This document shows positions 1 through 45,505 of a stretch of 45,505 nt of DNA, one piece after another. The translations under genes and the position numbers were made by a program. The notes beneath the pieces are model-generated. The model did no database searches, was not told where the DNA came from, and saw only the letters and a list, made by a program, of their open reading frames with translations. How positions within the stretch are numbered: the first letter of the stretch is position 1; each line of letters begins with the position of its first letter. Origin of the DNA: Sphingomonadales bacterium (lineage in GTDB: Bacteria > Pseudomonadota > Alphaproteobacteria > Sphingomonadales > Sphingomonadaceae); contig JANXUK010000059.1 of assembly GCA_025356275.1 (NCBI GenBank), positions 1 to 45,505 of the forward strand. The letters run 5' to 3'.

Positions 1-63
1 TGTGGATTGGCGTGCAAAAAGAGCCCTATTAGCGGGGTGATCGGCGTCCAAGAGGGAACCACC
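1..63. repeat. IS21 left terminal repeats
   Basis: The outer copy starts at position 1 (TGTGGATTGGCGTGCAAA). The inner copy is at 38-63 (TCGGCGTCCAAGAGGGAACC followed by ACC). Together they match the two copies at the right end in inverted orientation. Confidence 0.8.
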
Positions 64-112
64 ATTCCGATGGTTTAGACAGCGGCCTGGATTTGCAGGT
101 GGCGAGATCGGG

Positions 113-1642
113 ATGTTGGTGGTGGAGACAGTTGTACGGATCAGGCGCGAGCGCGCGGGCGTCAAGGGCATCAGGGAGATTGCGCGGGATTTGCGGTTGT
201 CGCGCAAGGTGGTGCGCAAGGCGATCAATGCTCCTGAAGGGGCGTTTGACTATCATCGCACGGTTCAGCCGCTGCCCCGGATCGGGCCGTTTCAAGAGCG
301 GCTCGACACGCTTTTGACGGAGAACGAAGCGCGGCATCGGCGTGACCGTTTGCGGATGACGCGGGTCCATGATCTGCTGCTGCGTGAAGGTTTCGAGGGA
401 TCGTATGATGCTGTCCGGCGCTATGCGCGGCGCTGGGCAGATGACCGCCGCAGGGATCCTGGCGGCGACGTGCCCGCGTTCATCCCTTTGCTGTTCAAGC
501 CGGGCGAGGCGTACCAGTTCGACTGGAGCCACGAGGACGTGGAGATCGCGGGCAAGCCGATGCGTGTGAAGGTAGCGCACATGCGGCTGTGCGCGTCGCG
601 GGCGGTCTATGTCCGAGCCTATCCGCGCGAGACGCAAGAGATGGTGTTCGATGCGCATGCCCGCGCATTCGTCTTTTTCGGCGGAGTGCCGATGCGCGGG
701 ATCTACGACAACATGAAGACGGCGGTGACGACCGTGTTTGTCGGCAAGGAGCGCGTGTTCAACCGCCGGTTTCTGGTCGTGGCCGATCACTACATGGTCG
801 AGCCGACCGCCTGTTCGCCAGCGGCGGGGTGGGAGAAGGGCCAGGTCGAGAACCAGGTCCAGACGATACGCGGCCGCTTTTTCCAGCCCCGGCTGAAGTT
901 TGCCAGCATCGAGGAACTGAACGGTTGGCTTGAGGCCGAGTGCCTGCGCTGGGCGGCGATGCACGCGCACCCCGAGCAAAAAGACATAACCGTCGCGCAG
1001 GCGCTGGAGGCCGAGCGGCCGGCGCTGCAACCGATGCTGGCGCCGTTCGATGGCTTTCACGAGACCAGCCACGCGGTGACCGGCACCTGTCTGATCAGCT
1101 TTGACCGCAACCGCTATTCCGTGGCGGCACGGGCGGTGCGCCGTGCGGTTCAGGTGCGCGCTTATGCCGACCGGATCGTGGTGCGCCTGGGGGATGAGGT
1201 TGTCGCCGAACACCCGCGCTGCTTTGGGCGCGATCGCACGCTCTATAATCCGTGGCACTATCTGCCGGTACTGGTGCACAAGCCCGGCGCGCTGCGCAAT
1301 GGCGCACCATTCCAGGATTGGGCCCTGCCGCCGGCGCTGGCCCGGCTGCGGCGCAAGCTGGGCAGCGGAGACGAAGCCGATCGCCGCTTTGTCCGGGTTC
1401 TGGCCACCATATCCAGCGACGGACTGGAGGCAGTAGAGGCTGCCATCGGAGAAGCGTTCGATACCGGTGCCGCCAGCGACGAGGTAACCCTCAACATCCT
1501 GGCGCGGCGCCGTGAACCGCCAGCAGATCAGCCACTGAGCGTCGTAGTCGATCTCAAGCTCAAGCATCCGCCCCGCGCTGATTGCGCGATCTATGACACG
1601 TTGAAGGGTGAAGCGGGGCGAGGCCACAATGCAGCGGCATGA
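113..1642 (+). CDS. istA: IS21-family transposase IstA
   Basis: A 509-residue DDE transposase that carries out strand cutting and joining for the IS21 element. The N-terminus has a helix-turn-helix ([20 protein letters not shown], about residues 20-40). The catalytic core shows the three acidic positions in recognisable contexts: [19 protein letters not shown] and [10 protein letters not shown], the last giving the glutamate. Length is normal for the family. The 3' end overlaps istB by 14 bases, so the two are probably translationally coupled. The reading frame is intact. Confidence 0.95.
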
Positions 1643-2357
1643 GATGATCGACGCCATGCGCGCGCTGGGCCTCAAGGGGATGGCTGGCGCGTTCGACGAG
1701 GCGGTGACCACCGGCGTACAACGCCAGCGCACCACGCCCGAGATCCTGACCGATCTGTTGCGCGCCGAAGCCGCCCACCGCCACGCGGCATCGATCCGCT
1801 ACCGCATGAGCGCCACCAAACTGCCAGTGATCAAGGATCTCGACGCGTTCGTGTTCGAGGGCACGCCGATCAACGAGGAGCTGGTCCGCTCGTTGCAGGC
1901 CGGATCATTCCTGCCGGGCAGGCGCAACATCGTGCTGGTCGGCGGTACGGGAACCGGCAAGACGCACCTGGCCATCGCCATTGCCGCCAGCGTCGTACGC
2001 GCAGGAGCCCGTGGCCGCTACTTCAACACCGTCGATCTGGTCACCCGGCTTGAAGATGAGGCGCGCATCAGCAAAGCCGGCGCACTTGCGGGGCAACTCA
2101 GCCGCATCGAACTCGTCGTGCTTGATGAACTGGGCTATCTGCCGTTTGCCCGTTCAGGCGGCCAGCTGCTGTTCCACCTCATGAGCAAGCTCTATGAAAA
2201 GACCTCGGTGATCATCACCACCAATCTGGCGTTTGGCGAATGGCCGACCGTGTTCGGCGACCCCAAAATGACCACCGCGCTGCTCGACCGCACTACCCAC
2301 CATTGCGATATCATCGAAACCGGCAACGACAGCTGGCGCTTCAAAAACCGCAACTGA
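1629..2357 (+). CDS. istB: IS21-family helper ATPase IstB
   Basis: A 242-residue AAA+ ATPase, DnaC-like, that assists IstA in target capture. It has a Walker A motif (GGTGTGKTH) and a Walker B motif ([10 protein letters not shown]), with the sensor region [11 protein letters not shown] and a C-terminal arginine-bearing segment [10 protein letters not shown] chose the ATG at 1629 because GGGGCGAGG precedes it. An in-frame GTG at 1608 would add seven residues. It overlaps the end of istA. Intact and of normal length. Confidence 0.94.
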
Positions 2358-2385
2358 TCCGGCCCAAAAATCGATAAAAATTTGC

Positions 2386-2450
2386 TTTGCGCTGGCGCTG
2401 CCTCCGGTCGGGCTACGCCCTCCCAACGCCCGCGCCAGCGCCAGCGCAAA
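2386..2450. repeat. Perfect 15-bp inverted repeat after istB
   Basis: TTTGCGCTGGCGCTG at 2386-2400 is exactly reverse-complementary to 2436-2450, with a 35-base GC-rich loop that holds a smaller GGGC/GCCC hairpin. It lies between the istB stop and the right end of the element and ends in a run of A on the plus strand. It may act as a terminator or structural barrier protecting the element from read-through. This role is inferred. Confidence 0.6.
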
Positions 2451-2487
2451 AAGCGCGCCCGGCATCAACCCCCGCGCAACGCCGCCA

Positions 2488-2540
2488 GGTGGTCCCCTTT
2501 TGCGCGCCGATAGTGGGTCCCGTTTGGACGCCGATTGACA
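2488..2540. repeat. IS21 right terminal repeats
   Basis: Read inward from 2540 the end is TGTCAATCGGCGTCCAAACG, followed by a second copy (ATCGGCGCGCAAAAGGGGAC then CACC). Both copies match the left end of the element. Confidence 0.85.
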
Positions 2541-2768
2541 GTTCTCGGCCGCAGGCAACGCCCGAAGGGCGGTAACGCGAAGCCGTTCGTTCTCCCTGGC
2601 CAGATCGGCCTGCGGCGCAATCACCGTGTCAGCCGTCCGGTAGCGTGCCATCCATTTGCCCAGCGTCGACTTGCCAATGCCCATGTCGGCTGCCACACGC
2701 TCATGCGAAAGCCCGCTGGACAGCGCGATCCGCACTGTCTCGCGCTTGAACTCTTCTGAATGCTTGAT
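2541..2768 (-). pseudogene. IS3-family transposase OrfA, fragment cut by IS21
   Basis: The minus strand encodes IKHSEEFKRETVRIALSSG, then LSHERVAADMGIGKSTLGKW and later LARENERLR. This is the characteristic helix-turn-helix and leucine-zipper start of IS3-family OrfA proteins. After LARENERLR the frame diverges and runs straight into the IS21 right end at 2540. I see no ATG at the expected start: ATC at 2768 is where the first Met would be expected. This is an inactive remnant that served as the landing site for the IS21 element or was rearranged with it. Confidence 0.8.
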
Positions 2769-2859
2769 GGTCTCGTCGGTCTCCTGTTGCGAGCATAAAT
2801 CGCTCAGGTGGCCGGCGCAAAACCGTTACAAGTCCAGTGCGCCTCGTCGTCGTCCGCTA

Positions 2860-3720
2860 TCAAGCAACCGTACGCCGCGCAAAAGCGAGCTGCTGGTTGT
2901 GCAGGTCTAAACCGGCATAATGATGATCGATGCAGTGCCCGACCTCTGGGATGATCGCGGCGTCGATTAGCGGCGATTGCGTAAAACTCCTTTTAAAGCG
3001 ATCCAATTCAGCGTCGTCGACCACCCATAGCGCGTCGCGCGCGGCCTGACGCATATGTACCGGAACATCGACCTGGGCGGTAAAGCGGCTGAATTCTCGA
3101 GGCCATTCGAACGCTATGTCGTAGCCCTCACCAAAGGCGGAGCGAGCATTAGCCTCCTGAGCCAATAGAGCGACGTCCGGCGAGAAACTGCCCGCACTAC
3201 CGTAGGCGAGCATGTCGCGCGACTCGGCATGCACGTCCATCCACCCAATGCGCGGTAGGCTGGACCAAGCCGCTGCGGCACCCGGTGAGAGTTTAGCCAG
3301 CACACCCGAGATGGCGATGCCAACCAAACTCCAATTGCGCGGCCGAGCCGCAATGATAGTCGTAATCGCTCCACCGATCGAGTGGCCAACAAGAAAGATC
3401 CCGGCGGTCTTATCCTTTCGCGCTCCCCAAATTGCCGCTACTGCTTGATCCAATCGGGCAGCGTTGGCCGAGAGCGTCTCAGATCCTTCCGTTAGTGGCG
3501 TGCTGGCGCCATAGCCTGGACGGTTGAGCGCGACGATAGAATGACCTTGCGCCTGTGCCCGAGCGAGAAGCGACTGCCCAGGAACATCGAAATAACCCGC
3601 ATGGCACCCGCCACCGTGGATCGCGACGATCAGCGGAAGATCGGTGCGATCACCGTGACGTTCTAGGCCAGTAATCACGCCTTCCGCGTCTTCAAATAAG
3701 ATCGTAGCCGTCATTTCCAT
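2860..3720 (-). CDS. Alpha/beta-hydrolase-fold hydrolase
   Basis: A 286-residue cytoplasmic alpha/beta hydrolase without a signal peptide. It has the oxyanion-hole segment HGGGCH (about residues 35-40), the nucleophile elbow GHSIGG with Ser114, and a late histidine in EVGHCIDHH. The family includes esterases, lactonases and meta-cleavage-product C-C hydrolases. Its place at the end of a minus-strand run of oxidoreductase and dioxygenase genes fits hydrolysis of a catabolic ester, lactone or ring-cleavage product, but the substrate cannot be told. It starts 77 bases downstream of the stop of the secreted hydrolase gene and probably shares its transcript. Confidence 0.85.
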   Translation of the reverse strand: MEMTATILFEDAEGVITGLERHGDRTDLPLIVAIHGGGCHAGYFDVPGQSLLARAQAQGHSIVALNRPGYGASTPLTEGSETLSANAARLDQAVAAIWGARKDKTAGIFLVGHSIGGAITTIIAARPRNWSLVGIAISGVLAKLSPGAAAAWSSLPRIGWMDVHAESRDMLAYGSAGSFSPDVALLAQEANARSAFGEGYDIAFEWPREFSRFTAQVDVPVHMRQAARDALWVVDDAELDRFKRSFTQSPLIDAAIIPEVGHCIDHHYAGLDLHNQQLAFARRTVA

Positions 3721-3797
3721 TCTCCTCGCCGGTTGCTAGTTAGATCCGCCCCGCGGACAGGCAATCGCATCCGCCCCGGCATGTCGGATGATCTGCG

Positions 3798-4877
3798 TCA
3801 CTCCTTGCACTCGATCCGACCAAGCGGTTCGGCCGATGCAGCGACGGCTGCTTGTGCGTGACTCCAAGCGGGATCGTCGGGATAGAGTGCGGTGCGGAGA
3901 TAGGCCCAACTGAGCTCCTGCACGGCGGTGACGCGCTTTGGATTTTCATCGCTCGTTTCGGTCACGAGATATCCTGAGATACCGCCCAGTAGATGCTCAC
4001 CTCCAAAGAGCACGGCTAGGCACTTCCGGCCTCTACTCAGCGTGTAAGGGTCGGTGAACCAGTCGGGCCCGCGGGTGGTCAAAGGCGACTTGTCCTTGTC
4101 GCCGGCGACGACGAGCGCGGGCCGGGTCATTTCGGCGAAGCTTGGATTCATGAAAGGGAAGCGCTGGGCCGCGAAGGGGCTCAGGTCCTTTCCGCCGTTA
4201 CCGGCGGTCGACAGGAGGACACCCACCTTGATCCTCGGATCCGAGAGGTCAAGTTTTGCGCCCGAGGCTTCGATAACTCGAGCCCCGAGCAACATTCCTA
4301 CGGTGATACCGCCATAGGAATGACCCACTGCTGCTATCCGGCTACGGTCGACGCGCTGAGCAAGGTTAGGGACTGTTGCCACGACGCGATCAAGTTGCTC
4401 AAGCACGCGCTTCATGTCCTCAACCCGGAGACGCCAGATCTGACCTGCGCGTGAATCTCTCTGCGACAGTTTGACCATACGAGAATCGAGAAAGGTGGGT
4501 TGAATAACGACGAAGCCGTGGGCGGCCCAATAATTGACGAGTGGCGCATAGCCTTCGGATGATTGGCCATAGCCATGAGCAAATAGAATTATGGGAAGCC
4601 CGTGTCCCTGTATCGGCGCCGAGACGCGCACTTGCAGATCCTCACCCCGACCGGGTGCGGGGAGGAGAATAGGACTGACCGAAATCACCGGGCTCGACGG
4701 GCCCGGATCAAAAGCGGTAGCGGTAGATGGTGTCGCACCCGCGCTCGCGGGAATTTGCACAACGAGCGATGATGCCCCGACAGCGAGCATTGCGGCAAGC
4801 GCCAACCGGCGCTGACGTGGCCGCCCTTGGCTGCTATTTCCTGACATGAAAGCGGAAGTCCGAGGGTTTCGAGACAT
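3798..4877 (-). CDS. Exported alpha/beta hydrolase (chlorophyllase/PAF-acetylhydrolase-like)
   Basis: About 359 residues. The start at 4877 is chosen because GAGGAA precedes it and because it places a typical export signal at the N-terminus: basic RPRQRRLA, then hydrophobic LAAMLAVGASSLVV, then small residues around ASAGA. A longer frame from 4979 has no such support. Core motifs are FAHGYGQ (oxyanion-hole region), GHSYGG with Ser187 as nucleophile, and GGEHLLGG as the likely histidine. The layout resembles dienelactone-hydrolase, chlorophyllase or PAF-acetylhydrolase-like enzymes. It probably hydrolyses an ester in the periplasm. The substrate is unknown. Confidence 0.8.
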   Translation of the reverse strand: MSRNPRTSAFMSGNSSQGRPRQRRLALAAMLAVGASSLVVQIPASAGATPSTATAFDPGPSSPVISVSPILLPAPGRGEDLQVRVSAPIQGHGLPIILFAHGYGQSSEGYAPLVNYWAAHGFVVIQPTFLDSRMVKLSQRDSRAGQIWRLRVEDMKRVLEQLDRVVATVPNLAQRVDRSRIAAVGHSYGGITVGMLLGARVIEASGAKLDLSDPRIKVGVLLSTAGNGGKDLSPFAAQRFPFMNPSFAEMTRPALVVAGDKDKSPLTTRGPDWFTDPYTLSRGRKCLAVLFGGEHLLGGISGYLVTETSDENPKRVTAVQELSWAYLRTALYPDDPAWSHAQAAVAASAEPLGRIECKE

Positions 4878-4975
4878 AAGTGATTCCTCGGCAATATGTG
4901 AATGGACATGCTCACGCGATCGCAGCGCTGGAACGCAATGCGGAGCACTGGTCCGATTTGAGCTTCTTATGGTTT

Positions 4976-6586
4976 TCATCCAGCTTTGAGAAAATCGGCC
5001 GCTTTTTCTCCGATCATGATGCTGGGTGCATTGGTGTGGCCGCTAATAATCTCCGGCATGATCGAGGCATCGGCCACACGAAGGCCCTCAATGCCGTAAA
5101 CACGAAGCTCGGCATCGACCACCGAATTGATTGCGCAAGTACTCGTCGGGTGATGCCCAATACTGACAGTCCGGCGGACATACGCCTCCAGCCCGGCGTC
5201 ATCGTTGACGATCGCCCCTGGCATGGCCTCTTCGCCGACGAGGGTATCGATCGGAGGTTGACGTATCAGATCACGAGTCCATGCGACTAACTGCTTCAGC
5301 CGCTCCATGTCTCCGCGCTCGGCCAGCAGATTGTATTGAATTCTCGGCATGGCCAGTGGATCGGCCGATGCTAGCTCGACGAAACCACGGCTCTCCGGGC
5401 GAAGAACGACGTTGAGCGATGTCAACATGTCGGGCGCGGGGGGGCGCCACCCAGGAAACCACACTTGAGCGAACATATTGGCGGGGATGAAGATATTTTC
5501 TAAATCCGGGCGCTCCAGATCCGGCCTCGAACGGTGATACGCGATCGAGGCAAGTGGGATCGTTGATGCTGGACCTCTGCCAAACAGCTGCCACGATACG
5601 GCCGCCTTGGCGATGCGATCAGCTCGGAGGTTGCGCCCAAAGGCGAATGGCGTCTTCGCCTTGAAAGTCATTGGCGTGCAGATGTGGTCTTGAAGATTGC
5701 GACCGACCCCGGGCAGGTCGGCGACCACATCGAGGCCGTGATGGCGAAGATGGTCGGCCGGCCCAATGCCCGACAACATCAGAAGGTGGGGAGACGCTAT
5801 TGCCCCGCCGCTCAAGATAACCTCACGATCAACTCGCGCGGTTTTGTAAACGCCGCCCGAGAGGTAATCAACGCCGGTCGCTCGACCGCCCTCCACGACG
5901 ATGCGTGTCACGTGGGCTCCGATTCGGATCGTCAGGTTACGTCGGTGCCGCGCCGGGCGCAAAAAGGCCTCGGATGTGCTGGCTCGCCGTCCCCGCCTAA
6001 TTGTTAGGTCAGGGAGGGCGAAACCCTCGGTATCGCCTGCCTCAAAATCGTCGAGAACTTTGTAGCCCTTTCGCTGCGCTGCGTGATGGATCGCCGTTGT
6101 GAGCTGATCAGATCTGTCAGTCGGAGACACGTCCATTGGCCCAGAACCACCATGCCACCTTGTTTCGCCGCGCCAGTTGCGCTCTGATTTCTTAAAATAC
6201 GGCAGGACGTCGGCAAAGCTCCATCCCGTCGCACCCATCTGTGCCCAGTGTTCATAATCGCGAGGGTGACCACGGGAGTACATCATCCCGTTGATCGCGG
6301 ACGAACCGCCAAGCACGCGTCCGCGCGGAACGGGAATAGTCTTGTTGTCTGCGGCAGGCTCAGGCGCCGACTGATACTGCCAGTCGAATAGGTTTTTTGT
6401 GCGTAGGATACGGTAAGCAAGTGGCATGTCGATGTAGACGCTTCGTGGATTTCCGCCGGCTTCTAGCAGCAGCACCGAAATCTTAGGATCTTCTGTCAAT
6501 CGGCTGGCGACAACAGCGCCAGCCGAGCCGCCACCGATGACGATGTAGTCGAAGACTTCCTGGGTCGAAACCATATCACCGGCCAT
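4976..6586 (-). CDS. GMC-family FAD-dependent alcohol dehydrogenase/oxidase
   Basis: About 536 residues from the ATG at 6586, which has GGAG ten bases upstream. The N-terminal Rossmann motif DYIVIGGGSAGAVVASRL binds FAD, and the GMC signature GRVLGGSSAINGMMYSRG follows. The C-terminus has the active-site GHHPTSTC and the GHTNAPSIMIGEKAADFL segment of choline-dehydrogenase-like proteins. These enzymes oxidise primary alcohols to aldehydes. The neighbouring aldehyde dehydrogenase gene, 133 bases upstream on the same strand, would complete an alcohol-to-acid oxidation. It is shorter than typical BetA and its true substrate is probably aromatic or alicyclic, which is inference from context. Confidence 0.88.
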   Translation of the reverse strand: MAGDMVSTQEVFDYIVIGGGSAGAVVASRLTEDPKISVLLLEAGGNPRSVYIDMPLAYRILRTKNLFDWQYQSAPEPAADNKTIPVPRGRVLGGSSAINGMMYSRGHPRDYEHWAQMGATGWSFADVLPYFKKSERNWRGETRWHGGSGPMDVSPTDRSDQLTTAIHHAAQRKGYKVLDDFEAGDTEGFALPDLTIRRGRRASTSEAFLRPARHRRNLTIRIGAHVTRIVVEGGRATGVDYLSGGVYKTARVDREVILSGGAIASPHLLMLSGIGPADHLRHHGLDVVADLPGVGRNLQDHICTPMTFKAKTPFAFGRNLRADRIAKAAVSWQLFGRGPASTIPLASIAYHRSRPDLERPDLENIFIPANMFAQVWFPGWRPPAPDMLTSLNVVLRPESRGFVELASADPLAMPRIQYNLLAERGDMERLKQLVAWTRDLIRQPPIDTLVGEEAMPGAIVNDDAGLEAYVRRTVSIGHHPTSTCAINSVVDAELRVYGIEGLRVADASIMPEIISGHTNAPSIMIGEKAADFLKAG

Positions 6587-6719
6587 GGACAGCAAGCTCC
6601 GCTTGTTTAGACAAAACGCGATGGGTTGTCGCGTGGCTCGCAAGAACTGCGCGAGGCTCGATCATTCTCTGGCTCGTTGGCATTTGTGCAATTATCCAAA
6701 GCTGCGTCGGGGTAAGCGC

Positions 6720-8198
6720 TTAATAGAGGCGAGCTACGACTGACTTGGTTTCCAAGAAAGCCTCGAGGCCCATCTCGCCCCGTTCACGGCCCCATCCAGA
6801 CTCCTTGTAGCCTCCGAACGGCAACCAGAAGTCCTGAACGCTGTGGCAATTTATCCAGAAGTTGCCAGCCTTGACGGCCCGCGCGACGGTATGTGCCTTC
6901 TCCAGCGAGGAGGTGTAGACACCGCCTGCAAGGCCGTAGCGGCTGTTGTTGGCCTGCTGAATGGCCCATTCTAGATCATCGAACGGCATCGCCGATAGCA
7001 CGGGTCCGAATATCTCCTCCCGAACCACCGTTGCATCCGCGGGTGCGCGCGACAGGATCGTTGGTTCAATGAAAAAGCCTGCGTCCCCGTGACGCTTGCC
7101 ACCGGTAACCAGTTCAGCGCCTTCGCTCACGCCGCTTTCGACATAGCCCATGATCCGATCAAACTGCTTCTGCGAGATCACAGGCCCCATCTGAGTGCCC
7201 TCATGGAGGCCATTTCCGACGATCAGCTTCGCCGCAGCATCGGACACGGCTTGGATCAGCTTGTCGTAGATGCCACGTTGCGCGTACAGCCGCGAGCCCG
7301 CGACGCAGGCTTGGCCTGCATTGGCCATGATGCCATTGAGAACGCCCGGAACAGTCATTGCCAGATCGGCATCGTCGAGCACGATCACAGGCGACTTTCC
7401 GCCGAGTTCCAAGGTGACACGCTTGAAGTTGCCCGCCGCGGCGCGGACGATCTGCCGCCCTACCGGCGTGGATCCGGTGAAGCTAACCTTATCGACATCC
7501 GGATGCTCGACGAGCGCCGCGCCGACTACCGACCCTAGGCCGGTAACCACATTGAGAACGCCCGGTGGCACCCCCGCTTCGAGCGTGATCCGGGCAAGGT
7601 TAAGCGTATTCAGTGAGGTGTCTTCAGCTGGCTTGAGCACAACCGTACAGCCGGCAGCCAGCGCCGGGGCAACCTTGTGACACGCCATCATGAACGGACC
7701 GTTCCAGGGTACGATCAGCGCCGCGACGCCTATAGGCTCCTTGGTCGTATATCCGAAGAACTGCTCGCCATGAGAGACTTCGCCCGTCTGGCCGTGGATC
7801 TTGCCGATCCAACCGGCGAAATAGCGAAAGGCCTGAGCTCCCCCCAGGATCGTACCCCGGGCCATGGGCAGCGGCATCCCGTTTTCGCGAACCTCGTTTA
7901 CCGCGAGCTCATCTACAGCTGCTTCGATGCGATCCGCGATCGCGTGCAGGATCTTGGCACGCAGCGGCGGCGGCAGCTTGGTCCAGCGCCGTTCGTCGAA
8001 GGCAACTCGCGCAGCGCGAACCGCGTCGTCGACATCCTCAGCATTGCCTGCAGCCACCTCTCCAACGATTTCGAGGGTCGCCGGGTTGAGGCTATCCAGC
8101 GTTTCTCCGGAGCGCGCTCGTCGCCATTCTCCATCGATAAGCAAAGTCGCCCCGTCAGAGCTGAACGCACTCTGCTCGAGCCGCTCTTGGACGTTCAT
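6720..8198 (-). CDS. NAD(P)-dependent aldehyde dehydrogenase
   Basis: A 492-residue ALDH superfamily enzyme of normal length. It shows the substrate/cofactor segment PWNGPFMMACHKVAPALAAG, the glutamate motif LELGGKSP and the catalytic cysteine in GQACVAGSR, and ends with the EIFGPVLSAMPF and FGGYKESGWGRERG segments. AGGAGGGG lies seven bases upstream of the ATG. It is the first gene of the run ALDH, GMC oxidoreductase, two hydrolases, and lies directly downstream of the promoter/operator at 8277-8306. It probably oxidises the aldehyde made by the GMC enzyme. Confidence 0.93.
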   Translation of the reverse strand: MNVQERLEQSAFSSDGATLLIDGEWRRARSGETLDSLNPATLEIVGEVAAGNAEDVDDAVRAARVAFDERRWTKLPPPLRAKILHAIADRIEAAVDELAVNEVRENGMPLPMARGTILGGAQAFRYFAGWIGKIHGQTGEVSHGEQFFGYTTKEPIGVAALIVPWNGPFMMACHKVAPALAAGCTVVLKPAEDTSLNTLNLARITLEAGVPPGVLNVVTGLGSVVGAALVEHPDVDKVSFTGSTPVGRQIVRAAAGNFKRVTLELGGKSPVIVLDDADLAMTVPGVLNGIMANAGQACVAGSRLYAQRGIYDKLIQAVSDAAAKLIVGNGLHEGTQMGPVISQKQFDRIMGYVESGVSEGAELVTGGKRHGDAGFFIEPTILSRAPADATVVREEIFGPVLSAMPFDDLEWAIQQANNSRYGLAGGVYTSSLEKAHTVARAVKAGNFWINCHSVQDFWLPFGGYKESGWGRERGEMGLEAFLETKSVVARLY

Positions 8199-8276
8199 TC
8201 AGCCCCTCCTCATTGCTCATCATCGGCCTTTGCGTGAGGCCGCAGCCGCCGCTCGCCGAAGTCTTGGAAACAAAAT

Positions 8277-8306
8277 AAGTTATGCCGGCATAGCATTAAA
8301 TGTCAA
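8277..8306 (-). promoter_or_regulatory. Promoter with overlapping operator, block A copy 1
   Basis: On the minus strand TTGACA (8306-8301) is followed after exactly 17 bases by ATAACT (8283-8278). This gives a good sigma-70 promoter about 72 bases upstream of the aldehyde dehydrogenase start. The 21-base operator at 8277-8297 reads AATGCTATGC-CGG-CATAACTT and contains the perfect 12-base palindrome TATGCCGGCATA at 8281-8292. The operator fills the spacer and -10 region, an arrangement typical of steric repression. Copies 2 and 3 are at 14666-14686 and 16778-16798. Confidence 0.75.
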
Positions 8307-8430
8307 GCGGAGATTGCTGGAGCGATGGCCCGACAAGTCGACCACACCCAGACCAAGCGGCTGATTTGCCTCCAACATCGTGCTTCACTGCGATCAGTCG
8401 CCCGGATAGGGGAAGGGCTTCCAGTGCAGC

Positions 8431-9081
8431 TTACAAACCGAGCTCCACCAGCGCCCGGGCATCAATTTCCATCATCCTGCGAAACGATGCCTTTTCGGCT
8501 GTGAGGCGCTGGGAAAGACCCAGCAGTGCTGGAAAGGATGCTCCGTCGAAGCCGGCCCGCAGGGCAGCGGAAAACGCCCAATTGAGATAAACATCGACGA
8601 TCGACCAAGAACCGATCCACCAACCCCGATCAGCTATTCGCCGGTCAGCGAAGGTGAAAGACTGATGCGCCAACTGCGTCGACTTCTCGCGAATGGGGCT
8701 GAATTGATCGCCCGTGGTCAAACGCTGCGGAGCCATCAGCCCACGTATTTGTGGATGCAGCGTTCCGCCGCAGAACGAAAGACCGGACTGAGCTTCGGCC
8801 TGGACCCATGGATCTAGGCCGACATTGGGCAGTACGGCCGATTCCGGGGCGCTGCGCGCGACAAACGTCAGGATGGCCGAGTTCTCGGTCAACGGCTTGC
8901 CATCGATGACAGCAGCCGGAACCTTCCCGAGCGGGGAGACAGCTTTGTAATCGTCTTTCAGCTGCTCGCCCGCCAGGATGTTGATCAACTTTAGATCGTA
9001 GCGAAGCCCAGCTTCCTCAAGGGCGCACACGACCACCTGCGAGCATGTCCTTGGACAATGGTAAAGCGAGATATCACTCAT
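8431..9081 (-). CDS. Glutathione S-transferase-like protein
   Basis: About 216 residues from the ATG at 9081 (MSDISLYHCPRTCSQVV). The N-terminal thioredoxin-like domain has the PLGKVPAAVIDG and LTENSAIL segments that bind glutathione. The C-terminal helical domain contains DRGWWIGSWSIVDVYLNWAF. Bacterial GSTs in aromatic pathways act as isomerases (maleylpyruvate isomerase), dehalogenases or ether-cleaving enzymes. None of these can be chosen from sequence alone. The start overlaps the end of the small MetE-like remnant (ATGAGTGA), and the gene sits at the 3' end of the TonB receptor, transporter, esterase run. Confidence 0.85.
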   Translation of the reverse strand: MSDISLYHCPRTCSQVVVCALEEAGLRYDLKLINILAGEQLKDDYKAVSPLGKVPAAVIDGKPLTENSAILTFVARSAPESAVLPNVGLDPWVQAEAQSGLSFCGGTLHPQIRGLMAPQRLTTGDQFSPIREKSTQLAHQSFTFADRRIADRGWWIGSWSIVDVYLNWAFSAALRAGFDGASFPALLGLSQRLTAEKASFRRMMEIDARALVELGL

Positions 9082-9217
9082 CAACCGCCCGATTTCCGAG
9101 CTCGCCGTCGTCGACGATGTCGATCGACGCACGCGCTTTGTTCAGCGCGATAAGTCCAGCAGGCCTTGGCAAGCTGCCAACATGCGTTGTCCTGATACGA
9201 CCTTCATCCGTGAGCAT
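9074..9217 (-). pseudogene. Decayed MetE-like (COG0620) N-terminal remnant
   Basis: A 47-codon frame starting at ATG 9217 with AGAGGA upstream. It begins with RIRTTHVGSLPRPAGLI, the typical N-terminus of cobalamin-independent methionine-synthase-II-like proteins. It then jumps from ALNKARA directly to IDIVDDGELGN, which in full-length relatives lies roughly 30 residues further on. It stops a few codons later, overlapping the GST start. I read this as an in-frame internal deletion followed by truncation. It may survive as a short leader that couples translation to the GST gene. Confidence 0.6.
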
Positions 9218-9267
9218 GAGCTATCCTCTAAGGTAGGGTGCGATCAGCATGGGAAACCGATCGGCCC

Positions 9268-10719
9268 TCAGTCCGCGTGAGCTTCCTCGACAAACGCAAC
9301 GAGATCCTCGCGCCAACCCGAATGCGCCGCGGGTGGGAGATCCAGCTTGAGATACTCCTGTTGGGTTTCAGAATATGGCGGCCAGCTCGGTAGGGCCGGC
9401 CCCGCCGGCTGGCCGGTATCGGCGAACGAAATCCAGAAGCGCGCCATAAGCTCCGACATCACGGCGTCGCGAGCGGAACGTTCGGGAAGCGTGTCCATCA
9501 ACACGCTCGCCTCTTCGGCGTGCGTCGGGGCCGCATCTCGTCCGCTGGGACGATACGAATAAACATAGCGGAAAACAGGCTTGCCGCTTTGCGCGAAGGC
9601 CTTTACGAGCTGGGATATTGGAAAGTTGAAGCCCCGATCGGCATATACCGCAGAGAACCTAGACGGCACGTCGCCATCGGTTTCAACGGGGTAATATTCA
9701 AGCGCTTGGTCCGTATTCCGACCGAAGATCTCATGCACAAACTTGCCGTAGTCTTCGACCGTCTTGATGCCCATACGGGGTCCGAAGAAGCCGCCTTCGT
9801 CTTCGTTCGTGCCGATGATTGCCGGCACTGCCGCAAAATTGCCGGACGCCATGGGCTCGTCCGAGGTGATCAGCCAGCCATCGACAATCGGCCGTAAAGG
9901 GCGGGCTAACCACAGGCATGGCTTTGCCGGCGGCAACGTCTTCGCATGTTCCAGCAACCCCGCCGTCGATAGCGATCTCAGCGCATCGACATCGTCGCCC
10001 AGACCTGCGCCATGCTGCTCCGCCATTTCTAGGCTCAAGAGCTTGCTGAACGACCCGGGAGACTGGAATATCGCGCGGTCATAGGGCTGGTTTACGATCG
10101 GCGAGCTCAACAGCAGCATCCCGAGTGTCGCCCCCGCCGATTGTCCAAAGAATGTGATCCGGTCGCTATCGCCGTTGAACGCGTGAATGTTGTCACGAAC
10201 CCAGCGCAGCGCCGCGGCCTGGTCGAGAAGTCCGTAATTGCCCGACGAGCCTTGCGCGGACTCGGCACTCAGGCCCGGATGGGCCAGGAAACCGAACAAA
10301 CCTAGACGGACATTGAAGGATACCACGACAGCGCCGCGTGCAGCGAGCCGCGCGGGATCTTCTTCGGCGAAAGCGCCGCTGCCCGTCGTAAAGGCGCCAC
10401 CGCAGGCCCACACCATGACGGGCCATGCGCTCTGCCGCCGATCCTTTGGGGCCCAGACGTTGATATAGAGGCAATCCTCGGACATCCTCGGCGCGCGCGA
10501 GACGCGTATGCCCGTCGGTTGCACTGGGTCCGGTCCGAATTTGCTCGCGCTGCGATTGTCCGTCCAGCTTTGCGGCTCGACGGGCGCCTGCCACCGCAGG
10601 CTCCCCACTGGAGGAGCCGCGTAGGGAATGCCAAAAAATCCCAAGACTTCGGCTGTTGCCGAAACGCCTTCGACCGGTCCCCGCTCGGTCCTGACGACTG
10701 ACCCTGCCTTACTTGACAT
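9268..10719 (-). CDS. Type-B carboxylesterase
   Basis: A 483-residue alpha/beta hydrolase of the carboxylesterase type B/cholinesterase family. It has the family signature EDCLYINVWAP (about residues 81-91), the nucleophile motif FGQSAGA with Ser194, an acidic NEDEGG segment and a late histidine around PTHAEEASV. The oxyanion-hole motif, normally HGG(G/A), reads ACGGAF with Cys at the His position. No signal peptide is seen. Its ATG overlaps the transporter stop by one base (TGATG), so the two are translationally coupled. This fits import of an ester followed by cytoplasmic hydrolysis. Confidence 0.9.
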   Translation of the reverse strand: MSSKAGSVVRTERGPVEGVSATAEVLGFFGIPYAAPPVGSLRWQAPVEPQSWTDNRSASKFGPDPVQPTGIRVSRAPRMSEDCLYINVWAPKDRRQSAWPVMVWACGGAFTTGSGAFAEEDPARLAARGAVVVSFNVRLGLFGFLAHPGLSAESAQGSSGNYGLLDQAAALRWVRDNIHAFNGDSDRITFFGQSAGATLGMLLLSSPIVNQPYDRAIFQSPGSFSKLLSLEMAEQHGAGLGDDVDALRSLSTAGLLEHAKTLPPAKPCLWLARPLRPIVDGWLITSDEPMASGNFAAVPAIIGTNEDEGGFFGPRMGIKTVEDYGKFVHEIFGRNTDQALEYYPVETDGDVPSRFSAVYADRGFNFPISQLVKAFAQSGKPVFRYVYSYRPSGRDAAPTHAEEASVLMDTLPERSARDAVMSELMARFWISFADTGQPAGPALPSWPPYSETQQEYLKLDLPPAAHSGWREDLVAFVEEAHAD

Positions 10720-12131
10720 CAGCGTGCCGACTGAACGCGCGGAACCGGCTGACCCGCGTCTGCTCGAACATGGGCCGCGACGCGTTTAGCGCGTCGCCCG
10801 AACAACATCGTGACGCCAATGAGGGCACAGGCGCTCACCAAAGCTGGCAGTGCCGCAGCGTGGAACACTCGTCCCGGGCTCCAGCCGGCGGCGACAAGCG
10901 CTCCGGCGATCACAGGTGCGCCCGTCGCGCCGATCCGACCGATACCCAGCGCCCAACCGAAGCCTGTCGTGCGCGCGTTCTCCGGATAGGATTCCGTTAC
11001 GAGCAGGATGAAGCCCGAATGATACGCGCAAATGCCGAAAGCGACAAAGAAGACGATTCCGGGCGCCAAAACCGCGTTGGTCAGAACGAAAGGAAGCGTG
11101 AGGATGGCGGCTACAAAGAGTGCAATCTCTAAAAACATCAGCCGGAAAATATCGAACCGCTTCGCGAGCAGCCCTTGCGCCGCCGTTCCGATCGCGCCGC
11201 CGATTCCGAACATCGATGCGGCATCCATGCCGGCGGTGTTCGCCAAGCCCGATTTCTGCAGGAGCGCAGGCGTCCAACTAAGGACGAAATAAAGCATACC
11301 CTGATTGAGGATGAACGCGACCCACAGCAGCGCGGTGAGTTTCCAGAGGCCGCCAGCAAACAGCAGCCTGATAGGCTTTTGCTCGCCCTGCGCCTCGTCC
11401 TCTCGCGTGCGAAGCGCGCGGATCGACGGCTTGGAGAGGTAGGAGCGCGCAATTTCAAGCGCGCGTGGCACGTCCTTTTTGATGTGCAGCAGGAAATGCA
11501 CTGATTCTGGCAAAACCGCAGCAGCCAGCGCTGTGAGCGCAAGCGTAAGCGCCCCGCCGGCGTAGAGGAGCATCGCCCATCCGTGATTGGGAACCACGGC
11601 CCGGGCGAGCAAGCCACCCAGCAGCGATCCCAACGGCATGAACGCCGTGAGGCACGCCGTGATCGGGCGTGCGAGCCTTCGGGGTGCGAACTCGCCGACC
11701 AGTGTGAAGATACTCGGAAGCGCTGCTCCCAAACCGATCCCCGTGATGAAGCGCAGTGTCAGGAGAGACGCGAGCCCAGTCGCCGACGGCGTTGCCAGTG
11801 TCGAAAAACCGGCAATCAGCATGGCGCCGACGGCGATCGTTTTCCGTCCGAGCCAGCGGTCGGCCACAGGGCTCATGATGAGAGAGCCGGCAACGCCTCC
11901 CAAAAGACCGATCGCGAAAATGATGCCGAACGTTGCGATAGGCAGCCCGAGCTCGCGCGTTATGTCGTGCGCGACCACGCCCAACATCTGGGTGTCCATT
12001 CCATCGAAAAGCACGAGCAAACCGAGGGACGCCATGACCAAACGCTGGCGCGCTCCAAATGGGGCGCGTTGGAGTTCTTCCGAGAACTCCGCCTTGTCAG
12101 GCGTGCCAGCAATATGTGTGCGGTCGAGCAT
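10719..12131 (-). CDS. MFS transporter, aromatic acid:H+ symporter (AAHS) type
   Basis: A 470-residue inner-membrane protein with about 12 hydrophobic segments. The first transmembrane region carries LFDGMDTQMLG, matching the DGxD motif of AAHS carriers such as PcaK and BenK. The first cytoplasmic loop has SPVADRWLGRKT, the MFS signature. It probably imports an aromatic acid or related anion with protons. It lies 62 bases after the TonB-dependent receptor and is coupled to the esterase, so the three form an uptake-and-hydrolysis unit. Substrate unknown. Confidence 0.9.
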   Translation of the reverse strand: MLDRTHIAGTPDKAEFSEELQRAPFGARQRLVMASLGLLVLFDGMDTQMLGVVAHDITRELGLPIATFGIIFAIGLLGGVAGSLIMSPVADRWLGRKTIAVGAMLIAGFSTLATPSATGLASLLTLRFITGIGLGAALPSIFTLVGEFAPRRLARPITACLTAFMPLGSLLGGLLARAVVPNHGWAMLLYAGGALTLALTALAAAVLPESVHFLLHIKKDVPRALEIARSYLSKPSIRALRTREDEAQGEQKPIRLLFAGGLWKLTALLWVAFILNQGMLYFVLSWTPALLQKSGLANTAGMDAASMFGIGGAIGTAAQGLLAKRFDIFRLMFLEIALFVAAILTLPFVLTNAVLAPGIVFFVAFGICAYHSGFILLVTESYPENARTTGFGWALGIGRIGATGAPVIAGALVAAGWSPGRVFHAAALPALVSACALIGVTMLFGRRAKRVAAHVRADAGQPVPRVQSAR

Positions 12132-12193
12132 TCTTGCACGCTTTCTCTAAATCTACCCAATGCGAGCTATGCGTAGAATGCTCGAGCCCGTCG

Positions 12194-14608
12194 TCAGAAC
12201 TTGGTTGAAATCTGAACGGCGATCGAACGTGCTCGATCGGTGAGCGCTGTGACGGCGTTCGATGCCGTCATCACCGATCGGTATCCAGCGGTGACCTCGT
12301 TCGTGACGTTCTTTGCCAGAACAGCGACTTCCAGCCGCCCGTTGGGCCGGCTGAGCGCGGCACGCAAATCGATCTTGGCATATCGCGACTGGTAAAGAAG
12401 CGGATCGATGCTCGCCTGCTGATAATAACCGGAGGTGAAATAGACCCACGCACCGAATCTTGCCTGCAAGTTAGGAGATACAGCAAACGCGTAATCGGCA
12501 TTGGCGCTCCCGCTCCACTTCGGAGCATATGGAGTGACTTTGCCCGCCAAGTTTTGCGTACACCCGGTCGGCTGCGCCACGATCTGCAACTGGGTACAGG
12601 GGCCCGCAGGATAGTCGAGATATTTGCTATCCAAATATCCAACGTTTGCTGAGAGTGTTAGTCCAGTCCAAGGGTGGACGCCCAACTCCATTTCGACACC
12701 GCGCGATCGCGATCGTCCCACATTGGCGATCGCCTGAGCCGGGATGCCAGCGGCGTTCAGCACCGTGGTTGAGACTTGAAGGTCTTGGTATTCGCTGTCG
12801 AACACGGTGAAGTTCGTCGTGAGACGTCGGTTGAACCATTGGGCCTTCACGCCGCCTTCGTAGGATTTGACGGTCTCTGGCCGGAAGATATCGAGGCTAT
12901 TGCCGACTGCCCAACCGCCAGCCTTATATCCTGTTGCGTAGGATACGTACACCATGAGGTCTCGAGTTACATTGTACTGGAGGTTTGCGGACGGCATGAA
13001 CTTGTTGTCGGTCCGGCTGGTGATTGGATAATTGCCGGCTGGAAAGCCCACAGCCGACGTGAAGATAGTGGAAGCAGCCGCCGGCAGCAGCGCGCTGTCG
13101 GAAAATTCTCCGAAATTATCGCCGACCCCGACCAAACTCGTGCGATTGATGCTCTTGTGGACCGAGCTGTAGCGCGCTCCGAGGTTGAGCCGGAGCGCGT
13201 GCGTGAAATTCAGAGTCGCGGCAGCGAAGATCGAGCGATTTTGCTGATCCTGGTCGGCACCGACGCGCTGCGCGATCGGCGTCGTCGCTGGCACCAAACC
13301 TCCAAGCCGCGCAGCGAATGGCGCGAAGTAGAAGCCGTACGAGTAGGAAGCTTGAAGGTTAGAATTATCATAGTACAAGCCGGCCATATACTCCAGGAAC
13401 CCGCCCTTGTCGGACTGGAAGCGAAGCTCCTGGCTCACCGAAAAAAACTTTTCGAGTTCCGCGATGGGGAGACCACTCGAATTCGTAATGCCAGTCAGCG
13501 TGGGCACATTCGTCAAAGGGCTTCCGGTAAACCGGTGGATGTCGTGATAGTAGAAGCCAGTCGTCGACGTCAGTGTATTCCGTCCGAGCGTCAATGCGGC
13601 GGTCAGCGCGCCATTCACCGAGTCGAGTTTGAAGAACGAATCAGAGGTGCTCGTCTGGTAGTTCAGCATATTGTCAGCGTTGCCAGCAGCAATGACATTC
13701 GAGCAGCCGACACCAAGTTTGCCATAACCCGGAGCCGGCGGACAGTTCAGGATCTCCTGAATTTCGTCATGCTGGTCGTTGTAATGGGCGCCGTCCACAC
13801 GCAGGTTGACATCGAGCACGCCCGGTATCTGGTAACGGAGCGCAACGCGGCCCTGAATATCCCGATTGCGCGGCCCGTCCTCGTCGAGCCGGATATTGTG
13901 GATATAACCGTCCATGCCCGAGAGTCGGAGTGCTGCCCGCCCAGAAAAATTGCCGCCGAGCGGGCCCCCTACAACAGCTTGAGCATCATACTCACCGTCG
14001 GACGGTGAATACAGCGCGGAGGCATATCCTTCGAGCGTGTCGGTCGGCTTGCGGGTGATCACACTGAGCGCACCTGCAATCGCATTTGCTCCGAAGTAGG
14101 TCGACTGGGGACCTTTCAGCACTTCGATGCGATCGACGTCGAGGAAGCCCGCGCGCGTTGCCTGGGATCGGCTTACGTAAACGCCGTCTATGAAGGTCGC
14201 GACTGACTGCTCGAAGCCGGCATTGAAGCCCGACCCCACGCCGCGGATGTTCAAGGAGTCGGAGGCGCCCGCCTTGTTGATTTTGACACCGCTCAGGCGG
14301 TTTCCCAAATCGCTCAGGTCGTTAACATGGGCTGTGCGGAGGGATTTGCCAGACTCGACCGCAACGGATATCGGAACATCCTGGAGGTTTTGAGCACGCC
14401 GTTGGGCAGTGACGATGATGTCGCTAGTCGCTGGGTCGTCCGCATGGGGAGGAGTCTGCGCCTGCGGTACAGTGGCAGCAGGCTGCGTCTGGGCAGCGGC
14501 CTGCTCACTTGCAGTCTGGGCATTCGCCACAGACGGAGCAAGCAGGCTCGCACAGCAACAAGCGATTGCACCCGTAGCGCTACCCTGTAGCAGGTTCACT
14601 CGGACCAT
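12194..14608 (-). CDS. TonB-dependent outer-membrane receptor 1
   Basis: An 804-residue outer-membrane receptor. A signal peptide (about residues 1-30, ending SVANAQ) is followed by a Gln/Ala/Pro-rich linker. Then comes the sphingomonad-style plug start SDIIVTAQRRAQNLQDVP and the plug segment FIDGVYVSRSQ...VDRIEVLKGPQSTYFGANAIAGAL. The C-terminal beta-barrel ends in phenylalanine (IAVQISTKF). AGGAGAGGG precedes the start. It is the first gene of a minus-strand run with the AAHS transporter, esterase and GST, and a promoter/operator copy lies 56 bases upstream. It probably imports the pathway substrate across the outer membrane. Confidence 0.93.
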   Translation of the reverse strand: MVRVNLLQGSATGAIACCCASLLAPSVANAQTASEQAAAQTQPAATVPQAQTPPHADDPATSDIIVTAQRRAQNLQDVPISVAVESGKSLRTAHVNDLSDLGNRLSGVKINKAGASDSLNIRGVGSGFNAGFEQSVATFIDGVYVSRSQATRAGFLDVDRIEVLKGPQSTYFGANAIAGALSVITRKPTDTLEGYASALYSPSDGEYDAQAVVGGPLGGNFSGRAALRLSGMDGYIHNIRLDEDGPRNRDIQGRVALRYQIPGVLDVNLRVDGAHYNDQHDEIQEILNCPPAPGYGKLGVGCSNVIAAGNADNMLNYQTSTSDSFFKLDSVNGALTAALTLGRNTLTSTTGFYYHDIHRFTGSPLTNVPTLTGITNSSGLPIAELEKFFSVSQELRFQSDKGGFLEYMAGLYYDNSNLQASYSYGFYFAPFAARLGGLVPATTPIAQRVGADQDQQNRSIFAAATLNFTHALRLNLGARYSSVHKSINRTSLVGVGDNFGEFSDSALLPAAASTIFTSAVGFPAGNYPITSRTDNKFMPSANLQYNVTRDLMVYVSYATGYKAGGWAVGNSLDIFRPETVKSYEGGVKAQWFNRRLTTNFTVFDSEYQDLQVSTTVLNAAGIPAQAIANVGRSRSRGVEMELGVHPWTGLTLSANVGYLDSKYLDYPAGPCTQLQIVAQPTGCTQNLAGKVTPYAPKWSGSANADYAFAVSPNLQARFGAWVYFTSGYYQQASIDPLLYQSRYAKIDLRAALSRPNGRLEVAVLAKNVTNEVTAGYRSVMTASNAVTALTDRARSIAVQISTKF

Positions 14609-14663
14609 TTTCTACCCTCTCCTATCGACGCCAGTGTAGCTGACGTGTCATTTATGCCTTTCC

Positions 14664-14692
14664 ACAATGCTATGCTATCATAACTTATGCAA
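14664..14692 (-). promoter_or_regulatory. Operator, block A copy 2, with possible promoter
   Basis: The operator at 14666-14686 reads AATGCTATGC-TAT-CATAACTT and differs from copy 1 only in the three central bases (18 of 21 identical). On the minus strand a possible -35 TTGCAT (14692-14687) and a weak -10 CATTGT (14669-14664) are 17 bases apart and would fire toward TonB receptor 1. It lies just past the stop of the LigB-type gene at 14700. Confidence 0.65.
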
Positions 14693-14699
14693 GAGGAAA

Positions 14700-15746
14700 C
14701 TATGCTGGCGCGGTGGCGTCGTCGGGATTCCGACTATCGCCCATGGCTTCACTGCCAAGCGCCTTTGCCATTTTGTCCCAAAGTACCCAGCCTGCTCCGA
14801 CCGTCGCTATGTTAGCTGGGAAATAGTCGACAACCTGGCAATCGGCCTGCGGCTGTGCAGCGGCCATCGCGCCGGCGGTAACCAGCCAGGTACGCAACTC
14901 ACCGGTGCCGGAGTCAGTCGCCGCCGATCGAAAAGAGAACAGGCTACCAAGTTGGTCGAAGTTGCGCGTCTTGAAACAGTCAAGCACCCACTGGTCGAGA
15001 GGTTCGTCGACCCACCCCGACAAAGGACCCTCGGGATCATGAGACATGCCGCCACTTCCGTAAATCGCGATCGGCAAATCGATCTTAGCGCAAATCTCTC
15101 CGATCGCGCGACCTAGCGCGATGCAGCGCGCGCCGGAGAGCGCTGCCGACGTCCGTTCCGTCGTCTTAATGACGATCGGTATGATCGGAATGTCGAGGTC
15201 CGGCATCAACAGTGGGATAGGGCGCGTGTGCGCGTGCGGCGCCTTCATCTGCGGCCGACCTTGTGCGGCTGGATTCTGACTGCGACTGATAGAAATGTCG
15301 AAGTCGCGAGCGACAAGCTCGCCGAGAATATGCTCTGCCAAATTGGTGCAGACTTTTAGCCGCACGCCAAACCGGTCCGGGTGCTCCCAGAATTTTACAA
15401 GCGGCTCCTTGTCGAAGTCGCCGTAATTGTGGAAGCCGAAGATATCATCCTCGCCGGCATAAATCATGATGTTCGGATTGTTTGCAGCTGAGAACCACTC
15501 GAATTGATCGCCACCAACGACGATCAACGCCTGCACACCATTATTCTTGAGGGCAGCCTGTAGTTTCCCGAAAGCCTGGCGCCGTCGCTCAATCCATTGC
15601 GTCACACAGGCCTCGTCTTGGCTCTTGACCACCTCTGGCTGCGGGATGGCGGAACTGATGAGGCGGAACCAGCGCATCCACCCTTCGTAGGTCTCTTGGA
15701 AGATGATCGGAGAATGGGATGAGGCCATTCCGGCGACGATGGGCAT
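14700..15746 (-). CDS. LigB-type (class III) extradiol dioxygenase, probable catalytic subunit
   Basis: 348 residues related to protocatechuate 4,5-dioxygenase beta-like proteins. Near the N-terminus ASSHSP supplies the first iron-ligand histidine (His11). GSGGMSHDPEGP keeps the conserved GGMSH histidine, and WVDEPLDQW supplies the glutamate ligand. At the second histidine position, where LigB has NDH, this protein has GGDQFEWF, so Gln replaces His. The C-terminal E(L)RTWL...VDYFP segment is also family-like. The start lies two bases after the stop of the paralogue upstream (TGATCATG), implying coupling and a possible heteromeric enzyme. Confidence 0.8.
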   Translation of the reverse strand: MPIVAGMASSHSPIIFQETYEGWMRWFRLISSAIPQPEVVKSQDEACVTQWIERRRQAFGKLQAALKNNGVQALIVVGGDQFEWFSAANNPNIMIYAGEDDIFGFHNYGDFDKEPLVKFWEHPDRFGVRLKVCTNLAEHILGELVARDFDISISRSQNPAAQGRPQMKAPHAHTRPIPLLMPDLDIPIIPIVIKTTERTSAALSGARCIALGRAIGEICAKIDLPIAIYGSGGMSHDPEGPLSGWVDEPLDQWVLDCFKTRNFDQLGSLFSFRSAATDSGTGELRTWLVTAGAMAAAQPQADCQVVDYFPANIATVGAGWVLWDKMAKALGSEAMGDSRNPDDATAPA

Positions 15747-15748
15747 GA

Positions 15749-16669
15749 TCAGTTCTCCCAGGTGACGAAGGCAAGACCCGCAGCGGCGTGGTGGACTGGC
15801 ATGTAGTCGTGAACGCGCGCCCTACAGCCGGCGTCCTCAAGCGCGGCTGCAGCGATCATCCATAGGCGGACCTCGCTGCTTCCGCCGAGCAGGTTTCTCG
15901 ATGGCACATCCCAGACGCGGGCCAGATCGACCGATCGCCCCCGTTCAAGGCGGCCCAATACCCATGAGTCGAACACCTCGTCGACCCAGCCCGACATTCG
16001 CCCCTCAGGGTCGCCGGACATCCCGCCGCTAACGAGGATACCGAGCCGCTTAGCGGAGAAGGCTGCAGCGCGCGCCAGTGACTGGCCCAGACGGTGCATC
16101 CGCTGACCGTTCATGACAGGCGTGACATGACAGTTGACGCTGATGGGGATGATAGGCAGGCCGCCGGCAAGCTTCGCAACCGCCTCAATTGCAGCCGGCG
16201 TCACGCCTTGAGCAGGGTTGCCGACCGGGCGGAATTCGCCCTTCGCCTCGGCTACGTCAAATCCGTCGCGAACAAGCTCCTCGAGCAGCATCGCAGCTAC
16301 GGGGCCTTCCGCTTCGAAGCCAAGCCGCCGTGGTGCCTCGGAAAGCGCTGCGATCGATGGATTGCCCCAGACTTCACCAGTGGATTGCAGGTGAATTTGG
16401 GGCGTGTTTGAGCTGTCAAACTGGCTTTCGCGGTCGGCGGTCAAAAGAATCAACGCATCGAGGTTCTGCCGCTCGATTGCCGCCTGGATCGCAGTGAAGC
16501 CAAGCTCGACTCGCCGGGCGAAATCGTCGAGCGAAGCCGCGTCTTCCTTTTCTGCGCTCTTTGGTTGGATAGCGTCCTTGCGCAGATGATCAGCTACGGC
16601 AGCCCAATGGCAGCGCTCGCGGTAAAGGAGCGGCGAGTAGCTTACCCCGGCACCCGCAACGATCGGCAT
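15749..16669 (-). CDS. LigB-type paralogue lacking iron ligands, probable non-catalytic partner
   Basis: 306 residues from the ATG at 16669, preceded by AGGAG seven bases upstream. It aligns along its length with the downstream LigB-type protein (MPIVAG start, SGGMSGDPEG, GWVDEVFDSWVLGRL, EVRLWM...HDYMP). The key residues are changed: SYSP for SSHSP, TADRESQF for GGDQFEWF, and GGMSG for GGMSH. It therefore should not bind iron in the usual way. Class III dioxygenases such as 2-aminophenol 1,6-dioxygenase pair a catalytic subunit with an inactive homologous one. The same arrangement is a reasonable guess here. Confidence 0.75.
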   Translation of the reverse strand: MPIVAGAGVSYSPLLYRERCHWAAVADHLRKDAIQPKSAEKEDAASLDDFARRVELGFTAIQAAIERQNLDALILLTADRESQFDSSNTPQIHLQSTGEVWGNPSIAALSEAPRRLGFEAEGPVAAMLLEELVRDGFDVAEAKGEFRPVGNPAQGVTPAAIEAVAKLAGGLPIIPISVNCHVTPVMNGQRMHRLGQSLARAAAFSAKRLGILVSGGMSGDPEGRMSGWVDEVFDSWVLGRLERGRSVDLARVWDVPSRNLLGGSSEVRLWMIAAAALEDAGCRARVHDYMPVHHAAAGLAFVTWEN

Positions 16670-16768
16670 TATTATCTCTCCTGCGTTCGCGCTACGCTGG
16701 CGCAAATTTCTGTGGAAGCCTCTGCTCAGGTGCCCAGCGAAACAGGCGGTTGTTCGACCCGTTACCGC

Positions 16769-16798
16769 TTGACACCAGATGCTTTGCTAGCATAACAT
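16769..16798 (+). promoter_or_regulatory. Promoter with overlapping operator, block A copy 3
   Basis: TTGACA at 16769-16774, 17-base spacer, ATAACA at 16792-16797, the same architecture as copy 1. It lies about 60 bases upstream of the ring-hydroxylating dioxygenase gene. The operator at 16778-16798 reads GATGCTTTGC-TAG-CATAACAT and covers spacer and -10. It sits in the divergent interval between the LigB-type pair (minus) and the dioxygenase operon (plus), so one site may control both directions. Confidence 0.75.
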
Positions 16799-16859
16799 CT
16801 TCCGGGAAGGCAATACGGCTGGGCCGCCCTGAAGCAGAATTCCGAGAAAGGTAAAGAGG

Positions 16860-18209
16860 ATGACGACTGACGGCATTGGCGCGGGATTGATCAACACCGG
16901 ATCAGGTCTCGTCGACCGGGCCATCTTCTCGGACCAGTCAATCTTTGACCGGGAGATGGAAGCGGTGTTTGACAAGTCTTGGCTTTTCGTGGGCCATGAG
17001 AGTCAGATCCGCAACAATGGCGACTATTTCCTCTCGCAGCTCGGCCGGGACCAGGTCGTGGTCACTCGCGATAATAGCGGCAAAGTAAATGTCTTGCTCA
17101 ACGTCTGCACGCATCGTGGCATGCCCGTCTGCCGATACGATCGTGGCAACGCCAAAATGTTTACCTGCCCCTATCATGGCTGGACGTTTGCGAACAACGG
17201 CGATTTAACTGGCGTGCCCTTACGCACTGAGGGTTATGGCGGCAATCTCGATCGCGCGAAATGGGGTCTGATAAAGGCGCGGGTCGTTTGCTACTACGGA
17301 TCGATCTGGGCGACCTTCGATGAGGCGGTGCCAGAGTTCGAGGACTTCCTTGGTGACATGGCGTTCTGGCTACGCGAATTCCTCATGTCGCCCGATGGCG
17401 AAGATGATGGGATCGAGGTCGTCGACGGGATCCTGAAGTGCGAGATTCCGAGCAACTGGAAATTTGGTGTCGAGAACGCCGCAGGCGATCTCTATCATGA
17501 TGTCAGCCACAAGTCGGTGCAGCGGGTCGGCCTATCGCTTTCCAAGCTCCGTGGGCGCCATACATGGGATGCCGATCCGGCGACGTTCAAGCTGCTGAAC
17601 ATCACCTTTCCCGCCGGGGGTCATGCCGTGCGCGGCAACCTTTATGATTTCGCCAATCGGGAATATCAGTCGCAATGGGCGGCGATCCCGGAGGTCGACG
17701 AGTATTTCCGCGAAGCGCACTATACTCGGCAGAAGCGTCTGGTCGAGAAGGAACGCCTCCTCAACCGAGGCGGCGTTGTATTTCCGAACTTTATCTACAA
17801 TGCCGCAAACCGTACTTCGATCACCACGCTGATCCCTCGTGCCGCGGGCCGCACCGAAATCTGGAAGTGGGTGTTCGTTCCTAAGAACGCGCCCCAGGCG
17901 GTGAAGGATGCGATGCGCCATTACCTGCTGCGCTACACCGGTCCCGCTGGCATGGTTGAGCAGGATGATTTCGAGAATTGGGGATCGGCCCAACTCGGCG
18001 CCGAGAGCATCCTCGCGCGGCGACTGCCAATGAATTATCAGTTGCGGCTGGGCGACTACGCGAAGTGGGCGTGGCCCGAACCATGGATCGGTGCCGGCGC
18101 ATTGGTCGACGAAGGAGTATCGGAGCACGCGCAGCGCGTGTTTTATGACCGGTGGTCTGAAATGATGACCGGCGAACCCCAGACCGTCCGCCAGGAGGCC
18201 GCAGAATGA
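16860..18209 (+). CDS. Ring-hydroxylating dioxygenase, alpha (Rieske) subunit
   Basis: A 449-residue large subunit. The Rieske [2Fe-2S] ligands are Cys83, His85, Cys103 and His106 (CTHRG and CPYHGW, 17 residues between). The mononuclear iron site appears at ENAAGDLYHDVSH, giving Asp210, His213 and His217, and the late acidic ligand is likely in GMVEQDDFENWG. The spacing between the two histidines is three residues, whereas the usual motif has four. It dihydroxylates an aromatic ring with electrons from a ferredoxin and reductase, neither of which is encoded here. The beta subunit gene follows with a four-base overlap. Confidence 0.93.
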   Translation: MTTDGIGAGLINTGSGLVDRAIFSDQSIFDREMEAVFDKSWLFVGHESQIRNNGDYFLSQLGRDQVVVTRDNSGKVNVLLNVCTHRGMPVCRYDRGNAKMFTCPYHGWTFANNGDLTGVPLRTEGYGGNLDRAKWGLIKARVVCYYGSIWATFDEAVPEFEDFLGDMAFWLREFLMSPDGEDDGIEVVDGILKCEIPSNWKFGVENAAGDLYHDVSHKSVQRVGLSLSKLRGRHTWDADPATFKLLNITFPAGGHAVRGNLYDFANREYQSQWAAIPEVDEYFREAHYTRQKRLVEKERLLNRGGVVFPNFIYNAANRTSITTLIPRAAGRTEIWKWVFVPKNAPQAVKDAMRHYLLRYTGPAGMVEQDDFENWGSAQLGAESILARRLPMNYQLRLGDYAKWAWPEPWIGAGALVDEGVSEHAQRVFYDRWSEMMTGEPQTVRQEAAE

Positions 18210-18763
18210 GCGCACAGGTAACCGAAACCGTCGGGCGGCCCGCGGCCTCGTACTCATCAGGTGCAACGCTGAAGCAGCGTGTGGAGGATTTCCTTGCGCT
18301 TGAAGGGGAGCTTCTCGACGAGCGGAAGTTCGACGCTTGGCTAGACCTACTCGACGAGGATGTGCATTATTGGATGCCCCTGGTGCGGAACTTCGAGTTT
18401 AGCCGGCCGCAAGACGAATATAGTGAGCAAGGCGTCGGCGCAGCTTGGTTCGACGAGGGCAAGGCGACCCTCCGCCAGCGCGTCATGCAGATCCAGGGTG
18501 GCGACCACTGGGCCGAGGAGCCGTTATCTCGGACGACCCATATCACCACGAACATCCGGATCGTCGAAGCGACAGATACGGAGATCACGGTCAAATCTCG
18601 ATTTCTCCTCTATGTGAACCGGCGTGAGGAGGAAGTGCGCATCTTCGTAGGCAAACGGATCGATGTCCTTCGCCCAACCGAGAATAACTTCCTGCTGAAA
18701 AAGCGCTCAATCTTCCTCGATCAGACGAAGATGCTGTTCAAGAACCTCTCGAACTTCTTTTAA
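18206..18763 (+). CDS. Ring-hydroxylating dioxygenase, beta subunit
   Basis: A 185-residue small subunit with the NTF2-like fold. It contains the family segments LLDERKFDAWLDLLDEDVHYWMPL near residues 35-58, RTTHITTNIRI, and VGKRIDVLRP...FLLKKRSIFLDQT near the C-terminus. It forms the alpha3beta3 hexamer with the upstream alpha subunit and has mainly a structural role. It starts at ATGA overlapping the alpha stop, so the subunits are made together. Confidence 0.93.
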   Translation: MSAQVTETVGRPAASYSSGATLKQRVEDFLALEGELLDERKFDAWLDLLDEDVHYWMPLVRNFEFSRPQDEYSEQGVGAAWFDEGKATLRQRVMQIQGGDHWAEEPLSRTTHITTNIRIVEATDTEITVKSRFLLYVNRREEEVRIFVGKRIDVLRPTENNFLLKKRSIFLDQTKMLFKNLSNFF

Positions 18764-18797
18764 GATAGGAAGAGAGGTTACCTATAGGGTTCCTGAA

Positions 18798-19586
18798 ATG
18801 GAAAGAGTAGCGACCCGCTCTCTGAAGAGAGACCTGCGCGATGGCAAGCGGCTTCTCGGCGCCTTTATTAAGACGCCCACTGTTCATGCGACGGAGATAT
18901 TGGCGGATCTCTCTTTCGACTTCGTCGTCGTTGATGAGGAGCATGGCCCATTCGATCGGACCAGCATCGATCTCCTGATGCTGGCGACATCTGTAAAGGG
19001 CATCGCCGGAATTGTGCGGGTCGCCGGCTTACCTTCGATCCTTCCGGCGCTCGACATGGGCGCCGACGGCGTCCTCATTCCTCATATAAACACGGTCGAC
19101 CAAGCTAGGGAAGCAGTTGCTGCTGCAAGATATATCGGCGGCCAGCGGGGATACTCGCCTTCGCCCCGCGCAGGTCGGTACGGCGCACTTGGCCTCGCCG
19201 ATCATGTCGCGCGCGCCGACGCCGAGGTGTCGGTGACGGTTATGATCGAGCATCCGGAAGCGATCCGAAACGTCGAGGCCATCGCGGCCGTGGAAGGCGT
19301 CGATGCGCTGTTCCTCGGCCTGGGCGACCTCGCCGTCGCGAGCGGTGAGCTTACACCAAATGCGCGGTCGATCCGCGAAGCAGCTCGGGAAGCCTGCGCC
19401 GCGGCTAAACTGCACGGCAAAGGGCTGATGGCCACCGCCGGGACCATCGAGGCAGGCGGCTGGCTGATCGAGCTCGGCGTCAACGCCTTCGTCGTCAGCT
19501 CGGACCAAGGCCTGTTACGGGCTGCCGCCGAGCGGCAGCTATCTGCGTTCCGCGCGCTTGATGACACAGGAGCCCCCCCGTTGTGA
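18798..19586 (+). CDS. HpcH/HpaI-family class II pyruvate aldolase
   Basis: A 262-residue TIM-barrel aldolase. The catalytic histidine is in VVVDEEHGPFD, the metal-binding glutamate is in MIEHPEAIRN, and the aspartate is in FLGLGDLA. The family cleaves 4-hydroxy-2-oxo acids to pyruvate (or a related oxo acid) and an aldehyde, usually the last step of an extradiol-cleavage route. It lies in the plus-strand dioxygenase operon, which fits cleavage of the product of the LigB-type dioxygenase. Its end overlaps the cupin gene by four bases. Macrophomate-synthase-like members share this fold, so the exact reaction is open. Confidence 0.9.
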   Translation: MERVATRSLKRDLRDGKRLLGAFIKTPTVHATEILADLSFDFVVVDEEHGPFDRTSIDLLMLATSVKGIAGIVRVAGLPSILPALDMGADGVLIPHINTVDQAREAVAAARYIGGQRGYSPSPRAGRYGALGLADHVARADAEVSVTVMIEHPEAIRNVEAIAAVEGVDALFLGLGDLAVASGELTPNARSIREAAREACAAAKLHGKGLMATAGTIEAGGWLIELGVNAFVVSSDQGLLRAAAERQLSAFRALDDTGAPPL

Positions 19587-20467
19587 CCGTCACCAAAGCA
19601 TTTTCCGATACTCGTCAGATTGGCGGTTCAGCATCGTGCCGCCCCGGCTCCTTTGCGCAATTTGGCGTCGGCGCCCCGCAGAAGGTCGAAGCCGACGGGA
19701 CACCCACTTGGATCACGCGCGGCGCGAATTTCGTCGTCGCAGCAACTCTGGTGAGCGAAGGCGCCGACTTCGCGCAGGACGTGCCAGATGAATCGATGGT
19801 GCTTTTGTCGCCCGCCATTCCGATGACAGTGAACGACGGCAACGTCACTGCCAGGATCGATGAGGAAGCGCTCATGATCGCTCCTCCGGGCAAGACACGG
19901 CTAACCGCGCACGGCACGGGTTTCGTGATTCGCGTTTTTTCGAGTGCCGCGACCTCGTTCCGGGATCTGGCGAGCAATGCGGAAGCCTATCGGTCCGTGA
20001 ACGACGTCGCCCCTCTCGATTATTGGCCCGAACCGGTCGGCGGCTTCCGCCTGCGGACCTATAAACTGGCGGATTATGAGAATGACGTCGGCTTCGGCCG
20101 CCTGTTTCGATCTACCAATCTAATGATCAATGTCTTCCTACCCTCTGCCGGACCGCGCGATTCGTCCCGACTTAGCCCTCACGATCACGCGGACTTTGAG
20201 CAGGGCTCATTGACGCTCGGCGGTGATTTCACGCATTATCTGCGAACGCCTTGGACATCTGATCGATCGCAATGGCGAGAGGATCAGCTGCAGACGTGCT
20301 CTGACCAATCGCTGATGGTTATCCCGCCTCGCATGGTCCATACTACCAGCTGGTCAAGCAAAGGAGCGCGGCTGGTGGACGTATTTGCATCGCCTCGCGC
20401 GGATTTCTCCTCCAATCCTGGATGGGTCCGCAACGCTGCTGAGTACCCGAAACCGGAGACGCCATAA
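19583..20467 (+). CDS. Cupin-like protein of unknown function
   Basis: 294 residues starting at GTG 19583, overlapping the aldolase stop (GTGA). I do not recognise a named family. The segment SPHDHADFEQGSLTLGGD, together with a later MVIPPRMVHTTSW, looks like the two metal-binding motifs of a cupin barrel with a histidine pair, an acidic residue and a late histidine. The first half (ITRGANFVVAATLVSEGADF) resembles a second, degenerate barrel. Tight overlap with the aldolase suggests it acts on the same intermediate, for example as an isomerase, decarboxylase or hydratase. This is inference only. Confidence 0.65.
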   Translation: MTVTKAFSDTRQIGGSASCRPGSFAQFGVGAPQKVEADGTPTWITRGANFVVAATLVSEGADFAQDVPDESMVLLSPAIPMTVNDGNVTARIDEEALMIAPPGKTRLTAHGTGFVIRVFSSAATSFRDLASNAEAYRSVNDVAPLDYWPEPVGGFRLRTYKLADYENDVGFGRLFRSTNLMINVFLPSAGPRDSSRLSPHDHADFEQGSLTLGGDFTHYLRTPWTSDRSQWREDQLQTCSDQSLMVIPPRMVHTTSWSSKGARLVDVFASPRADFSSNPGWVRNAAEYPKPETP

Positions 20468-20636
20468 ACGTCATTACCAAGAAAATCTGCGCGCCTGGAA
20501 CTGTCAACGAGCTTCATGATGCTAAGCCGTCCACTGAGTGCATCGCTCCTTGCACGCTCCAGGCGGGCGGGGTAGCTTCGAAGCCGGGATGCCGCTGATG
20601 GATTTGCGCGCACGAAAGAACGAAGGCACGATCGAG

Positions 20637-21158
20637 ATGGACGCTACGAAGAGCGCAGAAAGAAAAGTCGCGTTCCGCGAGCCTCACGATTACACAGCCT
20701 TCAATCCGTCTCTGGATCCACTGTTCCACGGGGAGATAGATTACCTTATCCGGATGATCCGGATGAGAGAAATCTATGCCATTGAGCTGCTGCTCGCCCC
20801 GGTTGGGTTGACCTTAAGCGCGTGGTACCCGCTTGCCGTGCTGCGTGTCCAAGACGGCATGTCGCAGCGCGAGTTGGGCGTCCGGCTCAACCTGAAAGAT
20901 GCGGCGATCGGCAAAGCGATCGATGTTTTAGAGCGAGCCGCGTTGGTCGTGCGGATGAAAGATAAGCTCGATCGGAGAAAGGCGCTTGTTTGCCTTACCG
21001 ATGAGGGGAAAAAGGTCGCCAACAAGGTTGCCGCAATGCGGGATCAATTCCAAGCGGTCGTAATCGACGGTTTCTCCGAGAAAGACACGGCTGAGTTCCG
21101 CAATCTGCTGGAACTCGCCTATGAGAATATCGGCAAATTTATAGCGACGCGTGGATAG
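20637..21158 (+). CDS. MarR-family transcriptional regulator
   Basis: About 173 residues from the ATG at 20637. Longer in-frame starts exist at 20538 and 20589, and none has a strong ribosome-binding site. The winged helix-turn-helix core reads PLAVLRVQDGMSQRELGVRL, then LKDAAIGKAIDVLERAALVV, and the wing RMKDKLDRRKALVCLTDEGKK is typical of MarR. It is the last gene of the plus-strand dioxygenase operon. MarR proteins usually repress and are released by aromatic ligands. The three 21-base palindromic operators in block A are the natural candidates for its sites. No copy of that operator is seen directly upstream of this gene. Confidence 0.88.
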   Translation: MDATKSAERKVAFREPHDYTAFNPSLDPLFHGEIDYLIRMIRMREIYAIELLLAPVGLTLSAWYPLAVLRVQDGMSQRELGVRLNLKDAAIGKAIDVLERAALVVRMKDKLDRRKALVCLTDEGKKVANKVAAMRDQFQAVVIDGFSEKDTAEFRNLLELAYENIGKFIATRG

Positions 21159-21264
21159 CGCCGAAGCCAGCTAACTTTAGGTAAGGCGTACGTCACGACT
21201 TGGGCCTGCGCCGTTGCATGGTATTGACACCAATTGGTGAACATGTCTCCTTGCCGGCCAACAT

Positions 21265-21482
21265 CTACGCGGCTGCGAAGTTGAACGGGAACAGATCCTC
21301 GATGTCGGCCTCTGGTCCGCGTTGGGGCAGCTCGGCGAGGACATGGGCTAGCCAGTCGTGCGGCTCAACGCCGCATGCCCTGCATGTAAGCATGAACCTG
21401 TAGATGGTGCGCTTGCCTTGGCACCGGCAATTGTGTCGCTGAATAGCCAGTTTTTTCTGCCGGTTACAAAGACTCGTATGTC
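21265..21482 (-). pseudogene. IS66-type TnpC C-terminal remnant
   Basis: The minus strand reads TGRKNWLFSDTIAGAKAS from the edge of the complete IS66 element. After a frameshift it continues IYRFMLTCRACGVEPHDWL, then AHVLAELPQRGPEADIEDLF and PFNFAAA with a TAG stop at 21265. This is the C-terminus of a different IS66 transposase subgroup from that of the complete element. It is inactive. The stretch 21159-21264 between it and the MarR gene holds nothing I recognise. Confidence 0.8.
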
Positions 21483-21504
21483 GTAAGCGGGTGCTGGAGG
21501 CCGC
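21483..21504. repeat. IS66 left inverted repeat
   Basis: Begins GTAAGCGGGTGCTGGAGG and continues CCGC. It matches the right end in inverted orientation with four mismatches. Confidence 0.85.
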
Positions 21505-21559
21505 CTTGCGTTTGAGGGCGTTGGTCCGATGATTGCCGCCCTTTGGTTTGGAGCGGTGG

Positions 21560-22033
21560 GTGACGGATCAGGTTGTTGAAGTGTCGGCAGGTGATACGAC
21601 TGGTCATACGACCGGTCGTATGAGTGGTTGCATCACGGTAATCGATCGTGTTTCTGGCCGCCGCTACTGGACGGTCGAGCAGAAGCTGTCGATGTTGCGG
21701 GATGCCTTCGGTGCCGGCGGTTGCGTCCGCACGGCGATGGATTTGCATGAGGTTTCGAGCGGGCAGCTTTACACCTGGCGGCGTCAGGCCATGTCGGGGG
21801 AGTTGACTGGCAGGGCGATGGTCGATCCGGTTCGTCCGGTATCCGGGCCGGTGTTCGCCGTGGTCAGGATTTCCGATGCGGTGACGACGGCACCGGCCTT
21901 GCCGCCGTCCCCTTCGCTGGCCAGCTCCTCATCGAAGATCGGGATCGAGCTGCCTTCAGGCGTCCGGTTGACCGTCGATTCCAGCGTTGATGCCGATGTT
22001 CTCAGACTGGTGCTGTCGGCATTTGGGCAATGA
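21560..22033 (+). CDS. tnpA: IS66 accessory protein TnpA
   Basis: About 157 residues. The helix-turn-helix region reads RRYWTVEQKLSMLRDAFGAG, then MDLHEVSSGQLYTWRRQA, as in IS66 Orf1. The C-terminal IELPSGVRLTVDSSVDADVL segment is also typical. The start is uncertain. The GTG at 21560 has GGAGCGG upstream, a TTG lies at 21533 and an ATG at 21620. It is needed for transposition, with an unclear biochemical role. It overlaps tnpB by four bases. Confidence 0.85.
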   Translation: MTDQVVEVSAGDTTGHTTGRMSGCITVIDRVSGRRYWTVEQKLSMLRDAFGAGGCVRTAMDLHEVSSGQLYTWRRQAMSGELTGRAMVDPVRPVSGPVFAVVRISDAVTTAPALPPSPSLASSSSKIGIELPSGVRLTVDSSVDADVLRLVLSAFGQ

Positions 22034-22410
22034 CCGCATTTTCATTTCCAGGCCCATTCTCAGGATCACCCGGGACCGGCGCTGTCCGGGTGTGGCTGGC
22101 ATGCGGAGCGACTGACATGCGCAAGGGCTTCGATGGCCTTGCGGTGCTGGTCCAGCAGGTTTTGGAGCAAAGCCCGCATTCCGGCGCGCTGTTTGCGTTC
22201 CGGGGCAAACGCGGCGATCTGGTCAAGTTGCTGTGGTACGACGGCCAAGGTCTGTGCCTGTTTTCCAAGCGGATGGATCGCGGTCGGTTCGTCTGGCCAG
22301 TGACGAAGACGGGCAAGGTGCACCTCACCTCAGCGCAGCTTTCGATGCTGCTTGAAGGCATCGATTGGCGTCACCCTGAGCGAACGGCAGCGCCACTCTT
22401 GGCAGGATAA
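22030..22410 (+). CDS. tnpB: IS66 Orf2 family protein TnpB
   Basis: 126 residues. It has the conserved IS66 Orf2 core VWLACGATDMRKGFDGLA, then FAFRGKRGDLVKLLWYDGQG and LCLFSKRMDRGRFVWP. Essential for IS66 transposition in studied members, with unknown mechanism. It starts at the ATGA overlapping the tnpA stop, which implies coupled translation. Intact. Confidence 0.93.
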   Translation: MTAFSFPGPFSGSPGTGAVRVWLACGATDMRKGFDGLAVLVQQVLEQSPHSGALFAFRGKRGDLVKLLWYDGQGLCLFSKRMDRGRFVWPVTKTGKVHLTSAQLSMLLEGIDWRHPERTAAPLLAG

Positions 22411-22470
22411 AAGTGCCAGATTTGCGGGGTTTTCCTCGCATCGGAACGCCCGATATGCTACCCGATCACG

Positions 22471-24054
22471 GTGTCGGACGCAGCCATCTCGCCCCTCGAC
22501 AAGGATGCCAGGATCGCCGAGCTGGAGGCAGCTTTGGCGGTCCGCGACACGCTCATCGTGACGCTGCGGCTCCAACTCTCCCAGCTCCGGCGGATGACCT
22601 TCGGCCAGTCGTCGGAGAAGCTGGCCCTTCAGATTGAGCAACTCGAGCTGGCCCTCGAAGAGCTCGAAGGCGAGGCCGAGGTCGCCGACGCGCGCAAGCC
22701 AGATCGGGACCGCTCGGAACGCGCTGCACCAGTCCGGGCCTTGCCTGCGGGCCTGCCGCGCGATGAGCGCAGGATTGAGCCGGACGCCGGTAACTGCACC
22801 TGCCCGGATTGTGGTGGGGCGCTACGCTCGCTTGCCGAAGACAGCGATGAGATGCTCGACGTGGCGCCGGTCCAATGGCGCGTCATTCGCACCGTGCGCC
22901 CCAAGTACAGTTGCCGTTCGTGCGAGAAGATCGTTCAGGCCCCCGCCCCGGTGAAGGCGATTGCGCGCGGCAAGGCCAGCTTTGCGACGCTGGCCCATGT
23001 CGTGGTCGCCAAGTGGGATCACCACCTGCCGCTTTATCGTCAGGCAGAGATGATGGCGGCGCAAGGGATCCATATCGACCGCTCAACGCTGGCCGGTTGG
23101 GCTGGACAGGCTGCACATCTGCTCGATCCCATCGTCACCCGCATTCGCGATGAGGGCCTCAAGGCCACCAAGATCCACACCGACGACACGCCGGTGCCGA
23201 TGCTGGTGCCCGGCCCGCGCGCGGATGCGCGCAAATTCAACAGGCTGCCTGACTGTGTCAGGCGGGGCAAGACCGCCCAGGCGAGGCTATGGGCCTATGT
23301 CGTCGATGACCGGGCATCAGGTGCACAGGGTCCCGCGCTGGTCTGGTACAAGTTCACGCCCGATCGCAGTGGCATGCACCCGCAGACCGAGCTCAAGTCC
23401 TTCACTGGTCTGCTTCAGGCCGATGCCTACGCCGGTTACGAGAAGCTCTATGTCGCGGGCACTATCCAGGAAGTCGCCTGTTGGGCCCATTTCCGGCGCA
23501 AGATATTCGAGAACCATCAGACCAGCCCGACACCGCTGACCACCGATCTGCTGGAGCGCATCGCCGCCCTGTATCGGATCGAGGCAGATGTCCGGGGCCA
23601 GCCACCCGATCTGCGCCGCCAGCGCCGGCAGGAGATGACCAGACCGCTGATCGATGAACTTCGCGTCGTCATCGACAATGCCCTGCGCCGTCTTTCTCCC
23701 AAAGCAGCGATGGCCAAGGCGCTTGCCTACGGCCGCAAACGCTGGCTCGCGCTCACGCGCTTCGTGGAAAATGGCAGCGCCGAGATCGACAACAACATCG
23801 CCGAACGCGCCATGCGTAGCATCGCGATCGGCCGTAAAAACTGGCTGTTCGCCGGATCAAAGGCGGGCGGCGAGCGCGCCGCCGCCATCTATTCCGTCAT
23901 CGAGACCGCCAAGCTCAACGGCATCGAGCCGCAGGCCTATATCGCCGATGTCATCGGGAAGATCACCAATGGTTGGCCCGCTTCACGCTGGGACGAACTC
24001 ATGCCGTGGAACTGGCAACCCGTTGAGCAAAACCATATCGCCCAGGCCGCCTGA
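22471..24054 (+). CDS. tnpC: IS66 transposase TnpC
   Basis: 527 residues from GTG 22471. Domains in order are a leucine-zipper region (about residues 8-65, ending IEQLELALEELEGEAE), a zinc-binding region (CTCPDCGG and CRSCEK), and a DDE catalytic domain. The DDE acidic residues are seen in IHTDDTPVP, LQADAYAGYEKL and FVENGSAEIDNNIAERAMR. The C-terminus has AIGRKNWLFAGSKAGGERAA and ends at WDELMPWNWQP. Full length and apparently functional. Confidence 0.95.
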   Translation: MSDAAISPLDKDARIAELEAALAVRDTLIVTLRLQLSQLRRMTFGQSSEKLALQIEQLELALEELEGEAEVADARKPDRDRSERAAPVRALPAGLPRDERRIEPDAGNCTCPDCGGALRSLAEDSDEMLDVAPVQWRVIRTVRPKYSCRSCEKIVQAPAPVKAIARGKASFATLAHVVVAKWDHHLPLYRQAEMMAAQGIHIDRSTLAGWAGQAAHLLDPIVTRIRDEGLKATKIHTDDTPVPMLVPGPRADARKFNRLPDCVRRGKTAQARLWAYVVDDRASGAQGPALVWYKFTPDRSGMHPQTELKSFTGLLQADAYAGYEKLYVAGTIQEVACWAHFRRKIFENHQTSPTPLTTDLLERIAALYRIEADVRGQPPDLRRQRRQEMTRPLIDELRVVIDNALRRLSPKAAMAKALAYGRKRWLALTRFVENGSAEIDNNIAERAMRSIAIGRKNWLFAGSKAGGERAAAIYSVIETAKLNGIEPQAYIADVIGKITNGWPASRWDELMPWNWQPVEQNHIAQAA

Positions 24055-24057
24055 GCC

Positions 24058-24079
24058 GCGGCCTTCAGGCCACGCTTAC
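24058..24079. repeat. IS66 right inverted repeat
   Basis: Read inward from 24079 it is GTAAGCGTGGCCTGAAGG followed by CCGC, the partner of the left repeat at 21483-21504. Confidence 0.85.
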
Positions 24080-24184
24080 CAACCGGACCTCGCCATGCAG
24101 CACCTTATATCGGCACTTGGGCGCCCAGACGAGATGGTAGCGATGATGAAATGTTGTGTGACAGCCGCTCCGGTAGAGGACTCT
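24080..24184 (-). pseudogene. IS200/IS605-type TnpA N-terminal remnant
   Basis: The minus strand encodes LYRSGCHTTFHHRYHLVW, then APKCRYKVLHGEVRL. This matches the N-terminus of the small HUH transposase of IS200/IS605 elements, usually YRTGSHTV...HRYHLVWAPKYRYKVL. It stops where the IS66 right end begins at 24079. No start codon is evident. The rest of the gene is absent from the other side of IS66, so it was lost by rearrangement. Confidence 0.75.
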
Positions 24185-24212
24185 AAATCTATCTGGGCAG
24201 GACGTAAGCTAT

Positions 24213-25235
24213 TTATTTCACCGAATTTACTTCGATTTGCCCTTCTTCTCGTATCTTTTTTGAAAGCATACGGCGCGCTCGGATCGCGGGGTTGTCGCCA
24301 CGCAAAATCGCAGGATTGCGGTCTAAAAGCGCAGCTGTCCCGAGGAACCGTTGCTGAGCCTCAATGATAGGAACGTCCTCACTTGCGAAAACGTGAATTA
24401 CACCGGCCTTATATTGGTCGGTGTAGTCCCGATTGTCAGACTGATCGAAATGCCCACCACGGATCATATAATGAGATGTCGTGGCCGTTTCCGGAGTCAC
24501 GAAATGGCCGTTTGGCAAAGTCAGCGTTTGGTCGTCGCTTTCGAACGTGAAATTTAAAACCATATTTGACGGCGCATCCCAGCGCTGATCCTGCGTCCAT
24601 GTGCCCACTGGGTTCATTTCAGGCCGGATTCGGCGCAAAAGCGGAAGCATTGGATCTTCACAGGCGATATTGAGTATCGCGATCGAGCAATCTCCCTGCT
24701 CGATCTTTTGTTTGTTGCGTGTTTGCCAGCCGTCCGACGCCAAGAGTGGGTGAAGGAATTCTGCGTGACTCAGGTCGAGCAGGTTATCGACGATGAGTTG
24801 GTAGTTGCCATTCACATGGAGATAAGCATCGAACCAACCGCACGCCGGATCTTCTAGAAAAGCGTAATCTGGGATGGTTGCCGCGTCTGAACGTTCTGCG
24901 TCTCCCATCCATATCCACAAGAGGGCGTGTCGCTCCACCACAGGGTAGCTAACCAGATGCGCTCTCGGCGGCGGCGTATCACCAGATGGAACGTGGACGC
25001 ACCGGCCGTCGGGTCCAAAGCGCAGCCCATGATATGGACATTGGATCGCATCACCGACAAGCGTACCCTTGTCGAGTGGGGCGAACCGGTGCGGACAATG
25101 ATTGTCCAGCGCCACAACCGCACCAGCCGGAGTTCGGTACATCACGATCGACGTCCCCAGGAGCATCCTTGCGAATGGCGCGTCTGTAACCTCTGATGCA
25201 AAACCCGCAACATACCAACAGTCGCGCAAAAACAT
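24213..25235 (-). CDS. VanA-like Rieske monooxygenase/O-demethylase oxygenase component
   Basis: A 340-residue Rieske non-haem iron oxygenase of the vanillate O-demethylase/dicamba monooxygenase group. The N-terminus MFLRDCWYVAGFASEV is typical. Rieske ligands are in CPHRFAPL and CPYHGLRF. The mononuclear iron site is in VDNLLDLSHAEFLH with the usual four residues between the histidines. It would demethylate a methoxy-aromatic or hydroxylate a related substrate. No VanB-type reductase or ferredoxin gene is near. It lies downstream of TonB receptor 2 on the same strand and is probably co-transcribed. The 3' end is intact, 29 bases from the IS200 remnant. Confidence 0.9.
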   Translation of the reverse strand: MFLRDCWYVAGFASEVTDAPFARMLLGTSIVMYRTPAGAVVALDNHCPHRFAPLDKGTLVGDAIQCPYHGLRFGPDGRCVHVPSGDTPPPRAHLVSYPVVERHALLWIWMGDAERSDAATIPDYAFLEDPACGWFDAYLHVNGNYQLIVDNLLDLSHAEFLHPLLASDGWQTRNKQKIEQGDCSIAILNIACEDPMLPLLRRIRPEMNPVGTWTQDQRWDAPSNMVLNFTFESDDQTLTLPNGHFVTPETATTSHYMIRGGHFDQSDNRDYTDQYKAGVIHVFASEDVPIIEAQQRFLGTAALLDRNPAILRGDNPAIRARRMLSKKIREEGQIEVNSVK

Positions 25236-25331
25236 CGTGAATCTCCTCGTTAAAACGTCAGTCGAGCGTTGCGTCGGTTGTCAGCCTAGCAGGACTATTG
25301 CGGCGCGGCTGGTTTGAACGTCATCGCGGCA

Positions 25332-27554
25332 CTAGAACTTGATCCCCGCTCGCACGCCATAGGTGCGCGGCGCGGCATAGGACGTATAGTGATCACCAGT
25401 CTGGATTTCAGTCTGGGCGTTGAACGAGCGAGCGTTGCTCAAGTTCTTACCCCAAAGTTCCAGATTGTAGCGCTCGTTCGGACTGGTCCAGCGCGCGGAT
25501 GCGCCGAATTCGTCGAAAGCAGGCTGACGGATGACGTTGTCAGAATCAGTAAACCAACCGGAGCTGTGATACCAGTTGGCGTTGAGCGACAATTCGCCTT
25601 CGCCAGCCAAGGTGATTCTATATTCCGGCGCGAGCGTCGTGGTCAGTTTTGCCGTAACCGGCAGATCGTTCCCTTGGCAGTTGCCGGTCGTGAGCGGCAC
25701 CCCACCCAAAGGCGTGCCGATCAGGCACGTTGGAAACGCGCTGTTATATTTGCCACTTAGAATTTGCGCACTGGCGTTGATCCGAAAGGCCTTCGTCGCG
25801 CGCAAATTGAATTCTGCGTCAATGCCCTTTAGGCGGGCAGAGGGGCCGTTGATAATGACGATTGGGCCGTTGAGGAACGTGGAAATTTGGATATTTTTAT
25901 AATCATACAGGAAACCCGCGACGTTGAACGTCAGGCGGTGATCGAGGAACTGGGTCTTAAGTCCGACCTCATAGGCAGTGAGTGTCTCCGGGGCGAACGG
26001 GTTGTAGCCGAACGCACTGGCGACAAGCGTCGTCGTGTTGAAGCCGCCGCTCTTGAAGCCAGTGTTGATTGAAGCGTAGCCCAGCACGTCCTTTGTGAAG
26101 TGATGATCCAGCGAGACGCGATAGGTGAATTTGTTAAACCGTTGACTACGGCCGCTGACCGCGGCCTCCCGAGTTGTCAGGCCTGTCAACGTCGCGGTAA
26201 AATCCTGCGTGCCATCGAGCGTCCGCTTTTCGGTCGTATAACGACCGCCGAGCGTCAACTTTGTGTCGGAAGTTATCGCGTAGGTACCCTGTGCATAGCC
26301 AGCGAATGACGTCGTGTCGGTTGTCGATTTCCATGATCGCATCCCCTGCGCAGGAGGCGGCGCGGCGCTTTCGAAGTTCTGGACGAGCGGATCGTAGCGT
26401 CCGGATGCACCGTAATAGAAAGCCCCCGCCACCCAGCTTAATGGCCCCGAATTCTTGTTGGAGGACAGCTGCAATTCTTGGCTGAACTGTCTGTCTTTCT
26501 GTACCATATTCGAGAACCAGAAAAACGGCGTCGGCGTCAGATCAAGATCGAACTGGCGGCGGAACTTATAGGCACGGTAAGCTGATGTGCTCGAGAACCT
26601 TGCGAAACCCAGATCACGCTCCCAGCGCAACGATCCGCCTCCACCTTCAGCATTGATGAGCGGATCATGATTGGTGTTAAGATCGTACCGGTTGGAAAGA
26701 GTAAAAGTGGCCCCTCCACCGAACCGAGGCTTTGTCCCTTCGAGCGGGGCTGCACCAATCATTGAATTTTTGCTGTTGGCATAATCCGCTGAGAGCGTGA
26801 ACTTGTCACTGGATGATGGCTCGAACACAATCTTCGAACGCACGCCATAGTCGTGATAGACGCGAAACGCGTCATGACCATTAAACAGGTTCTTACCCCA
26901 GCCATCCCCTTGGCTGTTAGCGTAAAAGCTGAAATCGGCCGCAACGGTATCGCTGAGGCCTCCCGTAAGATATCCTCGCGTCGACAGCGAATTATAGTTG
27001 GCGTAGCCGACAGACAAATCACCGCTAGTCGTATGACTGGGTTCGCGCGTGATAACTTGGATCAATCCACCGGTCGCATTGCGACCGAAAAGCGTACCTT
27101 GGGGCCCCTTAAGTACTTCAATCCGCTCGATATTGCCGAATGAAAATATGCCGCCGCCCTGCGACCCGACATATACCCCATCGACATAAGAAGCGATCGC
27201 ATTTTCCAAGCCCGGGCCGCCAGCTAGGCTGCCGACGCCGCGAAGCCGCACGAAGAGATACCCATTGCCGTTGCTCGCATATAGCGCCGGTACCGCCAGA
27301 CGCAGATCGATCGTGTCGCGCACGCCCGTCTTTCCAAGAGTGTCCGCAGTCACTGCGCTGACTGCGATCGGAACATCTTGGAGCCGCTCCTCGCGACGCT
27401 GGGCAGTTACAACGATGTCCTGAACGGCGCTTTCGGCGTCGCTTGCACTCTGGGTTGGCGGCGCGCTTTCGACAGGCGGCACGCTCTGCGCGGCGGCGGG
27501 TGCCGCAAGACCGATTGTCAGTACAGATATGGATACAAGTGCCAAGGTCTTCAT
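25332..27554 (-). CDS. TonB-dependent outer-membrane receptor 2
   Basis: 740 residues. A signal peptide (MKTLALVSISVLTIGLAAPA, then AAQS) precedes a short Pro/Ser linker. The plug start is QDIVVTAQRREERLQDVPIAV and the plug motif is YVDGVYVGSQ...IERIEVLKGPQGTLFGRNATGG. The barrel ends in phenylalanine (GVRAGIKF). GGAGGGG precedes the ATG. It shares family with receptor 1 but is clearly different in sequence. It is the first gene before the VanA-like oxygenase, with a block B operator about 83 bases upstream. It probably imports the block B substrate. Confidence 0.93.
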   Translation of the reverse strand: MKTLALVSISVLTIGLAAPAAAQSVPPVESAPPTQSASDAESAVQDIVVTAQRREERLQDVPIAVSAVTADTLGKTGVRDTIDLRLAVPALYASNGNGYLFVRLRGVGSLAGGPGLENAIASYVDGVYVGSQGGGIFSFGNIERIEVLKGPQGTLFGRNATGGLIQVITREPSHTTSGDLSVGYANYNSLSTRGYLTGGLSDTVAADFSFYANSQGDGWGKNLFNGHDAFRVYHDYGVRSKIVFEPSSSDKFTLSADYANSKNSMIGAAPLEGTKPRFGGGATFTLSNRYDLNTNHDPLINAEGGGGSLRWERDLGFARFSSTSAYRAYKFRRQFDLDLTPTPFFWFSNMVQKDRQFSQELQLSSNKNSGPLSWVAGAFYYGASGRYDPLVQNFESAAPPPAQGMRSWKSTTDTTSFAGYAQGTYAITSDTKLTLGGRYTTEKRTLDGTQDFTATLTGLTTREAAVSGRSQRFNKFTYRVSLDHHFTKDVLGYASINTGFKSGGFNTTTLVASAFGYNPFAPETLTAYEVGLKTQFLDHRLTFNVAGFLYDYKNIQISTFLNGPIVIINGPSARLKGIDAEFNLRATKAFRINASAQILSGKYNSAFPTCLIGTPLGGVPLTTGNCQGNDLPVTAKLTTTLAPEYRITLAGEGELSLNANWYHSSGWFTDSDNVIRQPAFDEFGASARWTSPNERYNLELWGKNLSNARSFNAQTEIQTGDHYTSYAAPRTYGVRAGIKF

Positions 27555-27636
27555 AGCATTTCCCCTCCGCGGCTTCTTTGGAGCCTAATCTTGTCGGTCG
27601 ATCCGACTTCGCACTTACACGTGCCTTTTTTCTTTG

Positions 27637-27659
27637 TGGAAAACAACAGGAATATTCCA
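27637..27659. promoter_or_regulatory. Block B operator, copy 1 (TGGAA-N13-TTCCA)
   Basis: Perfect TGGAA and TTCCA arms separated by 13 bases. The right part contains the palindrome GGAATATTCC. It lies between the flavin monooxygenase stop and TonB receptor 2, upstream of the receptor. It resembles copy 5 closely: both are GTGGAAA-N7-GAATATTCC-AAAAA. Confidence 0.7.
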
Positions 27660-27676
27660 AAAAAGCTGTGCGCCTG

Positions 27677-29449
27677 TCAGGTTTGTTTCTCTCCGCTCAA
27701 CGCGAGGATCGAAACCATCGTTTGATGCAACGCGGCTTCGGGGTCATCCGGCAACGTCGGGACTCTCCATGCCACGTAAAGATCGGGTCGAACGAGGATC
27801 GCGCCGGTTTCGTCGGCCAAGCAAATCCGCGAAAAGTCACCGTAAGGATCCTCAAACCTCTGGCCTGGCCCGACACGAACAATATGGATTGGAAGTCCGA
27901 TTGCGCTAGCAACGTTTGCGGCGGCCTCGGTCCAGGCCGTACCGCCCACACCAGTTAACAGGGAAAATGCGCCAAGCGTGCAGATATCGAGCGATGAAAT
28001 GCGATGGTGTTTCCTAGTCAGCCAGACATGTGGCAACCGCCGTCCTGCTTCCACCCCCATGATCACGTCGAGCTCAGGATTCTCGACCGATAATATCTCG
28101 GTGTCTTCGACGATCGCGTCAGAGCGGTAGCGTTGGTTATGCTCGCCGCCAAGTGCGCCGAATCCGACAATGTTTCCGGCGATTGCTGCTTGCAGTTTCG
28201 CGCGGCGGGTAATTCCGGCAGGAGACGGATCGGCAAGATCGGCCGGCAGAGCATCGAACTGGGTAGGCGTCTGCTCGCCGGGCTTGAAGCCTAGGGCTTG
28301 CGCCACCGGCGCGTAAACTCGAAAATTTTCAGTCGCTCGCCGAACAACGTCGTGTCCGATCGGCATTCGCTCTGCCTCATAGGAATCAAGCAATTTAGTG
28401 CCGGCTTCGCCGCGGACGACCATCGCCAGCTTCCACGCCAAGTTGAAGGCGTCCTGCACCGACGTGTTCGAGCCGAGCCCATTCATGGGAGGATGGCGGT
28501 GAACCGCGTCGCCCATGCAGAACACTCGCCCAAGGCTATAAGCGTTCGCCTGAACCCGGTTCATTCTCCAGCAATGCGTTCCTTGAATCTCTACATCGAC
28601 CGAAGTGTCGCCGATAATGCGGTGGACGATGTCAGTTGCCCTCTCCGTCGAAAGGACCGGCGGCTCGTCCTTGGCATCGAAACCCCAGGTGGCAACCCAC
28701 CTGTCCCACGCGCGGACCATACGCAAGCCGGCAATCGGGTACCCACCAATCCCCTGTCCAGGCTGGACGATCCAGTAAAGCACGCCCGGCCGATGCGCGA
28801 CGAAACTCGACAAGTCCGCCTTGAAGAGGATGCCAATGTTGGCCGCGATATTGGTCGGCCCTTCGAGCTGCAGACCAAGCCTTTCGAGAACGCGAGAATT
28901 GGCACCGTCAGCGCCGATCATGTAACGCGCCCGGAAGGTCGATCGGGCACCAGTGATTCGGTCTAGGACGTACGCGGTAACGCCTCCTTGATCTTGTTCG
29001 AAATCGAGAAGCTCGGTGTCAAAACGGACTCGGGATCCGGCGCGCATCGCGCCGGCAAGCAGGATTGGCTCCAACAGGTCTTGAGTGAGATCGACCATTG
29101 AGCACGGACTGATCAGATCGTGTTGAGCCTTGTAGCGCGGATGCGTATGCCACGATTTGAGGCGCCCGAGCTCGAAGCCGGCAAGCGCTGTGCAATAGAC
29201 GTGATCTCCCATAAGATGATGCGGCGTCGCGACCGCCATGGCTTGCTCGTCCAGCCCAAAATGGCGCAGGATCTCCATAGTGCGTTGATTGGTTATGTGG
29301 GCGCGCGGAGAATTGGACGTAGAACTATATTTGCTGATGCACAGGTTTGTAACGCCGTATCGACCGAGTGCCAGCGACGCAGTAGCCCCGGACGGTCCTG
29401 AACCGATGATCAGAACATCGACCTCGATCGTTTTTTCAATGGCGTTCAT
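27677..29449 (-). CDS. TfdB/PheA-like flavin-dependent aromatic monooxygenase 1
   Basis: A 590-residue class A flavoprotein hydroxylase. It has the FAD motif VDVLIIGSGPSGATASLAL (about residues 10-28), the second FAD motif GRVFCMGDAVHRHPP, and the following MNGLGSNTSVQDAFNLAWK segment characteristic of 2,4-dichlorophenol hydroxylase-like enzymes. The C-terminal thioredoxin-like domain is present. It adds one hydroxyl ortho to a phenolic group using NAD(P)H. GGAGAGG precedes the ATG. It is divergent from the gntR gene across operator copy 2. A naphthol-, phenol- or chlorophenol-type substrate is plausible. Confidence 0.9.
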   Translation of the reverse strand: MNAIEKTIEVDVLIIGSGPSGATASLALGRYGVTNLCISKYSSTSNSPRAHITNQRTMEILRHFGLDEQAMAVATPHHLMGDHVYCTALAGFELGRLKSWHTHPRYKAQHDLISPCSMVDLTQDLLEPILLAGAMRAGSRVRFDTELLDFEQDQGGVTAYVLDRITGARSTFRARYMIGADGANSRVLERLGLQLEGPTNIAANIGILFKADLSSFVAHRPGVLYWIVQPGQGIGGYPIAGLRMVRAWDRWVATWGFDAKDEPPVLSTERATDIVHRIIGDTSVDVEIQGTHCWRMNRVQANAYSLGRVFCMGDAVHRHPPMNGLGSNTSVQDAFNLAWKLAMVVRGEAGTKLLDSYEAERMPIGHDVVRRATENFRVYAPVAQALGFKPGEQTPTQFDALPADLADPSPAGITRRAKLQAAIAGNIVGFGALGGEHNQRYRSDAIVEDTEILSVENPELDVIMGVEAGRRLPHVWLTRKHHRISSLDICTLGAFSLLTGVGGTAWTEAAANVASAIGLPIHIVRVGPGQRFEDPYGDFSRICLADETGAILVRPDLYVAWRVPTLPDDPEAALHQTMVSILALSGEKQT

Positions 29450-29494
29450 GGCACCTCTCCAGAAAAATTAACGCCCGTGTAGCCGACGTAGCTT

Positions 29495-29517
29495 CGGAAT
29501 TTAAATTCCATATTCCA
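29495..29517. promoter_or_regulatory. Block B operator, copy 2, in the gntR intergenic region
   Basis: CGGAA-N13-TTCCA with one arm mismatch. The element includes the perfect 14-base palindrome GGAATTTAAATTCC at 29496-29509 plus an extra TATTCCA half-site. It lies between the divergent flavin monooxygenase gene (46 bases away) and gntR (87 bases away), the classic position for autoregulation. Confidence 0.7.
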
Positions 29518-29603
29518 TAAAACGATTTGGGAACTCGGCAAACTGACTTGCCATCGCCGGATCCGCAGTCCACATCTAAACGACCATTCGGGAGGTAAAA
29601 TTC

Positions 29604-30380
29604 ATGGTGAAGCGGTCGCTCAATTCCGAAATCGGCGGGGACGAAGATTCTAGCGGTCGGACTATGGCTGAGCTGGTCTATCGTCGTTTGCGCGCTGATA
29701 TCGTTTGGGGCGTTTTGGCGCCTGACGTACCTTTGAAATCGGATCAGGTCAGGGCAGCCTACGGAACCGGCATCAGTCCGCTGCGTGAAGCGCTGACGCG
29801 GCTGACGGCAGAACGTTTGGTCACCGCGGCCGGCCAGCGAGGTTTTAGAGTAGCGCCGCTCAGTCCGGCCGATGTGCTCGACACAATGGAAACCCGCATA
29901 TTGATTGAATCTGAAGCGCTTCGTCTGTCGATCGAAAAGGGCGACGTTAACTGGGAAACCAGTGTTGTTGCTGCCGCGCACGCGCTCCGCCGTACGCCCC
30001 TCCCTACCGCTCCTGGTCCTGCGGCCGAGGCGTGGGCAGAGCTTCACCAACGATACCACGCTGCATTGTTGGCGGCGTGCGGATCGCCTTGGCTCATCAG
30101 CCTGGCTGATATTTTGTTTGCGCAGGCCGAACGTCATCGCATCCGTGCCGTTTCCGTGACAGAACCGATCAAACATCGCGATCGCCCGGCCGAGCATGAT
30201 GCGATCCTGGACGCGGTCGTGACACGCAACGCGAGGCTCGCGACCGCGGAACTCGATCGTCACTACCGCTTGAGTGCCAACCACGTCGCGCAAGCAATAC
30301 TGCAGACGACCGGAGGTGCCGGAATACCGGGTGGCGTTACGAATTCGACCGAGTCGACCGACGCCTTGGCAACGGCCTAA
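29604..30380 (+). CDS. GntR-family regulator, FCD (FadR/VanR) subgroup
   Basis: 258 residues. The N-terminal winged helix-turn-helix is AELVYRRLRADIVWGVLAPD...YGTGISPLREALTRLTAE. The C-terminal helical FCD domain contains ETRILIESEALRLSIE, LHQRYHAALLAACGSPWL and AEHDAILDAVVTRNARLA, with aspartate and histidines suited to metal and carboxylate ligand binding. GGGAGGT precedes the start. It is the only regulator gene in block B and is divergent from the first flavin monooxygenase gene. It is the leading candidate to bind the five TGGAA-N13-TTCCA sites, although that spacing is longer than usual for this family. Confidence 0.9.
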   Translation: MVKRSLNSEIGGDEDSSGRTMAELVYRRLRADIVWGVLAPDVPLKSDQVRAAYGTGISPLREALTRLTAERLVTAAGQRGFRVAPLSPADVLDTMETRILIESEALRLSIEKGDVNWETSVVAAAHALRRTPLPTAPGPAAEAWAELHQRYHAALLAACGSPWLISLADILFAQAERHRIRAVSVTEPIKHRDRPAEHDAILDAVVTRNARLATAELDRHYRLSANHVAQAILQTTGGAGIPGGVTNSTESTDALATA

Positions 30381-30611
30381 GGTTTGCCACCGGCAACCAA
30401 GCGGCCGTTCATTCAGCCTATACGGTGACATCACGCTGCCGAGCAGGCGCAGCGAGGGCGACCGATTTTAAGATGACAGACTTGAACAAAAGCAGGACGC
30501 GGGTGCTTTGGCCCGCGCTTTCGGTTTATGGTCATCGGTTCGCTCCCCTACACGAACGCGCGGCTCAACGTCCCTCTTAGGTTTCGCTCAGCCAGCCTTG
30601 CATGCGGATCG

Positions 30612-31523
30612 TTACTGGATGCGGGTAGAGATGCTTCCGATGCCGCCAATCTCCATGCGGATGACATCGCCCTTGTGCACCCATGTGCTGGTTTCGGCAC
30701 CCACGCCGGCTGGCGTACCCGTCAAGATGATATCGCCGGGATACAGCGTGTTAAATCGCGAGGCCCCCTCAATCAATTCGGCCACTGAAAATACCATACC
30801 GCCAGTGGTGGAATTCTGTCGCAGCTCATCATTGACCCACGTCTTTAGCGACAAGGCCTGCGGATCAGGGATCATCGAGGCTGGTACGATCCAGGGCCCG
30901 AGTGGGCAGGAACCGTCGAAGTTCTTATGGCTGCCCCAGTCATATTTGAACGGCGAACTGTCGGGCATTTGGGGGCGCATTATGCGGTCGCGCGCGGAAA
31001 GATCGTTGGCGACGGTATAGCCAGCGACATAATCCAGCGCGTCAGCCGCCGGGACTTTCCGCGCCTCGCGGCCGATGATGACCGCGAGTTCAATCTCAAA
31101 ATCAAGCGCTTCGGATTCGTTTTCCACCGTCGCGTTCGGACCGACTACGCAGCCGCCTGCCTTGATGAAGAAGAACGGCCCTGCCCCGACAGCTTTTGGC
31201 GAAGGCTGCGGGGGCAACCCGCGGTGCTTGGCGACCGCGTCCATATGATCCTGATAATTTGCACCCGCACAATAGATCGTTCCCGGCAACCGCAACGGTG
31301 CGAGCAACTGTACGTCGCTGACCGGCTGCCCTCCCCCATTGAGCGTCTTTGAGACTGAGAACAGCGCAGAGCTTGCCCGTGCCCAGTCGGCCACGATCGC
31401 TTCAAGCGATTCATAGGCTGGATTTTGCGCGGCATCCGCTGCATCGTACAGGCGGTCATTGGCGACGATTCCGGCGCGAGCACCGCGCGCCGACGCATAA
31501 CTTGCGAGTTTAAAGTCTTGCAT
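30612..31523 (-). CDS. Fumarylacetoacetate-hydrolase-family enzyme 1
   Basis: 303 residues. The FAH fold core is GTIYCAGANYQDHM, metal ligands are in the ESEALDFEIELAVIIG segment, and the DYVAGYTVANDLSARD and GDIILTGTPAGVG motifs follow. It hydrolyses or hydrates acylpyruvate-type substrates such as fumarylpyruvate, maleylpyruvate or other ring-cleavage products. GGAG lies nine bases upstream of the ATG. It has its own operator copy upstream and is separated from the 3-hydroxybenzoate hydroxylase gene. The 231 bases between it and gntR hold no gene I recognise. Confidence 0.9.
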   Translation of the reverse strand: MQDFKLASYASARGARAGIVANDRLYDAADAAQNPAYESLEAIVADWARASSALFSVSKTLNGGGQPVSDVQLLAPLRLPGTIYCAGANYQDHMDAVAKHRGLPPQPSPKAVGAGPFFFIKAGGCVVGPNATVENESEALDFEIELAVIIGREARKVPAADALDYVAGYTVANDLSARDRIMRPQMPDSSPFKYDWGSHKNFDGSCPLGPWIVPASMIPDPQALSLKTWVNDELRQNSTTGGMVFSVAELIEGASRFNTLYPGDIILTGTPAGVGAETSTWVHKGDVIRMEIGGIGSISTRIQ

Positions 31524-31611
31524 ATCAGGTCTCCGCTCCCGGCGCGCGTTTGACGACTCCAGCTAGAGCTGCCCTGCTTAACCACCTAATCCTTGCCTAC
31601 GCCTTTAAATA

Positions 31612-31634
31612 TGGAAATCAAGCATGACTTTCCA
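31612..31634. promoter_or_regulatory. Block B operator, copy 3
   Basis: Perfect TGGAA and TTCCA arms with 13 bases between (TGGAAATC...GACTTTCCA). It lies 89 bases upstream of the FAH-family gene 1 start and just after the stop of the flavin hydroxylase gene. Confidence 0.65.
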
Positions 31635-31639
31635 AAGTG

Positions 31640-32809
31640 TCAAATGACGGCATCATACAGCCATGCGAGCCCATCATAAGACTGGGTCGGCGTTCGCGCG
31701 GATAGCATCGTGTCTCGTAATTCTGCCGCTACGCCTCGGGCATGATAGAACTCGCCGTGCACGCGTGCCATGATTTGGCATCGTCCCGTGCGCAAGTACC
31801 GGCGGTTCTGGTACCGCTCGAACGCGTCGCCAAGCGGGCCGCCGGCTGCCACTTCGTCAGCAAGCACAACCGCATCTTCCATGGCCATGCACGCCCCTTG
31901 CGCCAGATATTGGAGCATCGGATGAGCAGCGTCACCCATCAGAGTAACCCTCCCCCGGCTCCAGTTCTTTTTGGGTTCGCGATCGCACAGCACCCACATA
32001 CGCCAGCTCTCGATCTTAGACAGCAACGCCTGGACCGGTTCACAAGTCCCTGCGAACCGCCGATGCAGTTCTTCGGCATCCCCCTTGGTGTCCCAGCCTT
32101 CGACGTAGGCGTCGCTGTGGAATACCGCGACAAGGTTGAATAACTCGCCCCCACGCAGCGGATATTGCACGAGATGGTTTTTTGGCCCGCCCCACAGAAT
32201 CATCGCGTTTCTACGATACGCTTCAGGCACGTCGCTGGTCGGCAGGACTGCCCGGTACGCGATATGGCCGGACACAACCGGCGGTCCGTCGTCGACAATT
32301 GCCTGACGGGTTTGCGACCAAAGCCCATCGGCGCCGATGAGCGCCGCGCCGCGTATGGCCTCGCCGGTATCCGTTGTCACGGTGACAGTCGTGCCATCAT
32401 CCTCGAATCCGGCGACCTTGGTCGATGTTTTCAACGCGATCGCGCCATTCGCACGGCAGGCGTCGAGCAAGACCCGGTGAAGGTCAGCACGGTGGATAAG
32501 GGCATAGGGATAGGTAAAACGCTCACGAAACTCCGCGCCGACAGGAATGCGGGTGACGACGTCGCCCGAAACGCCATTCATGACGATCAGGTCATCTGGA
32601 AATACGGCAAGCGCATTAGCCTGTTCCGCGAGGCCCATCGTCGCAAGCGCGCGGTACCCGTTCGGGCCGACCTGGATACCAGCGCCCACTTCCTTGAATT
32701 CAGGTGCCTGCTCGATAACGATGGAAGCGCGGCCGACATTGGCCAGCGTAAGCGCAGCCGACAAGCCAGCGATGCCGCCGCCAACGATCAGAATAGGGTC
32801 GTTACTCAT
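31640..32809 (-). CDS. 3-Hydroxybenzoate 6-hydroxylase-like flavin monooxygenase
   Basis: 389 residues. FAD motif ILIVGGGIAGLSAALTLANVG at the N-terminus, then EVGAGIQVGPNGYRAL, the DG motif ALIGADGLWS and the GD motif GRVTLMGDAAHPMLQYLAQG. The segments SWRMWVLCDREP and YDGLAWLYDAV at the C-terminus match enzymes that hydroxylate 3-hydroxybenzoate to gentisate. Salicylate-1-hydroxylase-type relatives share the fold, but the gene sits immediately before gentisate dioxygenase and an FAH-family gene, which supports gentisate as product. It overlaps the FAH gene by four bases (ATGA). Confidence 0.85.
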   Translation of the reverse strand: MSNDPILIVGGGIAGLSAALTLANVGRASIVIEQAPEFKEVGAGIQVGPNGYRALATMGLAEQANALAVFPDDLIVMNGVSGDVVTRIPVGAEFRERFTYPYALIHRADLHRVLLDACRANGAIALKTSTKVAGFEDDGTTVTVTTDTGEAIRGAALIGADGLWSQTRQAIVDDGPPVVSGHIAYRAVLPTSDVPEAYRRNAMILWGGPKNHLVQYPLRGGELFNLVAVFHSDAYVEGWDTKGDAEELHRRFAGTCEPVQALLSKIESWRMWVLCDREPKKNWSRGRVTLMGDAAHPMLQYLAQGACMAMEDAVVLADEVAAGGPLGDAFERYQNRRYLRTGRCQIMARVHGEFYHARGVAAELRDTMLSARTPTQSYDGLAWLYDAVI

Positions 32810-33660
32810 GCTGTCACCGCCATGCTCATGCTACCGATCCCCGAAATGCTTGCCGTGATCGTGTCTCCGGGGACGATCGGTCCAACTCCTTCCGGGGTGC
32901 CGGTGAAAAGCAGGTCGCCTGGTTCAAGCGTGTAAAAGCGCGAAGCGAACTCGATGAGTTCCGGGACGTTCATGATAAGATCACGCGTATTCGCCCGCTG
33001 GCGGGGATCGCCATTCACATCAAGCGCGAGGTCGAGGTTATGCGGATCATCCACCTCATCCGCGGTCACCATCCATGGCCCCACTACAGAATAGCTGTCG
33101 AGTGACTTGCGCAGGCTGCGCTCTTCGGGCCCGCGAATCGTGATGTCGAGCCCGATCGTATAGCCGGCGACATAGTCGAGAGCGTCGGCCGCACGCACGT
33201 TGCGCGCGGCACGGCCGATGATCGCGACCAGCTCGATCTCGTGGTCAGTACGACGGTCCGGTAGGCTGATGACGATCGGCGCGCTTGCGCCAATCATCGA
33301 GCTTGTCGCCTTGAGGAAAAGTCCGGTCTCATGGATCTTGCGCACATTCGCCCGCGAGAAGGTTTCCGTATCGGCGATCGCCTCGTCCAAATGGGCTTGA
33401 TAATTCACTGGAGCGGCAACGAGTTTGCCGGGATTGGCGACTGGACTAAGCAGGCGGACAGAGGCCAGATCATGACGCGTCGCGCCCTCCATCGCCGTCG
33501 CAATCGCCGGGCTGAGTCGCTGCAACTGCATGATGAGCATATCCTGACGCGGATAAGGGTAGCGCGCCGGGTCGATCGCAGTGAGCACCGACGATACGTC
33601 GATAACTGCATTCCCCTCGATCACACCCAGCCGATGATCGTCAAACATGCACAGTTTCAA
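32806..33660 (-). CDS. Fumarylacetoacetate-hydrolase-family enzyme 2 (probable fumarylpyruvate hydrolase)
   Basis: 284 residues from TTG 33660 with GGGAG six bases upstream. An ATG at 33648 is the alternative. FAH motifs are KLVAAPVNYQAHLDE, DHEIELVAIIGRAARNV, DYVAGYTIGLDITIRG and GDLLFTGTPEGVGPI. Located between gentisate dioxygenase and the 3-hydroxybenzoate hydroxylase-like gene, it most likely hydrolyses fumarylpyruvate to fumarate and pyruvate, or maleylpyruvate directly. It is only moderately similar to FAH enzyme 1, so they are probably not redundant. Confidence 0.88.
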   Translation of the reverse strand: MKLCMFDDHRLGVIEGNAVIDVSSVLTAIDPARYPYPRQDMLIMQLQRLSPAIATAMEGATRHDLASVRLLSPVANPGKLVAAPVNYQAHLDEAIADTETFSRANVRKIHETGLFLKATSSMIGASAPIVISLPDRRTDHEIELVAIIGRAARNVRAADALDYVAGYTIGLDITIRGPEERSLRKSLDSYSVVGPWMVTADEVDDPHNLDLALDVNGDPRQRANTRDLIMNVPELIEFASRFYTLEPGDLLFTGTPEGVGPIVPGDTITASISGIGSMSMAVTA

Positions 33661-33692
33661 GTTACTCTCCCAATATTATTTCGCGATCGCTC

Positions 33693-34709
33693 TCAGGCGG
33701 CGGCCTCGCTTCGCCAGAAGCCGAGATGTTCCTGCAGCGGTCGGTCCGAGAAGCTGAACAGGACGCATTCCTCGTCGGCTTCGAACTGCCGCCACGTCCA
33801 GCCGGGCGCCACGAATACATCGTGTCGCTGCGCGTACCAGGTCGTTTCTCCAATGGTAATCCGAGCGCTACCCTCGACCACGCAGTAGACTGCACCGTCG
33901 GTTTCGCGATGGCTGACGCCGCGGAAGCCGCGCGGGAGAAGCTGGAGATAAGCACCCATGCTGCGGATCGGCGATTGGCCCGTGGTCGGATCCGTGAAAG
34001 AGACCTTCAATCCGTGTTCGGGATGCCATTCCTCGGCGCGCGCCATAACGTCGAGCGCATCGCGGCTGCGGCTGTAGGGATAGTGAAATAACGGGCTCGC
34101 GCTGGTCGTCCTAAGATAGCCTATTGGCGTCAGCCCCGATGCGTATCGTGCCTGAGCATCGCCCAGCGGGCGGGTCATGTTCTGTCGGCGCTCGGGATAA
34201 TCCGCAGAAAAGCCAGCATTCAGCATCTGCACGACCGGGACGTCGAGGCCGTCGAGCCACATCACCGGGTCGGCGCCCTCCGCGCCATGGTCGTGGAAGA
34301 CATTGGTCGGCGTAATGATGAAGTCACCGGGCTCCATGAGAACCTTCTCGCCGTCGACCGAGGTGAACCCGCCGCGCCCGTCAAGGATGAGCCGCAGCGC
34401 CGACGCGGTGTGACGATGGCTTGGCGCGATCTCGCCAGGCAGTATCATCTGGATACCGGCGTAGAGCGAGGTGGTCGCCAGCGACCTGCCACGCAATGCT
34501 GGATTTTCGAGGATGAGCACGCGCCGCTCAGCGTCCTCCGCGGAAATCGCAGCACAAGCGAGATCCATATTGCGGCGGATCACTGCCGCGCGCCAAAGTA
34601 CCGGATCAACCAATGCCTTTGGCTCACGCGGGGTCAATCCACGGATGACCTCCCACAGCGGCGCCATGTTGTCAGCGGCGAGCCGTTCGCGGAATTCTGA
34701 TTGTGACAT
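33693..34709 (-). CDS. Gentisate 1,2-dioxygenase
   Basis: A 338-residue bicupin dioxygenase. The N-terminal cupin has SHRHTASALRLILDG with His98 and His100 and a third histidine in NVFHDHG (His139 or 141), the Fe(II) ligands of gentisate dioxygenase. The second cupin includes GAVYCVVEGSARITIG and WTWRQFEADEE. It cleaves gentisate between the carboxyl and hydroxyl carbons to maleylpyruvate. It is first in a three-gene minus-strand run with the FAH and flavin hydroxylase genes. Operator copy 4 sits two bases upstream of the ATG, over the expected ribosome-binding region. Confidence 0.9.
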   Translation of the reverse strand: MSQSEFRERLAADNMAPLWEVIRGLTPREPKALVDPVLWRAAVIRRNMDLACAAISAEDAERRVLILENPALRGRSLATTSLYAGIQMILPGEIAPSHRHTASALRLILDGRGGFTSVDGEKVLMEPGDFIITPTNVFHDHGAEGADPVMWLDGLDVPVVQMLNAGFSADYPERRQNMTRPLGDAQARYASGLTPIGYLRTTSASPLFHYPYSRSRDALDVMARAEEWHPEHGLKVSFTDPTTGQSPIRSMGAYLQLLPRGFRGVSHRETDGAVYCVVEGSARITIGETTWYAQRHDVFVAPGWTWRQFEADEECVLFSFSDRPLQEHLGFWRSEAAA

Positions 34710-34710
34710 A

Positions 34711-34733
34711 TGAAATCCCGAATTGAATTTCCA
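34711..34733. promoter_or_regulatory. Block B operator, copy 4
   Basis: TGAAA-N13-TTCCA, one mismatch from the perfect arms. Its right side (AATTTCCAAAG) resembles copy 3 (ACTTTCCAAAG). It lies between gentisate dioxygenase (minus) and the divergent DODA-type gene (plus). Because it abuts the gentisate dioxygenase start, that transcript must begin within or upstream of the site. Confidence 0.6.
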
Positions 34734-34832
34734 AAGTTATTGATATCCTGATAGGTTGGAATGTATAGCCTTGCAACCGGGCAATCGTCGGGAAAGTACG
34801 GTTTTTGGGAAATGGCGAGGATCTCGAGTCAC

Positions 34833-35642
34833 ATGCGAATGCCAACGCTCTATATTCCGCATGGCGCGGGCCCCTGTTTTTTCATGGATTTTGGTCCCAG
34901 CACCCCAGCGATGTGGGAAGAGACCGCGGCCTATCTGCGCTCTATCGCACGAACCCTTCCCGCGCCGCCCAAGGCGCTGCTGATTGTGTCCGCACATTGG
35001 CTGACCCCTATTCCGACCATCAATGCCGGGCCCACTCACAGCCTCTATTACGATTATTTCGGCGGCGCTCCGGCCGCGTATCAATTGCAATATGCCGCTC
35101 GCGGTGACAGCGCACTGGGGCTCCGCATCGTGGACCTGCTCCACGTCGCGGGATTGGAATGCGAACGGGAGATGACACGCGGCCTTGATCACGGCGTGTT
35201 TATTCCACTCATGCTGATGTTTCCCGACGCCAATATTCCCGTCATCCAGTTATCTCTGGTTGCTGATCAGGATCCCCAAACGCATCTCGCGCTGGGTCGG
35301 TCGTTGGCTCCGCTGCGTGATGAGGGCGTGCTGATCGTAGGATCCGGCATTAGTTTCCACAATTCAGCGGTTATGCCGGCGGGGCTGCGCGGCGAAGCCG
35401 ATGTCGGGTCAGGTATTTTCGACGCGTGGCTCACCGAAGCCATGACAGGCAACATCGGAGACGTGCGGGCAGCCCTGCTGGCTAATTGGGAAAACGCACC
35501 AATGGGGCGTCACAGCCACCCGACTCCAGAACACTTGCTCCCGCTGCACGTCGCTGCCGGCGCGGCGGAGGCGGACCGAGCTGTCCACACATTTCGCGAC
35601 AGCTTTCTTGGCGCAACATTTTCCGCGTTTCAGTTCGGATAG
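34833..35642 (+). CDS. DODA-type (LigB superfamily) aromatic ring-opening dioxygenase
   Basis: About 269 residues from the ATG at 34833, with GAGG upstream. Alternative starts lie at 34761, 34812 and 34839. Class III extradiol features of the 4,5-DOPA-dioxygenase group are PTLYIPHGAGPCFF, LLIVSAHW, GLDHGVFIPLMLM and GSGISFHNS, which supply histidines for a metal site. It probably opens a catechol-type ring. It is first in a plus-strand run with the AzoR-like and KstD-like genes. Its TAG stop at 35640 is in the same frame as the AzoR-like gene that follows. Confidence 0.85.
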   Translation: MRMPTLYIPHGAGPCFFMDFGPSTPAMWEETAAYLRSIARTLPAPPKALLIVSAHWLTPIPTINAGPTHSLYYDYFGGAPAAYQLQYAARGDSALGLRIVDLLHVAGLECEREMTRGLDHGVFIPLMLMFPDANIPVIQLSLVADQDPQTHLALGRSLAPLRDEGVLIVGSGISFHNSAVMPAGLRGEADVGSGIFDAWLTEAMTGNIGDVRAALLANWENAPMGRHSHPTPEHLLPLHVAAGAAEADRAVHTFRDSFLGATFSAFQFG

Positions 35643-35672
35643 CCGATAGCCAACCTGCACAGGAGAGACGAA

Positions 35673-36284
35673 ATAAATATTCTACATCTCGATTCAAGCA
35701 TTCTGGGGAGCGAGTCCGCCAGCCGTCCCCTTTCAGCCGCCATCGTTTCACGGCTTTTGGAGTCGCATCAGGCGGCGACGGTCACGTATCGCGATTTGAC
35801 TGCAGACGCACCGTACCATCTGGCGGCGCCGCAGCTGGCTGCATGGCGCGGCGTTCAGCCTGAAGACGTTGCTCTCGTCGCCGACATCGCGCTGGGCAAT
35901 GCTATTGTCGAGGAGCTGTTCGCGGCTGATGTGATCGTCATCGGCGCGCCGATGTACAATTTCGCCATCGCGTCGCAATTAAAATCATGGTTCGACCGCG
36001 TTTTAGTTCCGGGCAAGACTTTCAAATACGGTATAAATGGACCCGAGCCGCTGCTACCGCCTGGTAAAAAGATCTACATCGTATCATCGCGCGGTGGCGT
36101 GTATACTGGTAGCAGTCCCGCCGCACCGCTCGAACACCAAGAAAGCTATCTGCTGGGAACGCTTGGTTTTCTGGGCCTTCGCGATGTCGAGATCGTTCGG
36201 GCGGAGGGACTAGCGATCAGTCCGGATGCCCGGCAGGCGGCTATCGCTCAAGCGCAGTCCGATATTTCAGCGCTCTCAGTCTAA
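35673..36284 (+). CDS. AzoR-like FMN-dependent NADH:quinone/azo oxidoreductase with non-standard start
   Basis: About 203 residues. The N-terminal strand and FMN-phosphate loop, ILHLDSSILGSESASR, lie upstream of the first TTG (35757). No ATG, GTG or TTG exists in frame between the preceding stop at 35642 and 35757. The expected start is ATA at 35673, seven bases after AGGAG. ATT at 35679 is the alternative. Later motifs are ADVIVIGAPMYNFAIASQLKSWFDRV and PGKTFKYG, then IVSSRGGVYTG, all typical of AzoR. It reduces quinones or azo bonds with a reduced nicotinamide cofactor. In this setting quinone recycling is the likelier job. Confidence 0.8.
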   Translation: MNILHLDSSILGSESASRPLSAAIVSRLLESHQAATVTYRDLTADAPYHLAAPQLAAWRGVQPEDVALVADIALGNAIVEELFAADVIVIGAPMYNFAIASQLKSWFDRVLVPGKTFKYGINGPEPLLPPGKKIYIVSSRGGVYTGSSPAAPLEHQESYLLGTLGFLGLRDVEIVRAEGLAISPDARQAAIAQAQSDISALSV

Positions 36285-36294
36285 GGCCCGCCGG

Positions 36295-37989
36295 ATGGGA
36301 AATGTTAACGAGTGCGGGGCTGACGATACGACGTTCGACGTCGTTGTCGTCGGATCGGGGGTCGCTGGCATGACGACTGCTCTCGTAGCGTCGATCGGCG
36401 GACTAAAGGCCATCGTTCTTGAAAAGACCGATCAGGTCGGTGGCGCGACGTCGTACGCATCGGGAGGTGCATTTCTGCCTGGGTGCCACTTGCTACCGCC
36501 GGAACCTGACCCAACCGCTCCGATGACGTACCTTCGTCACAACATGGTAGGTCGCATGAACGAGGCGATGGTCGAAGCATATCTAGCGAATGGCCCCAAG
36601 GCGCTGGCCCTTCTGGAAAAGCATACTTCCGTGCGGTTCCAGCCCTATGGGGGGGTCGACTACCGGATGAACGCGCCAGGCGCCACGACGTCACCCCGGA
36701 CGGTTCTTCCGGTAACGTTTGATGGCAGCGTCCTTGGTGCCGACTTACGTAACCTGCGGCAGCCCTTGCCGACTACCATGATCTTTGGCGGGATGCAGGT
36801 CGATTATGCCGATATTGCGCAGCTGACAAAGGCAACGAGGTCACTCCGGGCGGCCCTCTATGCCGTGCGGTTATTGGCGCGTCATACCTGGGGCCATCTG
36901 CGATACGGCCGCTCGCCTCGCCTTGTTTTCGGCAACGCGCTTGCTGGCCGATTGTACAAGTCCGTGCTCGATCGCGGCATCGAGGTGCGGCTCGGAACCG
37001 AAGTGATCGATCTGATTATCGACGACGGTCGCGTCACGGGGGTGACCAGCCGGCGAAATGGTGTCTCCCAAACGCTTCACGCAAGGCGGGGAGTAATGCT
37101 TGCGTCGGGCGGTTTCCCCGGCAACGAGGCAATGCGGCAGCAACGCGCCCTGTATCCTGACCTGCACAAATCGCTCCCGCCGCCTACCAACACAGGCGAT
37201 GGCATCGCAATGGCGCTTCGGGCCGGAGCTACGCTGGCCGAAGGCAATTTCTCAGACTTTTGTCTGACCCCTGTTTCTGCATATCGCGATGCCAAGGGCC
37301 GCGAAAGGCTCTTCCCCCATTTCGCGTTTGACCGCTGCCTGCCCGGTGCGATCGCTGTGGATGCTAATGGCCGCCGGTTCGCTAATGAGGGGGTGGTATA
37401 TTCCGACTTTGTCCTTGCGATGCATGCAGCGAACGCGGTGCCGACGTTCCTCATCTGCGACCACCGCTTCCTGCGCAAATACGGCTTGGGCGCTGTGCTT
37501 AGAGCACCTTTCCCCTACCGCTCCTTTCTTCGCAACGGGTATCTGACCAAAGCTCAGACCCTGGACGGGCTTGCGATGAAACTGGGCATCGACGCTGTCG
37601 GACTGGCCGACAGCATTGCCCGCAACAACGCCTATGCCGCGAGCGGCGAGGATCTCGATTTCGGAAAGGGGGACGATCCGTACAGCCGTTCGCTTGGCGA
37701 CCCCTCTCACGGTCCCAATCCCTGCCTAGGAGCAATCGGTGCAGGACCCTATTACGCGATCCTGCTTTATTCTGGCGACACCGCCACAACGACCGGTCTT
37801 GCCGTCACACCCGACGCGCAGGTGACAGATGCGCACGGTAATCCGATCGAGGGTCTATATGCGGCTGGACCGGACATGGCGAATCCCACGATGGGAACAA
37901 ACCCCAGCGGCGGATGCAACATTGGACCGGCGCTCGCATTCGGTTATCTGGCAGCGCAGCACATGGGCGAAACCCTCAGTCCAACTTGA
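36295..37989 (+). CDS. FAD-dependent 3-ketosteroid-dehydrogenase/fumarate-reductase-like flavoprotein
   Basis: About 564 residues from the ATG at 36295, eleven bases after the AzoR-like stop. The FAD motif is FDVVVVGSGVAGMTTALVAS followed by VLEKTDQVGGATSYASGGAF, and the C-terminal FAD segment is IEGLYAAGPDMANPTMGTNPSGGCNIGPALAFGYLAA. This FAD_binding_2 group includes KstD and other alpha,beta-dehydrogenases of cyclic ketones. It could introduce a double bond into, or aromatise, a cyclic ketone intermediate. The 3' end overlaps the convergent extradiol gene by 14 bases. Substrate unknown; a steroid role is not supported by neighbours. Confidence 0.85.
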   Translation: MGNVNECGADDTTFDVVVVGSGVAGMTTALVASIGGLKAIVLEKTDQVGGATSYASGGAFLPGCHLLPPEPDPTAPMTYLRHNMVGRMNEAMVEAYLANGPKALALLEKHTSVRFQPYGGVDYRMNAPGATTSPRTVLPVTFDGSVLGADLRNLRQPLPTTMIFGGMQVDYADIAQLTKATRSLRAALYAVRLLARHTWGHLRYGRSPRLVFGNALAGRLYKSVLDRGIEVRLGTEVIDLIIDDGRVTGVTSRRNGVSQTLHARRGVMLASGGFPGNEAMRQQRALYPDLHKSLPPPTNTGDGIAMALRAGATLAEGNFSDFCLTPVSAYRDAKGRERLFPHFAFDRCLPGAIAVDANGRRFANEGVVYSDFVLAMHAANAVPTFLICDHRFLRKYGLGAVLRAPFPYRSFLRNGYLTKAQTLDGLAMKLGIDAVGLADSIARNNAYAASGEDLDFGKGDDPYSRSLGDPSHGPNPCLGAIGAGPYYAILLYSGDTATTTGLAVTPDAQVTDAHGNPIEGLYAAGPDMANPTMGTNPSGGCNIGPALAFGYLAAQHMGETLSPT

Positions 37990-38911
37990 CCGGAGGCGGA
38001 TCACCCCATTGCGACTTAAGGGCATCGGCAGCAGCCACAAGAGTCAGCGGCTGATCTTCATTGACTACGTCGGTATCAGTCCAATGCTCGTACCCCCGAC
38101 CCCATGGATCGGTCCATTGATTGTACACCTGACTGCCGAGCTTGTGCCGTCCGATGCCCCAACGGTGCGTCAGACCGGCTTCCTTCATGTGATAATGACC
38201 AAAAAAAATGTCGTCGTAATCCTGCACCTCGAAGCCGAGATGATTAAGCCCGACCAGCGGTCCCTGGTGTGTCATGAAGACGTGATGATCGACATAATCC
38301 TTGCCGCGCGCAAGTCGATTGAACGTGGCAATGATGTTGTCCTCTTGCCCCGCGTAGACATCATCGGTCCCGATCAGACCAAGGGTTTCGCGATACCAGG
38401 CACGGGTGCGTTTCACATTGGGAGTCGAGGTAACATAGTGGCCAAGGCGCTTGACCTGCGAAGGCCCCGCCGGTCGGCGGTAGAATTCACCATCTGCGCG
38501 CTGACGGGCAAATGCTGAGTTGATAGGATGGTGGGCGACCGGCACGGCTGGGAGAATTTCGACACCGAATAGCAAATCGATCGCGAAGCCGTCCGGATCG
38601 GTCAGACGAACACGCTGGCCGCCGCCCGGCTCACCAGTCGCTTCGACAGGTGACGCCCCATCGATCGACGCGGCATCGCGCAGCGCTTCGAGAGACTCGA
38701 CCAAAAAACCAGCCCCCAAGAAGGCAGGTTCACCGGCTTCTACAATATGGCACCTTGGAGCAGCGTCGGTACCGCGAGAGTACAGCGCACTTGGCGTCTG
38801 CTCTGTGGTCACTAGGCCGAATGCCTCGGCAAACCCTCGGCTGACATCAAGGTCGGGAGCCCGCAAGCGAACAAAGGCGAGTTGGGTCACGGGAACGGTC
38901 TGCACATCCAT
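37976..38911 (-). CDS. Type I (VOC) extradiol dioxygenase
   Basis: A 311-residue two-domain vicinal-oxygen-chelate protein. The C-terminal domain has the full iron triad: His158 (GHYVTSTP), His224 (NHLGFEV) and Glu275 (RGYEHWTDTD). The N-terminal domain is degenerate, as usual. Its length matches 2,3-dihydroxybiphenyl and 1,2-dihydroxynaphthalene dioxygenases. It would cleave a catechol-type ring next to the hydroxyls. AGGAG precedes the ATG closely. It is divergent from the operon with the NahE-like gene across operator copy 5, consistent with one pathway. Confidence 0.88.
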   Translation of the reverse strand: MDVQTVPVTQLAFVRLRAPDLDVSRGFAEAFGLVTTEQTPSALYSRGTDAAPRCHIVEAGEPAFLGAGFLVESLEALRDAASIDGASPVEATGEPGGGQRVRLTDPDGFAIDLLFGVEILPAVPVAHHPINSAFARQRADGEFYRRPAGPSQVKRLGHYVTSTPNVKRTRAWYRETLGLIGTDDVYAGQEDNIIATFNRLARGKDYVDHHVFMTHQGPLVGLNHLGFEVQDYDDIFFGHYHMKEAGLTHRWGIGRHKLGSQVYNQWTDPWGRGYEHWTDTDVVNEDQPLTLVAAADALKSQWGDPPPVKLD

Positions 38912-38953
38912 CTCCTATCGGAACTATATGGCCCACCATATATGACACATATG

Positions 38954-38976
38954 TGGAAATAAAAGAGAATATTCCA
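38954..38976. promoter_or_regulatory. Block B operator, copy 5
   Basis: Perfect TGGAA-N13-TTCCA, and with its flanks GTGGAAA-N7-GAATATTCC-AAAAA as in copy 1. It lies in the divergent interval between the extradiol dioxygenase gene (minus) and the gentisate-dioxygenase-like/NahE operon (plus). A separate palindrome CACATATGTG overlaps its left edge. Confidence 0.7.
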
Positions 38977-39066
38977 AAAATCACGTGACACTAGGTTGTC
39001 AGCGCCTTAAAGGCATCAGTTACACCCCGACGCTCACGAAGCGGAAAGGGTCGAGAGGAGCGCACC

Positions 39067-40098
39067 ATGTCAACCACGGCCGCCAATTATTCCGATGATC
39101 CCGTATCGCCGGAATTGCGCGCGCAATATGCCGCGAACGATATCACTGTTCTTTGGGAAAGTCCGAACGGCGCGCTGCCGCCACCGTCGGAACGGGCGCG
39201 CGTCTGGCACTGGGGCGACATCAGGCCGGTCATGTTCGAAACTGCGAAGATTACACTGCCCGCGATCATTGAGCGACGGGTGATGCAACTCGTCAATCCA
39301 ACAGTCGATAATCCGGGTTCTGAATCAATTGCCGGACTGCTAAATGCTGGGATCCAAGCGCTCATGCCTGGCGAGCATGCGCGACCACATCGCCACAGTA
39401 TGCACGCACTACGCTTCGTGCTTGAAGGTCATGGTGCGGAAACTGTGGTCGAAGGCAAGTCATGCGCGATGGAGCCAGGAGACCTGATTGTGACTCCAGG
39501 CTGGACCTGGCACGAACACCGCAATGTCGAGGGCCAGCCGACGGTGTGGGTCGATATTCTCGATGCCGCGCTCCACCGCGCGTTCGGCACTGCCCGCTTC
39601 CAGCCGGGGCCGATCCAGAGCCCGCGCAGCGTTATCGCAGATGCCGCCTTTACCAGCGGTGCATTCGTACCCGTCGCAGCGCAAGTCGAAGCCCAATCAT
39701 ATTCGCCGATCTTCCGCTATAGCGCAGCCGATGCCCGACGTGCGGTCGAAGTTGCTCCAACGGCGGCGGATGGCTCACGCACCGTCCGCTATGCCGATCC
39801 TGTTACTGGTGGCGCAGTTCTTCCGACCATCGACTGTTACCTGACACAGATTGAGGCTGGAACGGCAACGCATGCAGTGCGTAGCTCAGCAAGCGCGCTC
39901 TGCGTCGTCGTCGATGGTGAAGGCGAGACGCAGGTCGGCGACGATCTCGTGTCGTGGGGTCCCAAGGATGTGTTCAGCCTGCCGCAGGGGCAATGGGTTT
40001 CCCACCGCTGCAAGCATGGCAAGGCTCGCCTGTTCACCGCCAGCAATCGCGAAGTGTTTCGGCACCTCGGCCTGTTGACCGAAGAGCTCGCGGCCTGA
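39067..40098 (+). CDS. Gentisate-dioxygenase-like bicupin ring-cleavage enzyme 2
   Basis: 343 residues. The first cupin has PHRHSMHALRFVLEG with His108 and His110 and WHEHRNVEG with a further histidine, as in gentisate, salicylate or 1-hydroxy-2-naphthoate dioxygenases. It differs strongly from the gentisate dioxygenase at 33693-34709 apart from these motifs, so it is not a recent duplicate and may have another substrate. GAGAGGAG precedes the ATG. It is the first gene of the plus-strand operon with the NahE-like aldolase, class II aldolase, aldehyde dehydrogenase and second flavin monooxygenase genes. Confidence 0.85.
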   Translation: MSTTAANYSDDPVSPELRAQYAANDITVLWESPNGALPPPSERARVWHWGDIRPVMFETAKITLPAIIERRVMQLVNPTVDNPGSESIAGLLNAGIQALMPGEHARPHRHSMHALRFVLEGHGAETVVEGKSCAMEPGDLIVTPGWTWHEHRNVEGQPTVWVDILDAALHRAFGTARFQPGPIQSPRSVIADAAFTSGAFVPVAAQVEAQSYSPIFRYSAADARRAVEVAPTAADGSRTVRYADPVTGGAVLPTIDCYLTQIEAGTATHAVRSSASALCVVVDGEGETQVGDDLVSWGPKDVFSLPQGQWVSHRCKHGKARLFTASNREVFRHLGLLTEELAA

Positions 40099-40119
40099 CG
40101 CCCAATCAGGAGTTTCGTA

Positions 40120-41094
40120 ATGAAAATCACACCAGCAGACATTAACGGCCTGGTCGGCATTCTGCCGACACCAGCCACCCCGGACGCAGGCGATTGGAGG
40201 ACCGAACAATCGGTTGACCTCGCTGAAACCGTGCGGATGACCGAGCTGATCGTCGATGCGGGTGTCGACATATTGCTGACGAACGGAACGTTTGGCGAAT
40301 GCGCGTCGCTCACGGAACGTGAGCATGCCGCGTTCAACGAAACAGTCGCCGCGACGATTCGGCACCGCGTTCCACTGTTCGCAGGGATTGGGACTCTCAA
40401 TACCCGCGATACAATCCGTCGCGGTCGCGCGCTGATTGCCTCAGGCGCCGATGGACTGTTCGTCGGTCGGCCGATGTGGCTGGCGCTCGATCAGGATCAG
40501 ATCGTCCGATTCTACGCCGATATTGCCGAAGCGTTGCCGGGCGTACCGCTGATCGTGTACGACAATCCCGTCGCGTTCAAAGGGAAGATCAGCCAGGACG
40601 CATATATCGCACTTGGCAAAATACCCGAAGTGGTCGCGTCAAAGCATGTGGGCGGACCCGCGCTCGAAAGCGATGCGGCTGCGCTCGGCCAAAGCTGCCG
40701 TATCCTTCCGTTGGTGTCCGACTGGTTACGCACCGCACGAGAGCACCCCGACCTCATGACCGCGGCATGGACCGGGCATGTTGCCTGCGCTCCGGCGCCG
40801 CTCGTCGCTCTGGCCAAGGCGATTCGCGCGCATGACTGGGAAGCCGCTGAGAGTGTGAGCGAAAAATGCCGCTGGGCCGAATCGGCTATGTTTGTCGGCG
40901 GCGAATTGGCCGATTTTATGAACTACAGCGTCCAGATTGGCCATCTACGGTTCGCTGCGGCTGGCCTGATCGAACCCGGCCCTCCGCGTCCGCCCTATAT
41001 CGGCCTGCCTGACAAATATCGCGAAGGCGGATTGGAAACCGGCCGTCGCTGGGCCACGCTGCAGCAGGAATTTGCACAGACGGTTGACGCCTGA
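40120..41094 (+). CDS. NahE-like hydratase-aldolase (DHDPS superfamily)
   Basis: 324 residues. The N-terminus ITPADINGLVGILPTPATPDAGDW and C-terminus RPPYIGLP...GRRWATLQQEF match trans-o-hydroxybenzylidenepyruvate (NahE) and 2'-carboxybenzalpyruvate (PhdJ) hydratase-aldolases rather than true DHDPS. The Schiff-base lysine is Lys175 (VASKHVG) and the catalytic tyrosine Tyr148 (YDNPVAFKG). It hydrates and cleaves an arylidene-pyruvate to an aromatic aldehyde and pyruvate. The aldehyde dehydrogenase two genes downstream can take the product. This is the strongest marker that block B handles a bicyclic or arylidene-pyruvate-forming substrate. Confidence 0.9.
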   Translation: MKITPADINGLVGILPTPATPDAGDWRTEQSVDLAETVRMTELIVDAGVDILLTNGTFGECASLTEREHAAFNETVAATIRHRVPLFAGIGTLNTRDTIRRGRALIASGADGLFVGRPMWLALDQDQIVRFYADIAEALPGVPLIVYDNPVAFKGKISQDAYIALGKIPEVVASKHVGGPALESDAAALGQSCRILPLVSDWLRTAREHPDLMTAAWTGHVACAPAPLVALAKAIRAHDWEAAESVSEKCRWAESAMFVGGELADFMNYSVQIGHLRFAAAGLIEPGPPRPPYIGLPDKYREGGLETGRRWATLQQEFAQTVDA

Positions 41095-41099
41095 GGTCG

Positions 41100-41822
41100 A
41101 TGGCCGACCGCGTAACTACATTGGACGCGATCGCTATGGACTTGGTTCGCGCCAACCATATCCTTGCCGACAAGGGTGTGGTCGACGCCTTCGGGCACGT
41201 CAGCGTTCGTTTACCTGAGAGATCCGACAGGTTCTTAATCGCACGTAGCATGGCACCGGCACTGGTGCGCGGGCCCGACATTCTCGAGCTCGACCTCAGC
41301 GGTACATCAGTCGGAAGATCAGTAGCGAAATCCTATGTCGAACGGTTCATCCATGCGGAGATTTATCGTGCGCGGCCGGACGTCGGAGCCATCGTCCATA
41401 GCCACTCGCCTGCAGTTATCCCATTTGGGGTAACATCAACCGCATTGCGACCGATCTTTCATATGAGCGCTTTTTTGGGCGAGCGGACGCCCATTTTTGA
41501 TATTCACGATGCCGTTGGCGATAGTGACATGCTCATTCGTAATGCGCCGCTCGGTGTCGCGCTTGCCGACTGTCTGGGTACGAGCAACGCTGTCCTGCAG
41601 CGCGGGCACGGATCGACCGTCGTCGGTACCACCTTGCAAGAAGCGGTATTTCGCGCCGTCTATCTGGAAATAAATGCCCGTTTACAGACCGATGCCGCCC
41701 GGCTCGGGCCGATCACGTTCCTCTCGGCCGGTGAAGCGGAGCTGGCAGACGCGGCGGTTCGACAACAGGTCGACCGAGCTTGGGACCTTTGGGCGCAAGC
41801 AGCAGGAGATCATCATGGTTGA
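41100..41822 (+). CDS. Class II aldolase/adducin-family protein, possible decarboxylase
   Basis: 240 residues. Metal-binding histidines appear in IVHSHSPAVI and in LQRGHGSTVVG, with GHVSVR near the N-terminus. The family includes fuculose-phosphate aldolases but also aromatic decarboxylases such as the 3,4-dihydroxyphthalate decarboxylases of phthalate degraders. With a NahE-like gene upstream and an aldehyde dehydrogenase gene downstream, a decarboxylase or retro-aldol step on an aromatic intermediate is more likely than sugar metabolism. It starts five bases after the NahE-like stop and overlaps the dehydrogenase start by eight bases. Confidence 0.85.
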   Translation: MADRVTTLDAIAMDLVRANHILADKGVVDAFGHVSVRLPERSDRFLIARSMAPALVRGPDILELDLSGTSVGRSVAKSYVERFIHAEIYRARPDVGAIVHSHSPAVIPFGVTSTALRPIFHMSAFLGERTPIFDIHDAVGDSDMLIRNAPLGVALADCLGTSNAVLQRGHGSTVVGTTLQEAVFRAVYLEINARLQTDAARLGPITFLSAGEAELADAAVRQQVDRAWDLWAQAAGDHHG

Positions 41823-43302
41823 AGCCACTATCCTCAAACAGCGTGCCGAGTCCGCGATCACCGGCATTTTGCCGCGCTCGCGGGATCTCTATTACGGGGG
41901 AGGTTGGCACCGTGCCGCTGGCGGCTATGCCGACACGATCAACCCGGCCACAGGCCAGAGCCTGGGATCAACGGCCGTCGCCAACGCAGCCGATGTCGAT
42001 GCGGCTGCAAAAGCCGCAACCGAGGGGTTTGCCACGTGGCGACACAGCCTGCCGCTGGAGCGCGGACGGCTTTTGCGACAAATTGCGCAGGTGGTCCGCG
42101 ACAACGCGCAGGAACTGGCGATGCTCGATGCGATTAACTGTGGCAATCCAATCGCCGAGCTTATCAAGGACAGCTATGCCTCAGCGCTCTACATCGATCT
42201 CTTTGCCGGGATAGCACCCGAGATAAAGGGCACTACAATGCCGATGGCGGCGGGTGTCGTAAACCTTAGCCACCGCGAACCGATCGGTGTGTGTGCTCGC
42301 ATCGTGGCTTATAACCATCCACTTTTGTTTCTATGTGCGAAGTTCGCCCCTGCGATTGCCGCCGGGAATTGCGTCATCATGAAGCCCCCGGTGCAGGCCC
42401 CGCTCTCGGCATATCGCCTGATGGAGTTGATCGACGGAATTCTGCCGCCTGGTGTACTCAATGTATTGACGGGGGGCGCCGAGTGCGGCGAAGCATTGAC
42501 CGCCCATCCCGATATACCGGTCGTAACCCTTGTCGGCAGCGTTACGACAGGCCGCGCCATCATGCGTGGCGCAGCTGACCGTCTGAAGCGGGTCATTTTC
42601 GAGCTTGGCGGGAAGAACGCGCTGATAGTGTATCCCGACGCCGACATTCCACGCGCGATCGCCGGGGCCGTAAAGGGTATGAATTTCGGCTGGGCCGGCC
42701 AATCCTGCGGGTCAACCTCTCGCCTGTTCATTCATGATTCGGTTTACGACGAGGTCCTGCACGGCGTAATCGAAGGCGCGCGAGGGTTTCGTCCGGGCAT
42801 CCCCACCGATGCCGCCACCAACATGGGCGCATTGATCTCGGCAGCCCAGCGGGACAAAGTGTTGCGCTACATCGATATCGCGAAATCGGAAGGCGCGCGG
42901 TTGGTGCTTGGCGGAAGCGTGCCGACCGATCCAGCGCTGGCCGAGGGCTTCTTCGTCGAACCCACGATCTTTGCCGATGTGCACAGCGGGATGCGGATCG
43001 CGCAGGAGGAAGTATTCGGCCCAATCTTGTCTGTTATACGCTGGACCGACGAGGACGAGATGCTCGCGCAGGTGAACAGTACCGAATACGGGCTGACGAC
43101 AGCCATCTTCACCCGCGATCTGGCGACCGCACACCGCGCGGCCGCGCAAGTTGAGGCCGGCTATATCTGGGTCAATAACACCAGCATGCACTTCCCTGGC
43201 GCCCCGTTTGGCGGTTTTAAGCAATCGGGCATCGGTCGCGAGGAATCAATGGAAGAGCTTCTGGAATTCACACAGCTCAAGAATGTGAACATTACGCTAT
43301 GA
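41815..43302 (+). CDS. Aldehyde dehydrogenase, probable aromatic aldehyde dehydrogenase
   Basis: 495 residues from the ATG at 41815, preceded by AGGAG. A longer frame from 41674 would overlap the class II aldolase gene by 149 bases and is rejected. Motifs are AYNHPLLFLCAKFAPAIAAG, the glutamate FELGGKNA, the catalytic cysteine in GWAGQSCGSTSRLF, EEVFGPILSVIRW and PFGGFKQSGIGREE. It probably oxidises the aldehyde released by the NahE-like enzyme, such as a salicylaldehyde- or carboxybenzaldehyde-type compound. It is only distantly similar to the block A aldehyde dehydrogenase. Confidence 0.92.
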   Translation: MVEATILKQRAESAITGILPRSRDLYYGGGWHRAAGGYADTINPATGQSLGSTAVANAADVDAAAKAATEGFATWRHSLPLERGRLLRQIAQVVRDNAQELAMLDAINCGNPIAELIKDSYASALYIDLFAGIAPEIKGTTMPMAAGVVNLSHREPIGVCARIVAYNHPLLFLCAKFAPAIAAGNCVIMKPPVQAPLSAYRLMELIDGILPPGVLNVLTGGAECGEALTAHPDIPVVTLVGSVTTGRAIMRGAADRLKRVIFELGGKNALIVYPDADIPRAIAGAVKGMNFGWAGQSCGSTSRLFIHDSVYDEVLHGVIEGARGFRPGIPTDAATNMGALISAAQRDKVLRYIDIAKSEGARLVLGGSVPTDPALAEGFFVEPTIFADVHSGMRIAQEEVFGPILSVIRWTDEDEMLAQVNSTEYGLTTAIFTRDLATAHRAAAQVEAGYIWVNNTSMHFPGAPFGGFKQSGIGREESMEELLEFTQLKNVNITL

Positions 43303-43344
43303 TCTGCTCGACATGGGTAAAAACAGACGGCCGGAGGTTGCAAG

Positions 43345-45111
43345 GTGACGATTAGACAGGATGTTGATGTTCTGATCATCGGTGGGGGGGCATCGGGGCT
43401 TGCCGCCTCTATGTTACTGTCGAGCTACGGGATCACCACCTATCTCGCCAGTCGGCATCCAAAGACGTCCAATCTCCCAAAAGCGCACATCATCTCGATC
43501 AAGACGATGGAGATCCTTCGTGAACTCGGGATCGAAGATGCGATCCGCGCGATCTCCACTCCTCCAGCGCACATGCGCTATGCGGGCATTTATGCCGGTT
43601 TTGCGGGAGACGGTCCAGACTACGGGCGCGAGATCACGCGGATCGGGGCGTGGGGCCGCGGCGGTCAGGACGTGGAATGGCTCGCCGCAAGTCATGTTAG
43701 CGGCACCAATTTGATGCAAAGTCAGCTCGAACCTTTGATGAAGGCGCGGGCGGAAGAACTTGCACCTGACTCAGTCTGCTTCAACCACAGCCTCGTTTCA
43801 TTCGAGGAGCAGAGTCACGGCATCGTTGCGACGATCGAGGATCGCGCCACGGGCGAGACTTATGAAATCTCCGCGAAATATTTGCTCGCGTGCGACGGGG
43901 GTCGGGTCATCGGGCCAAAACTGGGCATTGAGATGGAAGGCCACCTCGCTGTCGCCACAAGCGTTTCGTTGCATTTCAGCGCAGACTTGTCGGATTGGGC
44001 GCGCGATCCTGAAGTTCTGACCTACACCATTCTCAATCCGGATACCGGCATACCCTGCGTCCTCGTGCCGATGGGACCCGATCCCTGGGGCCCCAAGTCG
44101 CCCGAATGGCTGGTCCATCTCGTATCGTTCGCCGGCGACCACAAGCTGTTCGACGACGAGGTCGCGATCGCGACAATGTGCCAAACGCTCGGCTTGCCCG
44201 ACCTGAACCCGACCGTACACGTCATTAACCGATGGCCGCTCGATTCAGTCGTTGCATCGCGATTCCGCATTGGTCGCACGCTGATACTCGGTGACGGCGC
44301 GCATCGCATGCCTCCGGCGGGCGGGAACGGACTGAACATGGCGATCCAGGACGCCTATAATCTCTGCTGGAAGATCGCCGCAGTGCTCAAAGGGCAAGCG
44401 CACGCTACCCTGTTGGATACGTACGAAACCGAGCGCCGTCCGGTTGCACAGGAAGTAGTGGCGACCGCCTTCAAGGGATGGCAGAGCAACAAGAGCCTGA
44501 TCGGCGCGATCGGCTTCTCACCCCAAAATTCACCCGAGCAGAACTGGACCAATATCCGCAACATTTGGGCGAAGGGTGACGACGGAGACACTGCGCGCCG
44601 CAACGTCGCGCGGACGCTTCCAGGCCTCCTACCAAATTATAACAGCCTCAACGTTGCGCATGGCTTCAGCTATCCGAGTGGCGCCTTTATCCCAGTGGAC
44701 GACGCACCCTACTCGCCCCTCGATCCGCTCGGCAGGTACGAGCCTAGCAGCCGGCCGGGTCATTCGATGCCCCATGCCTGGGTCGAGAATCTGCATGGGC
44801 GGACCGCCTTGGGCGATTTGACCGGTGCTGGCGAATTCGTTCTCATCGCCGGCGAGGAGGGTGCCGACTGGTGCCGCGCGGCGGACACCGTCGCGAACGA
44901 ACTTGGCATCGCGCTTCGTGCTTTCGCTGTTGGAGGCACCGAAGGTGACTGGCTAGATATCCGTGGAACATGGGAACAAGTGCGAGGTCACGGACCCCGT
45001 GGAGCGCTCCTCGTCCGACCAGATCGCTTCGTGGCATGGCGTTCCGAGGCAGAGGAGGCTGATGCGGAGAGCCGGTTGCGCTCGGTTTTCAACGAAATCC
45101 TGCGGCAATAA
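43345..45111 (+). CDS. TfdB/PheA-like flavin-dependent aromatic monooxygenase 2
   Basis: 588 residues from GTG 43345 with GGAGG about seven bases upstream. FAD motif VDVLIIGGGASGLAASMLL. The second FAD motif reads GRTLILGDGAHRMPPAGGNG, with Gly where most relatives have Ala or Val, followed by LNMAIQDAYNLCWKIAAVL. The C-terminal thioredoxin-like domain is present. It is a paralogue of the enzyme at 27677-29449 but lacks the NGLGSNTSVQDA signature, so its substrate probably differs. It is the last gene of the NahE operon and could perform the first ring hydroxylation that makes the substrate of the extradiol dioxygenase. Confidence 0.88.
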   Translation: MTIRQDVDVLIIGGGASGLAASMLLSSYGITTYLASRHPKTSNLPKAHIISIKTMEILRELGIEDAIRAISTPPAHMRYAGIYAGFAGDGPDYGREITRIGAWGRGGQDVEWLAASHVSGTNLMQSQLEPLMKARAEELAPDSVCFNHSLVSFEEQSHGIVATIEDRATGETYEISAKYLLACDGGRVIGPKLGIEMEGHLAVATSVSLHFSADLSDWARDPEVLTYTILNPDTGIPCVLVPMGPDPWGPKSPEWLVHLVSFAGDHKLFDDEVAIATMCQTLGLPDLNPTVHVINRWPLDSVVASRFRIGRTLILGDGAHRMPPAGGNGLNMAIQDAYNLCWKIAAVLKGQAHATLLDTYETERRPVAQEVVATAFKGWQSNKSLIGAIGFSPQNSPEQNWTNIRNIWAKGDDGDTARRNVARTLPGLLPNYNSLNVAHGFSYPSGAFIPVDDAPYSPLDPLGRYEPSSRPGHSMPHAWVENLHGRTALGDLTGAGEFVLIAGEEGADWCRAADTVANELGIALRAFAVGGTEGDWLDIRGTWEQVRGHGPRGALLVRPDRFVAWRSEAEEADAESRLRSVFNEILRQ

Positions 45112-45131
45112 CCTTCAGCCAAATAATATTG

Positions 45132-45395
45132 TTATCCCTGCTCGTCGAATAGCCACGGCTCGGTCTTCCGACGGGCCACTTCATAGTCCGCGATAAGCGC
45201 GCTATCCAGCATCGTCAGCTCTATTTCGTCGAGTCCGCCGAGCAGGCGTTCGCGTTCAAGCACGTTGAGGACAAACTCGAACACGGTCCCATCGGGCTTG
45301 TGAACAAGGTTGGCGGTCAAATCTACGTGGAGCGTGTAACCGAGGACATGGGCGACCTCAGCGAATAATACCAACCTGCATTGATCATGACCCAT
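45132..45395 (-). pseudogene. LeuD-like (isopropylmalate isomerase small subunit) C-terminal fragment
   Basis: The minus-strand frame of 87 codons ends with ERERLLGGLDEIELTMLDSA, then LIADYEVARRKTEPWL, matching the end of 3-isopropylmalate dehydratase small subunits. LVHKPDGTVFEF is the preceding conserved strand. Homology seems to begin around 45365 (FAEVAHV). The first residues of this frame (MGHDQCR) belong to the end of the IS630-type element. The N-terminal two thirds of the gene are missing, so it is inactive. It is convergent with the flavin monooxygenase gene, 20 bases away. Confidence 0.75.
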
Positions 45396-45505
45396 GTGCC
45401 CATTTGCGCCGACCGATGGTCATGATGTGCCATGGCTGATCTATAAGTTTGTTCCATGCCTCGCAGCAATGATCGACGATGTTATCGTAGGAGTTGAAGG
45501 CGCGG
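45385..45505 (-). pseudogene. IS630-family transposase, C-terminal part, runs off the window
   Basis: The minus strand from the window edge encodes AFNSYDNIVDHCCEAWNK, then LIDQPWHIMTIGRRKWAHGS and a TGA stop at 45385. This is the usual C-terminus of IS630-type transposases (DIVxHCCxAWNKLIDxPWxIMSIG). Whether the gene is intact cannot be judged because the rest lies outside the window. The element's end, some bases downstream, cuts the LeuD-like gene. Confidence 0.8.

Follow-up and report, generated by a model that had tools for sequence, protein, structure and literature searches.

Five intergenic elements in a Sphingomonadales aromatic gene block as putative two-module operators of a GntR/FCD regulator

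Introduction

Operators of FadR-type GntR regulators contain TKGT/ACMA boxes, with GT and AC 2-3 nt apart. The accessible part of the source also gives exceptions, so these boxes are usual, not universal, in the FadR/FCD subfamily (PMC4494728). Atu1419 from Agrobacterium fabrum (VanR group, FCD subfamily of GntR) is a catabolic repressor with more than one compact palindrome per promoter region, and its FCD tetramer places each dimer on a 10-bp palindrome (PMC7797058). It shares superfamily and domain pair with the GntR protein encoded in the window, i.e., the whole stretch of 45,505 nucleotides analyzed here. Its structure bound to palindromic DNA was the first Foldseek match of this protein by E-value (6za3, 4e-10, TM 0.56/0.60), at a sequence identity of just 22-25%. 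The Atu1419 palindrome reads ATGTATACAT and its sites lie 109-190 bp apart, for which looping by the tetramer was proposed, whereas the window has TTTSSAAA modules (S = C or G) at a distance of 18-19 bp. By sequence, the nearest solved structure is that of PmiR, a GntR-family protein from Pseudomonas aeruginosa (7xp0, E 6e-16), which is ~25% identical to the window protein and closer to it in fold than Atu1419 as judged by TM-score (0.62-0.63 / 0.77-0.80).

Two further GntR proteins are informative for operator architecture. Several dimers of E. coli NanR bind cooperatively to a repeat operator (PMC8012715). Unlike the window, however, NanR employs three GGTATA direct repeats and a 32-residue N-terminal extension for cooperativity, and its motif and pathway are different. 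CsiR is the closest NCBIfam model for the window protein, which scores 145.7 bits against NF008576, below the cut-off of 218. According to the accessible sections of the report on P. putida CsiR, this dimeric GntR repressor of catabolic genes protects two DNA regions; it differs in serving a glutarate pathway, and these sections contain no TTTSSAAA operator (PMC6667623). The same pathway chemistry is controlled by IclR proteins that regulate 3-hydroxybenzoate/gentisate genes, such as GenR, for which the available excerpt gives GGAAT/ATTCC arms (PMC8222616), but their protein family, arm order and spacing are all unlike the window. The accessible portions of the open-access literature on the motif in connection with GntR, on GntR proteins with gentisate, salicylate or 3-hydroxybenzoate, on CsiR operators and on multi-dimer FCD operators do not describe the operator presented below.

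Five elements occupy the promoter gaps of block B

The five elements are real, intergenic and beyond chance. An original prediction had located copies of TGGAA-N13-TTCCA at 27637, 29495, 31612, 34711 and 38954, and every coordinate was correct, as were the gene assignments around them according to domain scans of the window proteins. As predicted, the arms are perfect at 27637, 31612 and 38954 and carry one mismatch at 29495 (CGGAA) and 34711 (TGAAA). Likewise, copies 1 and 5 have GTGGAAA-N7-GAATATTCCAAAAA in common across 28 bases. The spacer sequences are not alike from copy to copy. With up to one mismatch, the window contained 7 matches at 0.93 expected, a number reached in none of 100 shuffles, and 13 was the sole peak among spacings of 0-40 (7 matches; at most 3 at every other). 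The two extra matches, at 10861 and 28031, fall within ORFs, are GC-rich in their cores and agree with chance expectation.

The elements, to which no strand is assigned, are distributed over block B as follows. Element 1 (TGTGGAAA-N11-ATTCCAAA, 27635-27661) lies in the gap before the minus-strand genes for a TonB-dependent receptor (25332-27554) and, behind it on the same strand, a VanA-like Rieske oxygenase (24213-25235). Element 2 (TTCGGAAT-N11-ATTCCATA, 29493-29519), the weakest copy and one with an extra TTCC box within, is found in the divergent gap between the gene for an FAD-dependent aromatic hydroxylase (TfdB-like 1; 27677-29449, minus strand) and gntR (29604-30380, plus strand). Element 3 (TATGGAAA-N11-TTTCCAAA, 31610-31636) precedes the gene for FAH-family hydrolase 1 (30612-31523, minus strand). 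Element 4 (TATGAAAT-N11-TTTCCAAA, 34709-34735) touches the start codon of the gentisate 1,2-dioxygenase gene (33693-34709, minus strand; TIGR02272, 443.1 bits, cut-off 442.1), which is followed on the same strand by genes for FAH-family hydrolase 2 (32806-33660) and a 3-hydroxybenzoate 6-monooxygenase (31640-32809; NF006021, 517.3 bits, cut-off 459). On the other side of this divergent gap, genes for a LigB-type dioxygenase, a flavodoxin-like protein and an FAD oxidoreductase extend along the plus strand (34761-37989). Element 5 (TGTGGAAA-N11-ATTCCAAA, 38952-38978) separates the gene for a VOC extradiol dioxygenase (37976-38911, minus strand) from a divergent plus-strand run (39067-45111) headed by a second gentisate-dioxygenase-like cupin and encoding a DHDPS-family aldolase (NahE), a class II aldolase, an aldehyde dehydrogenase and a second FAD aromatic hydroxylase. 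We propose all these genes as members of one regulon, with the GntR protein as its candidate reader on the grounds of Pfam domains, the association of clade and operator, and fold. Block B has 12 gaps, and one element is present in each of the three divergent and the two longest same-strand gaps (122 and 116 bp). The convergent gap at 30381-30611 is without one. All five 23-bp elements are contained in gaps totalling 1139 bp out of 20.9 kb. An IS66 element adjoins the block.

In the 3.18-Mb genome, the exact pattern occurs as the three perfect copies and nowhere else. An extended consensus derived from the five sites themselves, YGRAAWNNNRNNNNNAHWTTCCAWAR, retrieved with up to one mismatch these five sites and one shifted reverse reading of site 2, and nothing else. 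A similar density of sites outside promoters, which the original prediction had named as evidence against itself, was not seen in this genome at one mismatch. The prediction of one local regulon in block B is supported. Across other genomes, the bare pattern is not diagnostic: of 199 genomes in the family, 180 contain it in exact form, at 0-6 copies per genome compared with 0-8 for the reversed control. The longer TTGGAAA-N11-TTTCCAA matched in 19 of 385 genomes of the class. No GntR homologue was located near a match in the ~3 kb surveyed at each of these 19 loci, 15 of which have a GC content below 50%, or at each of 30 loci taken from the many of the family search. What carries the signal is how the sites cluster, their AT-rich extension and their association with a clade of GntR proteins.

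The element accompanies a clade of GntR/FCD proteins

The protein encoded at 29604-30380 combines an N-terminal GntR winged helix (PF00392, 53.0 bits, cut-off 27) with a C-terminal, all-helical FCD domain (PF07729, 61.3 bits, cut-off 24.3), and its model contains six helices of at least 4 residues from residue 88 on. To collect relatives, the genome collection was scanned with the window protein alone, which retrieved none, and with an alignment as query, from which the best 80 of 261 relatives were used. Plasmid matches amounted to 819 and 1522 records, and eight surroundings from the top rows were examined. The closest homologues (48-56% identity) come from Rhizobium, Microvirga, Jiella, Maritimibacter, Mesorhizobium, Salipiger and Agrobacterium. 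Ten GntR proteins including that of the window form one group in the tree (support 99/97; 100% of 200 bootstrap trees), which carries a long-branch warning, the window's branch being among the long ones. This tree comprises 83 of 89 proteins, with L078, L080, L091, L096 and identical rows left out; the clade count omits L078 and L080 as repeats of L051 and L079.

Perfect TGGAA-N12/13-TTCCA is present in nine of the ten clade loci, the window included, versus none of 77 loci of more distant homologues (Fisher p = 2e-11, uncorrected for kinship); N12 was admitted only after seeing the data, and N13 alone yields seven of ten. The clade member that is devoid of the element, L072 from R. etli, likewise lacks the enzyme genes of the clade in its locus. 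With one arm mismatch allowed in 88 loci, spacing 13 was not enriched (35 matches; 15-93 at other spacings), and 20 of the 35 fell in distant loci. Perfect arms at spacing 15 also gave 7 matches, every one of them in distant loci. Of 298 genomes from the family to which the window belongs, eight encode a GntR homologue at E <= 1e-40, the window's own genome among them. The seven other proteins are 38-42% identical to the window protein, and their loci (~3.6 kb each, separate from the 77 distant loci) contain no perfect-arm N13 element and one mismatched copy, in L041.

FAH and VOC genes from a single family are present in eight of the nine relatives (60-67% and 56-78% identical, respectively, to those of L049), and seven of these eight have an oxidoreductase gene as well. 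In the window, nothing matches the relatives' oxidoreductase or VOC at E 1e-10, and the identity of its FAH is 32%. Thus, the relatives' enzyme genes are unlike those of the window, and the site therefore goes with the regulator. We also considered the enzymes as carriers of the site and rejected them on two grounds: neither the oxidoreductase nor the VOC of the relatives is present in the window, and the site is missing from the distant loci that have a VOC match (48 of 77) or an FAH match (7 of 77). The original prediction had named the GntR protein or another genomic regulator; the comparison across relatives strongly favors the former, which we consider very likely to read the elements. 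It had also called this protein the only local regulator, which holds within block B but not for the window, where a MarR-family gene is located at 20538-21158. The MarR-family protein was discarded as a reader after a search of the 88 other loci gave no match at E 1e-10.

Relatives suggest a two-module operator

Judging from the relatives, the element is composed of two 8-bp TTTSSAAA modules with centers 18-19 bp apart. This calls for a revision of the earlier notion of one 23-bp palindrome whose spacer is fixed at 13 bp: the gap is 12 or 13 in the relatives, and the orientation of the arms varies. Besides the inverted arrangement, which prevails, direct, everted and triple ones occur, and the center distance stays at 18-19 bp; since most clade pairs are inverted, orientation is not free. 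Modules start in an autoregulatory position before gntR, at -77/-58 (L075), -70/-51 (L049), -69/-51 (L048) and -160/-141 (L076), and in L075, L049 and L048 the element is just upstream of gntR. In L051, L052, L077 and L079, the elements lie elsewhere in the locus, and no module pair comes within 300 bp of gntR. Inverted pairs with a pitch of 18-19 precede the oxidoreductase gene in L048, L051 and L052, a direct pair (pitch 19, one mismatch) is located ~110 bp before it in L077, and a GG-GG-CC triple (pitch 18 and 18) precedes the FAH gene in L079.

Outside the clade, the picture for the pitch is mixed. The 77 distant loci contain four exact TTTSSAAA pairs within 80 bp, three of them with a pitch of 18 or 19 (CG-CG in L083; an everted and a direct pair, both in L110). 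Once one mismatch is allowed, this pitch is seen in 5 of 21 pairs, confined to L083, L086 and L110. Upstream of gntR, two mismatches gave pitches of 18-19 in 3 and 4 loci and a pitch of 23 in 6 loci, mainly from related Thiodiazotropha, and at three mismatches 18-19 was not distinctive any more. In the window's own genome, a far less strict pattern of module pairs does match elsewhere: TTTSSAAA-N11-TTTSSAAA with two mismatches hit elements 1, 3 and 5 and two other places, and with three mismatches 46 places (21 for the control), missing element 2.

The canonical TKGT/ACMA boxes are absent from the five sites and from those of the relatives, which instead read TTTGGAAA/TTTCCAAA-like or TTTCGAAA. 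The GntR protein might bind in either of two ways. It might sit as one dimer on the element as a single wide palindrome, with a monomer per TTTGGAAA arm and the spacer bent or skipped. All five window elements and most clade elements are indeed inverted repeats, and the window's arms fit the module consensus only loosely (2 of 10 exact, the rest with 1-3 mismatches). However, in relatives the same pitch also occurs with direct, everted and triple arrangements, the arm separation of 18-19 bp far exceeds the 2-3 nt between GT and AC given for FadR-type operators in the accessible part of PMC4494728, and TTTCGAAA, which occurs in some more distant relatives, is by itself a perfect compact palindrome. 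We therefore regard the single wide palindrome as unlikely. Module pitch and orientation point instead to one repressor dimer on each module, which we moderately favor.

An IclR-type or another FCD regulator, or chance, explains the sites less well

Another genomic regulator might bind the sites, as the own genome has four IclR_C matches and five FCD proteins besides the window's GntR. According to the accessible text of PMC8222616, the site bound by E. coli IclR is TGGAAATNATTTCCA and that of GenR, an IclR protein for 3-hydroxybenzoate/gentisate use, is ATTCC-N7(5)-GGAAT. This explanation is nevertheless improbable: the spacing is 13 here and 5 in TGGAAATNATTTCCA as given in that text, GenR sites differ in both spacing and arm orientation, no IclR domain was detected among the window proteins scanned, and an IclR gene is seen in just one, L049, of the clade's five annotated plasmid loci. 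Moreover, the element tracks the window's GntR clade across genera. This agrees with the original prediction in making an IclR protein an unlikely reader.

That the elements are chance matches or remnants of a mobile repeat or of duplicated promoter DNA is highly improbable despite the neighboring IS66, the 28-bp span common to copies 1 and 5 and the frequency of the bare pattern in other genomes, given that the spacers differ among copies, that YGRAAWNNNRNNNNNAHWTTCCAWAR with up to one mismatch is confined to block B in the own genome, and that the sites reappear close to this regulator in bacteria of other families, which duplication within this genome cannot explain.

A model for the repression of block B

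The sites, their placement in gaps and their association with the GntR clade are supported by sequence comparison. We propose that the GntR/FCD protein encoded at 29604-30380 uses the five elements as its operators and would repress the presumed transcription units of block B, among them that of its own gene. Each operator would consist of two 8-bp near-palindromic TTTSSAAA modules with centers 18-19 bp apart, each probably occupied by one dimer. We assign this reading as a whole a probability of roughly 0.8; for the protein acting as a repressor, the case is good. Release might be triggered by an aromatic acid or a ring-cleavage intermediate, the genes suggesting 3-hydroxybenzoate, gentisate or maleylpyruvate-type compounds as candidates.

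We judge the operator to be a new variant within a family of regulators that is already known, and probably to have been reused for another pathway, one of the 3-hydroxybenzoate/gentisate type. We consider it an even bet that this clade of GntR/FCD repressors uses a modular operator code that departs from the GT/AC palindrome of the family (8-bp TTTSSAAA modules at a distance of 18-19 bp, two or three together, in more than one orientation and with a dimer on each), and that in this genome regulator and operator were reused together for another aromatic pathway, each of five gaps receiving one copy. With this model, a catabolic cluster of otherwise mixed appearance would gain both a regulator and an operator, and the model predicts which promoters respond jointly. 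It further points to an FCD operator that lacks the GT/AC signature, and consensus scans for the GntR/FCD family would therefore miss such regulons. Furthermore, relatives with FAH and VOC genes, mostly plus oxidoreductase, versus a window with 3-hydroxybenzoate/gentisate and extradiol genes represent a testable case of recruitment of a regulator plus its sites to a new pathway. Block B DNA itself resembles plasmid DNA solely over 127 bp near the window's end.

Repression would occur by binding over or beside the block B promoters. Promoter-like pairs are found at element 1 (minus strand, 27680-27651) and at element 5 (plus strand, 38942-38970), and at both the second hexamer falls inside the element.

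Five elements occupy intergenic gaps of block B

Direct inspection of the window sequence bore out the positions at which the original prediction had placed five TGGAA-N13-TTCCA elements (starts 27637, 29495, 31612, 34711 and 38954; elements 1-5). With at most one arm mismatch, the pattern matched seven times in the window versus 0.93 expected, and a spacing of 13 gave the sole peak among arm spacings of 0 to 40. The two further matches (10861 and 28031) are GC-rich and lie within ORFs; the former is the single match in block A (8431-21158), in line with chance. In the 3.18-Mb genome, the exact element occurs in three perfect copies and nowhere else. An extended consensus with up to one mismatch matched only the five elements genome-wide; as it was derived from these elements, which match by construction, the informative part is the absence of others. 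Matches outside promoters, a concern of the original prediction, were thus not encountered in this genome with the extended consensus at one mismatch. Several genomes of the family share a TGGAA-GC-TGCTGCCC-like stretch that fits the bare pattern (loci L010, L011, L012, L014 and L020) and is probably conserved coding sequence.

Block B (24213-45111) contains 12 gaps between the chosen genes, totaling 1139 bp. Each of the three divergent gaps (29450-29603, 34710-34760 and 38912-39066) harbors an element, as do the longest two of eight same-strand gaps (27555-27676 and 31524-31639); none was found in the six remaining same-strand gaps, which span 5 to 114 bp, or in the convergent gap (30381-30611). 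The transcription units, as deduced from gene strands, are putative, and an element-free gap of 114 or 96 bp could still hold a promoter. Promoter-like hexamer pairs, judged by consensus match only, overlap elements 1 and 5 with their second hexamer inside the element.

Family models identified a 3-hydroxybenzoate 6-monooxygenase (31640-32809) above the curated cut-off and a gentisate 1,2-dioxygenase (33693-34709) barely above it. Pfam names in the block comprise two FAH hydrolases, LigB- and VOC-type enzymes, flavin hydroxylases, aldolases, an aldehyde dehydrogenase, a TonB receptor and a Rieske oxygenase. A second gentisate-dioxygenase-like cupin (39067-40098), followed by a DHDPS-family aldolase gene, scores 218.5 bits against the gentisate 1,2-dioxygenase cut-off of 442.1 and is possibly a dioxygenase for a different substrate.

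The element accompanies a clade of GntR regulators

The only regulator gene found within block B encodes a GntR/FCD protein (29604-30380). Two plasmid-borne Rhizobium homologues, 51% and 55% identical to it, are encoded in loci that each contain a perfect element, TTTGGAAA-N11-TTTCCAAA. In Rhizobium sp. AB2/73 it separates an ABC transporter operon from the divergent gntR; in R. bangladeshense it precedes an operon that comprises oxidoreductase, FAH and VOC genes. We scanned a genome collection using an alignment of six homologues as query, employed the best 80 of 261 loci, and searched 88 loci of 3 to 21 kb for the element. Perfect TGGAA-N13-TTCCA occurred eight times, always in the closest relatives (L048, L049, L075, L076 twice, L077, L079 and L080, which repeats L079). 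Perfect N12 forms were present in L048, L051, L052 (two, one falling in an annotated gene), L078 (repeating L051), L079 and L080. Seven perfect-arm matches at spacing 15 all fell in distant loci. With one mismatch, spacing 13 gave 35 matches and no enrichment (other spacings 15 to 93); our argument is built on perfect arms and their location.

In a midpoint-rooted tree of 83 proteins with long branches, ten close GntR proteins including that of the window are united in a single group (99/97; 100% of 200 bootstrap trees). Counting N12 and N13, a perfect element is present in nine of these ten loci (seven with N13 alone) versus none of 77 distant loci from the best 80 of 261, a contrast whose Fisher value ignores kinship. 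The sites, their location and their association with the clade are supported by sequence. The exception, L072 from a Rhizobium etli plasmid (gntR at 8854-9531), showed neither element nor catabolic genes in its 18.5-kb locus and is perhaps an orphan regulator. A YciI-family gene lies directly 3' of gntR in three Rhizobium loci (L048 8734-9117, L049 8671-9054, L072 9524-9907); in the window, the neighbor is the convergent FAH 1 (30612-31523, minus strand).

Eight of nine relatives, L072 being the exception, share FAH and VOC genes from a single family, with 60-67% and 56-78% identity to the L049 proteins, respectively, and an oxidoreductase is common to seven. The window FAH is 32% identical, and neither the relatives' oxidoreductase nor their VOC matched the window at E 1e-10. 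Among the 77 distant loci (best 80 of 261), 48 have a VOC match and seven an FAH match, all without the element. As the enzymes differ while the operator is the same, the regulator is therefore the shared partner. The original five-element observation is confirmed, and we conclude with good confidence from these comparisons that the GntR/FCD protein is most likely the reader of the element. Both modules start 51 to 77 bp upstream of gntR in L075, L049 and L048, a position fitting autoregulation; L051, L052, L077 and L079 have no module pair within 300 bp of gntR and carry elements elsewhere in the locus.

The element as a probable pair of modules

In the relatives, the extended arm is TTTGGAAA, a near-palindrome centered on GG. 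Arm centers are 18 or 19 bp apart in variable orientation. The sites of the 23-bp reading stand, and its fixed single-palindrome anatomy is refined to TTTSSAAA modules at a pitch of 18-19. Inverted pairs precede the oxidoreductase in L048, L051 and L052; in L077 the pair ~110 bp upstream of it is direct (one mismatch), and L079 has three modules (GG-GG-CC) upstream of the FAH gene. In the window itself, the modules fit less closely (exact in 2 of 10), and with three mismatches the module pair matched 46 places in the genome versus 21 for the control, including four of the five elements.

Among the 77 distant loci (best 80 of 261), three of four exact pairs within 80 bp have a pitch of 18 or 19: CG-CG in L083, everted and direct in L110. 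With one mismatch, 5 of 21 pairs do so (L083, L086, L110; shuffles ~0.09 per distance). Upstream of distant gntR genes from the same set, two mismatches brought out pitch 18 in three loci and 19 in four, along with pitch 23 in six, mainly related Thiodiazotropha; at three mismatches, pitch 18-19 was not prominent. Thiodiazotropha-type loci (L088, L092, L097, L098, L101, L105, L108) show TTTGCAAG and TTTGTAAA/TTTGCAAA-like boxes upstream of gntR, 23-24 bp apart at about -140 and -117; this branch perhaps has a different pitch.

It is possible that one dimer spans the element as a wide palindrome, since inverted pairs prevail in the near clade. The modular anatomy suggests instead one dimer per module, and hence two dimers per element.

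Proposed mechanism and known operators

In the predicted chain of binding, repression, effector and stoichiometry, GntR dimers would occupy both modules at the block B and gntR promoters in the absence of substrate. An aromatic acid or ring-cleavage product would bind the FCD domain and release them, whereupon transporter, hydroxylases, dioxygenases and hydrolases would be produced together.

The predicted structure of the window GntR (mean pLDDT 85.8) matched DNA-bound Atu1419 first by E-value, whereas PmiR was better by TM-score and is also nearest by sequence. Atu1419 is described as a tetramer with each dimer on a 10-bp palindrome (PMC7797058), and for NanR three dimers bind an operator made up of repeats (PMC8012715). 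According to PMC4494728, the usual FadR-subfamily operator is TKGT/ACMA, in which 2-3 nt separate GT from AC; there are exceptions, and weaker additional boxes have been noted 7-12 nt from site centers. LhgR, a GntR regulator, protects TTGTCTGACAA (PMC8206213). According to PMC8222616, IclR-type sites differ from the window element in spacing and GenR sites in arm order. Among the open-access papers listed in our searches, no title or abstract described a TTTSSAAA pair operator. The case would gain interest with proof that each element takes two dimers and that recruitment to a new pathway took place.

Surroundings of block B

Block A encodes ring-hydroxylating dioxygenase alpha and beta subunits, two LigB-type proteins, an HpcH/HpaI aldolase, a TonB receptor, an MFS transporter, an esterase, a GST and a MarR regulator, whose gene had no match in any other locus compared. 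IS66 genes (Orf2-like TnpB and transposase, 21533-24054) stand between blocks A and B, and the ORF at 113-1642 has a Mu-type transposase C-terminal domain. Block B is possibly acquired DNA.
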